41,033 nt of DNA. Source: Burkholderiales bacterium (GTDB taxonomy: Bacteria > Pseudomonadota > Gammaproteobacteria > Burkholderiales > JAEUOS01). Below, piece by piece: positions 1-41,033 of the stretch. Within the stretch, counting starts at the first letter, position 1. Every line of letters starts with the position of its first letter. The notes beneath the pieces were generated by a model, which saw nothing but the letters and a program-made list of their open reading frames with translations, searched no databases and was not told the origin of the DNA. Where the stretch lies: assembly GCA_016790695.1 (NCBI GenBank), contig JAEUOS010000015.1, forward strand, positions 1 to 41,033. The letters are read 5' to 3'. Made by a program: the position numbers and the translations under genes.

Positions 1-1
1 C

Positions 2-604
2 GACCTCGGCATCCCGATCCTGCTGGTCACCCACGACCTCGACGAGGCGCGCCTGCTGGCCGACCGCATGGCGGTGATCGACGCCGGCCGCGTGCTGCAG
101 TCGGGAACGCCGGAGGCGATTCATCGCGCGCCCCGCAACGCCCGCGTCGCCGACCTGGTCGGCATCCAGAACCGCTTTCACGGCTGCTGGCTGGGCCCCG
201 CCGCGCATCCCGGCCGCGGCCGGATGCGCTGGACCGCCGGCGCGCAGGACGACGCGCGCGCGCCCGTGCTGGAGGTGCGCGACAAGGGCCGCCTCGCCCC
301 CGGCCAGCCGCTCCACTGGGTCATTCCCGGCGAGGGCATCGGCCTCGTCGACGCGGTCCGGGGCGGCGACGCGTTCGCGGCACGGGTCGAGGCGGCCCGT
401 CACCTCGGCGAGATCAGCCTCGCCACGCTCTCGCTCGACGCGCTTCCCGGCGTCGCATTGCGCCTGACGCTCTCCGGCGCGGAGCGGCGCAACCTGACCG
501 TCGGCGCACGCCTCGCGGTGCGCCTCGATCTCGACCAGGTGCATGTGATGCCCCGGCGCACCGAGCCCCGCTCCCAGGACCCCCCGGAGGTCGACGACCG
601 ATGA
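2..604 (+). CDS. ABC transporter ATP-binding protein, C-terminal part (molybdate-type?)
   Basis: This is the 3' end of a gene that begins before the window. The first residues, LGIPILLVTHDLDEARLLAD, are the end of an ABC ATPase nucleotide-binding domain with the H-loop histidine in VTHD. About 120 residues follow that resemble the TOBE/MOP-like regulatory tail of molybdate, sulfate or spermidine importers, ending in LAVRLDLDQVHVMP. Walker A, signature and Walker B lie outside the window. The stop codon overlaps the start of the downstream Crp/Fnr gene (ATGA), so the two are probably cotranscribed. A molybdate role (ModC) fits the tail and would suit the molybdenum hydroxylase at 16.9-20.5 kb, but the substrate cannot be settled from this fragment. 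Confidence is high for an ABC ATPase and low for the substrate. Confidence 0.8.
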   Translation, partial: DLGIPILLVTHDLDEARLLADRMAVIDAGRVLQSGTPEAIHRAPRNARVADLVGIQNRFHGCWLGPAAHPGRGRMRWTAGAQDDARAPVLEVRDKGRLAPGQPLHWVIPGEGIGLVDAVRGGDAFAARVEAARHLGEISLATLSLDALPGVALRLTLSGAERRNLTVGARLAVRLDLDQVHVMPRRTEPRSQDPPEVDDR

Positions 605-1284
605 ACGCGATCCCTGATGACGCGACGCGGGCGGCGCTCGCGCGTCTGTATCCGGGCCTCGCCACCGTTCTCGGCGGGGCGCGCCCCGCGCTGCCCCTGA
701 CGGTGGCGCGGATTTCGTCCGGAACCCGGGTGTTCGATGCCGGCCAGCCCTGTGAGGGCTTCCCGCTGGTGCTCGAGGGTGGCGTGCGGGTCGCGCGCGG
801 CACGGCTGACGGACGCACGCTCGAACTCTACCGGGTCACCCCCGGCGAGATGTGCATCGTCTCCGCCGGCTGCCTGCAAAGCGGGCGGGCCTTGTCCGCC
901 TTCGGAGAGACGTATCTCGAGACCCGCATGGTGCTCCTGGGACAGGCGGACTTCCTGGCGGCGACCGCGGACGAGGCCGCGCGGCGCTTCGTCTTCGGTA
1001 CGTTTGCCGAGCGCCTGGCCGACCTGTGCGAACTGGTCGAGGCGGTCGCCTTCCACCGCGTCGACCGGCGCCTGGCCGAGCTGCTGCTCGGCCACGGCCG
1101 CGAGCTCGACACCAGCCACGCCGCACTGGCGCAGCGCCTGGGCACCAGCCGCGAGATCGTCTCCCGGCTCATTGCGCGCTTCGCGCGTGCCGGTTACCTC
1201 GAGAGCGGGCGCGAGCACATCCGCATTCTCGATGCCGCGGCGCTGCGCGCGGTGGCCGCCGGCGCGCCGGGCGCGGCTGTGTGA
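601..1284 (+). CDS. Crp/Fnr-family transcriptional regulator
   Basis: A 227-residue cytoplasmic transcription factor with an N-terminal cNMP-like beta-barrel (about residues 30-130), a dimerisation helix and a C-terminal Crp-type winged helix (about 150-220). The recognition helix reads TSREIVSRLIARF. It keeps the R-E-x3-R pattern with which E. coli CRP reads TGTGA half sites, and also the E-x2-S-R pattern of FNR. There is no N-terminal cysteine cluster, so an FNR-type Fe-S sensor is unlikely; the effector is unknown. The start overlaps the stop of the ABC ATPase gene. A CRP-like palindrome covers its own stop codon and precedes the DUF2892 gene, which suggests that this protein, or another Crp homologue, controls that gene. 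Confidence 0.88.
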   Translation: MNAIPDDATRAALARLYPGLATVLGGARPALPLTVARISSGTRVFDAGQPCEGFPLVLEGGVRVARGTADGRTLELYRVTPGEMCIVSAGCLQSGRALSAFGETYLETRMVLLGQADFLAATADEAARRFVFGTFAERLADLCELVEAVAFHRVDRRLAELLLGHGRELDTSHAALAQRLGTSREIVSRLIARFARAGYLESGREHIRILDAAALRAVAAGAPGAAV

Positions 1285-1295
1285 CCGCGGTCACC
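1280..1295. promoter_or_regulatory. CRP-type palindromic operator candidate
   Basis: The sequence TGTGA-CCGCGG-TCACC matches the CRP consensus TGTGA-N6-TCACA at nine of ten fixed positions. Its inner 14 bases (1281-1294) form a perfect palindrome. It covers the stop codon of the Crp/Fnr gene and ends 67 bases before the DUF2892 start codon, a usual distance for an upstream regulatory site. The regulator has the matching recognition-helix residues. GC-rich DNA does give chance palindromes, so this is a candidate only. Confidence 0.45.
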
Positions 1296-1362
1296 GACCG
1301 CCCGGCCGGCGCCGCCGACAATGCCCTCGTTGACTGAACCAACGCCGACGAAAGGGAACGAC

Positions 1363-1563
1363 ATGAAGGCAAACGTGGGTGGTATCGACCGGGCGCTGCG
1401 CATCGTGGCGGGGCTGGTGCTGATCGGCCTGACGCTGGGCGGGCAGATCGGCGCCTGGGGATGGATCGGCATCGTGCCCGTGCTCACCGGGGCATTCCGG
1501 TTCTGCCCGCTCTATCCGCTGCTCGGGCTGTCGACCTGCCCGATCGAGCGCAAGCCGGGCTGA
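1363..1563 (+). CDS. DUF2892 (YgaP-like) small inner-membrane protein
   Basis: A 66-residue membrane protein starting MKANVGGIDRALRIVAGL, typical of the DUF2892/YgaP transmembrane family. There are two hydrophobic segments (about residues 11-29 and 30-50), with the cysteine-bearing FCPLYPLLGLSTCP turn near the C-terminus. I chose the ATG at 1363 because AAAGGGA lies just upstream and the family begins at this point. An in-frame ATG at 1321 would add 14 unconserved residues. The family often sits beside rhodanese or Crp/Fnr genes, and the biochemical role is unknown. The CRP-like palindrome upstream suggests control by the neighbouring regulator. The gene is convergent with hyuB. Confidence 0.8.
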   Translation: MKANVGGIDRALRIVAGLVLIGLTLGGQIGAWGWIGIVPVLTGAFRFCPLYPLLGLSTCPIERKPG

Positions 1564-1594
1564 GCCCGCGCGCCGGCGCGTCGGGCGGCCGCGA

Positions 1595-3325
1595 CTAGAG
1601 CGCGACGCCGAACAGGCGCTGCGCCTGCTCGCGCGTGTAGTAGCCGCGCGCGATGTCGCGCTCGATCTCGGCCCGGGGACGCGCGCGCGCATCGCCGTAG
1701 CCGCCGCCGCCGGGCGTCGACACCTCGATGAGATCGCCCGCCGTCAGCGCGATGTTCTGGTCCTTCGACAGGTGCGGCGGCACATAGGCGGTGCCGCCGC
1801 GGACGATGCGCACGCGATTGACGCCGCCGTCGGCGCCGCCGAGCGCGCCCTGCGGCCCGGTGCGGCCGTGGTCCATCACCATCGAGGCGACCGCCTCGCC
1901 GCGCCGGATGCGGATCCTGTAGTTGACGCCGAACCCGCCGCGGTGTTCGCCCGCGCCGCCCGAGCCCTCGTGCAGGGAGAACTCCTCGAACAGCACCGGG
2001 TAGCGCTGCTCCATGATCTCCACCGGCGTGGTCTTGGAGATGCCGATGGTCGAGCAGCCGTTGGAGATGCCGTCGCCCCTGGCGCTGCCGCCGTAGCCCC
2101 CGCCGGAGATCACGTACATGACGTAGGAGCGGCCGGTCAGGGGGTCGGTGCCGCCGACCCCGAGGTTGCCGCTGGTACCGGCGGGCGCGGCGAACAGCTG
2201 GTCGGGGATCGCCCGCGCCAGCGCCGCGAACACCGCCTCGGCGATGCGCTGGCTGACCTCGGCGGCGCAGCCCGAGACCGGCCGCGGATAGGTCGCGTAC
2301 AGGAAGGTGTCGTGCGGCTCGGCGATGACGAGCGGCTCGAAGGTGCCGGCGTTGATCGGCACGTCGGGAAAGACGTGCTTGACGGCGAGATAGATCGAGG
2401 ACTTGGTGGTCGCGATGACCGAGTTCATCGGCCCGCGGCACGGCGGCGAGGAGCCGCTCATGTCGAAGGCCAGGGTCGCGTCGGTGGCGCCGCCGCGTTT
2501 GGTGACGCGCATCGCGATGGTCAGCGGTTCATCGACGACGCCGTCGGAATCGACCAGCGCGCGGCCCTCGTAGACGCCGTCGGGGATCGCGGCGATCCGC
2601 GCGCGCATCCGCGCGCAGGCGCGGCGGCGCAGCTCGGCGATGCCGGCATCGACCGTGTCGGCGCCGTAGCGCTCGAGCAGCGCCGCGAGGCGCTTCTCGC
2701 CGGTCGCCAGTGCCGCGGCCTGGGCCTTGATGTCCCCGATGCGTTGGTCGGCGACGCGGATGTTCGAGAGGATGATCGACAGGATCTCGTCGTCGAGCAC
2801 GCCCTTCTTGTACAGCTTGACCGGTGGCAGGCGCAGGCCCTCCTGCTCGACCTCGGTGGCGTTGGCAGAAAAGCCGCCGGGCACCATGCCGCCGGTGTCC
2901 GGCCAGTGCCCGGTGTTGGCGAGCCAGCACCACAGCCGGCCCTGGTGGAAGAACGGCTTGACGAACTTGACGTCCATCAGGTGGGTGCCGCCGAGGTAGG
3001 GGTCGTTGACGATGAAGACGTCGCCGTCCTCCAGCGGGATGCCGCGCGCGCGCACCCGTTCGATCACCGCCTGCACCGAGAACTGCATGGTGCCGACGAA
3101 CACCGGCAGGCCGAGCTCGCCCTGCGCGATGAGTTCGCCGTTGTCGCGATGGTAGATGCCGTCGGAGCGGTCGAGCGCCTCGGCGATCACCGGCGAGAAC
3201 GCCGCCCGCACGAATGCCAGGTCCATTTCGTTGCAGACCTGGTTGAGGCCGCTCTGCAGCACGGCCAGGGTCACCGGATCGAGGGCCGGCTGCGTGCCGG
3301 CCGGTTGCGGCGTGGTGGAATGCAT
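1595..3325 (-). CDS. hyuB: Hydantoinase B / oxoprolinase family protein (HyuB)
   Basis: A 576-residue cytoplasmic protein of full family length, matching the N-methylhydantoinase B/5-oxoprolinase/acetone carboxylase alpha-like family. Visible signatures are NDPYLGGTHLMD (residues 107-118) and the His-Asp pair in GHWPDTGG (140-146), which correspond to conserved metal/active-site regions of this family. The C-terminus is glycine-rich (GGGGYGD), as in the family. HyuB works with HyuA in the ATP-dependent opening of hydantoin, 5-oxoproline or similar cyclic amides. It lies four bases after hyuA, so the two form an operon. The real substrate is not deducible; the position beside an N-heterocycle-like catabolic cluster suggests a cyclic imide or lactam. 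Acetone carboxylase is less likely because no gamma subunit is present. Confidence 0.92.
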   Translation of the reverse strand: MHSTTPQPAGTQPALDPVTLAVLQSGLNQVCNEMDLAFVRAAFSPVIAEALDRSDGIYHRDNGELIAQGELGLPVFVGTMQFSVQAVIERVRARGIPLEDGDVFIVNDPYLGGTHLMDVKFVKPFFHQGRLWCWLANTGHWPDTGGMVPGGFSANATEVEQEGLRLPPVKLYKKGVLDDEILSIILSNIRVADQRIGDIKAQAAALATGEKRLAALLERYGADTVDAGIAELRRRACARMRARIAAIPDGVYEGRALVDSDGVVDEPLTIAMRVTKRGGATDATLAFDMSGSSPPCRGPMNSVIATTKSSIYLAVKHVFPDVPINAGTFEPLVIAEPHDTFLYATYPRPVSGCAAEVSQRIAEAVFAALARAIPDQLFAAPAGTSGNLGVGGTDPLTGRSYVMYVISGGGYGGSARGDGISNGCSTIGISKTTPVEIMEQRYPVLFEEFSLHEGSGGAGEHRGGFGVNYRIRIRRGEAVASMVMDHGRTGPQGALGGADGGVNRVRIVRGGTAYVPPHLSKDQNIALTAGDLIEVSTPGGGGYGDARARPRAEIERDIARGYYTREQAQRLFGVAL

Positions 3326-3329
3326 GGCG

Positions 3330-5360
3330 TTAAACCTCGAGGACCAGGTTGCCGATCGCGTCGATGCGGGCGCGCACGCCGGGCTCGATCACGGTGGTGC
3401 AGTCGAGCTGCTGGACGATCGCGGGACCGGTGAACGACGCCGCGTGCGGCAGCCATTCGCGGCGATAGACGGGCGCGGCGACACGGCCGCCGGCGAACCA
3501 GACGCTGCGCTCGGCGATGCGCGCCTCGGCGAGCGTCGGCCGCGGCGCCGCGGCCGCGATCGCGGCGAGCGACAGCGGCCGGCGCCGGCCGATCACCGCC
3601 GTGTGCAGGTTCACCAGCACCGGGCGGATCTCCTTGAGTTCGACGCCGAAGCGCAGCCAGTAGGCCGCCTCGAACCGCTCCCGCAGCTGCGCCAGCGAGA
3701 GCGCGGCGTCGGGAACCGCGACCGAAAGGATGTGGCTCTGGCCCTGGAACTGCATGTCGGCACTGTGCACCGCATCGATGCGCTCGACCGCGACGCGCTC
3801 GCGCGCGATCATCGCCTCGCCCTCGCGCAGCTGCGCGGCGAACACGCGCGCGACCTCGCCCTCGGCCAGCTCGCCGAGCGGCCGGTTGACCGTGCGCACG
3901 TAGTCGTGGCGCACGTCGGCGACCGCGCAGCCGAGCGCGTTGGTGAGCCCGGGGCGTGCGGGAACGATCACCTTGGGGATGCCCAGCTCGCGCGCCAGCG
4001 CGCAGGCGTGCAGCGGCCCGGCGCCGCCGAACGCGAACAGCGCGAAATCGCGCGGATCGTGGCCGCGGCCGAGGCTCACCATGCGGATCGCGCCCGCCAT
4101 CTTGTCGTTGGCGATGGTGAGGATCGCGGCCGCCGCGGCGTCGTCGTCCAGGCCGAGCGGCGCGCCGACGTGCTCGCGGATCAGCGCGCGCACCCGCTCG
4201 AGCGGCACCGGCTCCTTGACCGAGAGCAGCTTGTCGGGATCGAGCCGGCCGAGCACCAGGTTGGCGTCGGTGATCGTCGGGCGGGTGCCGCCGCGCGCGT
4301 AGCAGATCGGGCCCGGCGTCGCGCCGGCGCTCTCCGGCCCCACGTGCAGCATGCCGGCGGCATCGACATAGGCGAGCGAGCCGCCGCCGGCGCCGATCGT
4401 GGTCACGTCGACCATCGGCACGTGGATCGGCATTGCGTACTCGAGTTCGAGCTCGCTCGACACCGACGGCAGCCCGTCCTGGATCAGCGCCACGTCCGTC
4501 GAGGTGCCGCCCATGTCGTAGGTGATGAGGTTGGGCTCCCCCGACGCCGTGCCGGTGTAGGCAGCGGCGATCACGCCGGACGCGGGGCCGGACATCACCG
4601 TGTTGACGGCCGCCTCGGCAACCATCGAGGCCGCGACCGTGCCGCCGTTGCCCTGCATGACCAGGAGCTCGCGCGCGAAGCCGCGCGCCTTGAGCTCGCC
4701 GGCAAGGCGCTCGATGTAGCGCGCGAGCACCGGCTGCACCGCCGCGTTGACGGCGGCGGTGACGCCGCGCTCGTATTCGCGGTACTCCGCGACCACCGCG
4801 TGCCCCGTGGTGACGAAGTCGTTGGGCCAGAGCGCGCGCACGATCTCCGCGGCACGCCGCTCGTGCGCCGGGTTGATGTAGCTGTGCAGGAAATGAATCA
4901 CCACCGCCTCGCAGCCCGCCGCGCGCAGCGCGCGCGCGGCCGCGTCGACCCCGGCCTCGTCCAGCGGGGTGAGCACCGCGCCGGAAGCGTCCATGCGCTC
5001 GGCGACCTCCAGGCGCAGCTCGCGCGGGATCAGCGGCGCGAAGGTGCCGGTCAGCCCATAGGGCGTGGGCCGGGTGCGCCGGCCGAGCTCGAGCACGTCG
5101 CGGAAGCCCCGGGTGGTGATGAGACCCACCCTGGCGATCTTGCGCTCGAGCATCGCGTTGGTGGTGGTCGTGGTGCCGTGGATGATCGCCGCCAGGCCCG
5201 CCGGGTCGGCGCCGGCGGATTCGATCGCCGCCAGCACCCCGAAGGCCTGGTTGTCGACCGTGGTCGGCACCTTGGCCAGGCGCACCTCGCCGGTCGCGTC
5301 GTCGACCAGGATCAGGTCGGTGAAGGTACCGCCAACGTCAATGCCCGCGAGCTTTGTCAT
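3330..5360 (-). CDS. hyuA: Hydantoinase / oxoprolinase A family ATPase subunit (HyuA)
   Basis: A 676-residue protein of the hydantoinase A/oxoprolinase family, full length. It opens with the ATP-binding motif GIDVGGTFTDLI, followed by HGTTTTTNAMLER (about residue 61), MSGPASGV (about 250), DMGGTSTDVALI and TTIGAGGGSLAYVD. These are the ASKHA-type nucleotide-binding elements of the family. It should supply ATP-dependent activation in a two-subunit cyclic-amide hydrolase with HyuB. The start at 5360 begins directly with the conserved MTKLAGIDVGG, although the ribosome-binding site is weak. The 574-base upstream gap could contain its promoter, so hyuAB may be a separate transcript from the gene run further upstream. 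Confidence 0.93.
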   Translation of the reverse strand: MTKLAGIDVGGTFTDLILVDDATGEVRLAKVPTTVDNQAFGVLAAIESAGADPAGLAAIIHGTTTTTNAMLERKIARVGLITTRGFRDVLELGRRTRPTPYGLTGTFAPLIPRELRLEVAERMDASGAVLTPLDEAGVDAAARALRAAGCEAVVIHFLHSYINPAHERRAAEIVRALWPNDFVTTGHAVVAEYREYERGVTAAVNAAVQPVLARYIERLAGELKARGFARELLVMQGNGGTVAASMVAEAAVNTVMSGPASGVIAAAYTGTASGEPNLITYDMGGTSTDVALIQDGLPSVSSELELEYAMPIHVPMVDVTTIGAGGGSLAYVDAAGMLHVGPESAGATPGPICYARGGTRPTITDANLVLGRLDPDKLLSVKEPVPLERVRALIREHVGAPLGLDDDAAAAAILTIANDKMAGAIRMVSLGRGHDPRDFALFAFGGAGPLHACALARELGIPKVIVPARPGLTNALGCAVADVRHDYVRTVNRPLGELAEGEVARVFAAQLREGEAMIARERVAVERIDAVHSADMQFQGQSHILSVAVPDAALSLAQLRERFEAAYWLRFGVELKEIRPVLVNLHTAVIGRRRPLSLAAIAAAAPRPTLAEARIAERSVWFAGGRVAAPVYRREWLPHAASFTGPAIVQQLDCTTVIEPGVRARIDAIGNLVLEV

Positions 5361-5934
5361 GAAATCCGGATGGTTGCAATGAACTGACGAACTGCCGATC
5401 GTTCAAGGCCCGGCCTGGATGCGCTCTGCGCTCCACTGGTCCAGGGCGTCGACGGTCGCCTGCCCCGATGCAAGCTTGATGAACACCTCACGCATCGTTC
5501 CCCGCGGCGCCACGACGTCGTGTCCGTTGAGGCGAAGAGACAACGGGCAGGCGACAAATGCCGTCCGCCCTGGCCCAAGATTCGCACGACCCGCGGCGAA
5601 TGAACATAGATGTCTGCTTATTCACCCACTAAGCACGGGGCCGTCTCTCCGTTCGCCATCGGCCGTGCGACAGCCCAAGCCCCGATGCCGCGTGTTCCGC
5701 CCCGCTTCGACCGCCGGCGACGACTCGTCCGCGGGAGCAATCACGCCAGCCAGCCAAGCGAGTGCGGAACGCGGCGACGCCTTCTGCCTCAAGGGACAAT
5801 CGAACAGCGTCTCCAGCCGGCGTCGTCGTGTCCTGCCCGGATCCGGTCATTCGTTCTTCAATCACCTGCCTGGAGGTCTTCACGGCCTGCAATGCGTGCA
5901 GTTCGCCCGCCGTCCATGGCTACCGGAAGCGCGC
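5361..5934. other. Intergenic region upstream of hyuA
   Basis: There are 574 bases without a convincing intact gene. The part next to hyuA (5403-5621, minus strand) holds an open frame that looks like the degraded 3' end of a binding-protein gene and is listed separately. The rest (5622-5934) has only arginine-rich open frames with no family resemblance that I recognise. It should contain the hyuAB promoter, but I found no clear -35/-10 pair. I see no tRNA or terminator here. Confidence 0.5.
5403..5621 (-). pseudogene. Possible C-terminal remnant of a solute-binding protein gene
   Basis: A 72-codon open frame with no plausible start codon at its 5' end (an in-frame stop is at 5622-5624). The final 40 or so residues read like a real protein end, for example APRGTMREVFIKLASGQATV followed by DALDQWSAERIQAGP and a stop. 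That style of ending (LASGQATVDxALDxW) is common in extracellular sugar- or oligopeptide-binding proteins. The 5' part looks scrambled. I infer a truncated, decayed gene, but the resemblance is from memory and the fragment is short. Confidence 0.3.
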
Positions 5935-6894
5935 TCAGTTCCTCTCCAGCCCCACTTCGTCGGCGGTCTTGCGCCACACGTCGAGCTGCTCCTTGAGGAG
6001 CGCGGCCATTTCGGCCGGCGTCGAGCTCTGCAGCTGGAACGCGATGCGGTCGAGGCCCTCGCGCACGTCGCCGCGACCGGCAACGGTCCGCATCGCCGCA
6101 GCCACCCGCTCGACGACCTCGGGCGGCAGCTTCGCCGGGCCGAACAGGCCTGCCCAAGGCGTGATGGTGAGCCTGCCAAGGCCGGCCTCGACCGCGGTCG
6201 GCGCGTCGGGGGCAAGCGGACTGCGCGAGGAGAGCAGCGTGGCCAGCACGCGCAGGCGACCTTCCTTCACCTGCGGCATGGCGCTGCCTGGCGTGCCGAT
6301 CATCACCTGCACGCGCCCGGCGATCAGGTCGGCAGTGGCCGGTGCGTCGCCCTTGTAGGGGATGTGCTGCATGTTGAGCTTCTCGACCAGCGCCAGCTGC
6401 GCGGTGGCGAGGATGCTGGTGCCGTTGCCGGTGCCGTAGTTGACCTTGCCCGGATTGGCGCGCACGTACGCGAGGAACTCCGGCACCGTCTTCGCCGGCA
6501 GGCTCTCATGCACGAACAGGAAGAACCCGAACCGGCCGACCATCGAAATCGGCGTGAACGCGGTGATCGGATCATAGGGCGGCTGCTTCCTCATCACCGG
6601 CGCGGCGTTCAAGCCGGTGGTGGTGGCGAAGAGCAGCGTGTAGCCGTCAGGTGGCGAGTTCTTCACTGCGTCGCCGGCGATCGCGCCGTCGGCGCCGCCG
6701 CGGTTGTCGATGATGAGCGGCTGGCCGAGCGCCTGTGACAGCGCCTGCGTGACCGTGCGCGCGGCGAGGTCGGCGGCGCCGCCGGCCGGGAACGGCACGA
6801 TCAGCCGGACCGGGCGATTCGGGTAGGGTTGGGCAACGGCGGCCGCGGCGGACAACGCCAGCAGCGCCGCACCCAGGGCGTGGGACAGTCTCAT
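5935..6894 (-). CDS. Bug/TctC family periplasmic solute-binding protein
   Basis: A 319-residue tripartite-tricarboxylate-transporter receptor (TctC/Bug). It has a signal peptide (MRLSHALGAALLALSAAAAV, cleavage near AVAQP), the family hallmark YPNRPVRLIVPFPAGGAAD, and GGADGAIAGDAVKNSPPDGY around residues 70-90. Such proteins bind carboxylates or amides in the periplasm. I placed the start at 6894 because GCAGGAGA precedes that ATG and it begins the signal peptide; a longer in-frame start at 7056 would overlap the preceding gene. No TctA/TctB permease genes are in the window, which is common for Bug proteins in betaproteobacteria. It is the last gene of the catabolic run, 52 bases after the TIM-barrel gene. 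Confidence 0.92.
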   Translation of the reverse strand: MRLSHALGAALLALSAAAAVAQPYPNRPVRLIVPFPAGGAADLAARTVTQALSQALGQPLIIDNRGGADGAIAGDAVKNSPPDGYTLLFATTTGLNAAPVMRKQPPYDPITAFTPISMVGRFGFFLFVHESLPAKTVPEFLAYVRANPGKVNYGTGNGTSILATAQLALVEKLNMQHIPYKGDAPATADLIAGRVQVMIGTPGSAMPQVKEGRLRVLATLLSSRSPLAPDAPTAVEAGLGRLTITPWAGLFGPAKLPPEVVERVAAAMRTVAGRGDVREGLDRIAFQLQSSTPAEMAALLKEQLDVWRKTADEVGLERN

Positions 6895-6946
6895 GATGGT
6901 CTCCTGCTTGATCAGGGCGCCGCGTAAGGGCGGCGGCCGGCCGATG

Positions 6947-7999
6947 TTAAACCAGTCCCGCCGCATGCAGGGCCTTGACCTCCTCCCAGGCGCGGCGGAT
7001 GAAGCGCGCGCACGCGACGTTCTGCTCGAACAGGTCGTAGCCGTGGCCGAGCGCATAGTCGGGGAGGTTGATCATCTCGGTGGTGAGGTAGCGCAATCGG
7101 CTGCCGGGCGTCTTCACGTGGTGGCGCAGCACCTTGCGGATCGCCTCCTTCGACGGTTCGAGCATCCAGGCATGCCACGGCGAGTGCCATTCGCCGGGCG
7201 CGGGCCGCGTCGCCGGATAGAGGATCCCGCGGCCATAGCTGCCGTACTGCCGGGTGTCGCCCGCCGGCACCCCGGGCGCATGCCGGTGCGAGAGGTTCAT
7301 CGGCTGGTTCGGCGCCACCGTGCGCAGCTGGGTCCAGCGCACGATGCCGAGCGCGAGCCATTCGTCGACGAGGCTGCCGTCCTCGAACGGGTCGAGCACC
7401 ATCCGCCCGGATTCGACCGCCTCGCGCACGCCGGAGATGTCCTGCTCGAAGCGATTGCCGATCTTGAACACCACGTGGCTGTAGTCGACGTTGAAATTGA
7501 ACGGGATGCCGTGCGCGAGCACGCGCCGGGCGACTGGCGTCACGCGCGCGAAGTCCTCGTTCCACATGTTCACATGCAGCTCGAAGCACGGCTCGACACC
7601 CAGCGTCATCGCGGCGTCGTAGGTTTCCAGGTAGTGGGTGACGATCTCGTCGTCGGTGAGCAGGTGGCCGTCGGCATGCTGCGCGAAGGTCATGATGTTG
7701 TGGCAGGCGGCACCGACCTCCTTGCACAGGCGCAGGTTCTGCGCGAGCAGCGCCTCGTCGCGTCCGAGCCGGTAGAACCAGCTGCCGGTGTGCACCGGGA
7801 GATCGTACTTCGCGATCGCCGCCAGGTACGCGTCGAGCTGTTCCGGCAGCGGCAGCCGGTCGAAATAGTCGAACACGCCCGACGCCTTGACCATGCGGAA
7901 CTGCTCGTCGATCGGCGCCTCGACGAGCGACACCGGATGCGCGCGCGAGGATGCCTGCGCGCCGCGCCCGTTGCAGCCCAGCAGCAGTCCGCCGTCCAT
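6947..7999 (-). CDS. Xylose isomerase-like TIM barrel protein
   Basis: A 350-residue protein resembling the sugar phosphate isomerase/epimerase (AP endonuclease 2-like) TIM-barrel superfamily. The acidic and histidine residues expected at the metal centre are visible in CFELHVNMWNEDF and NFNVDYSHVVF. The start at 7999 has a strong ribosome-binding site (GGGAGGGAAAC). The longer open frame extending to 8767 overlaps livF out of frame and is not used. It lies 20 bases after livF and before the tctC-type gene, so it is probably part of the catabolic operon. The superfamily includes isomerases, epimerases and dehydratases. The reaction here is unknown; action on a ring-cleavage product is a guess from context. 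Confidence 0.75.
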   Translation of the reverse strand: MDGGLLLGCNGRGAQASSRAHPVSLVEAPIDEQFRMVKASGVFDYFDRLPLPEQLDAYLAAIAKYDLPVHTGSWFYRLGRDEALLAQNLRLCKEVGAACHNIMTFAQHADGHLLTDDEIVTHYLETYDAAMTLGVEPCFELHVNMWNEDFARVTPVARRVLAHGIPFNFNVDYSHVVFKIGNRFEQDISGVREAVESGRMVLDPFEDGSLVDEWLALGIVRWTQLRTVAPNQPMNLSHRHAPGVPAGDTRQYGSYGRGILYPATRPAPGEWHSPWHAWMLEPSKEAIRKVLRHHVKTPGSRLRYLTTEMINLPDYALGHGYDLFEQNVACARFIRRAWEEVKALHAAGLV

Positions 8000-8019
8000 G
8001 GTTTCCCTCCCGATCCGGT

Positions 8020-8721
8020 CTAGACCGCCAGATACTGCGCCTGCACCTCGGCGTTGGCGGCGAGCGCCGCCATCGTCCCGGAGAAGCGGATCGCCCCCTT
8101 CTCGATGATGTAGGCGCGGTCGGCGACTTCCATGGCGAAGTGCAGGTTCTGCTCCGAGAGCAGGATCGCGACACCGGCGGACTTGAGCCCGCGGATCGCC
8201 TCGGCCATCTGGTCGACGATCACCGGCGCCACCCCCTCCGACGGCTCGTCGAGCAGCACGCAGGCGGGATTGCCCATCAGCGTGCGGGCAATGGTCAGCA
8301 TCTGCTGCTCGCCGCCGGACATGCGCCCGCCGGGCCGGTGCGGCATCTCGCGCAGGTTCGGGAACAGGCGGCCGATCTTCTCGAAGTCCCAGGTGGGCGC
8401 GCCCGGCCGCGGCGCCTGGCGGCCGACCTCCAGATTCTCGAGCACGGTGAGTTCGGTGAAGATGCGCCGTTCCTCGGGCACGTAGCCCAGCCCCATGCGC
8501 GCGATCCGGTGCGTCGCGAGCTGCTCGATGCGCCGCCCCTGGAACTCCACCGTCCCCGCGCGCGGCCGCACCAGGCCCATGATCGACTTCATCGTCGTGC
8601 TCTTGCCGGCGCCATTGCGGCCGAGCAGCACCACCACCTCGCCGGCCCGGACCTCGACCGACACGCCGGCGAGGATGTGCGCCTGGCCATAGTAGGTGTG
8701 CAGGTCGGTGGCCTTGAGCAT
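8020..8721 (-). CDS. livF: Branched-chain amino acid-type ABC transporter ATPase, LivF
   Basis: A 233-residue ABC ATPase of the LivF type. It shows Walker A GRNGAGKS, the signature MSGGEQQML, Walker B CVLLDEPSEG and the switch region LLSEQNL, where glutamine replaces the usual histidine, a LivF hallmark. With LivG it powers the fused LivH-LivM permease. The start overlaps the livG stop as ATGA, so translation is probably coupled. The transporter need not carry amino acids: this family also takes up aromatic acids, amides and urea, and its place in a catabolic operon suggests the pathway substrate. Confidence 0.95.
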   Translation of the reverse strand: MLKATDLHTYYGQAHILAGVSVEVRAGEVVVLLGRNGAGKSTTMKSIMGLVRPRAGTVEFQGRRIEQLATHRIARMGLGYVPEERRIFTELTVLENLEVGRQAPRPGAPTWDFEKIGRLFPNLREMPHRPGGRMSGGEQQMLTIARTLMGNPACVLLDEPSEGVAPVIVDQMAEAIRGLKSAGVAILLSEQNLHFAMEVADRAYIIEKGAIRFSGTMAALAANAEVQAQYLAV

Positions 8722-9467
8722 CAGTGGCGGCTCCCGAGGTAGATGCGCTGGACCTCCGCGTCGGCACGCACGGCGTCCGGCGCGCCGGCGGCGATCAGCT
8801 GCCCCCGGTTCAGCACGATCACCCGGTTCGCGTGCGCGAACACCACGTCCATGTCGTGCTCGGTGAACAGCACGCCGATGTTGTCGGTGCGAACGATCTC
8901 GGCGGCCAGCGCCATCAGCGCAACGCGCTCGCGCGGCGCCATGCCGGCAGTCGGCTCGTCCATCAGGAGCAGGCGCGGCCGGTTCGCGAGCGCGACGGCG
9001 AGTTCGAGACGCTTGAGGTCGCCATAGGCGAGCACCGAGCACGGCCGGTCGCCCTGCTCGCGCATGCCGACGCGCTCGAGCAGCCGGTCGGCCGCGTCGA
9101 CATGCGCATCGCGCGCGCGCCGCCACAGTCCGCCCAGCCCCCCATGGTGCGACAGGAGCGCGACCTGGACGTTCTCGCGCACGGTCATCGAACTGAACGT
9201 CGCGGTGATCTGGAACGTGCGGCCGACGCCGAGGCGCCACACCGCGCGCGGCTTCAAGCCGACGATCTGGCGGCCGGCGAACTCGATGCTGCCGGCGTCG
9301 GGGGCGAGCTGCCCGTTGAGCATGTTGAAGCAGGTCGACTTGCCGGCGCCGTTGGGCCCGATCATCGCCAGCAGTTCTCCCGCCGTCACCTCGAAGCTGA
9401 CATTGCCGACCGCGCGCACGCCGCCGAACGACTTGGTCAGGCCCTCGACCTTGAGCAGCACCGTCAT
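8721..9467 (-). CDS. livG: Branched-chain amino acid-type ABC transporter ATPase, LivG
   Basis: A 248-residue LivG-type ATPase. It has Walker A GPNGAGKST, Walker B LLLMDEPTAGM and the H-loop FTEHDMDVVF. The signature motif is LAYGDLKRLEL, a variant of the usual LSYGEQRRLE of LivG proteins. It pairs with LivF on the cytoplasmic face of the permease. The gene ends by overlapping livF by four bases and starts 16 bases after the permease gene, consistent with one operon. Confidence 0.95.
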   Translation of the reverse strand: MTVLLKVEGLTKSFGGVRAVGNVSFEVTAGELLAMIGPNGAGKSTCFNMLNGQLAPDAGSIEFAGRQIVGLKPRAVWRLGVGRTFQITATFSSMTVRENVQVALLSHHGGLGGLWRRARDAHVDAADRLLERVGMREQGDRPCSVLAYGDLKRLELAVALANRPRLLLMDEPTAGMAPRERVALMALAAEIVRTDNIGVLFTEHDMDVVFAHANRVIVLNRGQLIAAGAPDAVRADAEVQRIYLGSRH

Positions 9468-9483
9468 CGCGCCGTTCCCGCCT

Positions 9484-11367
9484 TCATGCCGCCTCGCGCG
9501 CGAACAGGCGCTTGACCGAGCCGGCGACGCCGAGCGGGAACGCCAGCACGAGCACCAGGATGGTCAAGCCGAGCGCGGCGCGCCAGTAGGCGAATTCGCG
9601 CGCGATCAGGTCGGAGAGCCAGGTGAAGAGCCCGGCACCGACCACCGGCCCGGCCAGGGTCTGCACGCCGCCCAGCAGCACCATGATCAGGCCATCGATG
9701 GAGCGGCCGACGCCGATGGCCTCGGGCGAGATCGACCCCTTGGAGAAGGCGAACAGGCCGCCGGCGACCCCGCACACCAGTCCGGCGAGCATGAATGCCT
9801 TCCACTGCACGCGGAACACGTCGATGCCGATCGCGTCGGCACGCAGCGGCGAGTCGCGCCCCGCGCGCATCGCGTAGCCGAACGGCGCGAGGAGGACGCG
9901 CCACAGGAGCAGCACGCCGGCGACCGCGCACGCGAGCGTCAGGTAATAGTAGGCCCACTTCTCCGACAACCACGGCGCCGGCCAGACGCCGACGATGCCG
10001 TTGCTGCCGCCGGTGAAGTCATCCCACTGGAAGGCCACCGACCAGACGATCTGCGCGAACGCCAGGGTCAGCATCGCCAGATAGACGCCCGACAGTCGCA
10101 CGCAGAACCAGCCGAACACCAGGGCGCCCGCGGCGGCGATCAGCGGTGCGCCGACGAGCGCGGTCTCCATCGACCAGCCCGCCTGCTTGACCAGCAGGCC
10201 GGCGCCATAGGCGCCGAGCCCGAAGTAGGCGGCGTGGCCGAACGAGTGCATGCCGCCGGGCCCCATGATGAAGTGCAGGCTGGCCGCGAACAGCACGGCG
10301 ATCAGGATGTCGATCGACAGCACCAGCGTGTAGGGGAAGGCCTGCGCGAAGGCCGGCAGCACGATGAGGAGCGCCAGCACCGCGAACCCGAAGCGGCGCG
10401 TGCGCGCGTCGGCCGGACTGATCGGCGCCTCGATCTCCGCCGGGTTGCGCGTCGCCGCCGCGGGCCGGCCCAGCAGCCCCCACGGGCGCCAGATCAGGAC
10501 CGCCGCCATCACCAGGAACTCGACGACCAGGGTCAGCTTGGAGAACGAGAAGCTGACGCCGGCGATGGTGGTCTGGCCGATCGCGAAGCACATGGCCTTG
10601 ATCTCCGCGATGATGAAGGCGGCCAGGAAGGCGCCGGGAATGCTGCCCATGCCGCCCACCACCACCACGACGAAGGCCTCGCCGATGGCAACCAGGTCGA
10701 GACCGAGATTGGCCGGCTCGCGCGGCGCCTGCAGGGCGCCGCCGAACGCGGCCAGGAAGGCGCCGAGGGCGAACACGGCGGTGAACAGCCACGCCTGGTT
10801 CACGCCGAGGGCGCCGACCATCTCGCGATCCTGGGTGGCGGCGCGGATCAGGATGCCGAAGCGGGTGCGCGTGAGCACCAGCCACAACAGCCCGAGCACC
10901 GCCGGGCCGACGAAGATCAGCGCGAGGTCGTATTGCGGGAACTGTCGCCCGAGAATCTCCACCGATCCCTTCAGGCCCGGCGCGCGCGGTCCGAGCAGGT
11001 CCTCCGGTCCCCAGAGCGCGAGCGTGGCATCGCGCACGATCAGCACGACCGCGAAGGTGGCGAGCAGCTGGAACAGCTCCGGCGCATGGTAGATCCGGCG
11101 CAGCAGCAGCAGCTCCACGACGACGCCGATCACCGCGACCGCGAGCGCCGCCACCAGCAGCGACGCCCAGAACCCCAGCACGGTGCCGCCGAAGCGCGCC
11201 ACCAGCGAATAGGCGACATAGATGCCCAGCATGTAGAACGACCCGTGGGCGAAATTGACGATGCGGGTGACGCCGAAGATCAGCGACAGCCCCACGGCAA
11301 TCAGGAACAGCGTCGAGGCGCCGGCCAGTCCGTTGAGGAACTGGACGGCGATCGCGTCAGGGCTCAT
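9484..11367 (-). CDS. Fused LivH-LivM ABC transporter permease
   Basis: A 627-residue inner-membrane protein that joins two permeases usually encoded separately. Residues 1 to about 300 are LivH-like (LIFGVTRIVNFAHGSFYMLG; VVVVVGGMGSIPGAFLAAF) and end at WRPWGLLGRP. After a polar linker (about 305-325), residues 330-627 are LivM-like (HFIMGPGGMHSFGHAAYFGL; VRLSGVYLAMLTLAFAQIVW; VLLGGVQTLAGPVVGAG). Both halves contain many hydrophobic segments. The reading frame is open throughout, so this is a real fusion rather than two overlapping genes. It sits between the binding-protein gene and livG, completing the importer. Confidence 0.95.
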   Translation of the reverse strand: MSPDAIAVQFLNGLAGASTLFLIAVGLSLIFGVTRIVNFAHGSFYMLGIYVAYSLVARFGGTVLGFWASLLVAALAVAVIGVVVELLLLRRIYHAPELFQLLATFAVVLIVRDATLALWGPEDLLGPRAPGLKGSVEILGRQFPQYDLALIFVGPAVLGLLWLVLTRTRFGILIRAATQDREMVGALGVNQAWLFTAVFALGAFLAAFGGALQAPREPANLGLDLVAIGEAFVVVVVGGMGSIPGAFLAAFIIAEIKAMCFAIGQTTIAGVSFSFSKLTLVVEFLVMAAVLIWRPWGLLGRPAAATRNPAEIEAPISPADARTRRFGFAVLALLIVLPAFAQAFPYTLVLSIDILIAVLFAASLHFIMGPGGMHSFGHAAYFGLGAYGAGLLVKQAGWSMETALVGAPLIAAAGALVFGWFCVRLSGVYLAMLTLAFAQIVWSVAFQWDDFTGGSNGIVGVWPAPWLSEKWAYYYLTLACAVAGVLLLWRVLLAPFGYAMRAGRDSPLRADAIGIDVFRVQWKAFMLAGLVCGVAGGLFAFSKGSISPEAIGVGRSIDGLIMVLLGGVQTLAGPVVGAGLFTWLSDLIAREFAYWRAALGLTILVLVLAFPLGVAGSVKRLFAREAA

Positions 11368-11440
11368 GCGTCATGCAGGGCGGGCGGACGAACACGCCGG
11401 CCGCGGGCGACCGCGGACCGGCCCGAGGGAGTCGCAGCCG

Positions 11441-12643
11441 TCAGTCGGCCGGACGCATCTTCTTGACTTCGGCGTCGGACGGCAGGAACTTCGCGCCGTC
11501 GTAGTACTTGTAGTCCTTCATCTCGCCCTTGCCGCCGCGCACCGTGGTCCGTCCGACATAGGCGCCCATGGTCGACTGGTGATCCTGCGCGCGGAAGACG
11601 ACCTTGCCGAACGGCGACTCGAAGTTGAGCCCGCGGAAGGCCGCGATGAGCTTCTCGGTGTCGGTGGAATTGGCGCGCTTCAACCCGGCGGCGAGCGCCT
11701 TCACCGTGGCGTAGCCGACCACCGAGCCGAGGCGCGGGTAGTCGTTGTACTTGCGATGGTAGGCGATGAAGAAGGCCTTGTGTTCCGGGGTGTCGATTCC
11801 GTACCACGGGTAGCCGGTCACGAGCCAGCCCTCGGGCGTCTCGTCCTTGAGCGGGTCGATGTACTCGGGCTCGCCGGTGAGCAGGCTGACCACTTCGCGC
11901 CCCTTGAACAGGCCGCGCGTGTTGCCCTCGCGCACGAAGCGCGCGAGGTCGGCGCCGAACAGTACGTTGAAGATGGCATCGGGCTTGGCATCGGCGAGCG
12001 CCTGCACCACCGCGCCGGCGTCGATGCGGCCCAGGGGCGGCGCCTGCTCCCCGACGAATTCGACGTCGGGCTGCGCCTTCTTCAATTGCTCCTTGAAGGT
12101 GGCCACGGCCGACTGGCCGTACTCGTAGTTGGGATAGACCACCGCCCAGCGCTTCTTCTTCATCTTGGCGGCCTCCGGCACCAGCATCGCCGCCTGCATG
12201 TAGGTGGAGGCGCGCAGCCGGAAGGTGTACTTGTTGCCGTTCTGCCAGACGATCTTGTCGGTCAGGGGCTCGGTGGCCAGGAAGAAGGTCTTCTTCTGCT
12301 TGGCGAAGTCGGTGAGCGCGAGGCCGATGTGGGACAGGAAGCCGCCGGCCAGCAGGTCGACCCGCTCGCGCGAGACCAGTTCCTCGGCCACCCGCACCGC
12401 GTCACCGGGATTGCCGCCGTCGTCGCGGATCACCAGCTCGATCTTGCGCCCGCCGATGCCGCCGGCGGCATTGACCTCCTCGAGCGCGAGGTCCATGCCC
12501 TTCTTGTACGGGTCGAGGAACGCCGGCTGCGCCTTGTAGCTGTTGATCTCGCCGATGCGGATCGGCTTTTGCTGGGCAGGCGCCGTGCCGGCCGCCGCCA
12601 TGGCCACCAGGGCGGCTGCCAGGGTCGTGCTGAGTCGTTTCAT
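11441..12643 (-). CDS. Periplasmic branched-chain amino acid-type binding protein (LivK-like)
   Basis: A 400-residue periplasmic receptor with a signal peptide (MKRLSTTLAAALVAMAAAGT, then APAQQ) and a type I periplasmic-binding fold of the Leu/Ile/Val type. The typical N-terminal phrase GMDLALEEVNAAGGIGGRKI, the IRDDGGNPGDA segment and the VVYPNYEYGQSA inter-lobe region are present. AAGGAGAG stands just before the ATG at 12643, fixing the start. A much longer open frame continuing upstream is an artefact that overlaps the Rieske gene. It delivers the substrate to the LivHM-LivG-LivF importer; the ligand is unknown and could be an N-heteroaromatic acid or amide. Confidence 0.92.
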   Translation of the reverse strand: MKRLSTTLAAALVAMAAAGTAPAQQKPIRIGEINSYKAQPAFLDPYKKGMDLALEEVNAAGGIGGRKIELVIRDDGGNPGDAVRVAEELVSRERVDLLAGGFLSHIGLALTDFAKQKKTFFLATEPLTDKIVWQNGNKYTFRLRASTYMQAAMLVPEAAKMKKKRWAVVYPNYEYGQSAVATFKEQLKKAQPDVEFVGEQAPPLGRIDAGAVVQALADAKPDAIFNVLFGADLARFVREGNTRGLFKGREVVSLLTGEPEYIDPLKDETPEGWLVTGYPWYGIDTPEHKAFFIAYHRKYNDYPRLGSVVGYATVKALAAGLKRANSTDTEKLIAAFRGLNFESPFGKVVFRAQDHQSTMGAYVGRTTVRGGKGEMKDYKYYDGAKFLPSDAEVKKMRPAD

Positions 12644-12666
12644 CGGGTCTCTCCTTGTTGAATGGT

Positions 12667-13731
12667 TCAAGCGGTCGCGCCGCCGCGCGGCTGCGCCTGT
12701 TCGTCGGCAATCATGCGTGCCACCGTGCGCCGCAGGCGCACGCTGCCGGAATCGAGCGCCAGTTTGACACGTTCGGTGATCATCGGCCTGGCCTCGGCCG
12801 CCTCGATCGCCTCGAGGACGGCCTTGTCCTCGGCGAAGGCGAGCACGAACTGCTCGGTGATCTCGCGCGAGACCGCCGCGTCGCGCTGCGCGAAATTGCG
12901 CAGCTGCAGCCAGAAATAGTGCGTCGACCCCTCGGTCTCGGGCGTCAGGAAGTGGCAGGAATAGATGCGTATGCCCGCGTCGCGCGCGGCATCCGAGTGG
13001 TCCATGCCGGGCACATGCGACCCGAAGTCGACCACCGCGATCGACGGCGGGTAGAGCCAGTAGTACTGCCAGCGATCGACGTTGCCGGGCCACTTGCCGA
13101 AGCGCTGCAGGATCGGCGCGGCCGGCGAGTCGAGTGTCCAGCGCGTCACCAGCAGCGTGTCGCCGTGCTGGGTGGTCTCGACGGGAATGTCGGCCATGGC
13201 CGGCGTGCCCAGCGTGGTGGTGTGCACGTAGGTGACGTGCGCCGGGTCGACCAGGTTCTCCGTGAGCAGCTGGTAGTTGCACTTCACGTGGGTATAGGGG
13301 CCGCAATTGAGGCCCCAGGCCGGCTCCTCGCCCTGGGACAGCGCCCATTGCGGCAGCCGGTCGAAGAGCTTCGCCGGATCGGCGAGCGCGGGATCGCCGG
13401 GCCACACCCAGACCATGCCGAGGTGGTCGACGGCCGGATACGACGGGACGCGGGCCGCCGGCGGAATCCGCTCCTGTCCGGGCGCGCGCACGCACCGCCC
13501 GCTGCAATCGAAGGTCAGCCCGTGGTAGCCGCATTCGATGCTGTCGCCGCGCAGCCGGCCCATGGACAAGGGCAGCAACCGGTGCGGGCAGCGGTCGAGC
13601 AGGGCCGCCGGGCGTCCGGCGCTGTCGCGAAAGAACACCATCGGAACGTCGAGGATGGTGCGCGCCAGGAGCCGGTCGCCGACCTCGCCTGCCCAGGCGG
13701 CGGCGTACCAGCAGTTCCTCAAAAAAGCCAT
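12667..13731 (-). CDS. Rieske [2Fe-2S] non-heme iron oxygenase (VanA-like)
   Basis: A 354-residue Rieske oxygenase alpha-type subunit similar to vanillate O-demethylase oxygenase and related enzymes. The Rieske ligands are C48-x-H50 and C67-x2-H70. The mononuclear iron motif D162-x2-H165-x4-H170 lies in NLVDPAHVTYVH. The family hydroxylates or demethylates aromatic or heterocyclic acids using O2 and an electron-transfer reductase; no reductase gene is in the window, so it must be shared or elsewhere. I chose ATG 13731 (MAFLRNCWYAAAW, typical of the family) with GGGGAGAG upstream; the longer open frame to 14052 runs into the next gene. Gaps of 23 and 34 bases to its neighbours support operon membership. 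Confidence 0.93.
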   Translation of the reverse strand: MAFLRNCWYAAAWAGEVGDRLLARTILDVPMVFFRDSAGRPAALLDRCPHRLLPLSMGRLRGDSIECGYHGLTFDCSGRCVRAPGQERIPPAARVPSYPAVDHLGMVWVWPGDPALADPAKLFDRLPQWALSQGEEPAWGLNCGPYTHVKCNYQLLTENLVDPAHVTYVHTTTLGTPAMADIPVETTQHGDTLLVTRWTLDSPAAPILQRFGKWPGNVDRWQYYWLYPPSIAVVDFGSHVPGMDHSDAARDAGIRIYSCHFLTPETEGSTHYFWLQLRNFAQRDAAVSREITEQFVLAFAEDKAVLEAIEAAEARPMITERVKLALDSGSVRLRRTVARMIADEQAQPRGGATA

Positions 13732-13765
13732 CGTTGCTCTCCCCGTAACGTCGGCGGCCGTGCGT

Positions 13766-14383
13766 CTAGCGCTGGCCGTCGAACTTCGCGATGTCGCCCA
13801 CGCCGAGACCGCCCATGCGCTGGTGCACTCGTCCGCCGGCTCCCATCGCGAGGATGAAGACGATCTCGTCGGGACGCGGCGCGTCCGGAACACGCATCTC
13901 GACGCTGTCGAAATGGCTGCGCACGTACGCCGCGGTCCGATGATGCAGCGGCACGTCGATGACCGTGCCGGCCGGCGCCACCTTGATCGTCGACGGCACG
14001 ATCGCGAGCGACTGGTCGAGCAGTTCGCGCATCCCGTAGCCGCCGGGCACATGCCAGAGCGCCGCGTGCTCCGATTCCCCGGCGACGCCGACGATCACGC
14101 TCTTGCCATAGGCATCGACCTTGCCCGGACCGCCGAGCAGACGGATCAGCCGCGCCGCCAGGTCGTAGCCGATCGGCTTCAGCCCGTCCATCGCCGACAT
14201 CAGGTCGGCGACGTGGCGTCCGGCGAACGGATTGGCCACCACCGCCGCGATGGCACCGCGGCGCACCGGCGTGCGCCGCGGCGGCCCGCCCTCGTGGCGA
14301 ATCTCCTCGACCATGGTGACGATCTTGCGCACCACGAAACCCACGCCGGCCGGCGCCGCCACTGTCCCGGATTTTCCGCGCAT
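13766..14383 (-). CDS. PF06684 'amino acid synthesis' (DUF1185) family protein
   Basis: A 205-residue protein recognised from VRKIVTMVEEIRHEGG (about residues 18-33), followed by VANPFAGRHVADL and MRVPDAPRPDEIVFILAMGAG, matching the PF06684/DUF1185 'amino acid synthesis' family. Known members have a variant chorismate-mutase-like fold, but their reaction is not established. GGGAGGAGA precedes the ATG at 14383. It lies between the UPF0280 and Rieske genes in the catabolic run, which argues for a catabolic step, perhaps on a ring-opened or reduced heterocycle, rather than biosynthesis. That role is inference. Confidence 0.85.
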   Translation of the reverse strand: MRGKSGTVAAPAGVGFVVRKIVTMVEEIRHEGGPPRRTPVRRGAIAAVVANPFAGRHVADLMSAMDGLKPIGYDLAARLIRLLGGPGKVDAYGKSVIVGVAGESEHAALWHVPGGYGMRELLDQSLAIVPSTIKVAPAGTVIDVPLHHRTAAYVRSHFDSVEMRVPDAPRPDEIVFILAMGAGGRVHQRMGGLGVGDIAKFDGQR

Positions 14384-14407
14384 CCTGCTCTCCTCCCGAT
14401 TCCGCTT

Positions 14408-15289
14408 TCATGCCGCCCGTGCCGAGGGGCCGGATGCCGATCCGATCCCGCCGATCCGTCCGCCCGCCGCCGCGGTCGCCCGCCATTGCCCCTGCAAAGC
14501 AAGCGCCGCGCCAATGACGTTGCCGCAGGCGACCTGACGCTCGGCCGCTTCGAGTCCGCGCACCAGCGCCGTCTCCACCAGGCGCGCGGGCAGTGCGCCG
14601 ACGGCGGTGGTCACGAGGCGCTCACCGAGGTCGCTGTCGTCCTTCAGGCTGGATGCCGGCGCCCGCTGCACCGCCGGATGCTCGACGTTCACGGCGTTGG
14701 CGATCAGGGTGGCGGCGGCATCGGCGGCCGCCGCGGTGCGCGCGAGGACGGTCACGCTGTCGGCGATGCCGAGGCTGAAGCTGCGGCCGCGCCAGCCGCT
14801 CGTCGCGATGCCGCGCACCGCGTCCTCGTGCGCGACGGCAACGCAGCCGCCGACCGCCGGCACGCGAGGATCGGGCACGATGCCGACGCGCAGCACCTGG
14901 CCCGGCGCCAGGTGGAGCGCGATGTCCCCGCCGTTGTTCACCAGGGCCCGCGCGACGCCGTCGCGCACGAAGTGCTCGAGCACGTCTTCGGCGACGGCAC
15001 CGGCGACGGCTGCCATCGGCGTCACGAAGGCCGGCAGGTGCGCGCGGCAGGCGGCCACCATGCGCCGCGCGACCGGGCCATGTGCCTCGGTGGTCGGCGT
15101 GACCGGCCGGCGCAACAGCGCGAGTTCGGCGACCAGCGCATCGAGCACGCCGCCGAAGCGCGCCCAGGCGGCGCCGAATGCCGCCTCGACCGCATCGGCC
15201 TCCCCCCAGGCCGCCACGACCAGGTCGATCGGTCCGTGGCACCAGCGCTCGCGCGCCGGGCCCAGGCGATGGCGTTGCGGTCCTGGCAT
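14408..15289 (-). CDS. UPF0280 family protein (ApbE-like superfamily)
   Basis: A 293-residue protein of the UPF0280/COG2122 group, related in fold to ApbE FMN transferases. Diagnostic stretches are ARALVNNGGDIALHL, GIATSGWRGRSFSLGIADSV and TLIANAVNVEHPAV. The conserved GIATSG corresponds to the TSG region of ApbE. ApbE attaches FMN to threonine in target proteins, but UPF0280 activity is not established as far as I know. It begins three bases after the end of the 6-hydroxynicotinate-reductase-like gene, so translation is probably coupled, and a flavin-related service to that protein is a reasonable guess. The tail beyond residue 270 is low-complexity. Confidence 0.85.
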   Translation of the reverse strand: MPGPQRHRLGPARERWCHGPIDLVVAAWGEADAVEAAFGAAWARFGGVLDALVAELALLRRPVTPTTEAHGPVARRMVAACRAHLPAFVTPMAAVAGAVAEDVLEHFVRDGVARALVNNGGDIALHLAPGQVLRVGIVPDPRVPAVGGCVAVAHEDAVRGIATSGWRGRSFSLGIADSVTVLARTAAAADAAATLIANAVNVEHPAVQRAPASSLKDDSDLGERLVTTAVGALPARLVETALVRGLEAAERQVACGNVIGAALALQGQWRATAAAGGRIGGIGSASGPSARAA

Positions 15290-15292
15290 CGC

Positions 15293-16816
15293 CTAGCCGA
15301 CCACCGGCTTCTCGCCGATCGGCCAGGGGTTGCGCGGATCCTGCGCGAGCAGGCGAAAGCGCTCGTTGGCGAGCACGTCCTCGACCGACCGCACGCGGTG
15401 CATGTAGCCCCCCATCGCCGCGTAGTCGTCGAGCCGCATCGTGAACTCGATCGGCGCGACGATCGCCGGCGTCGGCACCGAGCCGAACGCGTTGTCCGGC
15501 ATGCGCGCGACATCGACCATCATCATGATGCCGCCGCCCGGCCAGACATAGGCGGGCGCGCCGCCCGCAGTCACGTTGGTCAGGAGGTCCTTGATCGAGC
15601 GTGTCAGTGCGATCGGATTCTCGGTGACGCCGGCACGCAGCGACCCGCCGGCGCCGCCCAGGAACAGCACGCTGCACAGTGCGGGCTCGCAGTTCTCGCC
15701 GATGCGCTCGACCACCTTGACCAGCGCCGCGGGCATCGGCGCCGGCACGAAGGCGAGCCGGTCGTCGAGCACGAAGTAGGCATGGTCCTCGCCCGTGGTG
15801 GAGACGAACAGGACGCGCTGCCCGGGACGGGCCACCGCCGCGTCGACGCGCTCGATGATCGACAGCGGGTCGGTGATGTCGGTACCGCCCCAGCCCATGC
15901 CCGGATTGGCGACCTGGAAGTAGCGCCCGGGGGTGGAGCGCTTGCCGCGAATGCGGATGCCCGAGGGTGCCATGTCGATGTACTTGCCGGCCTGGTGCTC
16001 GGTGAGCACCCCGGTGATGTGATCGTCGACGACGATGACCTCGTCGACATGGCCTTTCCACTGCGGCGCGAAGATGCCGATCGTGGCCGAGCCGCAGCCC
16101 ACGCGCATGCGCTGCTCGACTACGCCGTTGATCACCGGCGCGCGCCCCGCGGCCACCACCACCTTGGCGCCGCCCTCGATGTCGAGCTCGACCGGCTGCT
16201 TGTTGCCGAGGTCCATCATCACCTGGCAGGTGACGCGACCCTCGCGCTTCGAACCGCCGGTCAGGTGGTGCACGCCGCCCAGCGACAGCATCTGCGAACC
16301 GTACTCGGCCGTGGTCACGTGCCCGACCACCTCGCCGTCACAGCGCACGTTCGCCTGCTCGGGCCCGATGTAGCGGTCGGTGTCGATCTTGACCTTGAAG
16401 CTGCAATAGCTGAACACGCCCTCGGTGACCACCGTGACGGTGTCGACGCCGGCATGCCTGGCGGCGACGATGAACGGTGCGGGCTTGTAGTCGGGATAGG
16501 TGGTGGTCGAGCCGATGCCGGTGACGAACACCGGCACGGCGGGAGCGACCGGCGGGTTGTCGAGCGGGTTGCCGTCCCAGGGCTTGCCGTCGAAGGCGAC
16601 CAGTTCGCCCTGCGCGTCGACGGCGCGGGCGGTCAGCACCAGCGGATCGAGGCGGGTCAGAACGCCCTGCCGATTGGCGTAGCGATCGCAGGCGCCGAGC
16701 CGTCCCTCGCTGATGTTGCACAGCACCGGGCACGCGTTGCAGACGATCTTGCCGGCGCCGCGCTCGGCGGGCGCCGGCTCGATGCCGGTCGTGGGGTCCG
16801 CATGGGTGGTGTTCAT
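15293..16816 (-). CDS. 6-hydroxynicotinate reductase-like iron-sulfur protein
   Basis: A 507-residue protein like those annotated as 6-hydroxynicotinate reductase, the enzyme of Eubacterium barkeri nicotinate fermentation that reduces 6-hydroxynicotinate to 1,4,5,6-tetrahydro-6-oxonicotinate. The N-terminus has a Cys cluster C26-x2-C29-x3-C33-x9-C43 (KIVCNACPVLC...GACDRY), a likely [4Fe-4S] site. Later features include GIGSTTTYPDYKPAPFI and VGCGSATIGIF (about 239-249). I used ATG 16816; a longer open frame to 16948 overlaps the upstream gene. The adjacent molybdenum hydroxylase would supply the hydroxylated ring, as in the nicotinate pathway. Assignment to the family is fairly sure; the substrate is not. 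Confidence 0.78.
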   Translation of the reverse strand: MNTTHADPTTGIEPAPAERGAGKIVCNACPVLCNISEGRLGACDRYANRQGVLTRLDPLVLTARAVDAQGELVAFDGKPWDGNPLDNPPVAPAVPVFVTGIGSTTTYPDYKPAPFIVAARHAGVDTVTVVTEGVFSYCSFKVKIDTDRYIGPEQANVRCDGEVVGHVTTAEYGSQMLSLGGVHHLTGGSKREGRVTCQVMMDLGNKQPVELDIEGGAKVVVAAGRAPVINGVVEQRMRVGCGSATIGIFAPQWKGHVDEVIVVDDHITGVLTEHQAGKYIDMAPSGIRIRGKRSTPGRYFQVANPGMGWGGTDITDPLSIIERVDAAVARPGQRVLFVSTTGEDHAYFVLDDRLAFVPAPMPAALVKVVERIGENCEPALCSVLFLGGAGGSLRAGVTENPIALTRSIKDLLTNVTAGGAPAYVWPGGGIMMMVDVARMPDNAFGSVPTPAIVAPIEFTMRLDDYAAMGGYMHRVRSVEDVLANERFRLLAQDPRNPWPIGEKPVVG

Positions 16817-16868
16817 GGCTGTCCGAAGTCCTCCTGCCGGATCGCGCGGGGTCGGGTCTGGCGCGCCA

Positions 16869-19649
16869 TCACCGCGCGCCGCCCCGGAGAAGGCGCAGCA
16901 GACGGTCCGGCGTGCATGGCGCCGTGTCGACCCGCACGCCGGTGGCATGCCGGATCGCGCCGAAGATCGCCGGCGCGGTGGCGATCAGTGCCGGCTCGCC
17001 GACACCCTTGGCGCCATACGGCGCGATCGGCTCCGGGTCCTCGACGATGAACGTGGTGATCGGCGGGATGTCGCCCGCGGTCGGGATCAGGTAGTCGTGC
17101 AGGTTGTCGGTCCTGCCGCTGACGTACTCCTCCATCAGCGCCAGGCCCAGCCCCTGGGCGATGCCGCCATGGATCTGCCCCTCGACCAGGGTCGGATTGA
17201 TCGCGCGCCCGACGTCGTGGGCGGCGTGAACGTGCAGCACCCGCACGGTGCCGAGTTCGACGTCGACCTCGACTTCGGCGATCTGGGCGGCGAATCCGTA
17301 GGTCGCATACGGCACCCCCTGGCCGTCGGCGTCGAGCGGCACGGTGGGCGGGTTGAACGTGCCGCGTCCGGACGCGACGTCGCCGCGCGCATCGGTCGCG
17401 AGCGCACCGATCTCCAGGCGCCTGACCACGCCCGCCTCGCGGCCGACCAGGGTGGTGCCGTCCAGTTCCAGCGCCGCGGCGGGCGTCAGTCCGATCATCT
17501 CGCACAGCCGGCGACGGAGGTCGAGTGCCGCCAGGCGCGCGGCGTTGCCGGAGACGAAGGTCTGGCGCGAGGCCGACGACTTGCCGGCGTCTTCGGTGCG
17601 GTCGGTGTCGCCGTGGATCTGGTCGATCAGCGTCACCGGCACGCCGAGCGCATCGGCGGCGATCTGCGGCATGATCGTATAGGTGCCTTGCCCGATCTCC
17701 TGGGCGCCGTTGTAGAGCATGAAGCGGCCGCGCCGGTTGAGGCCGATGGTCATCGTCGACGGATTGGCGATGACGGTATTGCCGATGCCGTACCACATGC
17801 AGGCGATGCCGGCGCCGTGGCGCAGCGGGGTGCCGGCCGCCGCCTGGTTGCGCACGCCGACCGCGTCGAGCGCCCCCTGCCACGCCGGTGCCAGAACCTC
17901 GAGGCAGCGCGCCATGCCGACGCTGGCCGTCAGGGTCTGGCCGGTGGCGGTCACGCCGCCGGCGCGCAGCGCGTTGCGCAGCCGGAACGCGAGCCGGTCC
18001 TGGCCGCACTGCATCGCCAGGTCGTCCATCAGCGCCTCGGTGGCGATGCATGCCTGCGGCACGCCGAAGCCGCGAAACGCGCCCGCGATGGCGTTGTGGG
18101 TGAACACCGCGCGCGTCAGGGCGCGCACGTTGGGCACCGCGTACGGGCCGCTCGCATGCACGGGCACCCGGTTGGCCACCGTCGAGCCCCAGGAGGCATA
18201 GGCGCCGGTGTTGAAGTCCCCCGCGAAGTCCACCGCCACCAGATGGCCATTGCGGTCGCAGCCGAGCCGCGCGCGGATGCGCGCCGGATGGCGCTTCGTG
18301 GTCGAGACCATCGACTCGGCGCGCGTGTAGACCATGCGGACCGGCCGGCGCATCTTCCATGCCGCCACGGCCAGCAGCGGCTGCACGGAGACGTCGAGCT
18401 TGCCGCCGAAGCCGCCGCCGATCGCCGACGGCACCACCTGGACGTCGGCCGGGGCGAGCCTGAGCACGCGCGCGACCTCCTCCTTGTCCATGTAGGGCGT
18501 CTGGGTGCAGGCCCAGACGCGCACCCGGGTGCGCCCGCCGTCGTCGAACACTTCCGCGTAGCCGGCCTCGGGCTCGATATAGGCGTGCTCGACATGGCCG
18601 GTGCGGAACTCGCCCTCGGCAGTGAAGGCGGCGCCGGCGAGGGCGCCGTGCGCATCGCCCCGGACCACGCGCCCGCGACACAAGACATTCTCGGGCGCAA
18701 ACTCGTGCAGCCAGTCCCCGGTGGCCGCAAGCGCCTGCTCCGGCGTCTCCAGCGCGGGCAGAACCTCCCACGCGATCGGCACGGCCTCTGCAGGAATCGC
18801 GCGGATCGCGGTTTCCTCGCCGATCAGCCCGAGCACCGCCTCGCCGCGAAAGCGCACGTGGCCGTCGGCAAGCACCGGCTGGTCCTTCGGTGTCGGGAAG
18901 ACCGCGAAGCTGTTCTCCGGCACGTCGGCCGCGGTGATCACGCCTTCCACGGCCGGATGAGACCGGCAGAACGCCGCGAGATCCCCGATGGTGAACCGGG
19001 CGCGCGGATGCGGCGAGCGGATGACGCGCAGGAACAGGGCGCCGGCGGGGGCGCGATCGGCCCCGAACGCCTCGGTACCGGTCACCTTGGCGGGTCCGTC
19101 CAGGCGCGGCAGGCGATGTCCGACCGCATTGCCCGCCGCAGGCGGCGCCGCGTCGGATTCGGCCGTCGCCGTCGCGAGTACCGCGTCGATGATCTTGCGA
19201 TACCCGGTGCACCGGCACAGCACGCCGCCGAGCGCGTCGCGCACCTCGGCTTCGGTCGGCGTCGGATTGCGGGTCAGCAGGTCGGTGGCCGCCATCAGCA
19301 TGCCCGGCGTGCAGATGCCGCACTGCGCGGCTCCGTGGCGCAGGAACGCGCGCTGCAGGCGGTTGAGCCGGCCGTCCGGCGCCAGGCCCTCGACCGTCAC
19401 GACCGTCCGGCCCGCAGCCTGGGCGACCGGCATCAGGCAGGCGCAGGCCTGCCTGCCGTCGACGAGCACCGTGCAGGCGCCGCAGTCGCCCGCGTCGCAG
19501 CCGAGCTTGGTGCCGGTGAGGCCCAGCTCCTCGCGCAGGGCATAGGCGAGACGCTTGGCAGGCGCGCAATGCAGCTCGACCTGCCGTCCGTTGACGGTGA
19601 GCGCGACGGCAGTCAACGCCTGGGCCGGCAGGTCCGAGGGTCGATTCAT
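16869..19649 (-). CDS. Molybdenum hydroxylase, fused [2Fe-2S] and molybdopterin subunits
   Basis: A 926-residue xanthine-dehydrogenase-family enzyme joining two usually separate subunits. Residues 10-165 hold both [2Fe-2S] clusters: C51, C56, C59, C71 (plant type) and C110, C113, C145, C147. From about 175 onward is the molybdopterin-binding part with GGGFGGK (411-417), GAFRGFG (523-529), QEIGQGTYT, and the catalytic glutamate E885 in KGVGEPAL. GAFRGFG is the purine/N-heterocycle type rather than the CO-dehydrogenase cysteine loop. It would hydroxylate an electron-poor ring carbon next to nitrogen with water as oxygen donor, passing electrons to the FAD subunit. The start overlaps that gene's stop as ATGA. 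The substrate could be nicotinate, a purine, quinoline or another N-heteroaromatic. Confidence 0.94.
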   Translation of the reverse strand: MNRPSDLPAQALTAVALTVNGRQVELHCAPAKRLAYALREELGLTGTKLGCDAGDCGACTVLVDGRQACACLMPVAQAAGRTVVTVEGLAPDGRLNRLQRAFLRHGAAQCGICTPGMLMAATDLLTRNPTPTEAEVRDALGGVLCRCTGYRKIIDAVLATATAESDAAPPAAGNAVGHRLPRLDGPAKVTGTEAFGADRAPAGALFLRVIRSPHPRARFTIGDLAAFCRSHPAVEGVITAADVPENSFAVFPTPKDQPVLADGHVRFRGEAVLGLIGEETAIRAIPAEAVPIAWEVLPALETPEQALAATGDWLHEFAPENVLCRGRVVRGDAHGALAGAAFTAEGEFRTGHVEHAYIEPEAGYAEVFDDGGRTRVRVWACTQTPYMDKEEVARVLRLAPADVQVVPSAIGGGFGGKLDVSVQPLLAVAAWKMRRPVRMVYTRAESMVSTTKRHPARIRARLGCDRNGHLVAVDFAGDFNTGAYASWGSTVANRVPVHASGPYAVPNVRALTRAVFTHNAIAGAFRGFGVPQACIATEALMDDLAMQCGQDRLAFRLRNALRAGGVTATGQTLTASVGMARCLEVLAPAWQGALDAVGVRNQAAAGTPLRHGAGIACMWYGIGNTVIANPSTMTIGLNRRGRFMLYNGAQEIGQGTYTIMPQIAADALGVPVTLIDQIHGDTDRTEDAGKSSASRQTFVSGNAARLAALDLRRRLCEMIGLTPAAALELDGTTLVGREAGVVRRLEIGALATDARGDVASGRGTFNPPTVPLDADGQGVPYATYGFAAQIAEVEVDVELGTVRVLHVHAAHDVGRAINPTLVEGQIHGGIAQGLGLALMEEYVSGRTDNLHDYLIPTAGDIPPITTFIVEDPEPIAPYGAKGVGEPALIATAPAIFGAIRHATGVRVDTAPCTPDRLLRLLRGGAR

Positions 19650-20482
19650 GCGACCACCTGCGCAAGGGCGCGCCGCACCAGCACCCGCGCCGCCTCGATG
19701 CGGTATTCCGCCGTGCCGCGCACATCGTCGATCGGCGCGAGCACGTCGAGGTCCGATGCCTGCACGCTCTCGGGTGCCGCCGTGCCGGGCATGCCCGGCA
19801 ACCGGGCCTCCAGCGCCGGCAGACGGCGCGCGACGGCCGAGCAGGCGCCGACGGCGACGGCCGCACGTGTCACCCGCCCGGTGGCGTCGCAGGCGACGAC
19901 GGCGGACACCATCGCGATCGAGATCACCAGGTAGCGCCGGTGCCCGAGCTTGAGGAAGCTGCCGCGCGCGCCCGGCGGCCAGGCCGGCACGATCACCGCC
20001 GTGACCAGCTCGTCCGGCGCGCGCGCCGTGCGCCGCGGACCGAGCAAAAACTGCGCGAGCGAAATGCTCCGCGTTCCCGCGCGCGACGCGAGCTCGACCC
20101 GCGCATCGAGCGCGAGCAGCGCGGGAACGCCGTCGGCCGCCGGCGAGGCATTGCACAGATTGCCGGCCACCGTGCCGACGTTCTGGATCTGCGCGCCGCC
20201 GACTTCGCGCGCCGCCGCCTTCAGGCCATCGAAGGCCGGCGGCAGCGACGCGGCAGCCACGTCGCTCCAGGTCACGGTGGCGCCGATGCGTACCGCGTGC
20301 GTTCCGGCCTCGATGCGGCGCAGCTCGGGAATGCGCGTGATGTCGATGATGTCCTCGGCAGCCGCGCGGGCGTCGCGCGCGGGGTGGAAATCGGTGCCGC
20401 CCGCGAGGATCGTGCCGCCGCCATCCAGCGCCGCCAGGGCCTCGGGCAGCGATCCGGGCTGGAGATACCGCGCGCGCATCAT
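19646..20482 (-). CDS. Molybdenum hydroxylase FAD-binding medium subunit
   Basis: A 278-residue CoxM/XdhB-type flavoprotein. The FAD-binding motifs are AGGTDFHP (about residues 28-35, the AGGT loop) and QIQNVGTVAGNLCNASPAAD (about 97-116, corresponding to the conserved TIGGN loop). The C-terminal part matches the CO-dehydrogenase flavoprotein C-terminal domain (YRIEAARVLVRRAL). It takes electrons from the FeS clusters of the fused partner and passes them to an acceptor. The ATG at 20482 sits within the lysR stop (ATGA); a GTG at 20488 and an ATG at 20479 are also possible. Overlaps on both sides indicate translational coupling of lysR, this gene and the large subunit. Confidence 0.92.
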   Translation of the reverse strand: MMRARYLQPGSLPEALAALDGGGTILAGGTDFHPARDARAAAEDIIDITRIPELRRIEAGTHAVRIGATVTWSDVAAASLPPAFDGLKAAAREVGGAQIQNVGTVAGNLCNASPAADGVPALLALDARVELASRAGTRSISLAQFLLGPRRTARAPDELVTAVIVPAWPPGARGSFLKLGHRRYLVISIAMVSAVVACDATGRVTRAAVAVGACSAVARRLPALEARLPGMPGTAAPESVQASDLDVLAPIDDVRGTAEYRIEAARVLVRRALAQVVA

Positions 20483-21435
20483 GCGCACCGTGCGCCCACA
20501 GGCGCGGCGGCGGGCTGCGCGCGCGCACCGCCGTCGGAGAACAGGTCGAAGACCAGCCCGCGCAGCCAGACGATGGCCGGATCATGATGAAAGCGCGCGT
20601 GCCAGTACTGCGTGATCGGATAGTCCGGCAGCTCGAGCGGCAGCGGCATCTCCTCCAGATCGAGCAGCGGCGCATAGATCGCGGCCACCCGCCGCGGCAC
20701 GGTCAGCAGGAGGTCGGTGCCGCGCGCGACCAGCGGCGCCACGAGGAAGCTCGACACCCGCGCCGCCACATGGTCGGGCGGAATCATCGCCGCGAGCCGC
20801 TTCTCGATCTCGGCGTGGAAATGCCCGGAACTGCCGGCGCTGACGATGACGTGACGGGCTTCGCGGAACTCCTCGACCGTCACGCAGCCGGCGGCGGCAC
20901 GCTCGCGGCTCGCGAGGAGCGCATAGCTCTCCTGATAGAGGCCCTGCTGGTAGATGCCTGCCTGCAGGACCGGGAAATTGCCGATCGCCAGCGAGACGTC
21001 GCCGCCGGCGAGTTCCTCGCCCAGGTCGCGGCCGTCCGCGTTGACGCTCACGAGGCGCGCGAGCGGGGCGCGCTCGCGCGCCGCCGCCACCAGCGGCGGG
21101 ATCAGCGCGGCCGCCCCCAGGTCGGTGGTGGCGATGACGAATTCGCGCTCGGAGACGCGCGGATCGAACGCCGGGCGTGCGACCAGGGATTCGCGCGCCT
21201 CGCGCAGGATCACCGACACCGAGGCGAACAGTTCCTTGGCCCGCGGGGTCGGTTCCATGCCGGCCGCGGTGCGGACGAAAAGCTGGTCGCCGAAGTGCGC
21301 GCGCATCTTGGTCAGCGACTGGCTCACCGCCGGCTGCGTCATCGCCAGCCGCAGGGCGGCGTTGGTGAGGCTCTTCTCGATATGAATGGCCTCGAACACC
21401 TCGAGAAGACGCAGGTCCAGCGGCGGCGCGCGCAT
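20479..21435 (-). CDS. LysR-family transcriptional regulator
   Basis: A 318-residue LysR-type regulator. The N-terminal winged helix (about 7-66) reads LRLLEVFEAIHIEKSLTNAA then LRLAMTQPAVSQSLTKMRAHFG, and the remainder is a periplasmic-binding-like effector domain (about 95-300). It is unusual in being the first gene of the same-strand catabolic run, overlapping the FAD subunit gene by four bases, rather than divergent from it. It probably controls its own operon in response to the substrate or a pathway intermediate. GGAG lies upstream of the ATG at 21435, and a palindromic candidate operator lies 81-106 bases upstream. The C-terminal 20 residues are low-complexity. Confidence 0.93.
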   Translation of the reverse strand: MRAPPLDLRLLEVFEAIHIEKSLTNAALRLAMTQPAVSQSLTKMRAHFGDQLFVRTAAGMEPTPRAKELFASVSVILREARESLVARPAFDPRVSEREFVIATTDLGAAALIPPLVAAARERAPLARLVSVNADGRDLGEELAGGDVSLAIGNFPVLQAGIYQQGLYQESYALLASRERAAAGCVTVEEFREARHVIVSAGSSGHFHAEIEKRLAAMIPPDHVAARVSSFLVAPLVARGTDLLLTVPRRVAAIYAPLLDLEEMPLPLELPDYPITQYWHARFHHDPAIVWLRGLVFDLFSDGGARAQPAAAPVGARCA

Positions 21436-21515
21436 GTCGCTCGGCTCCGGATGGGAATGGGCCGATTGTCACGGCGCCGGAGGAGTTTCGCAACCGGCCC
21501 GCCATAAGACGCGAT

Positions 21516-21541
21516 TATTCGCGAAGTAACCGGCGCGAATA
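21516..21541. promoter_or_regulatory. Inverted repeat upstream of lysR, candidate LysR-type operator
   Basis: Two perfect 8-base arms, TATTCGCG (21516-21523) and CGCGAATA (21534-21541), are separated by 10 bases. This resembles the interrupted dyads bound by LysR regulators. The left arm also forms an overlapping TTCGCGAA palindrome (21518-21525). The site is 81-106 bases upstream of the lysR start and 127 bases from the divergent gene at 21668, so it could serve autoregulation of the catabolic operon. No -10/-35 pair was clear. The rest of this 232-base gap shows nothing else that I recognise. Confidence 0.4.
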
Positions 21542-21667
21542 GCCGGCGCCGCGCGCGGGCGGGAACGGACCGGCGGCGGTTCGGTCGCGCGCCCGGTCGC
21601 GCCGCGCTGCGAGGGCGAATCATCCGGGCTAGAATGCCTCGGCACCCCTCAACGCGCGAGGCGCACC

Positions 21668-21994
21668 ATGGCACTCAACATTTTCGGCGGCAAGGAACTC
21701 GAGGAGTTCGCGAAGTCGCTCGCCCAGGAAATCTTGAAGCGGTTTCCGCCGGCAATGGCGAACGACCCGCAGCGCCTGGTCAACCCCAAGCGGCTGACCG
21801 CGGTCATCGAGGAGGTCTGCGAAAAGGCCGCGCAGTTCAAGGACGAGAAGAAGCTCGGCATGTTCAAGAAGGCCGCGCTCGGCAACACCTTCCAGTGGGA
21901 ACTGAAGGAAATGGGCTACAACGAGAAATTCGTCGAGGTGGCCACCGAAGCGCTGATCGTCTACATCACGCGCCGGCCGTCGGCGGGCGGCTGA
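21668..21994 (+). CDS. Small conserved hypothetical protein
   Basis: A 108-residue soluble protein beginning MALNIFGGKELEEFAKSLAQ, mostly helical by composition and rich in Lys and Glu, with no signal peptide or membrane segment. I do not recognise the family. Codon use and the balanced composition look like a real gene, unlike the arginine-rich shadow frames nearby. It stands alone on the plus strand: divergent from lysR (232-base gap) and convergent with the HD-GYP gene (15-base gap). The ribosome-binding site is weak (GAGG 9-12 bases before the ATG). Function unknown. Confidence 0.7.
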   Translation: MALNIFGGKELEEFAKSLAQEILKRFPPAMANDPQRLVNPKRLTAVIEEVCEKAAQFKDEKKLGMFKKAALGNTFQWELKEMGYNEKFVEVATEALIVYITRRPSAGG

Positions 21995-22009
21995 CCGGCC
22001 GGCGGTCGC

Positions 22010-23617
22010 TCAGCCGGCGTAGCCGGGGATCCTGGCCGGATCGACGGCGTCGATCTGCTCCGGCCGCATGAACTGCTGGGCGTATTTGAGATAGACCTTC
22101 TCGCGGATGAACACGTCGAAGAGGTCGGGATCGATGTGCCCGTTGAGCTTGAACTTGCCCAGGATCTCGAGCGATTCGGTCAGCGTCTTGCCCTTCTTGT
22201 AGGGCCGGTCCGGCGCGGTCAGCGCCTCGAAGATGTCGGCGATGCCCATCACCCGGGCCTGCACGCTCATCTGCTCGCGCCGGAGCCCCTTCGGGTAGCC
22301 CTTGCCGTCCATGCGCTCGTGGTGGCCGCCCGCGTACTCCGGCACGTTCCTCAGGTGCTTCGGCCACGGCAGCGCCTCGAGCATCTTGATGGTCGCGACG
22401 ATGTGGTAGTTGATCACCTCGCGCTCTTCCTGCGTCAGCGTGCCGGCGCGCACGGTCAGGTTCTTGACCTCGTCCTCGGTGAGGAACGGCGCATCCTCGC
22501 CGTCGACGTCGATCCAGCGGCGGGCGGCGATCTCGCGCACCCGGGCGACGTCCTCGTCGCGCATGAACTCGCCGCCGATGTTGACGCGCCGCACGAACGC
22601 GCGGTCGTCCTCGAGGCGGCGCAGCCGCTCGGCATGGGTCGCCGCGTCGATCCGACCGCGCAGCAGGTCGATCTCCGCGTCGCGCCGGAGCACCTCGAAG
22701 CGGGTGTCGATCATGTGCACCCGGTCGAACAGGGTCTGCAGCTTGGTCGCCTTGTCGACCACGTGCACCGGCGTGGTGACCTTGCCGCAATCGTGCAGCA
22801 GGCCGGCGATCTTCAGCTCGTAGCGATCCTTCTCGGTCATCGCGAAGTCGCGCAACGGCCCGACCTCGGTCGCGGTGACCGCCTCGGCGAGCATCATGGT
22901 CAGCGTCGGCACGCGCTGGCAGTGCCCGCCGGTATACGGCGACTTCTCGTCGATCGCGGTGTTCATCACGTTGATGAACGACTCGAACAGCTGCTCGAGC
23001 TGCAGTATCAGGTTGCGGTTGGTGAGGGCGATCGCCGCCTGCGACGCCAGGCTCTCGGCGAGCCGCTGGTCGGCGTCGGAGAACTGCGTCACCTCGCGGG
23101 TGGCCGGGTCGATGCGATTGAGCAGCTGCAGGACGCCGATGATCTCGTTCTCGTGGTCCCGCATCGGAATCGTGAGGAACGACGTGGAGCGATAGCCGGT
23201 CTTCTTGTCGAAATTGCGCGTGCCGGAGAAGTCGAAGCCGTCCGCGGTGTAGGCGTCGGCGATGTTGACCGCCTTCCCGGTCAGCGCCGCGTAGGCGGCC
23301 ACCATCGACATGTTGGGCGCATTCGCCTCGTCGTAGAGCTTGATCGGATAGAAGGAGATCGGTTTGCCGGTCGTGCCGCCGAGGGCGATTCCGAGCGAGT
23401 CGTTGAGCACGATCTCGAACTGCAGGCGCTCGCCGTCGAGCAGGCGGTAGAGCGTTCCGCCGTCGGCATTGGTGATGCCCTTGGCGGCGCGCAGGATCTT
23501 CTCGAGCAGGGCATTGATGTCGCGCTCCTGCGAGAGCGCGGCACCCACCGCATTGAGTTGCTCAAGGCGGGTGAACAGGTCTTCGACGGTGGCCACGAGG
23601 GTCGTGCGCTGCGGCAC
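22010..23617 (-). CDS. GAF-HD-GYP domain protein, putative cyclic-di-GMP phosphodiesterase
   Basis: A 535-residue cytoplasmic protein. Residues about 15-205 form a GAF domain resembling the cyclic-nucleotide type (DKKTGYRSTSFLTIPM), but with NR...FxxxDQ (N167, F179, D183) instead of the full NK...FxxxDE signature. Residues about 210-480 form an HD-GYP hydrolase: H275-D276 in GLLHDCGK, HHERMDGKGYPKGL (432-445), then ADIFEAL. A stretch of about 95 residues sits between the HD pair and the next conserved helix (LTQEERE), longer than usual. HD-GYP enzymes typically cleave c-di-GMP to pGpG or GMP. The predicted start is GTG, seven bases after the ATPase stop. It is the last gene of the signalling operon. 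Confidence 0.9.
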   Translation of the reverse strand: MPQRTTLVATVEDLFTRLEQLNAVGAALSQERDINALLEKILRAAKGITNADGGTLYRLLDGERLQFEIVLNDSLGIALGGTTGKPISFYPIKLYDEANAPNMSMVAAYAALTGKAVNIADAYTADGFDFSGTRNFDKKTGYRSTSFLTIPMRDHENEIIGVLQLLNRIDPATREVTQFSDADQRLAESLASQAAIALTNRNLILQLEQLFESFINVMNTAIDEKSPYTGGHCQRVPTLTMMLAEAVTATEVGPLRDFAMTEKDRYELKIAGLLHDCGKVTTPVHVVDKATKLQTLFDRVHMIDTRFEVLRRDAEIDLLRGRIDAATHAERLRRLEDDRAFVRRVNIGGEFMRDEDVARVREIAARRWIDVDGEDAPFLTEDEVKNLTVRAGTLTQEEREVINYHIVATIKMLEALPWPKHLRNVPEYAGGHHERMDGKGYPKGLRREQMSVQARVMGIADIFEALTAPDRPYKKGKTLTESLEILGKFKLNGHIDPDLFDVFIREKVYLKYAQQFMRPEQIDAVDPARIPGYAG

Positions 23618-23624
23618 GCCTGCG

Positions 23625-25997
23625 CTACTTGATGCAGACCGTGCGGACCTGCTTGATGTCCGTCACGCCCATGAGCACCTTCTCCATGCCGTCCATCTTC
23701 AGCGTGCTCATGCCGTCCTCGACCGAGGTGACGAAGATGTCGGCGACGCGCGCCTTCTCCTGGATCAGCTTCTTGACGCGCTCGGAGGCCACCATCAGCT
23801 CGTGCAGCCCGACCCGGCCCTTGTAGCCGCTGCCGCCACACTTGTCACAGCCCTTGGCCCGGTACAGCGTCAGCTTGCCGTCCTTGCCGTATTCCTGCAG
23901 CCAGTAGTCGTAGAGCTTCTTGAACTGCCCCTGCGGATCCTGCTTCCAGGCCGGCGTCTTGACCAGTTCCTCGGCGTACTCGGTGATGAACGACTTGAGC
24001 TCGTTCGCGTCGGGGTTGTACGGCTCCTTGCATTCCTTGCACAGGCGCTTCGCGAGACGCTGCGCGAGGATGCCGAGCAGCGCATCGGCGAAGTTGAACG
24101 GGTCCATGCCCATGTCGAGCAGGCGGATCACCGCCTCGGGCGCGCTGTTGGTGTGCAGCGTGGCGAACACCAGGTGGCCGGTCAGCGATGCTTCGATGCC
24201 GGTGCCGGTGGTCTCCGCGTCGCGCATCTCGCCGACCATGATGATGTCGGGATCGGCACGCAGGAAGGCCTTCATCACCACGGCGAAATCGAGCCCCGCC
24301 TTCTTGTTGACCTGCACCTGGCGCAGCCCCTTCTGGGTGATCTCGACCGGGTCCTCCGCCGTCCAGATCTTGGTGTCGGGCGTATTGAGGAACCCGAGCA
24401 CCGAGTGCAGCGTGGTGGTCTTGCCGGAGCCGGTCGGGCCGCAGACGAAGAACAGCCCGTACGGCTTGGAGACGGTCTTCTTGAGCGCCTCGAGGTTCTT
24501 CTTGGTGACGCCGAGGTTGTCGAGCGGGATGGGCTCGCCGGCCGCCAGGATCCGCATGACGACGTCCTCGACGCCGCCGGCGGTGGGGATGGTCGCGACG
24601 CGCAGCTCGATGTCGAGCGGGCCGTACTTCTTGAACTTGATCTTGCCGTCCTGCGGGCGGCGCTTCTCCGAGATGTCGAGGTCGCACATGATCTTGATGC
24701 GCGCGACGATCGCGTTTCGGTAGCTCGCCGGGATCTCGATGTAGGGTCCGAGCGAGCCGTCCTTGCGGAACCGGATCTCCGTCTTCGCCTTGCCCGGATA
24801 GGGCTCGATGTGGATGTCCGACGCGCCCTGGTGGTAGGCGTCGATGATGATCTTGTTGACCAGCTTGACCAGCTCGTTGTCCGCGGCCGCGTTGACATCG
24901 TCGCCGGTGTCGACGATCGGCTCGTCGTCACCGTCGGTGATCGCGCCGAGGATCGAGTCGATGTCGCCGCCGCTGACATCCTCGCCGAAGAACAGGTTGA
25001 GGGTCTGCTTGAACTCGGTGGCGGTGGTCACCTTGTAGACCACCTTGGAGGCGCGCGGGAAGATGTTGTTGACGATGCGCGAGCTGCGCACGCGCTCGGG
25101 ATCCAGGCAAAGCACGACCAGGCCTTCCTTGGCGTCGTCGACCGGCACCCACTGGCTCGACTCGACGTAATCGCGCTTGAGGTTCTTGAGAAGATCCGCC
25201 GGCTTGACGCGATCGGCCTTGTATCCCTCGTAAGGCACGCCGAAGAACTTGGACAGCGCGGCGCCGAGCGCCGGCACCTTGACCTGGAACTCGCCGATCA
25301 GCACATCCTCGACGTCGATTCCCTTGCGCCGCGCCGAACGCGTCGCCAGCTCGAACTCCTGCGCCGAGAGCACCGCGTCGGCGACCAGGTAGTCGTACTT
25401 GGTCTTGACCGGCTGGGCGGCCTTCTGGCGCTGGCGGAACGCGATCGCCAGCGTCTGCGTCAGGCCGATCGCGCCCTCTTCCTCGAGCTGACCGAACGGC
25501 TGGCCCGACTTGTTGTTGATGATCTGGACGACGCCGATCAGGTCGCCCGACTGCGCGTCGACGACCGGCGCGCAGAGCACCTGCTTGGTGCGGTACCCGG
25601 TGCGCTTGTCGACCTCCTGGAGGAAGCGCAGGTTGGGGTTGTGCGTCTTCAGTTCCGCGTCATCGTAGACGTCGCGGATATTGATGAGCTTCTTCGACAG
25701 CGCGACATAGCCGGCGATGCTGTGCTCCGCGATCGGCAGCTTGAGATCCTTGAAGGAGTTGAGCCCGGTCTTGACCTTCGAGATGATCGACGCCTTGTCC
25801 TCGCCGACGGTATAGATCGTCAGCCGGTCGGCGTTGAACAGGTTGCAGATCTCCAGACTCACCTCCAGCATGATCTCGTCGACGTTGTTCGTCGCGTGAA
25901 TGCGGTTGGTGACCGTCTGCAGGTTCTTCTGGAAATTGAGCTTGAGATTGACGTCGGCGGGCTGCGCGGCCGGCTTCGGACTCAGTACAGCGCTCAT
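23625..25997 (-). CDS. GspE/PilB-type ATPase with N-terminal cyclic-nucleotide-type GAF domain
   Basis: A 790-residue secretion/pilus-type ATPase. Residues about 20-190 are a GAF domain with DKRTGYRTKQVLCAPVVD and the NKSGQPFGQLEE stretch (162-173), matching the NKxnFx3DE signature of cAMP/cGMP-binding GAFs with one conservative change. Residues about 200-345 look like a GspE N-terminal (MshEN-like) region. The ATPase follows: Walker A GPTGSGKT (520-527), Walker B DIIMVGEMRD, His box HLVFATLHTN, and zinc cysteines C653, C656, C717, C720. I chose ATG 25997 (GGAG upstream) over a GTG at 26009. No pilin, platform or secretin genes are nearby, so it may be an orphan motor or an energiser of a distant type IV pilus or type II system. 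Confidence 0.9.
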   Translation of the reverse strand: MSAVLSPKPAAQPADVNLKLNFQKNLQTVTNRIHATNNVDEIMLEVSLEICNLFNADRLTIYTVGEDKASIISKVKTGLNSFKDLKLPIAEHSIAGYVALSKKLINIRDVYDDAELKTHNPNLRFLQEVDKRTGYRTKQVLCAPVVDAQSGDLIGVVQIINNKSGQPFGQLEEEGAIGLTQTLAIAFRQRQKAAQPVKTKYDYLVADAVLSAQEFELATRSARRKGIDVEDVLIGEFQVKVPALGAALSKFFGVPYEGYKADRVKPADLLKNLKRDYVESSQWVPVDDAKEGLVVLCLDPERVRSSRIVNNIFPRASKVVYKVTTATEFKQTLNLFFGEDVSGGDIDSILGAITDGDDEPIVDTGDDVNAAADNELVKLVNKIIIDAYHQGASDIHIEPYPGKAKTEIRFRKDGSLGPYIEIPASYRNAIVARIKIMCDLDISEKRRPQDGKIKFKKYGPLDIELRVATIPTAGGVEDVVMRILAAGEPIPLDNLGVTKKNLEALKKTVSKPYGLFFVCGPTGSGKTTTLHSVLGFLNTPDTKIWTAEDPVEITQKGLRQVQVNKKAGLDFAVVMKAFLRADPDIIMVGEMRDAETTGTGIEASLTGHLVFATLHTNSAPEAVIRLLDMGMDPFNFADALLGILAQRLAKRLCKECKEPYNPDANELKSFITEYAEELVKTPAWKQDPQGQFKKLYDYWLQEYGKDGKLTLYRAKGCDKCGGSGYKGRVGLHELMVASERVKKLIQEKARVADIFVTSVEDGMSTLKMDGMEKVLMGVTDIKQVRTVCIK

Positions 25998-26063
25998 GAT
26001 CGGCTCCACGTCGGACGCGCCCGGTTCACGGCGGCGCCACAGAAAATGTCAGGCTTGGCCATC

Positions 26064-27146
26064 TCAGGCCGCCTTGCGGCCGGCCCACAACCCGCCGTCG
26101 AGCAAGAATACCTTGAAGCCGCGGTGGGCGAGCAGGAATGCGGCCGCCGCGCTGCGCCGGCCGCTCTGGCAGTAGACGACATACTCGCGCGACTTGTCCA
26201 GCACGTTGAACGCGTTGCGGATTTCGGCCAGCGGGATGTTGATCGCCCCCGGCAGCCGGTCATACTGGAATTCCGACGGATAGCGAACGTCGAGCCACTG
26301 CGCGCCGCCGCCCACCTTGGCGGCGGCGGTCTCATGGCTGATGCGATTGAGCAGCGGCTCCTTGAGGAGCGCAACGAAATCGTGCTTGGCCAGGCGCAGC
26401 AGGACGCCCGGCAGCTTCATGGTCACCGTCGCGTTGCGCTTGGCATCGGATACCAGGGCCTCCTCGCCGAACGCGTCGCCGCTCTTCAGGTCGGCCAGGT
26501 TCACCACCACCCCGCCCACCAGGCGCGTGACGACCGCCCGGCCCGACTCGATCACGTAATAGTAGTCGCCCTCGTCGCCCTCGCGGATGATCACGTCCCC
26601 CTGATTCACTTCGAGGCGCGCGAAACGGTTGAGGAGCTCCGCGATATGCGCCGGCGGCAGGTTCGCGAAGGCGCCGCTGCGCAGGTTGGACATCGAGAAG
26701 ACGCCGGACATCACCTTCCACTGCGGCAGCGCCGGCGCTTCCTCCTGGGCCAGCACCTTCAGCCGGCCGGTCCGCGTCGCGTCGAACTCGGCGAGCTGAT
26801 CCCAGGTCAGCATGATGTCGAGGAGATCGCGGTCGATGCGGATGATCTCGAGCGGGGTCAGCGCCAGTCCGGAGACAACCGGCTTGCGGCGCGCCAGCGA
26901 GGCCTTCGCCGCGGGACTGCCGGCAACGACGGTTTCGCTGCTGCCGTCGGCGAAGAGCAGCCGCAGTTCCCCCTTGGCGAGAAACGCCAGTTGCGATCCG
27001 ATATCGTGCCCCTGGAACGGGTCGACGCCGGCATCGCAATGGTCGACGTAGCAAAGGTCGGCGAATTCCTTCAGCCGCGCCGGCGATAGCGATCCGAGCG
27101 GCTCGAAACGCCGCAGCAGTTCCTCTGTCACGCCGGTGTCGGTCAT
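26064..27146 (-). CDS. Cyclic nucleotide-binding domain protein with C-terminal rhodanese
   Basis: A 360-residue cytoplasmic protein. Residues about 10-115 look like a degenerate cNMP-like barrel. Residues about 150-265 are a canonical cyclic-nucleotide-binding domain with phosphate-binding cassette FGEEALVSDAKRNATV (226-241), keeping the Glu and Arg that bind cyclic phosphate and ribose. Residues about 270-358 are a rhodanese domain with active-site C326 in VVYCQSGRRSA. The combination suggests cAMP control of persulfide transfer or of a phosphatase-like cysteine reaction, though many such domains act as binding modules. It lies between the phosphodiesterase gene (seven-base gap) and the GAF-ATPase gene (66-base gap). 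The N-terminal domain lacks a clear cassette. Confidence 0.88.
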   Translation of the reverse strand: MTDTGVTEELLRRFEPLGSLSPARLKEFADLCYVDHCDAGVDPFQGHDIGSQLAFLAKGELRLLFADGSSETVVAGSPAAKASLARRKPVVSGLALTPLEIIRIDRDLLDIMLTWDQLAEFDATRTGRLKVLAQEEAPALPQWKVMSGVFSMSNLRSGAFANLPPAHIAELLNRFARLEVNQGDVIIREGDEGDYYYVIESGRAVVTRLVGGVVVNLADLKSGDAFGEEALVSDAKRNATVTMKLPGVLLRLAKHDFVALLKEPLLNRISHETAAAKVGGGAQWLDVRYPSEFQYDRLPGAINIPLAEIRNAFNVLDKSREYVVYCQSGRRSAAAAFLLAHRGFKVFLLDGGLWAGRKAA

Positions 27147-27153
27147 GGGGCAG

Positions 27154-27921
27154 TCAGAACTCGAAAACCTGGCCGTTCTGCAGCATGCGCGGCTTGTAGT
27201 CGCCGGCGAATTCCTCGATTTCCTGCATCGTCAGCTCGATCTCGCCCGGCTTCAGGTGGGTGATGAAGATCTCGGCAGACCGTTCGAGCTTCGCGAGTTC
27301 CTCGGCCAGCAGGCTCGGGCACAGGTGCTTGGAGGCGATCGCCAGCTGCTTCTCGCGATTGCAGAACGCGGTTTCGATGACCAGGTATTTCAGGTTGGGC
27401 AGGCGGTTGACGATCTTCCAGAGCGGATCGTTGATGTAGGTGTCGCCGGTGAATACCAGCGAATTCTTGCCGCTGTCGATCTGGTACCCGACCGCCGGCA
27501 CCGTGTGATTGGCCGGCAGGGCCGTGAACGTCCGCCCGTCGATGACCAGCTTCTGCCCGACGCGAATGCGCTCGTAGCGCATGAACGGCACATCCGCGGT
27601 CGGAATCGCCGTGAAATCCGGCCAGACGCTCCAGTTGAAGATGTGCTTCTTGAGCGTGTCGAGCGTTTCCTCGATGCCGTAGATCGTCAGCGGCTTGTCG
27701 CGCATCGCCCCGACGGTGTCGACGATGAACGGGATGGTGGCGATGTGGTCGAGATGCGAATGGGTCAGGAAGATGTGGTCGATCATCGACAGTTCGGTGA
27801 GCGACAGGTCGGCCACGCCCGTGCCCGCGTCGATGAGCACGTCGTTGTCGACGCGCAGCGCCGTCGTGCGCAGGTGCTTGCCGCCGATGCCGCCGGAACA
27901 GCCGAGGACCTTTACTTTCAT
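27154..27921 (-). CDS. Metallo-beta-lactamase-fold 3',5'-cyclic-nucleotide phosphodiesterase (class II type)
   Basis: A 255-residue MBL-fold hydrolase. The metal site is THSHLDHIATIPF (about residues 53-65), containing the HxHLDH signature of class II cyclic-nucleotide phosphodiesterases such as yeast PDE1. Further metal ligands are in ALPANHTVPA, VFTGDTYIND and FITHLKPGE. The N-terminus MKVKVLGCSGGIGGKHLRTT is typical. It would hydrolyse cAMP (or cGMP) to the 5'-monophosphate. It lies 24 bases after the adenylate cyclase gene, which strongly supports a cAMP-removing role. Other MBL hydrolases, for example of RNase Z type, share part of the motif, so enzymatic assignment is likely but not certain. 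Confidence 0.85.
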   Translation of the reverse strand: MKVKVLGCSGGIGGKHLRTTALRVDNDVLIDAGTGVADLSLTELSMIDHIFLTHSHLDHIATIPFIVDTVGAMRDKPLTIYGIEETLDTLKKHIFNWSVWPDFTAIPTADVPFMRYERIRVGQKLVIDGRTFTALPANHTVPAVGYQIDSGKNSLVFTGDTYINDPLWKIVNRLPNLKYLVIETAFCNREKQLAIASKHLCPSLLAEELAKLERSAEIFITHLKPGEIELTMQEIEEFAGDYKPRMLQNGQVFEF

Positions 27922-27945
27922 CTGATCGACGCCGCGCAGAAGGAC

Positions 27946-30201
27946 CTATTTCTCGTCAAAGGTGGTCACGCCGTCCCAGTTCGGGCCCGGCGGATTCCTG
28001 CGGAACTGTATCACGCGCTCGGCGTACTTCTCGTACAAATAGCAGTCAGGATTCATGCGCTGCAGGTTGAGAAGGTTCATCTCGACCTGATCCCAGGCCT
28101 GGGCCCGATAGGCCTTCAGCGCGTCCCGCCAGATCTTCAGCTCGTCCTTGAGCTTCTTGTCCGCCTCGGATTCCATGCACAGCGGTTCGTAGATCGCCAC
28201 CGGCTCGTTCTTGCCCTTGACGCGAATGCGGTCAAGTTCCTTGAAGATCACGTCCTTGACCACCTTCTCCGTCGCTTCTCCGACCAGGATCCCGACCCCA
28301 TACTCCTTGGTCCGACCTTCCAGGCGCGACGCCAGGTTGACCGGATCGCCCATCACGGTGTACGCCTTGCGCACTTTGGATCCCATGTCGCCGACACGGA
28401 CATTCCCTGAATTCACGCCGATGCCGATCTTCAGCGTCGGCCAACCCTTGGCGCGGAACTTCTCGTTGAGTTCGGCCGCAGCCTTCTGCATTTCCAGCGC
28501 CGTCAGGACGCCCTGGCGCGCATGCTCTGCGTCCGGCACCGGCGCCCCCCAGAATGCCATCACCGCATCGCCGATGTACTTGTCGAGGGTGCCACGATTC
28601 TTCGAGATCACCGCCGACATGCCGGTCAGATAGTCGTTGATGTAGGAAGCAAGGTCGCCCGGCGAGAGGCTTTCCGAGATCGTGGTGAAGCCGCGCACAT
28701 CGGAGAACAGGATCGTCAGGTCCGCCGCCTTCGGTTCCATGCTGTACTTGCTTGGATCGCGCGCCATCTCGTCGACCAGTTCGGGCGGGACGTACTGGCC
28801 GAACAGTGCCGTGAATTCCCGCTTGCTGCGCGACTCCACAAAATAGCCGTAGGCCATGTTGAGGGTGAACAAGGCCGCGGTCAGCAGAAGGGAGGCCGCC
28901 AGCGGCAGCACGAGGTCCATCCTCGTGTAGACAAAGTAGTTGAAGCCGATGATCAGGAGCATGCCGGCGATGGCGACGCCGGTCGCGCGCATCGGCGACA
29001 GGAAAGGCAGCAGGAGCGCAAGCACGATGCCGCCGAACGAAAGCAGAAGCACCTCGGCGCCGAGCGTGAAAGGCGGGCGCTCCTTGAAGTTCTGCGACAT
29101 CATCCCCGACAGGAGGTTGGCGTGGATCTCCACCCCGGGGTAGGCCTCCCCCACTGGCGTGGAGCGCAGGTCCAGCAAGCCTGGAGCCGTGGTTCCCCAC
29201 AGGGCGATCTTTCCCTTCAGGTCGGCCTGAGCGACCTTGCCTTCATAGACGTCGGCCAGCGAAATGTAGCGGAACGAGTTGCCCTTCGGACCACCGCGTC
29301 CGCGATACGGCACCAGGGCGCTGACGGTCTTGTCGACCGGTATGCGAAACGCGCGCACGCCCGACCCCGTATTGGACTTCATCTCGAGCCACTCGAGTCC
29401 CTGGTAGTTCTTGGACAGGAAGCGCTCGGGCGGATACCCGGGCTCGAGATTCGGCGACCCCAGCAGCGCACGGAACATCGCCAGCGAGAGCGACTCGTAG
29501 TAACCGCCCTCGTACTCCGAAATCATCGGCACGCGACGCACCACCCCGTCGAGATCGACGATCGGGTTGAACAGGCCGGAGGCGAGCGCCGACTTCTGAA
29601 AAACCTCGAGATTGGCGCCGTGCCCGTTCCACTTGAACCAATCGATGGTGCGGCCCTTGAAGGTGCCGCTGGGCATCACCGGCGGCGGCAGCGTCCCGCT
29701 CTTTTCCGCGTTGTCCTCGGACGACAGGTAGTAGCCGAGGACGACCGGCTTGCCGGCCATCGCCTTGGCAAAGCGCGCGTCGTAGTCGAGCGCCGGCCGC
29801 AGCCGCTCGAGTTCGCCGCGAAACTGTTCGTTGTCCTTGAGCGCACCGTCGCGCGCCAGCGACTCCAGCGTCCGGATCCCCGAACTGACATCGGGCTCGG
29901 CAAAGACCACGTCGAAGCCCACCATCACCACGCCGTACTGGGTGAACAGCTTGTCGATGAGCTCGGCCATCTTGTCCCGGCTCCAGGGCCAGCGGCCGAG
30001 CTTGCCCAGGCTCTTCTCGTCGATATCGAGGATGACGATGCGCTCGTCCGGCGTCGCCGGCATGGTGAGACGAACGCGCGCATCGTAGATGATCGCGTCG
30101 AGCTGGGAGATGATGCGGATGTTGAAGAACTCAGCCGCATGCACCAGGAAAAGCGACAGCACCAGAAGCCCGAGCCCGATGCGGACGATGTGCTGCTTCA
30201 C
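27946..30201 (-). CDS. CHASE2-sensor class III adenylate/guanylate cyclase
   Basis: A 751-residue membrane enzyme. TM1 is near residues 7-21, then a long periplasmic CHASE2 sensor (about 25-375, with DERIVILDIDEKSLGKLGRW and LWGTTAPGLLDLRSTPVG). Two or three membrane helices follow (about 380-452), then a cytoplasmic class III catalytic domain (about 490-680). Metal ligands are D501 (LFSDVRGFT) and D545 (YIGDAVMAFWG). Base recognition is by K541 and T615, and transition-state residues N622 and R626 lie in VNLASRLEG. Lys/Thr is the class IIIb pattern, usually an ATP-using cyclase. The start is GTG with GGGGAG upstream. The extracytoplasmic sensor should control cAMP output; its ligand is unknown. 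Confidence 0.92.
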   Translation of the reverse strand: MKQHIVRIGLGLLVLSLFLVHAAEFFNIRIISQLDAIIYDARVRLTMPATPDERIVILDIDEKSLGKLGRWPWSRDKMAELIDKLFTQYGVVMVGFDVVFAEPDVSSGIRTLESLARDGALKDNEQFRGELERLRPALDYDARFAKAMAGKPVVLGYYLSSEDNAEKSGTLPPPVMPSGTFKGRTIDWFKWNGHGANLEVFQKSALASGLFNPIVDLDGVVRRVPMISEYEGGYYESLSLAMFRALLGSPNLEPGYPPERFLSKNYQGLEWLEMKSNTGSGVRAFRIPVDKTVSALVPYRGRGGPKGNSFRYISLADVYEGKVAQADLKGKIALWGTTAPGLLDLRSTPVGEAYPGVEIHANLLSGMMSQNFKERPPFTLGAEVLLLSFGGIVLALLLPFLSPMRATGVAIAGMLLIIGFNYFVYTRMDLVLPLAASLLLTAALFTLNMAYGYFVESRSKREFTALFGQYVPPELVDEMARDPSKYSMEPKAADLTILFSDVRGFTTISESLSPGDLASYINDYLTGMSAVISKNRGTLDKYIGDAVMAFWGAPVPDAEHARQGVLTALEMQKAAAELNEKFRAKGWPTLKIGIGVNSGNVRVGDMGSKVRKAYTVMGDPVNLASRLEGRTKEYGVGILVGEATEKVVKDVIFKELDRIRVKGKNEPVAIYEPLCMESEADKKLKDELKIWRDALKAYRAQAWDQVEMNLLNLQRMNPDCYLYEKYAERVIQFRRNPPGPNWDGVTTFDEK

Positions 30202-30263
30202 TGTCGCGTCTCCCCTCGGGCGTCACGCCCGCGCTGGCCGCCTGCCGCGGCGGCGCCGCCCGA

Positions 30264-30986
30264 CTACTTGTAGAAAAACTCCATTTTCGTGCCGGCTATC
30301 TCCACGACGTCATGGTCGTTGAGAGGATGCGCCTGGGCATCCAGTGTCTTGCCGTTGACGATCGGGAAGTTCGCGCCTTCGACGTGGGTGATGAAGTAAC
30401 CCTGCGGACGCCGGGTGATCACCGCGACCTGGACGCCCGGCTTGCCCAGCGTGGTGAGCGCCTTGGTCAGCAACAACTCCTTGCCGACGTTCGCCCCCGA
30501 GAGCAACTGGATGGCGCCCTGCCGGGCCGGGGCGGCCGGTGGAGGTGGGGCGACAGGCGCAGCCGCCTGCATCGCTGCCGTGGCCATCGCCGCAGGCGCC
30601 GCGGCAGGCGCCGCCGCGGCCACCGGTGCCGGCCGCGGCATCGAACCGGGGCGCAACACCATGGTCTTCTCGAAGTCGGCCGCCGCCGCAGCCTTGGGCT
30701 GCTCGTTGATGTACTTGAGCTTGTACTTGCCCAGTTCGATCACGTCGTTCGGCTGGAGAAAGTGCTTCTTGATCGGCGCGCCGTTGACCAGCGTGCCGTT
30801 GGTCGAGCCGAGGTCTTCAAGGAAAGAATCGTTGAGGATCGTGACGATCACAGCATGCTCGCCGGACACCGCCAGATTGTCGATCTGGATGTCGTTGTGC
30901 GGCTTGCGGCCGATGGTGGTGCGCTCCTTCGTCAAGGTGATTTCCTTGAGCACCAGCCCGTCCATGCTGAGGATTAGCTTCGCCAT
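30264..30986 (-). CDS. FHA-domain protein with degenerate second FHA domain
   Basis: A 240-residue cytoplasmic phospho-threonine reader. The first FHA domain (about 5-92) has all key elements: GRKPHNDIQID, SGEHA and the LGSTNGTLVNG loop. A Pro/Ala-rich linker (about 97-157) follows, containing EKTMVLRPG around T108. The second domain (about 158-240) has an FHA-like outline (ALTTLGKPG, VNGKTL, NDHDVVEIAG) but lacks the Ser-x-x-His binding pair. AAAAGGA precedes the ATG. The gene lies directly after the PP2C gene in the kinase operon, so it probably binds the phosphorylated kinase or its targets. The ExTMVL motif resembles motifs repeated in the kinase. Confidence 0.9.
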   Translation of the reverse strand: MAKLILSMDGLVLKEITLTKERTTIGRKPHNDIQIDNLAVSGEHAVIVTILNDSFLEDLGSTNGTLVNGAPIKKHFLQPNDVIELGKYKLKYINEQPKAAAAADFEKTMVLRPGSMPRPAPVAAAAPAAAPAAMATAAMQAAAPVAPPPPAAPARQGAIQLLSGANVGKELLLTKALTTLGKPGVQVAVITRRPQGYFITHVEGANFPIVNGKTLDAQAHPLNDHDVVEIAGTKMEFFYK

Positions 30987-31044
30987 AGCACGTTCCTTTT
31001 TCTCTTTCGCTGTTGACGCCTAAGCGACCTGCGATCGCGTAAGT

Positions 31045-31878
31045 TTACTTGAACCACCTGAGAAACCTGCCGAACAAGCCCCTGGCGGCAGGGTATTCCC
31101 GCAGAACCTTCACGAGCAGCACCGATACGTTATCACGCCCACCGTTGTCATTGGCCATTTGAACGAGCTGCTGCGCGGCCAAATTGAGGTTGCCGCCGAG
31201 CGTTTCGAGCGTCAGGGCGATCTCCTCGTCGGGCACCATGTCGGACAGGCCGTCGGAGCACAACAGGTAGATGTCGCCCGGACGCGTCTCGTAATCGTGG
31301 ATCTCGGCCTCGACTGTCGGGTCGATGCCGAGTGCCCGCGTGACGAGATTCTTGTTCTGCGAATGCTTGGCCTCTTCCGGCGTGATCATGCCGCTGTCGA
31401 TCTGCTCCTGCAGCAACGAGTGATCGCGGGTGATCTGCGCGAATTCGCCCGCGCGCTGCCGGTACAGGCGCGAATCGCCGATGTGCGCGACGGTCACCTT
31501 GTTGTCATAGAACAACGCGACCACCAGCGTGGTGCCCATGCCTGAGTACTGCGGCTGCGATTGCGCCGCGGAAAAGATCGAATGGTTGGCCTTGGCAATC
31601 TGTTCCCGCAGCATGCGCGCCGCGTGGGTGCGCAATTCGGCACCACTTTCCGGGTCCGGCTCGAACGGCGCGCGCTGACCGATCGCCGCCTGCAGTTCCG
31701 TCATGAGCACCGTGGTCGCCATGCCGCTGGCGACCTCGCCGGCGTTGTAGCCGCCCATGCCGTCAGCCAGGATGGCCAGACCGTTGCGGGCATCGTTGGC
31801 GATCGAGTCCTCGTTGTGGGACCGCACCATCCCCGGATCGGAATGGCCGACGATCTCGATCGCGTCTGCGAGGTTCAT
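31045..31878 (-). CDS. PP2C-family Ser/Thr protein phosphatase
   Basis: A 277-residue soluble PP2C (PPM) phosphatase with all the usual motifs: SDPGMVRSHNEDS (13-25), LADGMGGYNAGEVAS (38-51, metal-binding Asp39), GMGTTLV, HIGDSRLYR, LLCSDGLSDMV and GGRDNVSVLL. It is Mn/Mg dependent and should remove phosphate from Ser/Thr on the kinase and its substrates. It starts nine bases after the kinase stop, so the pair is almost certainly cotranscribed. The last 15 residues (GLFGRFLRWFK region) form a basic, amphipathic end that might touch the membrane where the kinase sits; that point is inference. Confidence 0.95.
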   Translation of the reverse strand: MNLADAIEIVGHSDPGMVRSHNEDSIANDARNGLAILADGMGGYNAGEVASGMATTVLMTELQAAIGQRAPFEPDPESGAELRTHAARMLREQIAKANHSIFSAAQSQPQYSGMGTTLVVALFYDNKVTVAHIGDSRLYRQRAGEFAQITRDHSLLQEQIDSGMITPEEAKHSQNKNLVTRALGIDPTVEAEIHDYETRPGDIYLLCSDGLSDMVPDEEIALTLETLGGNLNLAAQQLVQMANDNGGRDNVSVLLVKVLREYPAARGLFGRFLRWFK

Positions 31879-31887
31879 GCGCTTGCC

Positions 31888-34815
31888 TTACAGGGAGATA
31901 TCGACGTCGGGCGGCGGCTTGGCGGGCGACGCAGGTGCCGGCTTCGTCGCGCCCGCCGGCGGCTGCGCCTGCAGGATGACGGTCTTGTCGGCATCCGCCG
32001 GCGCCTGCAGGATGACGGTCTCGCCGGCATGCGCACTGGCAGCCGGCGCGGGGCTCGCGGCTGGCGCCGCCGGCGCCGATGGCGTTGGCGCGGCAGCGGC
32101 CGGCGCAACGGGTGCGGCCTGGAGAACAACCGTTCCTCCAGCGTGCGGATTGGGCGCGGCCGGCTGCGCCGGGGCGGCCGCAGGAATCGACTGTGTCGGC
32201 GGGGCCGTACCGCCGGAGCGCTGGGCCGCAGGGATGTTCATGCCGGTTGCGGTCGATGGCGTCTCGCCGAACGGACGCAGCGCGGCGGCGAACTCCTCGC
32301 CGGTCTGGAATCGCTGGTCGGCGTCCTTGGCCATCGCGCGGCGCAGCACGTCGGCGAGCCCTTCGGGCACCGCCGGATTCAGGGTGCGAATGTCGACCGG
32401 ATCCTCGTTGGCGATCTTGAACATCAGTTGCGCCATCGAGTCGCCGACAAACGGCAGGTGCCCGCACAGCATCTGATACAGGCTCACGGCAAGCGAGAAC
32501 AGATCGGATCGCCCGTCGACCTTCTTGCCGGAGAGCTGCTCGGGCGACATGTAGGACGGCGTGCCCAGCACCATGCCGGTCTTGGTCTTCGACGAATCGG
32601 TCACCCGGGCGATGCCGAAGTCGGTCACCTTGGGGTTGTCGGACTCGAGGTCGTACATGATGTTCGCCGGCTTGATGTCCCGGTGAACCACATTCTGCCG
32701 ATGCGCATAGCCAAGCGCGTCGGCGACACGCGCGGTGATCGACACCACGCGCGGAATCGGCAGCAGGGTCTCGGGCTTGGTGAACGGCACCAGGTCCTTG
32801 CCCTTGAGCAGCTCCATGGCGATGAAGCACAGGTCGTGCTCCTCGCCCGCGTCATAGATGGTGACGATGTGCGGGTGGTTGAGCCGGCCCGCGGTCTCGG
32901 CCTCGCGGAAGAATCGCGACTTCGCCTCGTCGAGTTCGTCCGCCTCGAACTCCTGCGACAGGGCCATCGTCTTGATCGCCACCACCCGGCTGATCTTGGG
33001 ATCCCGCCCCAGATAGACCACGCCCATCGCACCCTTGCCCAGTTCCTTCTCGATCTGGTACCTGCCGAGCATCGGCTTTTCGCCCGCACCGGCGCCGTCG
33101 AGGATGCTGGTGTTGGTGCGCCCCGAGGCGCCGCCGAGAATGACCGTCTCCGACAGATTCTTGGCCCGGACGATCTTCTGTTCCAGGTCCTTGAACTTCG
33201 GATCGTAGGTGGCCATGTGCTCGTAGACCGCCTGCGCCTTGTTGAACTGCCGCTTGCGCTCGAAGTCAAGCGCAAGGTTGTACAGGTTGTCCATCAGCGC
33301 CCCGTCAAAGGGCACCTTGCGAAACTTGTCGAAGGCCATGTCGAGCTGACCCTGGCCTTGGAAGGCCAGTCCGAGCATCCGGTTCGATTCGGCCGATTCG
33401 ACGTCGGACTTCTGCTTGCCGGCCTCGGTGACGATGAAGCGTTTCGTGGTCAGCAGCAGGTGGCCGACCAGGAGCAGCGTTGCCGGGACCATCAGCTGAA
33501 TCCAGATCGCGGCGGAAACCATCAGCGCGAAATGCGTCGCCAGCAGCAGCACCAGGATGGCAAGGGTGATCATCGCGGCGGGACGCGCCTTCAGTCGCGG
33601 CAGAAGCGCGATGAGGTAGGCGGCGACCAGCAGGAACACCAGGAACTCGACGAACGCCGACCACGAGGGAGACACGAAGAAGTGCTCGGAAAGGATCGAC
33701 GACACCGTGTGCGCGGAGATCTCGACCGGTGCGAACCCCGGCGACACCGGGGTGGTGAAACTGTTGCCGACGCCGGCGGCCGTGGCGCCGATGAGGACGA
33801 TCTTGCCCGCATATTCGCTCGCCTGGATCTTGCCCGACAGCACATCGAAGAACGAGTCGACCTTGAAGGCGCGCTTGTCGCCGCGATCCTTGTAGAAGTA
33901 GGTGAGCATGCGGGCGTCGCGATCGGTGGTGATCGCGAGCTTGCCGAGCTTCAGCTGCTCGCCCCAGGAAACCTTGATGTCGGCGATCCCCAGATTGAGC
34001 GACTTCGCCGCCACCATGAGCGCGAACGACGGCACATAGCGATCGTAGTACTGGAGCAGCAGCGGCTCGGCGCGAATCGCGCCGTCGCCATCCGGCGTCT
34101 GGGTCAGATGTCCCTGCGCGGCGGCGGTGACACCAAGAATCTCGATCGGGTACTGGATCTGGCTGGTCGGGATGATGTCGGTTCCATTCTTGTCGACCAG
34201 GGTGAAGTTGGCGACATACGGCGGCAACTCCTTATCCGGCTTGCCGCGCGGCTCGCCGACGCGCAGATCGTTCGCGAGGACCACGCTCTTGGCGCGCCCC
34301 ATGCTGTCGGCAAGCTTGCGATCGGTATTGAGGTCGGCCTCGGCCTGCTTGAGGAGCGCGCCGAACTGCCCGAATTCCGCTTGCGCCTGCGCCGGCGATC
34401 CGTCGCCGCCTTGCGCACCGGCCGGTTGGGGCTGGCCCCCGCCGATCTTGCCGAACACGTCGATCAGCTTGTTGATGTAGACCAGCCCGGGATCCTGCTG
34501 CGGCTCGAAAAAGAATACCGTGTGGCCGATGACCTTCGCCTTGGCCGCCACCAGCATGTCGATCATCTTGGCGTGGATATCGCGGCTCCACGGCCAGCGA
34601 CCGATGTTCTTGATGCTCTCGTCGTCGATGGCGATGACCGCGATCTGGTTGTTGGGCGCCTTCGAGGACGCCTGCACGCCGAGGTCATAGGCCTTGCGAT
34701 CGAGGCTGCGCATCAGGTCGCTGCCCACCACGTAGACGCCGACAAAGAACACCAGCGCGATCGCCAACCCCAGAAACCAGTCGGATTTCCAGAAATCCCC
34801 TTTGAGTTTGGCCAT
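31888..34815 (-). CDS. CHASE2-sensor transmembrane Ser/Thr protein kinase with TVIL-motif tail
   Basis: A 975-residue membrane kinase. TM1 lies at about 12-31, a periplasmic CHASE2 sensor at about 35-380 (NQIAVIAIDDESIKNIGRW; GKIVLIGATAAGVG), and three membrane helices at about 388-456. A TPR-like region (about 478-550) and a PknB-type kinase domain (about 585-850) follow: glycine loop GKGAMGVVY, K615 in VAIK, HRDIKPAN (D713), DFG (D732), GTPSYMSPEQ. The Pro/Ala-rich tail carries three T-V-[VI]-L-Q-A motifs (T895, T933, T945), and a fourth TVIL (T557) precedes the kinase domain. ATG 34815 has AGGGGA upstream. It heads the signalling operon and shares its sensor type with the adenylate cyclase. 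Confidence 0.95.
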   Translation of the reverse strand: MAKLKGDFWKSDWFLGLAIALVFFVGVYVVGSDLMRSLDRKAYDLGVQASSKAPNNQIAVIAIDDESIKNIGRWPWSRDIHAKMIDMLVAAKAKVIGHTVFFFEPQQDPGLVYINKLIDVFGKIGGGQPQPAGAQGGDGSPAQAQAEFGQFGALLKQAEADLNTDRKLADSMGRAKSVVLANDLRVGEPRGKPDKELPPYVANFTLVDKNGTDIIPTSQIQYPIEILGVTAAAQGHLTQTPDGDGAIRAEPLLLQYYDRYVPSFALMVAAKSLNLGIADIKVSWGEQLKLGKLAITTDRDARMLTYFYKDRGDKRAFKVDSFFDVLSGKIQASEYAGKIVLIGATAAGVGNSFTTPVSPGFAPVEISAHTVSSILSEHFFVSPSWSAFVEFLVFLLVAAYLIALLPRLKARPAAMITLAILVLLLATHFALMVSAAIWIQLMVPATLLLVGHLLLTTKRFIVTEAGKQKSDVESAESNRMLGLAFQGQGQLDMAFDKFRKVPFDGALMDNLYNLALDFERKRQFNKAQAVYEHMATYDPKFKDLEQKIVRAKNLSETVILGGASGRTNTSILDGAGAGEKPMLGRYQIEKELGKGAMGVVYLGRDPKISRVVAIKTMALSQEFEADELDEAKSRFFREAETAGRLNHPHIVTIYDAGEEHDLCFIAMELLKGKDLVPFTKPETLLPIPRVVSITARVADALGYAHRQNVVHRDIKPANIMYDLESDNPKVTDFGIARVTDSSKTKTGMVLGTPSYMSPEQLSGKKVDGRSDLFSLAVSLYQMLCGHLPFVGDSMAQLMFKIANEDPVDIRTLNPAVPEGLADVLRRAMAKDADQRFQTGEEFAAALRPFGETPSTATGMNIPAAQRSGGTAPPTQSIPAAAPAQPAAPNPHAGGTVVLQAAPVAPAAAAPTPSAPAAPAASPAPAASAHAGETVILQAPADADKTVILQAQPPAGATKPAPASPAKPPPDVDISL
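31965..32021 (-). repeat. Direct repeat encoding two TVILQA motifs in the kinase tail
   Basis: An identical 21-base unit occurs at 31965-31985 and 32001-32021, offset by 36 bases (12 codons). Each copy encodes the TVILQA motif of the kinase tail. A third, diverged copy of the motif (TVVLQA) is encoded near 32131. The identity at DNA level suggests a recent in-frame duplication that multiplied the motif. Confidence 0.7.
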
Positions 34816-35001
34816 TCGCTTCCCCTGAGGCGCACGCCCGATCCGCGGCGCAACCGCCCCCAAATCAATCAAACCCGCCGGTGCGGCCCCGACGTGGCAG
34901 TTCCGTCGGGCCCAAACCCCACGGCACCCTCTCCTGCACAGGAACCGCCGATTCTACGTCAACCGGGCCGAAGTACGGAATTTCGCCAATTAAACAGGAT
35001 G

Positions 35002-35031
35002 ATGATACGCGTTCTTGCAGTTGACCATCAA
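35002..35031 (-). promoter_or_regulatory. Candidate sigma70-type promoter of the signalling operon
   Basis: Read on the minus strand, TTGATG (35026-35031) and TATCAT (35002-35007) are separated by 18 bases. They match the -35 and -10 consensus at four and five of six positions. The site lies just after the terC terminator and about 190 bases before the kinase start, where the operon promoter is expected. AT content is higher here than in the surroundings. Confidence 0.42.
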
Positions 35032-35063
35032 GTCTGATCGGCGCCAAGCCCGCTCCCCGGCGG

Positions 35064-35096
35064 CACAAAAACAACAGGGCGCCACGAGGCGCCCTG
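35064..35096 (-). terminator. Rho-independent terminator after terC
   Basis: On the minus strand a perfect 9-bp stem, CAGGGCGCC with GGCGCCCTG and a TCGT loop (35075-35096), is followed directly by TTGTTTTTG (35065-35074 region). It begins 22 bases after the terC stop codon. It is the clearest intrinsic terminator in the window and separates sucCD-terC from the kinase operon. Confidence 0.85.
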
Positions 35097-35117
35097 TCGA
35101 TGTCGACAACGGCGGCG

Positions 35118-35819
35118 CTACGCTCTTCGCGCCGCATGAGCCTTGCGGTGCGCGCGCGCCGCAAGCCACTTTCCGACAACGACGACGAAGATCGCGCAGC
35201 CGGCCTTCAGGACCCAGGACAGCCAGGAATTGGCCTCGAAGAACGCCTTGACGGCGACGTCGTGTGAAATCGCGTCCCCGGCGACCCAGCCGATCAGGGC
35301 CGCGCCCAGGGTGACGATCACCGGGAAGCGCTCCATGAGCTTGATCATCAGGGTGCTGCCGAAGATCACCAGCGGAATGCTGATCGCCAGGCCGATGACG
35401 AGCAGGGTGAAGTCCCCCTTGGCCGCCAGGGCAACCGCGATCACGTTGTCGAGGCTCATCACCAGATCGGCGATCAGGATGGTGCGTACGGCGACCATGA
35501 GGTTGCCGCCGCCCTCCTTGGCGCCACCGTCACCCTCTTCTTCCTCGCCGGACAGCAACTGGAAGCCGATCCACAGCAGCAGCAGCCCGCCGATGATCTG
35601 CAGGTAGGGCAGCTTCAGCAGGAAGGCCGCCAGGAAGGTCAGCACGATCCGCAGCACCACCGCGGCTCCCGAACCCCAGAGGATCGCCATCCGCTGCTGC
35701 TTGGGCGGAAGCGAGCGCGCCGCCAGCGCAATGACGACCGCGTTGTCGCCGGAAAGAATGATGTTGATCCAGATGATCTGGCCCAAAGCGAGCCAGAATT
35801 CCGGGCTGTCTACACTCAT
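35118..35819 (-). CDS. TerC family integral membrane protein
   Basis: A 233-residue TerC-family membrane protein with about seven hydrophobic segments. The family's conserved acidic motifs are IILSGDNAVVIALAA (about residues 20-34) and LVMSLDNVIAVALAA in the second half, an internal repeat typical of TerC. A charged cytoplasmic loop (GEEEEGDGGAKEGG) lies between the halves. Members are linked to tellurite resistance and to manganese or other metal export. The real start is ATG 35819 with AGGAGA upstream; the open frame continuing to 36356 is an overlap with sucD. It follows sucD by 32 bases, as in many betaproteobacteria, and ends before a strong terminator. Confidence 0.92.
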   Translation of the reverse strand: MSVDSPEFWLALGQIIWINIILSGDNAVVIALAARSLPPKQQRMAILWGSGAAVVLRIVLTFLAAFLLKLPYLQIIGGLLLLWIGFQLLSGEEEEGDGGAKEGGGNLMVAVRTILIADLVMSLDNVIAVALAAKGDFTLLVIGLAISIPLVIFGSTLMIKLMERFPVIVTLGAALIGWVAGDAISHDVAVKAFFEANSWLSWVLKAGCAIFVVVVGKWLAARAHRKAHAARRA

Positions 35820-35851
35820 TGCATGTCTCCTGTTGTGCCGCCGGGCCTGCG

Positions 35852-36739
35852 CTACGCCTTCACCATCGACTTGAGCAGGCGGCCCATTTCGGACGGATTC
35901 TTGGTCGTCCTGATGCCGCACTCTTCCATGATGGCCAATTTCGCCTGGGCGGTGTCTTCTCCGCCCGAGATCAGCGCACCCGCGTGGCCCATCCGTTTTC
36001 CGGGCGGCGCGGTGACACCGGCGATGAAGCCGACGACGGGCTTCTTCATGTTGTCGCGGATCCAGCGTGCGGCGTTGACCTCGTCCGGGCCGCCGATCTC
36101 CCCGATCATGATCACCGCGTCGGTTTCCGGATCGTCGTTGAACATCCGCATCACGTCGATATGCTTGAGCCCGTTGATCGGATCGCCGCCGATCCCGACC
36201 GCGGACGACTGTCCCAGCCCGATTTCGGTGAGCTGCGCGACCGCCTCGTAGGTCAGCGTGCCGGAGCGGGAGACCACGCCGATGCGGCCCTTGCGGTGGA
36301 TGTGGCCCGGCATGATGCCGATCTTGATCTCCTCCGGGGTGATCAGGCCCGGGCAATTCGGGCCGAGCAGGACGGTGCGCCGGTTCTCGGCGCGCATGCG
36401 GTTGCGCAGGACGAGCATGTCACGCACCGGGATGCCCTCGGTGATGCAGATCACCAGGTCCAGGTCCGCTTCCACCGCCTCCCAGATCGCGGCCGCGGCG
36501 CCCGCAGGCGGCACATAGACCACGGAGACCGTGGCGCCCGCCTGGGCCTTCGCGTCGGCGACGCTGGCGTAGATCGGAATGCCTTCGAAGGACTCGCCGG
36601 CACGCTTCGGGTTGACACCGGCGACAAAGCAGTTCGCGCCATTGGCGTAGGCCTTGCACATCTTGGTGTGGAACTGGCCGGTCTTGCCGGTGATTCCCTG
36701 GGTCATCACCCGGGTGTTCTTGTCGATCAGGATGCTCAT
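35852..36739 (-). CDS. sucD: Succinyl-CoA ligase (ADP-forming) subunit alpha
   Basis: A 295-residue SucD of full length. It has the CoA-binding Rossmann part ([27 protein letters not shown]), [12 protein letters not shown], and the active-site histidine in [13 protein letters not shown], which is phosphorylated during the TCA-cycle step succinyl-CoA + ADP + Pi to succinate + CoA + ATP. I start at [10 protein letters not shown] (36739), the usual family start; an upstream in-frame ATG at 36763 would add eight residues. It lies 58 bases after sucC and forms the alpha-beta enzyme with it. Confidence 0.97.
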
Positions 36740-36797
36740 CTCTTCCTCGATGTTTGCGAGCAATCGGGCGCCGCGGGGCTCGACGCCTGGCAGGACC

Positions 36798-37958
36798 CTA
36801 CTTCGCCGCAGCCACCACCTTTTGCGCCGCCTCCGCCATCGTATCGGCGCTGATGATCGGCAAGCCGGAGTCGGCCAGCATCTTCTTGCCGATGTCCTCG
36901 TTGGTCCCCTTCATGCGCACCACCAGCGGGACGGACAGGCTGACGGCCCGACACGCCGCGATCACCCCTTCGGCAATGGTGTCGCAGCGCATGATGCCGC
37001 CGAAGATGTTGACCAGAATCGCCTTCAGTCCGGGATTCCGCAGCATGATCTTGAACGCCTCGGTGACCTTCTCGGCGGTCGCCCCGCCGCCCACGTCGAG
37101 GAAGTTCGCCGGCTCGCCACCGAACAGCTTGATGGTGTCCATGGTCGCCATCGCCAGGCCCGCGCCGTTGACCAGGCAACCGATGTTGCCGTCGAGCTGG
37201 ATGTAGGCAAGGTCGAACTTCGATGCCTCGATCTCCGCCGGATCCTCTTCGTCCAGGTCGCGGTAGGCGACGATCTCCGGGTGACGGAACAGCGCGTTGG
37301 CGTCGAAGTTGAACTTGGCATCGAGCGCCTTGATCGCACCGTCCGCCTCGAGGATCAGCGGATTGATCTCTGCCAGCGACGCATCGGTTTCCATGTAGCA
37401 CGCATAGAGCCTCTTCAGGACATCCCTGGCCTGATCGAGCGACGCGGCCGGCACGCCGATGCCCCGCGCCAGGCGGTCGGCCTGCCCATCGGTGAGGCCG
37501 ACGGCAGGGTCGACAAACTCCTTGAGAATCTTCTCGGGCGTCGCGTGGGCCACCTCTTCGATGTCCATGCCGCCTTCGCTCGATGCCATCAGAGCGACCT
37601 TCTGGGTCGCCCGATCCGTCAGCGCTGCGACGTAATACTCCTTGCGTATGTCGGCCCCGTCCTCGATCAGGAGCCTTCGCACCTTCTGTCCGTCGGGGCC
37701 CGTCTGATGGGTGCGAAGCTGCATGCCGAGGATCTGGCCCGCCCGCTCGCGCACCTCGGCAAGCGACTTGGCCACCTTCACGCCACCGCCCTTGCCGCGA
37801 CCGCCGGCGTGAATCTGCGCCTTCACGACCCAGACCGGCCCGCCCAGCCTCTCTGCGGCCGCTACCGCTTCGTCGACGGAGAAGCACGCGATGCCGCGCG
37901 GCGTCGGCACCCCGAACTTGCGCAGCAGTTCCTTGCCCTGATATTCATGGATCTTCAA
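36798..37958 (-). CDS. sucC: Succinyl-CoA ligase (ADP-forming) subunit beta
   Basis: A 386-residue SucC. It has the ATP-grasp domain with [16 protein letters not shown] (about residues 43-58), [34 protein letters not shown] and [13 protein letters not shown]. The conserved family start (M)[21 protein letters not shown] is reached from a TTG codon at 37956-37958, with GGGGGAA just upstream. No ATG is available at that point, and an upstream in-frame ATG at 38006 would add 16 unconserved residues. I therefore call TTG as the start. The protein forms the TCA-cycle enzyme with SucD. Confidence 0.95.
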
Positions 37959-38301
37959 CGGATTCCCCCAATGTCGCACCGCAGCGACCGGCGCCGCTGC
38001 CGACACAATTTACGGCGCCAGGACGGGCATTTCCTTGGCATAAGTCAAGTGCCCGGAGCCGCTACGTCAACAAGAATGCCAGGGACAGCGCCGGCGTGCC
38101 GTCATGCCACGATGTCGCGGATCGACCTTCCCGCGACAACGGAAGGCGACCATCGCTTCCGGACTACCGACCGATGCGAACCCGCGTACCCTGTGCGAAG
38201 CCCCTGCAGACGGCCGGATGGCCCCAATCCACCCCATCCCGCCCGCGTCGGGCAGCGATGGTAGCACAGCGCATGGCCCCTCTCCGGGTGTCGGAGAATG
38301 G
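37959..38301. other. Intergenic region between recX and sucC
   Basis: A 343-base gene-free stretch. It should contain the sucCD-terC promoter on the minus strand. TTGACG and TTGACT hexamers occur around 38045-38070 (minus strand), but no well-spaced -10 is visible, so I do not call a promoter. Short open frames here are arginine- or cysteine-rich and look random. No convincing terminator follows recX. Confidence 0.5.
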
Positions 38302-38785
38302 TCAGGGCGTGTCGTCGTCCCTGGTGCAGCGCGGCACCACCTTGTGGATCACCGCCGCCGGAAACCCTCGCGCGTGCAGAAAGCGCATCTGGCGTGCGCG
38401 CTCCGCCATATCGGCAGGCGCGTGGCCGAACTTGCGCTGCCAGACGGCAGCCGCACGCTCGAAGTCACCGCGCCGGAGCTCCGCGACCAGACTTTCTGCC
38501 TCGTGGCCCACGCCGCTGGCGCGCAAGTCATGGGCCACGCGCTGACTGCCGAAGCGCGCGCCGCGAACCCGTGCAACGCCTTCGGCGTATCGCTGGTCGG
38601 ACTGCAGGCCGGCTGCCGCCAGCGCGCCGAGAACAGTCTCGACCACGGCAGCATCCGCCCCCTCGTTCAACAACTTGCGCCGCATTTCGGCGCGACTGTG
38701 GTCGCGCCGCGCGAGCATGCCGAGCGCGCGGTCACGCACGTGCGCCTCCGGATGCGGTGCCGCGCCGTCGGCGTCGCCCGACGCG

Positions 38786-38814
<29 letters not shown>
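38302..38814 (-). CDS. recX: Regulatory protein RecX
   Basis: A 170-residue RecX, the modulator that binds and caps RecA filaments. The family pattern is clear: [20 protein letters not shown] then KLL at about 27-49, [20 protein letters not shown] (about 67-86), [13 protein letters not shown] and [16 protein letters not shown] near the end. I chose the GTG at 38812-38814, preceded by GGGAG, which overlaps the recA 3' end by 29 bases; another GTG at 38739 would remove the first 25 residues. Overlap with recA makes cotranscription and SOS control likely. Confidence 0.9.
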
Positions 38815-39805
<991 letters not shown>

Positions 39806-39878
39806 TGCCTGTCCTATCGCCGTCACGGTACCCATGGGATTCTCCGGTTTACCAGCAATTTCCTGCTGGCGCGCTATA

Positions 39879-39909
39879 CTGTAAGTACGTACACTGTGTT
39901 TTCATACAG
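39879..39909. promoter_or_regulatory. Two abutting LexA-box-like sites upstream of recA
   Basis: CTGT-N8-ACAG is matched exactly at 39894-39909 (CTGTGTTTTCATACAG) and with one mismatch at 39879-39894 (CTGTAAGTACGTACAC). The two share one base. They lie 74-104 bases upstream of the chosen recA start, in an AT-richer stretch. This is the pattern of the LexA operator in gammaproteobacteria and betaproteobacteria and fits SOS control of recA-recX. Confidence 0.75.
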
Positions 39910-39916
39910 TTCCAGT

Positions 39917-40414
39917 CTAGCGTGAATCGGCAAGGAGCGCAAGCAGGCCGGTCAGCGCATGAATCACAGACTGGCGCCGGACCGCGGTGCGGTCGCCGTC
40001 GAAGATGCGCGTCTCGGTCCGCGCCGGTCCGGCAGCCGCAATCCAGCCGAAGCAGACCATGCCCACCGGCTTGGCGGGCGAGCCGCCGCCGGGCCCGGCC
40101 ACGCCGGTCACGGCCAGGGCGACGTGCGCGCGGGAGTTCGCGAGCGCACCGCCGGCCATGGCGGCAGCCACCTCTTCGCTCACCGCGCCGTGCCGCTCCA
40201 GTGCTGCGGCGGTCACGCCGAGCAGCGATTCCTTGGCCGCGTTGGAGTACGTGACGAAGCCGCGCTCGAACCAGGCCGAACTGCCGGCGATCGCGGTGAC
40301 GGTCTGCGCAACCCAGCCGCCGGTGCAGGACTCCGCCGCTGCCATCATCCAGCCGCGCGCGGCCAGTTGTTGCCCCACGCGCGAAGCAAGCGCGTCCAGT
40401 TCGGGATCGTTCAT
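39917..40414 (-). CDS. pncC: Nicotinamide-nucleotide amidase (CinA C-terminal family)
   Basis: A 165-residue stand-alone CinA C-terminal domain (PncC). Key motifs are AAESCTGGWVAQTVTAIAGS (about residues 25-44), RGFVTYSNAAKESLLGV and GVAGPGGGSPAKPVGMV. The enzyme hydrolyses nicotinamide mononucleotide to nicotinate mononucleotide and ammonia, recycling pyridine nucleotides. The start at 40414 overlaps the pgpA stop as ATGA. The open frame extending to 40993 is an overlap artefact. The gene commonly lies next to recA in proteobacteria. Confidence 0.93.
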   Translation of the reverse strand: MNDPELDALASRVGQQLAARGWMMAAAESCTGGWVAQTVTAIAGSSAWFERGFVTYSNAAKESLLGVTAAALERHGAVSEEVAAAMAGGALANSRAHVALAVTGVAGPGGGSPAKPVGMVCFGWIAAAGPARTETRIFDGDRTAVRRQSVIHALTGLLALLADSR

Positions 40415-40884
40415 TGCGTCAGTCGAATCCACAGGGAGAAGGCGAGTAGCGTGTAGCCGGCCGCGAGCAGGTCGTCGAGCATCACGCCGAACCCGTTCTT
40501 CCAGCGCGCGTCGACATGACGAATCGGAGGCGGCTTGACAATGTCGAAGAATCGAAACAGGACGAACGCCGCCGCCTGGGCGCCGAGGCTCGGCGGCACC
40601 AGCACCAGCACCAGCCAGATTGCAACGATCTCGTCCCACACGATGCCGCCGTGGTCCGCGACCCCGAGGTCGCGGCCGGCGCGCGCGCACGCCCAGACGC
40701 CGACCACCCCGGCGGCGACCACCAGGGCAAGGCGTTGCCAGTCGGGAAGCGGTTGAACGAGCCAGACGTACGCCAGCCAGCCGGCCAGTGTCCCCCAGGT
40801 TCCCGGTGCAGGCCGAATCAGCCCGCTGCCTAGTCCGAAGGCGATGATCCGAGCCGGCGAACCCAGCACCCACGCGGGCGTCAT
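40411..40884 (-). CDS. pgpA: Phosphatidylglycerophosphatase A
   Basis: A 157-residue membrane enzyme that dephosphorylates phosphatidylglycerol phosphate in phospholipid synthesis. Diagnostic segments are GLGSGLIRPAPGTWGTLAGW (about residues 17-36), GGIVWDEIVAIW (about 79-90), LFRFFDIVKPPPIRHVD and a conserved GFGVMLDDLLAAGY. There are several hydrophobic helices. It overlaps thiL upstream and pncC downstream by four bases each, a tightly coupled thiL-pgpA-pncC order common in proteobacteria. Confidence 0.96.
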   Translation of the reverse strand: MTPAWVLGSPARIIAFGLGSGLIRPAPGTWGTLAGWLAYVWLVQPLPDWQRLALVVAAGVVGVWACARAGRDLGVADHGGIVWDEIVAIWLVLVLVPPSLGAQAAAFVLFRFFDIVKPPPIRHVDARWKNGFGVMLDDLLAAGYTLLAFSLWIRLTQ

Positions 40885-41033
40885 CCGCTGCCGCCCGGAA
40901 AGTGGTCGAACCCGCGCATTGCCGGCAGCACGCGGCCATCGCCGTCGACCACCGTGACGGCACGTCCGGCGGCCGGCTCGAACATGCTGCCAACCCGGGT
41001 CAATTGCAGGCCGACCGACCGGCCAATGGCGAT
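40881..41033 (-). CDS. thiL: Thiamine-monophosphate kinase, C-terminal end
   Basis: The last 50 codons of a gene that continues beyond the window. The translated end includes IAIGRSVGLQLTRVGSMFEP and closes with AMRGFDHFPGGSG, which resembles the ThiL C-terminus (typically ...GYDHF). Its TGA overlaps the pgpA start as ATGA, matching the common thiL-pgpA gene pair. ThiL phosphorylates thiamine monophosphate to the diphosphate cofactor. Identification rests on a short fragment and gene order. Confidence 0.78.
   Translation of the reverse strand: MAIGRSVGLQLTRVGSMFEPAAGRAVTVVDGDGRVLPAMRGFDHFPGGSG

What the first reader, a model, noticed from the sequence alone, without database searches (positions are those of the whole stretch)
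22010..34815. Eight-gene operon coupling cAMP signalling with Ser/Thr phosphorylation
Sequence shows eight same-strand genes with gaps of 7-66 bases: CHASE2 kinase, PP2C phosphatase, FHA protein, CHASE2 adenylate cyclase, class II-type cNMP phosphodiesterase, cNMP-binding/rhodanese protein, GAF-GspE/PilB ATPase and GAF-HD-GYP. Writer, eraser and reader of phospho-Thr stand beside maker, breaker and readers of cAMP. I infer one signalling circuit in which periplasmic sensing sets both outputs and the end targets are a pilus- or secretion-type motor and c-di-GMP turnover. I do not know of this set described as a named system.
Basis: partly seen in the sequence, partly recalled or inferred. Interest (0 to 1): 0.85.

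Follow-up and report, generated by a model that had tools for sequence, protein, structure and literature searches.

The report
Conserved cAMP and phosphothreonine signalling cluster
Many betaproteobacteria keep the same run of seven or eight genes in the same order, holding a predicted maker, breaker and readers of cAMP beside a writer, eraser and reader of phosphothreonine and a pilus-type motor ATPase, and this set would likely work as one switch that couples two signals usually studied apart.

Summary
In detail: eight same-strand genes, 22010-34815, gaps 7-66 bases, every domain confirmed, catalytic residues intact. The set is not scattered. Of 76 PDE-centred loci with enough flank, fetched from a 150-genome sample of the order, 23 carry all seven core genes, in one order; 7 of these 23 also carry the cNMP/rhodanese gene. 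Of 67 ATPase orthologues, 63 lie within 5 kb of a PDE match. Most seven-gene clusters of this sample lack the window's upstream neighbours. (1) The ATPase's GAF domain best matches the cAMP-binding GAF domains of CyaB2 (E 1.4e-29); three of five cAMP-contact residues are kept in 112-114 of 114 relatives. (2) The FHA protein, nearest to OdhI and GarA, carries a conserved DFEKTMVLRP linker peptide; the kinase carries SETVILGG. I propose a GarA-like phosphothreonine switch beside a cAMP-gated PilB-class ATPase. Binding, phosphorylation, single transcript and target are untested. The set is modular, and the ATPase is under the PilB and GspE cut-offs. I found no description in the papers searched.

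The parts
31888..34815 (-). K: CHASE2 membrane Ser/Thr kinase (Hanks type), ATG start; C-terminal tail with extra T-V-(V/I)-L copies
   Evidence: Pfam CHASE2 179.8 bits, Pkinase 177.2 bits; VAIK Lys, HRD Asp, DFG Asp 83 of 83 relatives; tail copies seen
33130..33153 (-). SETVILGG peptide before the kinase domain, candidate phosphothreonine docking site (Thr557 from the ATG)
   Evidence: Thr in 77 of 83, Leu at +3 in 82 of 83
31045..31878 (-). P: PP2C-type phosphatase
   Evidence: Pfam PP2C_2; NCBIfam Stp1_PP2C_phos over cut-off, 256.4 against 230; three metal Asp 113 of 113
30264..30986 (-). FHA: two FHA-fold domains joined by a linker predicted to be disordered; first has the pThr-binding residues, second lacks the loop
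   Evidence: Pfam FHA; Arg/Ser/His 118 of 119, Asn 119 of 119; model pLDDT 85.7, linker mostly under 50; N versus C domain hhalign 96.6%
30648..30677 (-). DFEKTMVLRP linker peptide of the FHA protein, candidate phosphoswitch (Thr108)
   Evidence: Thr 107 of 119; commonest residue at positions 96-103 and 114-140 only 11-60 of 119; two Pro columns at 141 and 144 reach 93 and 97
27946..30201 (-). AC: CHASE2 class III adenylate cyclase
   Evidence: Pfam; best solved relative CyaB 3r5g, 1.3e-34; Lys541, Thr615 and metal Asp 102 of 102
27154..27921 (-). PDE: metallo-beta-lactamase-fold predicted cAMP phosphodiesterase (class II type)
   Evidence: PDEase_II 62.8 bits, cut-off 23.7; best solved relative PDE1 3.8e-9; metal ligands 173 of 173
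26064..27146 (-). CNR: cNMP-binding domain + rhodanese; optional member
   Evidence: Pfam; FGE Glu, RNAT Arg and rhodanese Cys 49 of 49
23625..25997 (-). GSP: GAF + weak MshEN-like + T2SSE ATPase (PilB class)
   Evidence: T2SSE 382 bits; Walker A Lys 114 of 114; NCBIfam PilB 478.6 under cut-off 675.65
25440..25883 (-). GAF domain of GSP, CyaB2-type cAMP pocket (R62, T64, V79, D134, numbered from the GTG at 26009)
   Evidence: 1ykd E 1.4e-29; R 113, T 112, V/I 110, D 114 of 114
22010..23617 (-). HDG: GAF + HD-GYP
   Evidence: HD_5 143.6 bits; HD and GYP residues 102 of 102
23024..23521 (-). GAF domain of HDG, cNMP-type but with the adenine-N1 Arg replaced by Gly/Ala
   Evidence: best solved relative PDE5 6.7e-15, CyaB2 4.3e-13; G/A 102 of 102 at the Arg place
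35002..35099 (-). terminator-like stem after TerC (35099-35072) and promoter-like site (35031-35002) before the kinase
   Evidence: consensus scan only, counts not above shuffles

Best explanation
This is a gene cluster (likely one operon) conserved across betaproteobacteria, in which a CHASE2 membrane kinase, a PP2C phosphatase and a GarA-like FHA protein would form a phosphothreonine switch, while a CHASE2 adenylate cyclase and a predicted phosphodiesterase would set the cAMP level that a CyaB2-type GAF domain on a PilB-class ATPase is predicted to read. Shown by sequence: the domains, intact active sites, conserved order and linkage, the GAF pocket residues, and the two conserved threonine peptides. 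Inferred: both CHASE2 domains sense the same kind of envelope signal. The kinase phosphorylates its own SETVIL peptide and the FHA protein's EKTMVL peptide. The first FHA domain binds the kinase peptide and can instead close on its own linker peptide, as OdhI and GarA are held to do (recalled), while PP2C resets both. cAMP binds the GAF domain of the ATPase and changes its motor activity. cAMP also tunes the GAF-HD-GYP enzyme, and so c-di-GMP, as in Tlr0485. The ATPase would act on type IV pilus or type II secretion machinery encoded elsewhere.
For: Order and linkage: 23 of 76 flank-complete order-sample loci hold all seven core genes; 63 of 67 ATPase orthologues lie within 5 kb of a PDE match (fragments counted); seven-gene clusters occur in 17 of 39 family codes. 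Of those 23, 17 have no SucD/TerC upstream, so the order is not only a shared place. GAF: best solved match CyaB2 1.4e-29, and 19 of 21 matches bear the name of a cyclic-nucleotide cyclase or phosphodiesterase. Of two control GAF domains from the same genome, one gave a histidine kinase first (1.7e-6; PDE2A second, 2.7e-5) and a mixed list, the other no match. The CyaB2 contacts Arg291, Thr293, Asp356 (PMC4411481, passages) are R, T, D in 113, 112, 114 of 114. FHA: best solved matches OdhI and GarA by sequence; Foldseek puts GarA and OdhI chains first. The linker Thr is conserved in 107 of 119. Linker E-x-T-x-V-hydrophobic-R fits the peptide around the ETTS motif (PMC8546545, passage). Cyclase: nearest solved relative is an adenylate cyclase, with adenine-type Lys and Thr 102 of 102 (the meaning of these residues is recalled). 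PDE and HD-GYP are fused in two loci. A cAMP-responsive GAF-HD-GYP is known, Tlr0485 (PMC8846402, passage).
Confidence: 0.5

Rival explanations
1. The cluster is two or three functionally separate modules (kinase-phosphatase-FHA; cyclase-PDE; ATPase-HD-GYP) that stay neighbours by shared descent or for co-expression but do not regulate each other.
For: Partial sets are common: AC-PDE (4), PDE-GSP (5), P-FHA-PDE (2), P-FHA-PDE-GSP-HDG (7), PDE alone (13) of 76. Some partial sets lie at the same SucD/TerC site, for example 4 of 5 PDE-GSP loci. Two ATPase orthologues lie on another contig than the cluster of their own genome (G080, G105).
Against: The long-range order is the same in loci of many families, and 17 of 23 seven- or eight-gene order-sample clusters have no SucD/TerC upstream. 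P-FHA is kept next to PDE even when kinase and cyclase are gone. The ATPase and HD-GYP carry cNMP-type GAF domains suited to read the product of the cyclase module.
Confidence: 0.25
2. The predicted phosphodiesterase is an RNA- or other phosphoester hydrolase of the RNase Z kind, and the GAF domains bind another ligand, so cAMP is only a side theme.
For: NCBIfam RNase_Z scores 74.9 bits against 34 for the cyclic-nucleotide phosphodiesterase model, both under cut-off. Some sources name relatives ribonuclease BN. The HD-GYP GAF lacks the adenine Arg.
Against: Pfam PDEase_II is over its cut-off (62.8 against 23.7) and the best solved match is PDE1. It sits next to an adenylate cyclase and a cNMP-binding gene. 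The ATPase GAF matches CyaB2 at 1.4e-29.
Confidence: 0.15
3. A type VI secretion threonine-phosphorylation pathway (PpkA-PppA-Fha, names recalled) that has lost or left its secretion genes.
For: Same trio of kinase, PP2C phosphatase and FHA protein; T6SS FHA model TIGR03354 is hit weakly (42.8 bits).
Against: Far under the T6SS FHA cut-off of 120.25. FHA is closer to OdhI/GarA. No T6SS domain among the window ORFs scanned, though not all were scanned.
Confidence: 0.05

Closest known systems
GarA / OdhI with PknB / PknG (actinobacterial FHA phosphoswitch)
   Same: FHA domain is nearest among solved structures by sequence and Foldseek; a conserved Thr peptide with Glu at -2, Val at +2 and Arg at +4 lies in a flexible segment beside the FHA domain.
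   Different: Motif lies after, not before, the FHA domain (place in GarA recalled); a second, degenerate FHA-fold domain follows; gene sits with its own CHASE2 kinase and PP2C gene; no 2-oxoglutarate dehydrogenase gene was seen beside it.
CyaB2 (Anabaena adenylyl cyclase) and cNMP-binding PDE GAF domains
   Same: Best solved match of the ATPase GAF; Arg, Thr, Asp cAMP contacts kept.
   Different: The GAF is fused to a PilB-class ATPase instead of a cyclase or PDE; Asn359 is Thr; NKFDE incomplete.
PilB / GspE / MshE assembly ATPases
   Same: T2SSE domain, Walker A and B, conserved cysteine; best solved match PilB at 2.5e-107.
   Different: Under the NCBIfam equivalog cut-offs for PilB and GspE; extra GAF domain; no platform-protein gene found nearby; the genome has a separate T2SSE-T2SSF-prepilin-peptidase set and a separate T2SSE-T2SSF pair.
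Tlr0485 of Thermosynechococcus, cAMP-responsive GAF-HD-GYP c-di-GMP phosphodiesterase (PMC8846402, passage)
   Same: GAF fused to HD-GYP.
   Different: Adenine-N1 Arg is Gly/Ala in 102 of 102 here (that of Tlr0485 not checked); here it sits in a cyclase-PDE-kinase cluster.
PpkA-PppA-Fha threonine phosphorylation pathway of type VI secretion (recalled)
   Same: Kinase, PP2C phosphatase and FHA protein encoded together.
   Different: No T6SS genes among the ORFs scanned; FHA under the T6SS cut-off; adds cAMP enzymes and a motor ATPase.
CHASE2 adenylate cyclases of Sinorhizobium meliloti (PMC13001267, listing and start of abstract only)
   Same: CHASE2 sensor on a cyclase.
   Different: No kinase, FHA, PDE or ATPase partner is mentioned in what I saw.

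Membership tests
PilB / GspE assembly ATPase | NCBIfam equivalog score over cut-off | tested here: not met
   PilB 478.6 against 675.65; GspE 438.8 against 630.25
PilB / GspE assembly ATPase | T2SSE domain with Walker A Lys and Walker B Glu | tested here: met
   382 bits; 114 and 113 of 114
PilB / GspE assembly ATPase | platform protein (T2SSF/PilC) gene beside it | tested here: not met
   tblastn at 1e-4 of two T2SSF proteins of the same genome found nothing in the window or in 180 loci; no T2SSF on contig C93
cNMP-binding GAF domain (CyaB2 / PDE type), ATPase GAF | sequence closer to solved cNMP GAF domains than to others | tested here: met
   CyaB2 1.4e-29; 19 of 21 matches named cyclic-nucleotide cyclase or PDE (the others 4mcw and 3trc); two control GAF domains did not show this
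cNMP-binding GAF domain (CyaB2 / PDE type), ATPase GAF | cAMP-contact residues Arg291, Thr293, Ile308, Asp356, Asn359 | tested here: inconclusive
   R 113, T 112, V/I 110, D 114 of 114; Asn is Thr in 113 of 114
cNMP-binding GAF domain (CyaB2 / PDE type), ATPase GAF | NKFDE motif | tested here: inconclusive
   N and F 114 of 114; no K among the 112 residues listed at the next place, no D among those listed at the D place, E 85 of 114; placing of D and E is mine
cNMP-binding GAF domain (CyaB2 / PDE type), ATPase GAF | binds cAMP | not testable with these tools
   needs calorimetry or radioligand assay
GarA/OdhI-type FHA phosphoswitch | FHA pThr-binding residues Arg, Ser, His, Asn | tested here: met
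   118, 118, 118 and 119 of 119
GarA/OdhI-type FHA phosphoswitch | N-terminal ETTS phosphoacceptor motif | tested here: not met
   motif is DFEKTMVLRP, after the FHA domain; matches only E-x-T-x-V-hydrophobic-R
GarA/OdhI-type FHA phosphoswitch | NCBIfam OdhI score over cut-off | tested here: not met
   52.3 against 200
Class III adenylate cyclase | two metal Asp, adenine-type Lys and Thr, Asn/Arg (assignment recalled) | tested here: met
   each 102 of 102; nearest solved relative CyaB
Class II cAMP phosphodiesterase | Pfam PDEase_II over cut-off and HxHLDH metal motif | tested here: met
   62.8 against 23.7; HSHLDH in the window, its H, H, D, H 173 of 173
Class II cAMP phosphodiesterase | hydrolyses cAMP | not testable with these tools
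   assay needed; NCBIfam gives RNase Z a higher, sub-threshold score
HD-GYP c-di-GMP phosphodiesterase | HD and GYP motifs intact | tested here: met
   102 of 102 at H, D, H, G, Y
T6SS FHA protein TagH/Fha | TIGR03354 over cut-off | tested here: not met
   42.8 against 120.25
T6SS threonine phosphorylation pathway | linked to T6SS structural genes | tested here: inconclusive
   none among the window ORFs scanned with Pfam, not all ORFs scanned

The most novel reading that the evidence does not exclude
Betaproteobacteria own a dedicated three-messenger switch encoded in one operon: cAMP gates a PilB-class motor ATPase directly through a CyaB2-type GAF domain, a membrane kinase and its FHA partner share one docking peptide so that phosphothreonine sets the state of the complex, and the same cAMP tunes c-di-GMP breakdown through a GAF-HD-GYP enzyme. 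As far as and my recall go, it would be the first secretion-type ATPase to take cAMP as a direct ligand.
Probability: 0.4. Interest if true: 0.85.

Novelty: new variant of a known kind. Interest (0 to 1): 0.68.

Why it matters
If right, cAMP would act on a pilus- or secretion-type motor directly and not only through transcription factors, and phosphothreonine and cAMP signalling, usually studied apart in bacteria, would be wired together in one unit found in Gallionella, Sideroxydans, Azospira, Sulfuritalea, Propionivibrio, Methyloversatilis and others (names from record titles of loci with all seven core genes). The two conserved threonine peptides and the GAF pocket give single-residue tests.

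Tried and rejected
Considered and set aside. (1) The kinase tail repeats (T-V-V/I-L copies) as the conserved feature: the screen found them only in L086-L088, beside the window itself; the conserved copy lies before the kinase domain. The tail cut was crude: most tails came out empty, so copies elsewhere could be missed. (2) Joint loss of the two Thr motifs as proof of co-evolution: Fisher p 9e-5, but about two independent FHA losses on the tree, sign test not significant. (3) Fold as proof of ligand: VIA put PtsP GAF first, Foldseek put the GAF of an HD-GYP protein, PDE5, PDE10 and CyaB2 near the top. (4) c-di-GMP binding by the MshEN-like part: 25.2 bits against a cut-off of 23.1, against 61.5, 57.5 and 44.0 in three other T2SSE ATPases of the genome; not pursued. 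(5) T6SS pathway: under cut-off. (6) First merging of tblastn hits wrongly joined CHASE2 and GAF domains of different genes; redone by open frames and profiles. (7) The TerC query was out of frame and its hits are void. Redone in frame, TerC lies within 4 kb upstream of the kinase in 27 and SucD in 30 of 78 loci with a whole kinase and 1.5 kb before it. So my first idea, that the flanks are not conserved, was wrong; what holds is that most order-sample clusters keep the order without these flanks. (8) First GspF query was a wrong frame; redone. In one search the row labelled GGRDN Asp reads the Arg before it, so I cite only the other three PP2C Asp.

Dropped or limited rows. Of the PDE matches of 140 bits or more, 100 places were fetched; G096, G001, G136 (38-39% identity) and G074 (32%) were not, nor fragments and weaker matches. 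Of the 100, 76 had enough flank; of 80 named loci, 48 had. The two sets overlap (for example L085 is L005). One of the 67 ATPase orthologues is cut by a contig end, and three of its PDE neighbours are fragments (G081, G123, G131). Residue counts use distinct proteins over a coverage threshold, which drops partial genes. One cluster locus, L021, bears a Rhodospirillales title and one PDE locus, L076, a Bordetella parapertussis title; I did not test the labels.

Papers. Searches. Passages only: PMC4411481, PMC8546545, PMC1262709, PMC8846402, PMC2877116. Others were seen as listings with starts of abstracts. 'No description in print' rests on (0 papers; 2; 20 of 21 listed; 12; 40 of 47 listed; 12 of 14 listed), judged by listing, in this open-licence library alone.
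Full report
Observation. Pfam confirms each domain. Active-site residues are present and near invariant in relatives: kinase Lys/Asp/Asp 83 of 83; three PP2C Asp 113 of 113; cyclase metal and adenine-type residues 102 of 102; PDE metal ligands 173 of 173; HD-GYP residues 102 of 102; ATPase Walker A 114 of 114; cNMP Arg and rhodanese Cys 49 of 49. A succinyl-CoA-ligase-like pair and TerC lie upstream, a small convergent gene (21668-21994, +) and a LysR gene downstream.

Conservation. I searched the PDE protein in 150 genomes of the order (109 with a match at E 1e-3, many weak), fetched 100 places, and fetched 80 named loci. I assigned open frames with profiles built from the named set. Of 76 order-sample loci with at least 7 kb upstream and 5.4 kb downstream, 7 have all eight genes in order, 16 have all but the cNMP/rhodanese gene, 7 are P-FHA-PDE-GSP-HDG, and 13 have the PDE alone. 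Of 48 such named loci, 20 have all eight (one with a split cyclase frame) and 14 lack only the cNMP/rhodanese gene. All seven core genes occur in 29 of the 100 fetched places, in 17 of 39 family codes, and in 42 of 80 named loci. From the ATPase side, 63 of 67 orthologues lie within 5 kb of a PDE match; the other four are in G020, G080, G032 and G105. Orthologues of the ATPase at E 1e-230 were found in 1 of 274 genomes of a class sample (the window's own) and 3 of 299 of a phylum sample, all of the same order. The set is thus, as sampled, betaproteobacterial, conserved in order, and modular.

Place or function? SucD- and/or TerC-like genes lie within 4 kb upstream of the cluster, as in the window, in 15 of 19 named and 5 of 7 order-sample eight-gene clusters, but in only 3 of 12 (plus 2 of 2 with a second kinase behind) named and 1 of 16 order-sample seven-gene clusters. 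The eight-gene form thus mostly keeps one ancestral place, while most seven-gene clusters of the order sample keep the order without these flanks. Reduced sets occur at the same place too: 4 of 5 PDE-GSP and 3 of 3 FHA-AC-PDE loci have SucD/TerC upstream. In 73 loci (both sets pooled) with a whole kinase and enough downstream flank, 68 have the cyclase, 67 the ATPase, 67 the HD-GYP gene and 30 the cNMP/rhodanese gene.

The GAF domain of the ATPase. Against solved structures its best match is the tandem GAF of Anabaena CyaB2 (1.4e-29), and 19 of 21 matches bear the name of a cyclic-nucleotide cyclase or phosphodiesterase. Two other GAF domains of the same genome served as controls: one matched a histidine kinase first (1.7e-6) and PDE2A second (2.7e-5) in a mixed list of 19, the other nothing. 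In CyaB2, Arg291, Thr293, Ile308, Asp356 and Asn359 touch cAMP (PMC4411481, passages). The alignment places these at R62, T64, V79, D134 and T137. In 114 relatives they are R 113, T 112, V or I 110, D 114 and T 113. The AlphaFold model (pLDDT 84.3) is a GAF fold. Foldseek ranks the GAF of an HD-GYP protein, PDE5, PDE10 and CyaB2 near the top, but VIA ranks PtsP first, so the ligand claim rests on sequence. The GAF of the HD-GYP protein keeps Thr (101 of 102), Ile (96) and Asp (102) but has Gly or Ala for the Arg in all 102. Its ligand is less certain, though a cAMP-responsive GAF-HD-GYP, Tlr0485, is known (PMC8846402, passage).

The phosphothreonine side. The FHA protein's nearest solved relatives are OdhI and GarA by sequence (1.9e-9, 3e-9) and by Foldseek; by VIA FhaA and OdhI tie. 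The model shows two FHA-fold domains and a linker of low confidence, likely disordered. The second domain aligns with the first (hhalign 96.6%) but lacks the pThr loop. In the linker one stretch stands out: D98, F104, E103, K98, T107, M105, R100 of 119, while the commonest residue at positions 96-103 and 114-140 is 11-60 of 119; two Pro columns nearer the second domain (93, 97) are the other strongly conserved ones. The kinase has S-E-T-V-I-L-G-G before its catalytic domain (T 77, L 82 of 83). Both have hydrophobic residues at +1 to +3, usually Leu at +3, and an acidic residue at -1 or -2. That FHA domains often read the +3 residue is recalled. GarA/OdhI carry an ETTS motif (PMC8546545, passage) whose surroundings share E-x-T-x-V-hydrophobic-R with the linker peptide. 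This is resemblance, not membership: place and exact motif differ.

Is there a motor target? The ATPase matches PilB best among solved structures (2.5e-107) but is under the NCBIfam cut-offs for PilB and GspE. The genome has other T2SSE ATPases (8 T2SSE matches in all). Of the three checked, two lie beside platform-protein genes, one of these with a prepilin peptidase as well; the third lies at a contig end. No T2SSF gene was found by tblastn (two queries) in the window or the 180 loci. I infer an auxiliary ATPase acting on machinery encoded elsewhere; nothing here shows it.

Other links. In two loci the PDE is fused to the GAF-HD-GYP protein: L167 (Pfam) and L170 (open frame of 797 aa holding both matches). 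A second PDE context places it next to a DUF3391-HD-GYP protein (L060, L105). Both tie cAMP breakdown to HD-GYP.

Against. Modules come and go, and part of the order is shared place. FHA keeps its Thr motif in 13 of 22 flank-complete loci without the kinase, and joint motif loss is not significant once relatedness is counted. The PDE's substrate is unproven. No expression or binding data exist. I rate the circuit as likely but unproven, and score interest for the direct cAMP-motor reading and the testable peptides.

Noticed in passing
L167:9352-11832 and L170:9503-11893: PDE domain fused to GAF-HD-GYP in one 827-aa (L167) and 797-aa (L170) open frame inside the same cluster, without the ATPase beside it.
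   Followed up: partly
window 35118-38006 (-) and upstream of the cluster in many loci: A SucC/SucD-like CoA-ligase pair and TerC precede the cluster; SucD-like in 30 and TerC in 27 of 78 loci with a whole kinase, a shared ancestral place that also holds reduced sets such as TerC/SucD then PDE-GSP.
   Followed up: partly
L060:10769-11995, L105:10536-11879 (also L045, L051, L062, L069, L076, L081, L083, L107 by weak match): A second recurrent PDE context: the PDE is followed by a DUF3391-HD-GYP protein instead of the cluster (Pfam checked for L060 and L105 only).
   Followed up: partly
window 21668-21994 (+): 108-aa protein without a Pfam match, convergent with the end of the cluster; tblastn relatives in 24 fetched loci (L005 and L085 are one contig), many just past the HD-GYP gene.
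   Followed up: partly
own genome contig C82 (L186, L188-L193, L195): Open frames of 1136 and 1816 aa holding arrays of GAF domains.
   Followed up: no
L034:17653-19287, L038:17966-19802, also L040, L042, L054, L137: A second kinase-like gene a few kb downstream, in L034, L038 and L137 followed by or overlapping a frame with a weak cNMP/rhodanese match.
   Followed up: no
own genome C215 and C134 (L003, L004): Two further CHASE2 proteins in the genome; the C215 one lies close to a weak PDE-type match at 10956-11282.
   Followed up: no
L035, L049, L053, L084: Loci without kinase and cyclase (three titled Accumulibacter, L053 Pseudomonadota) have lost the FHA linker Thr motif.
   Followed up: partly
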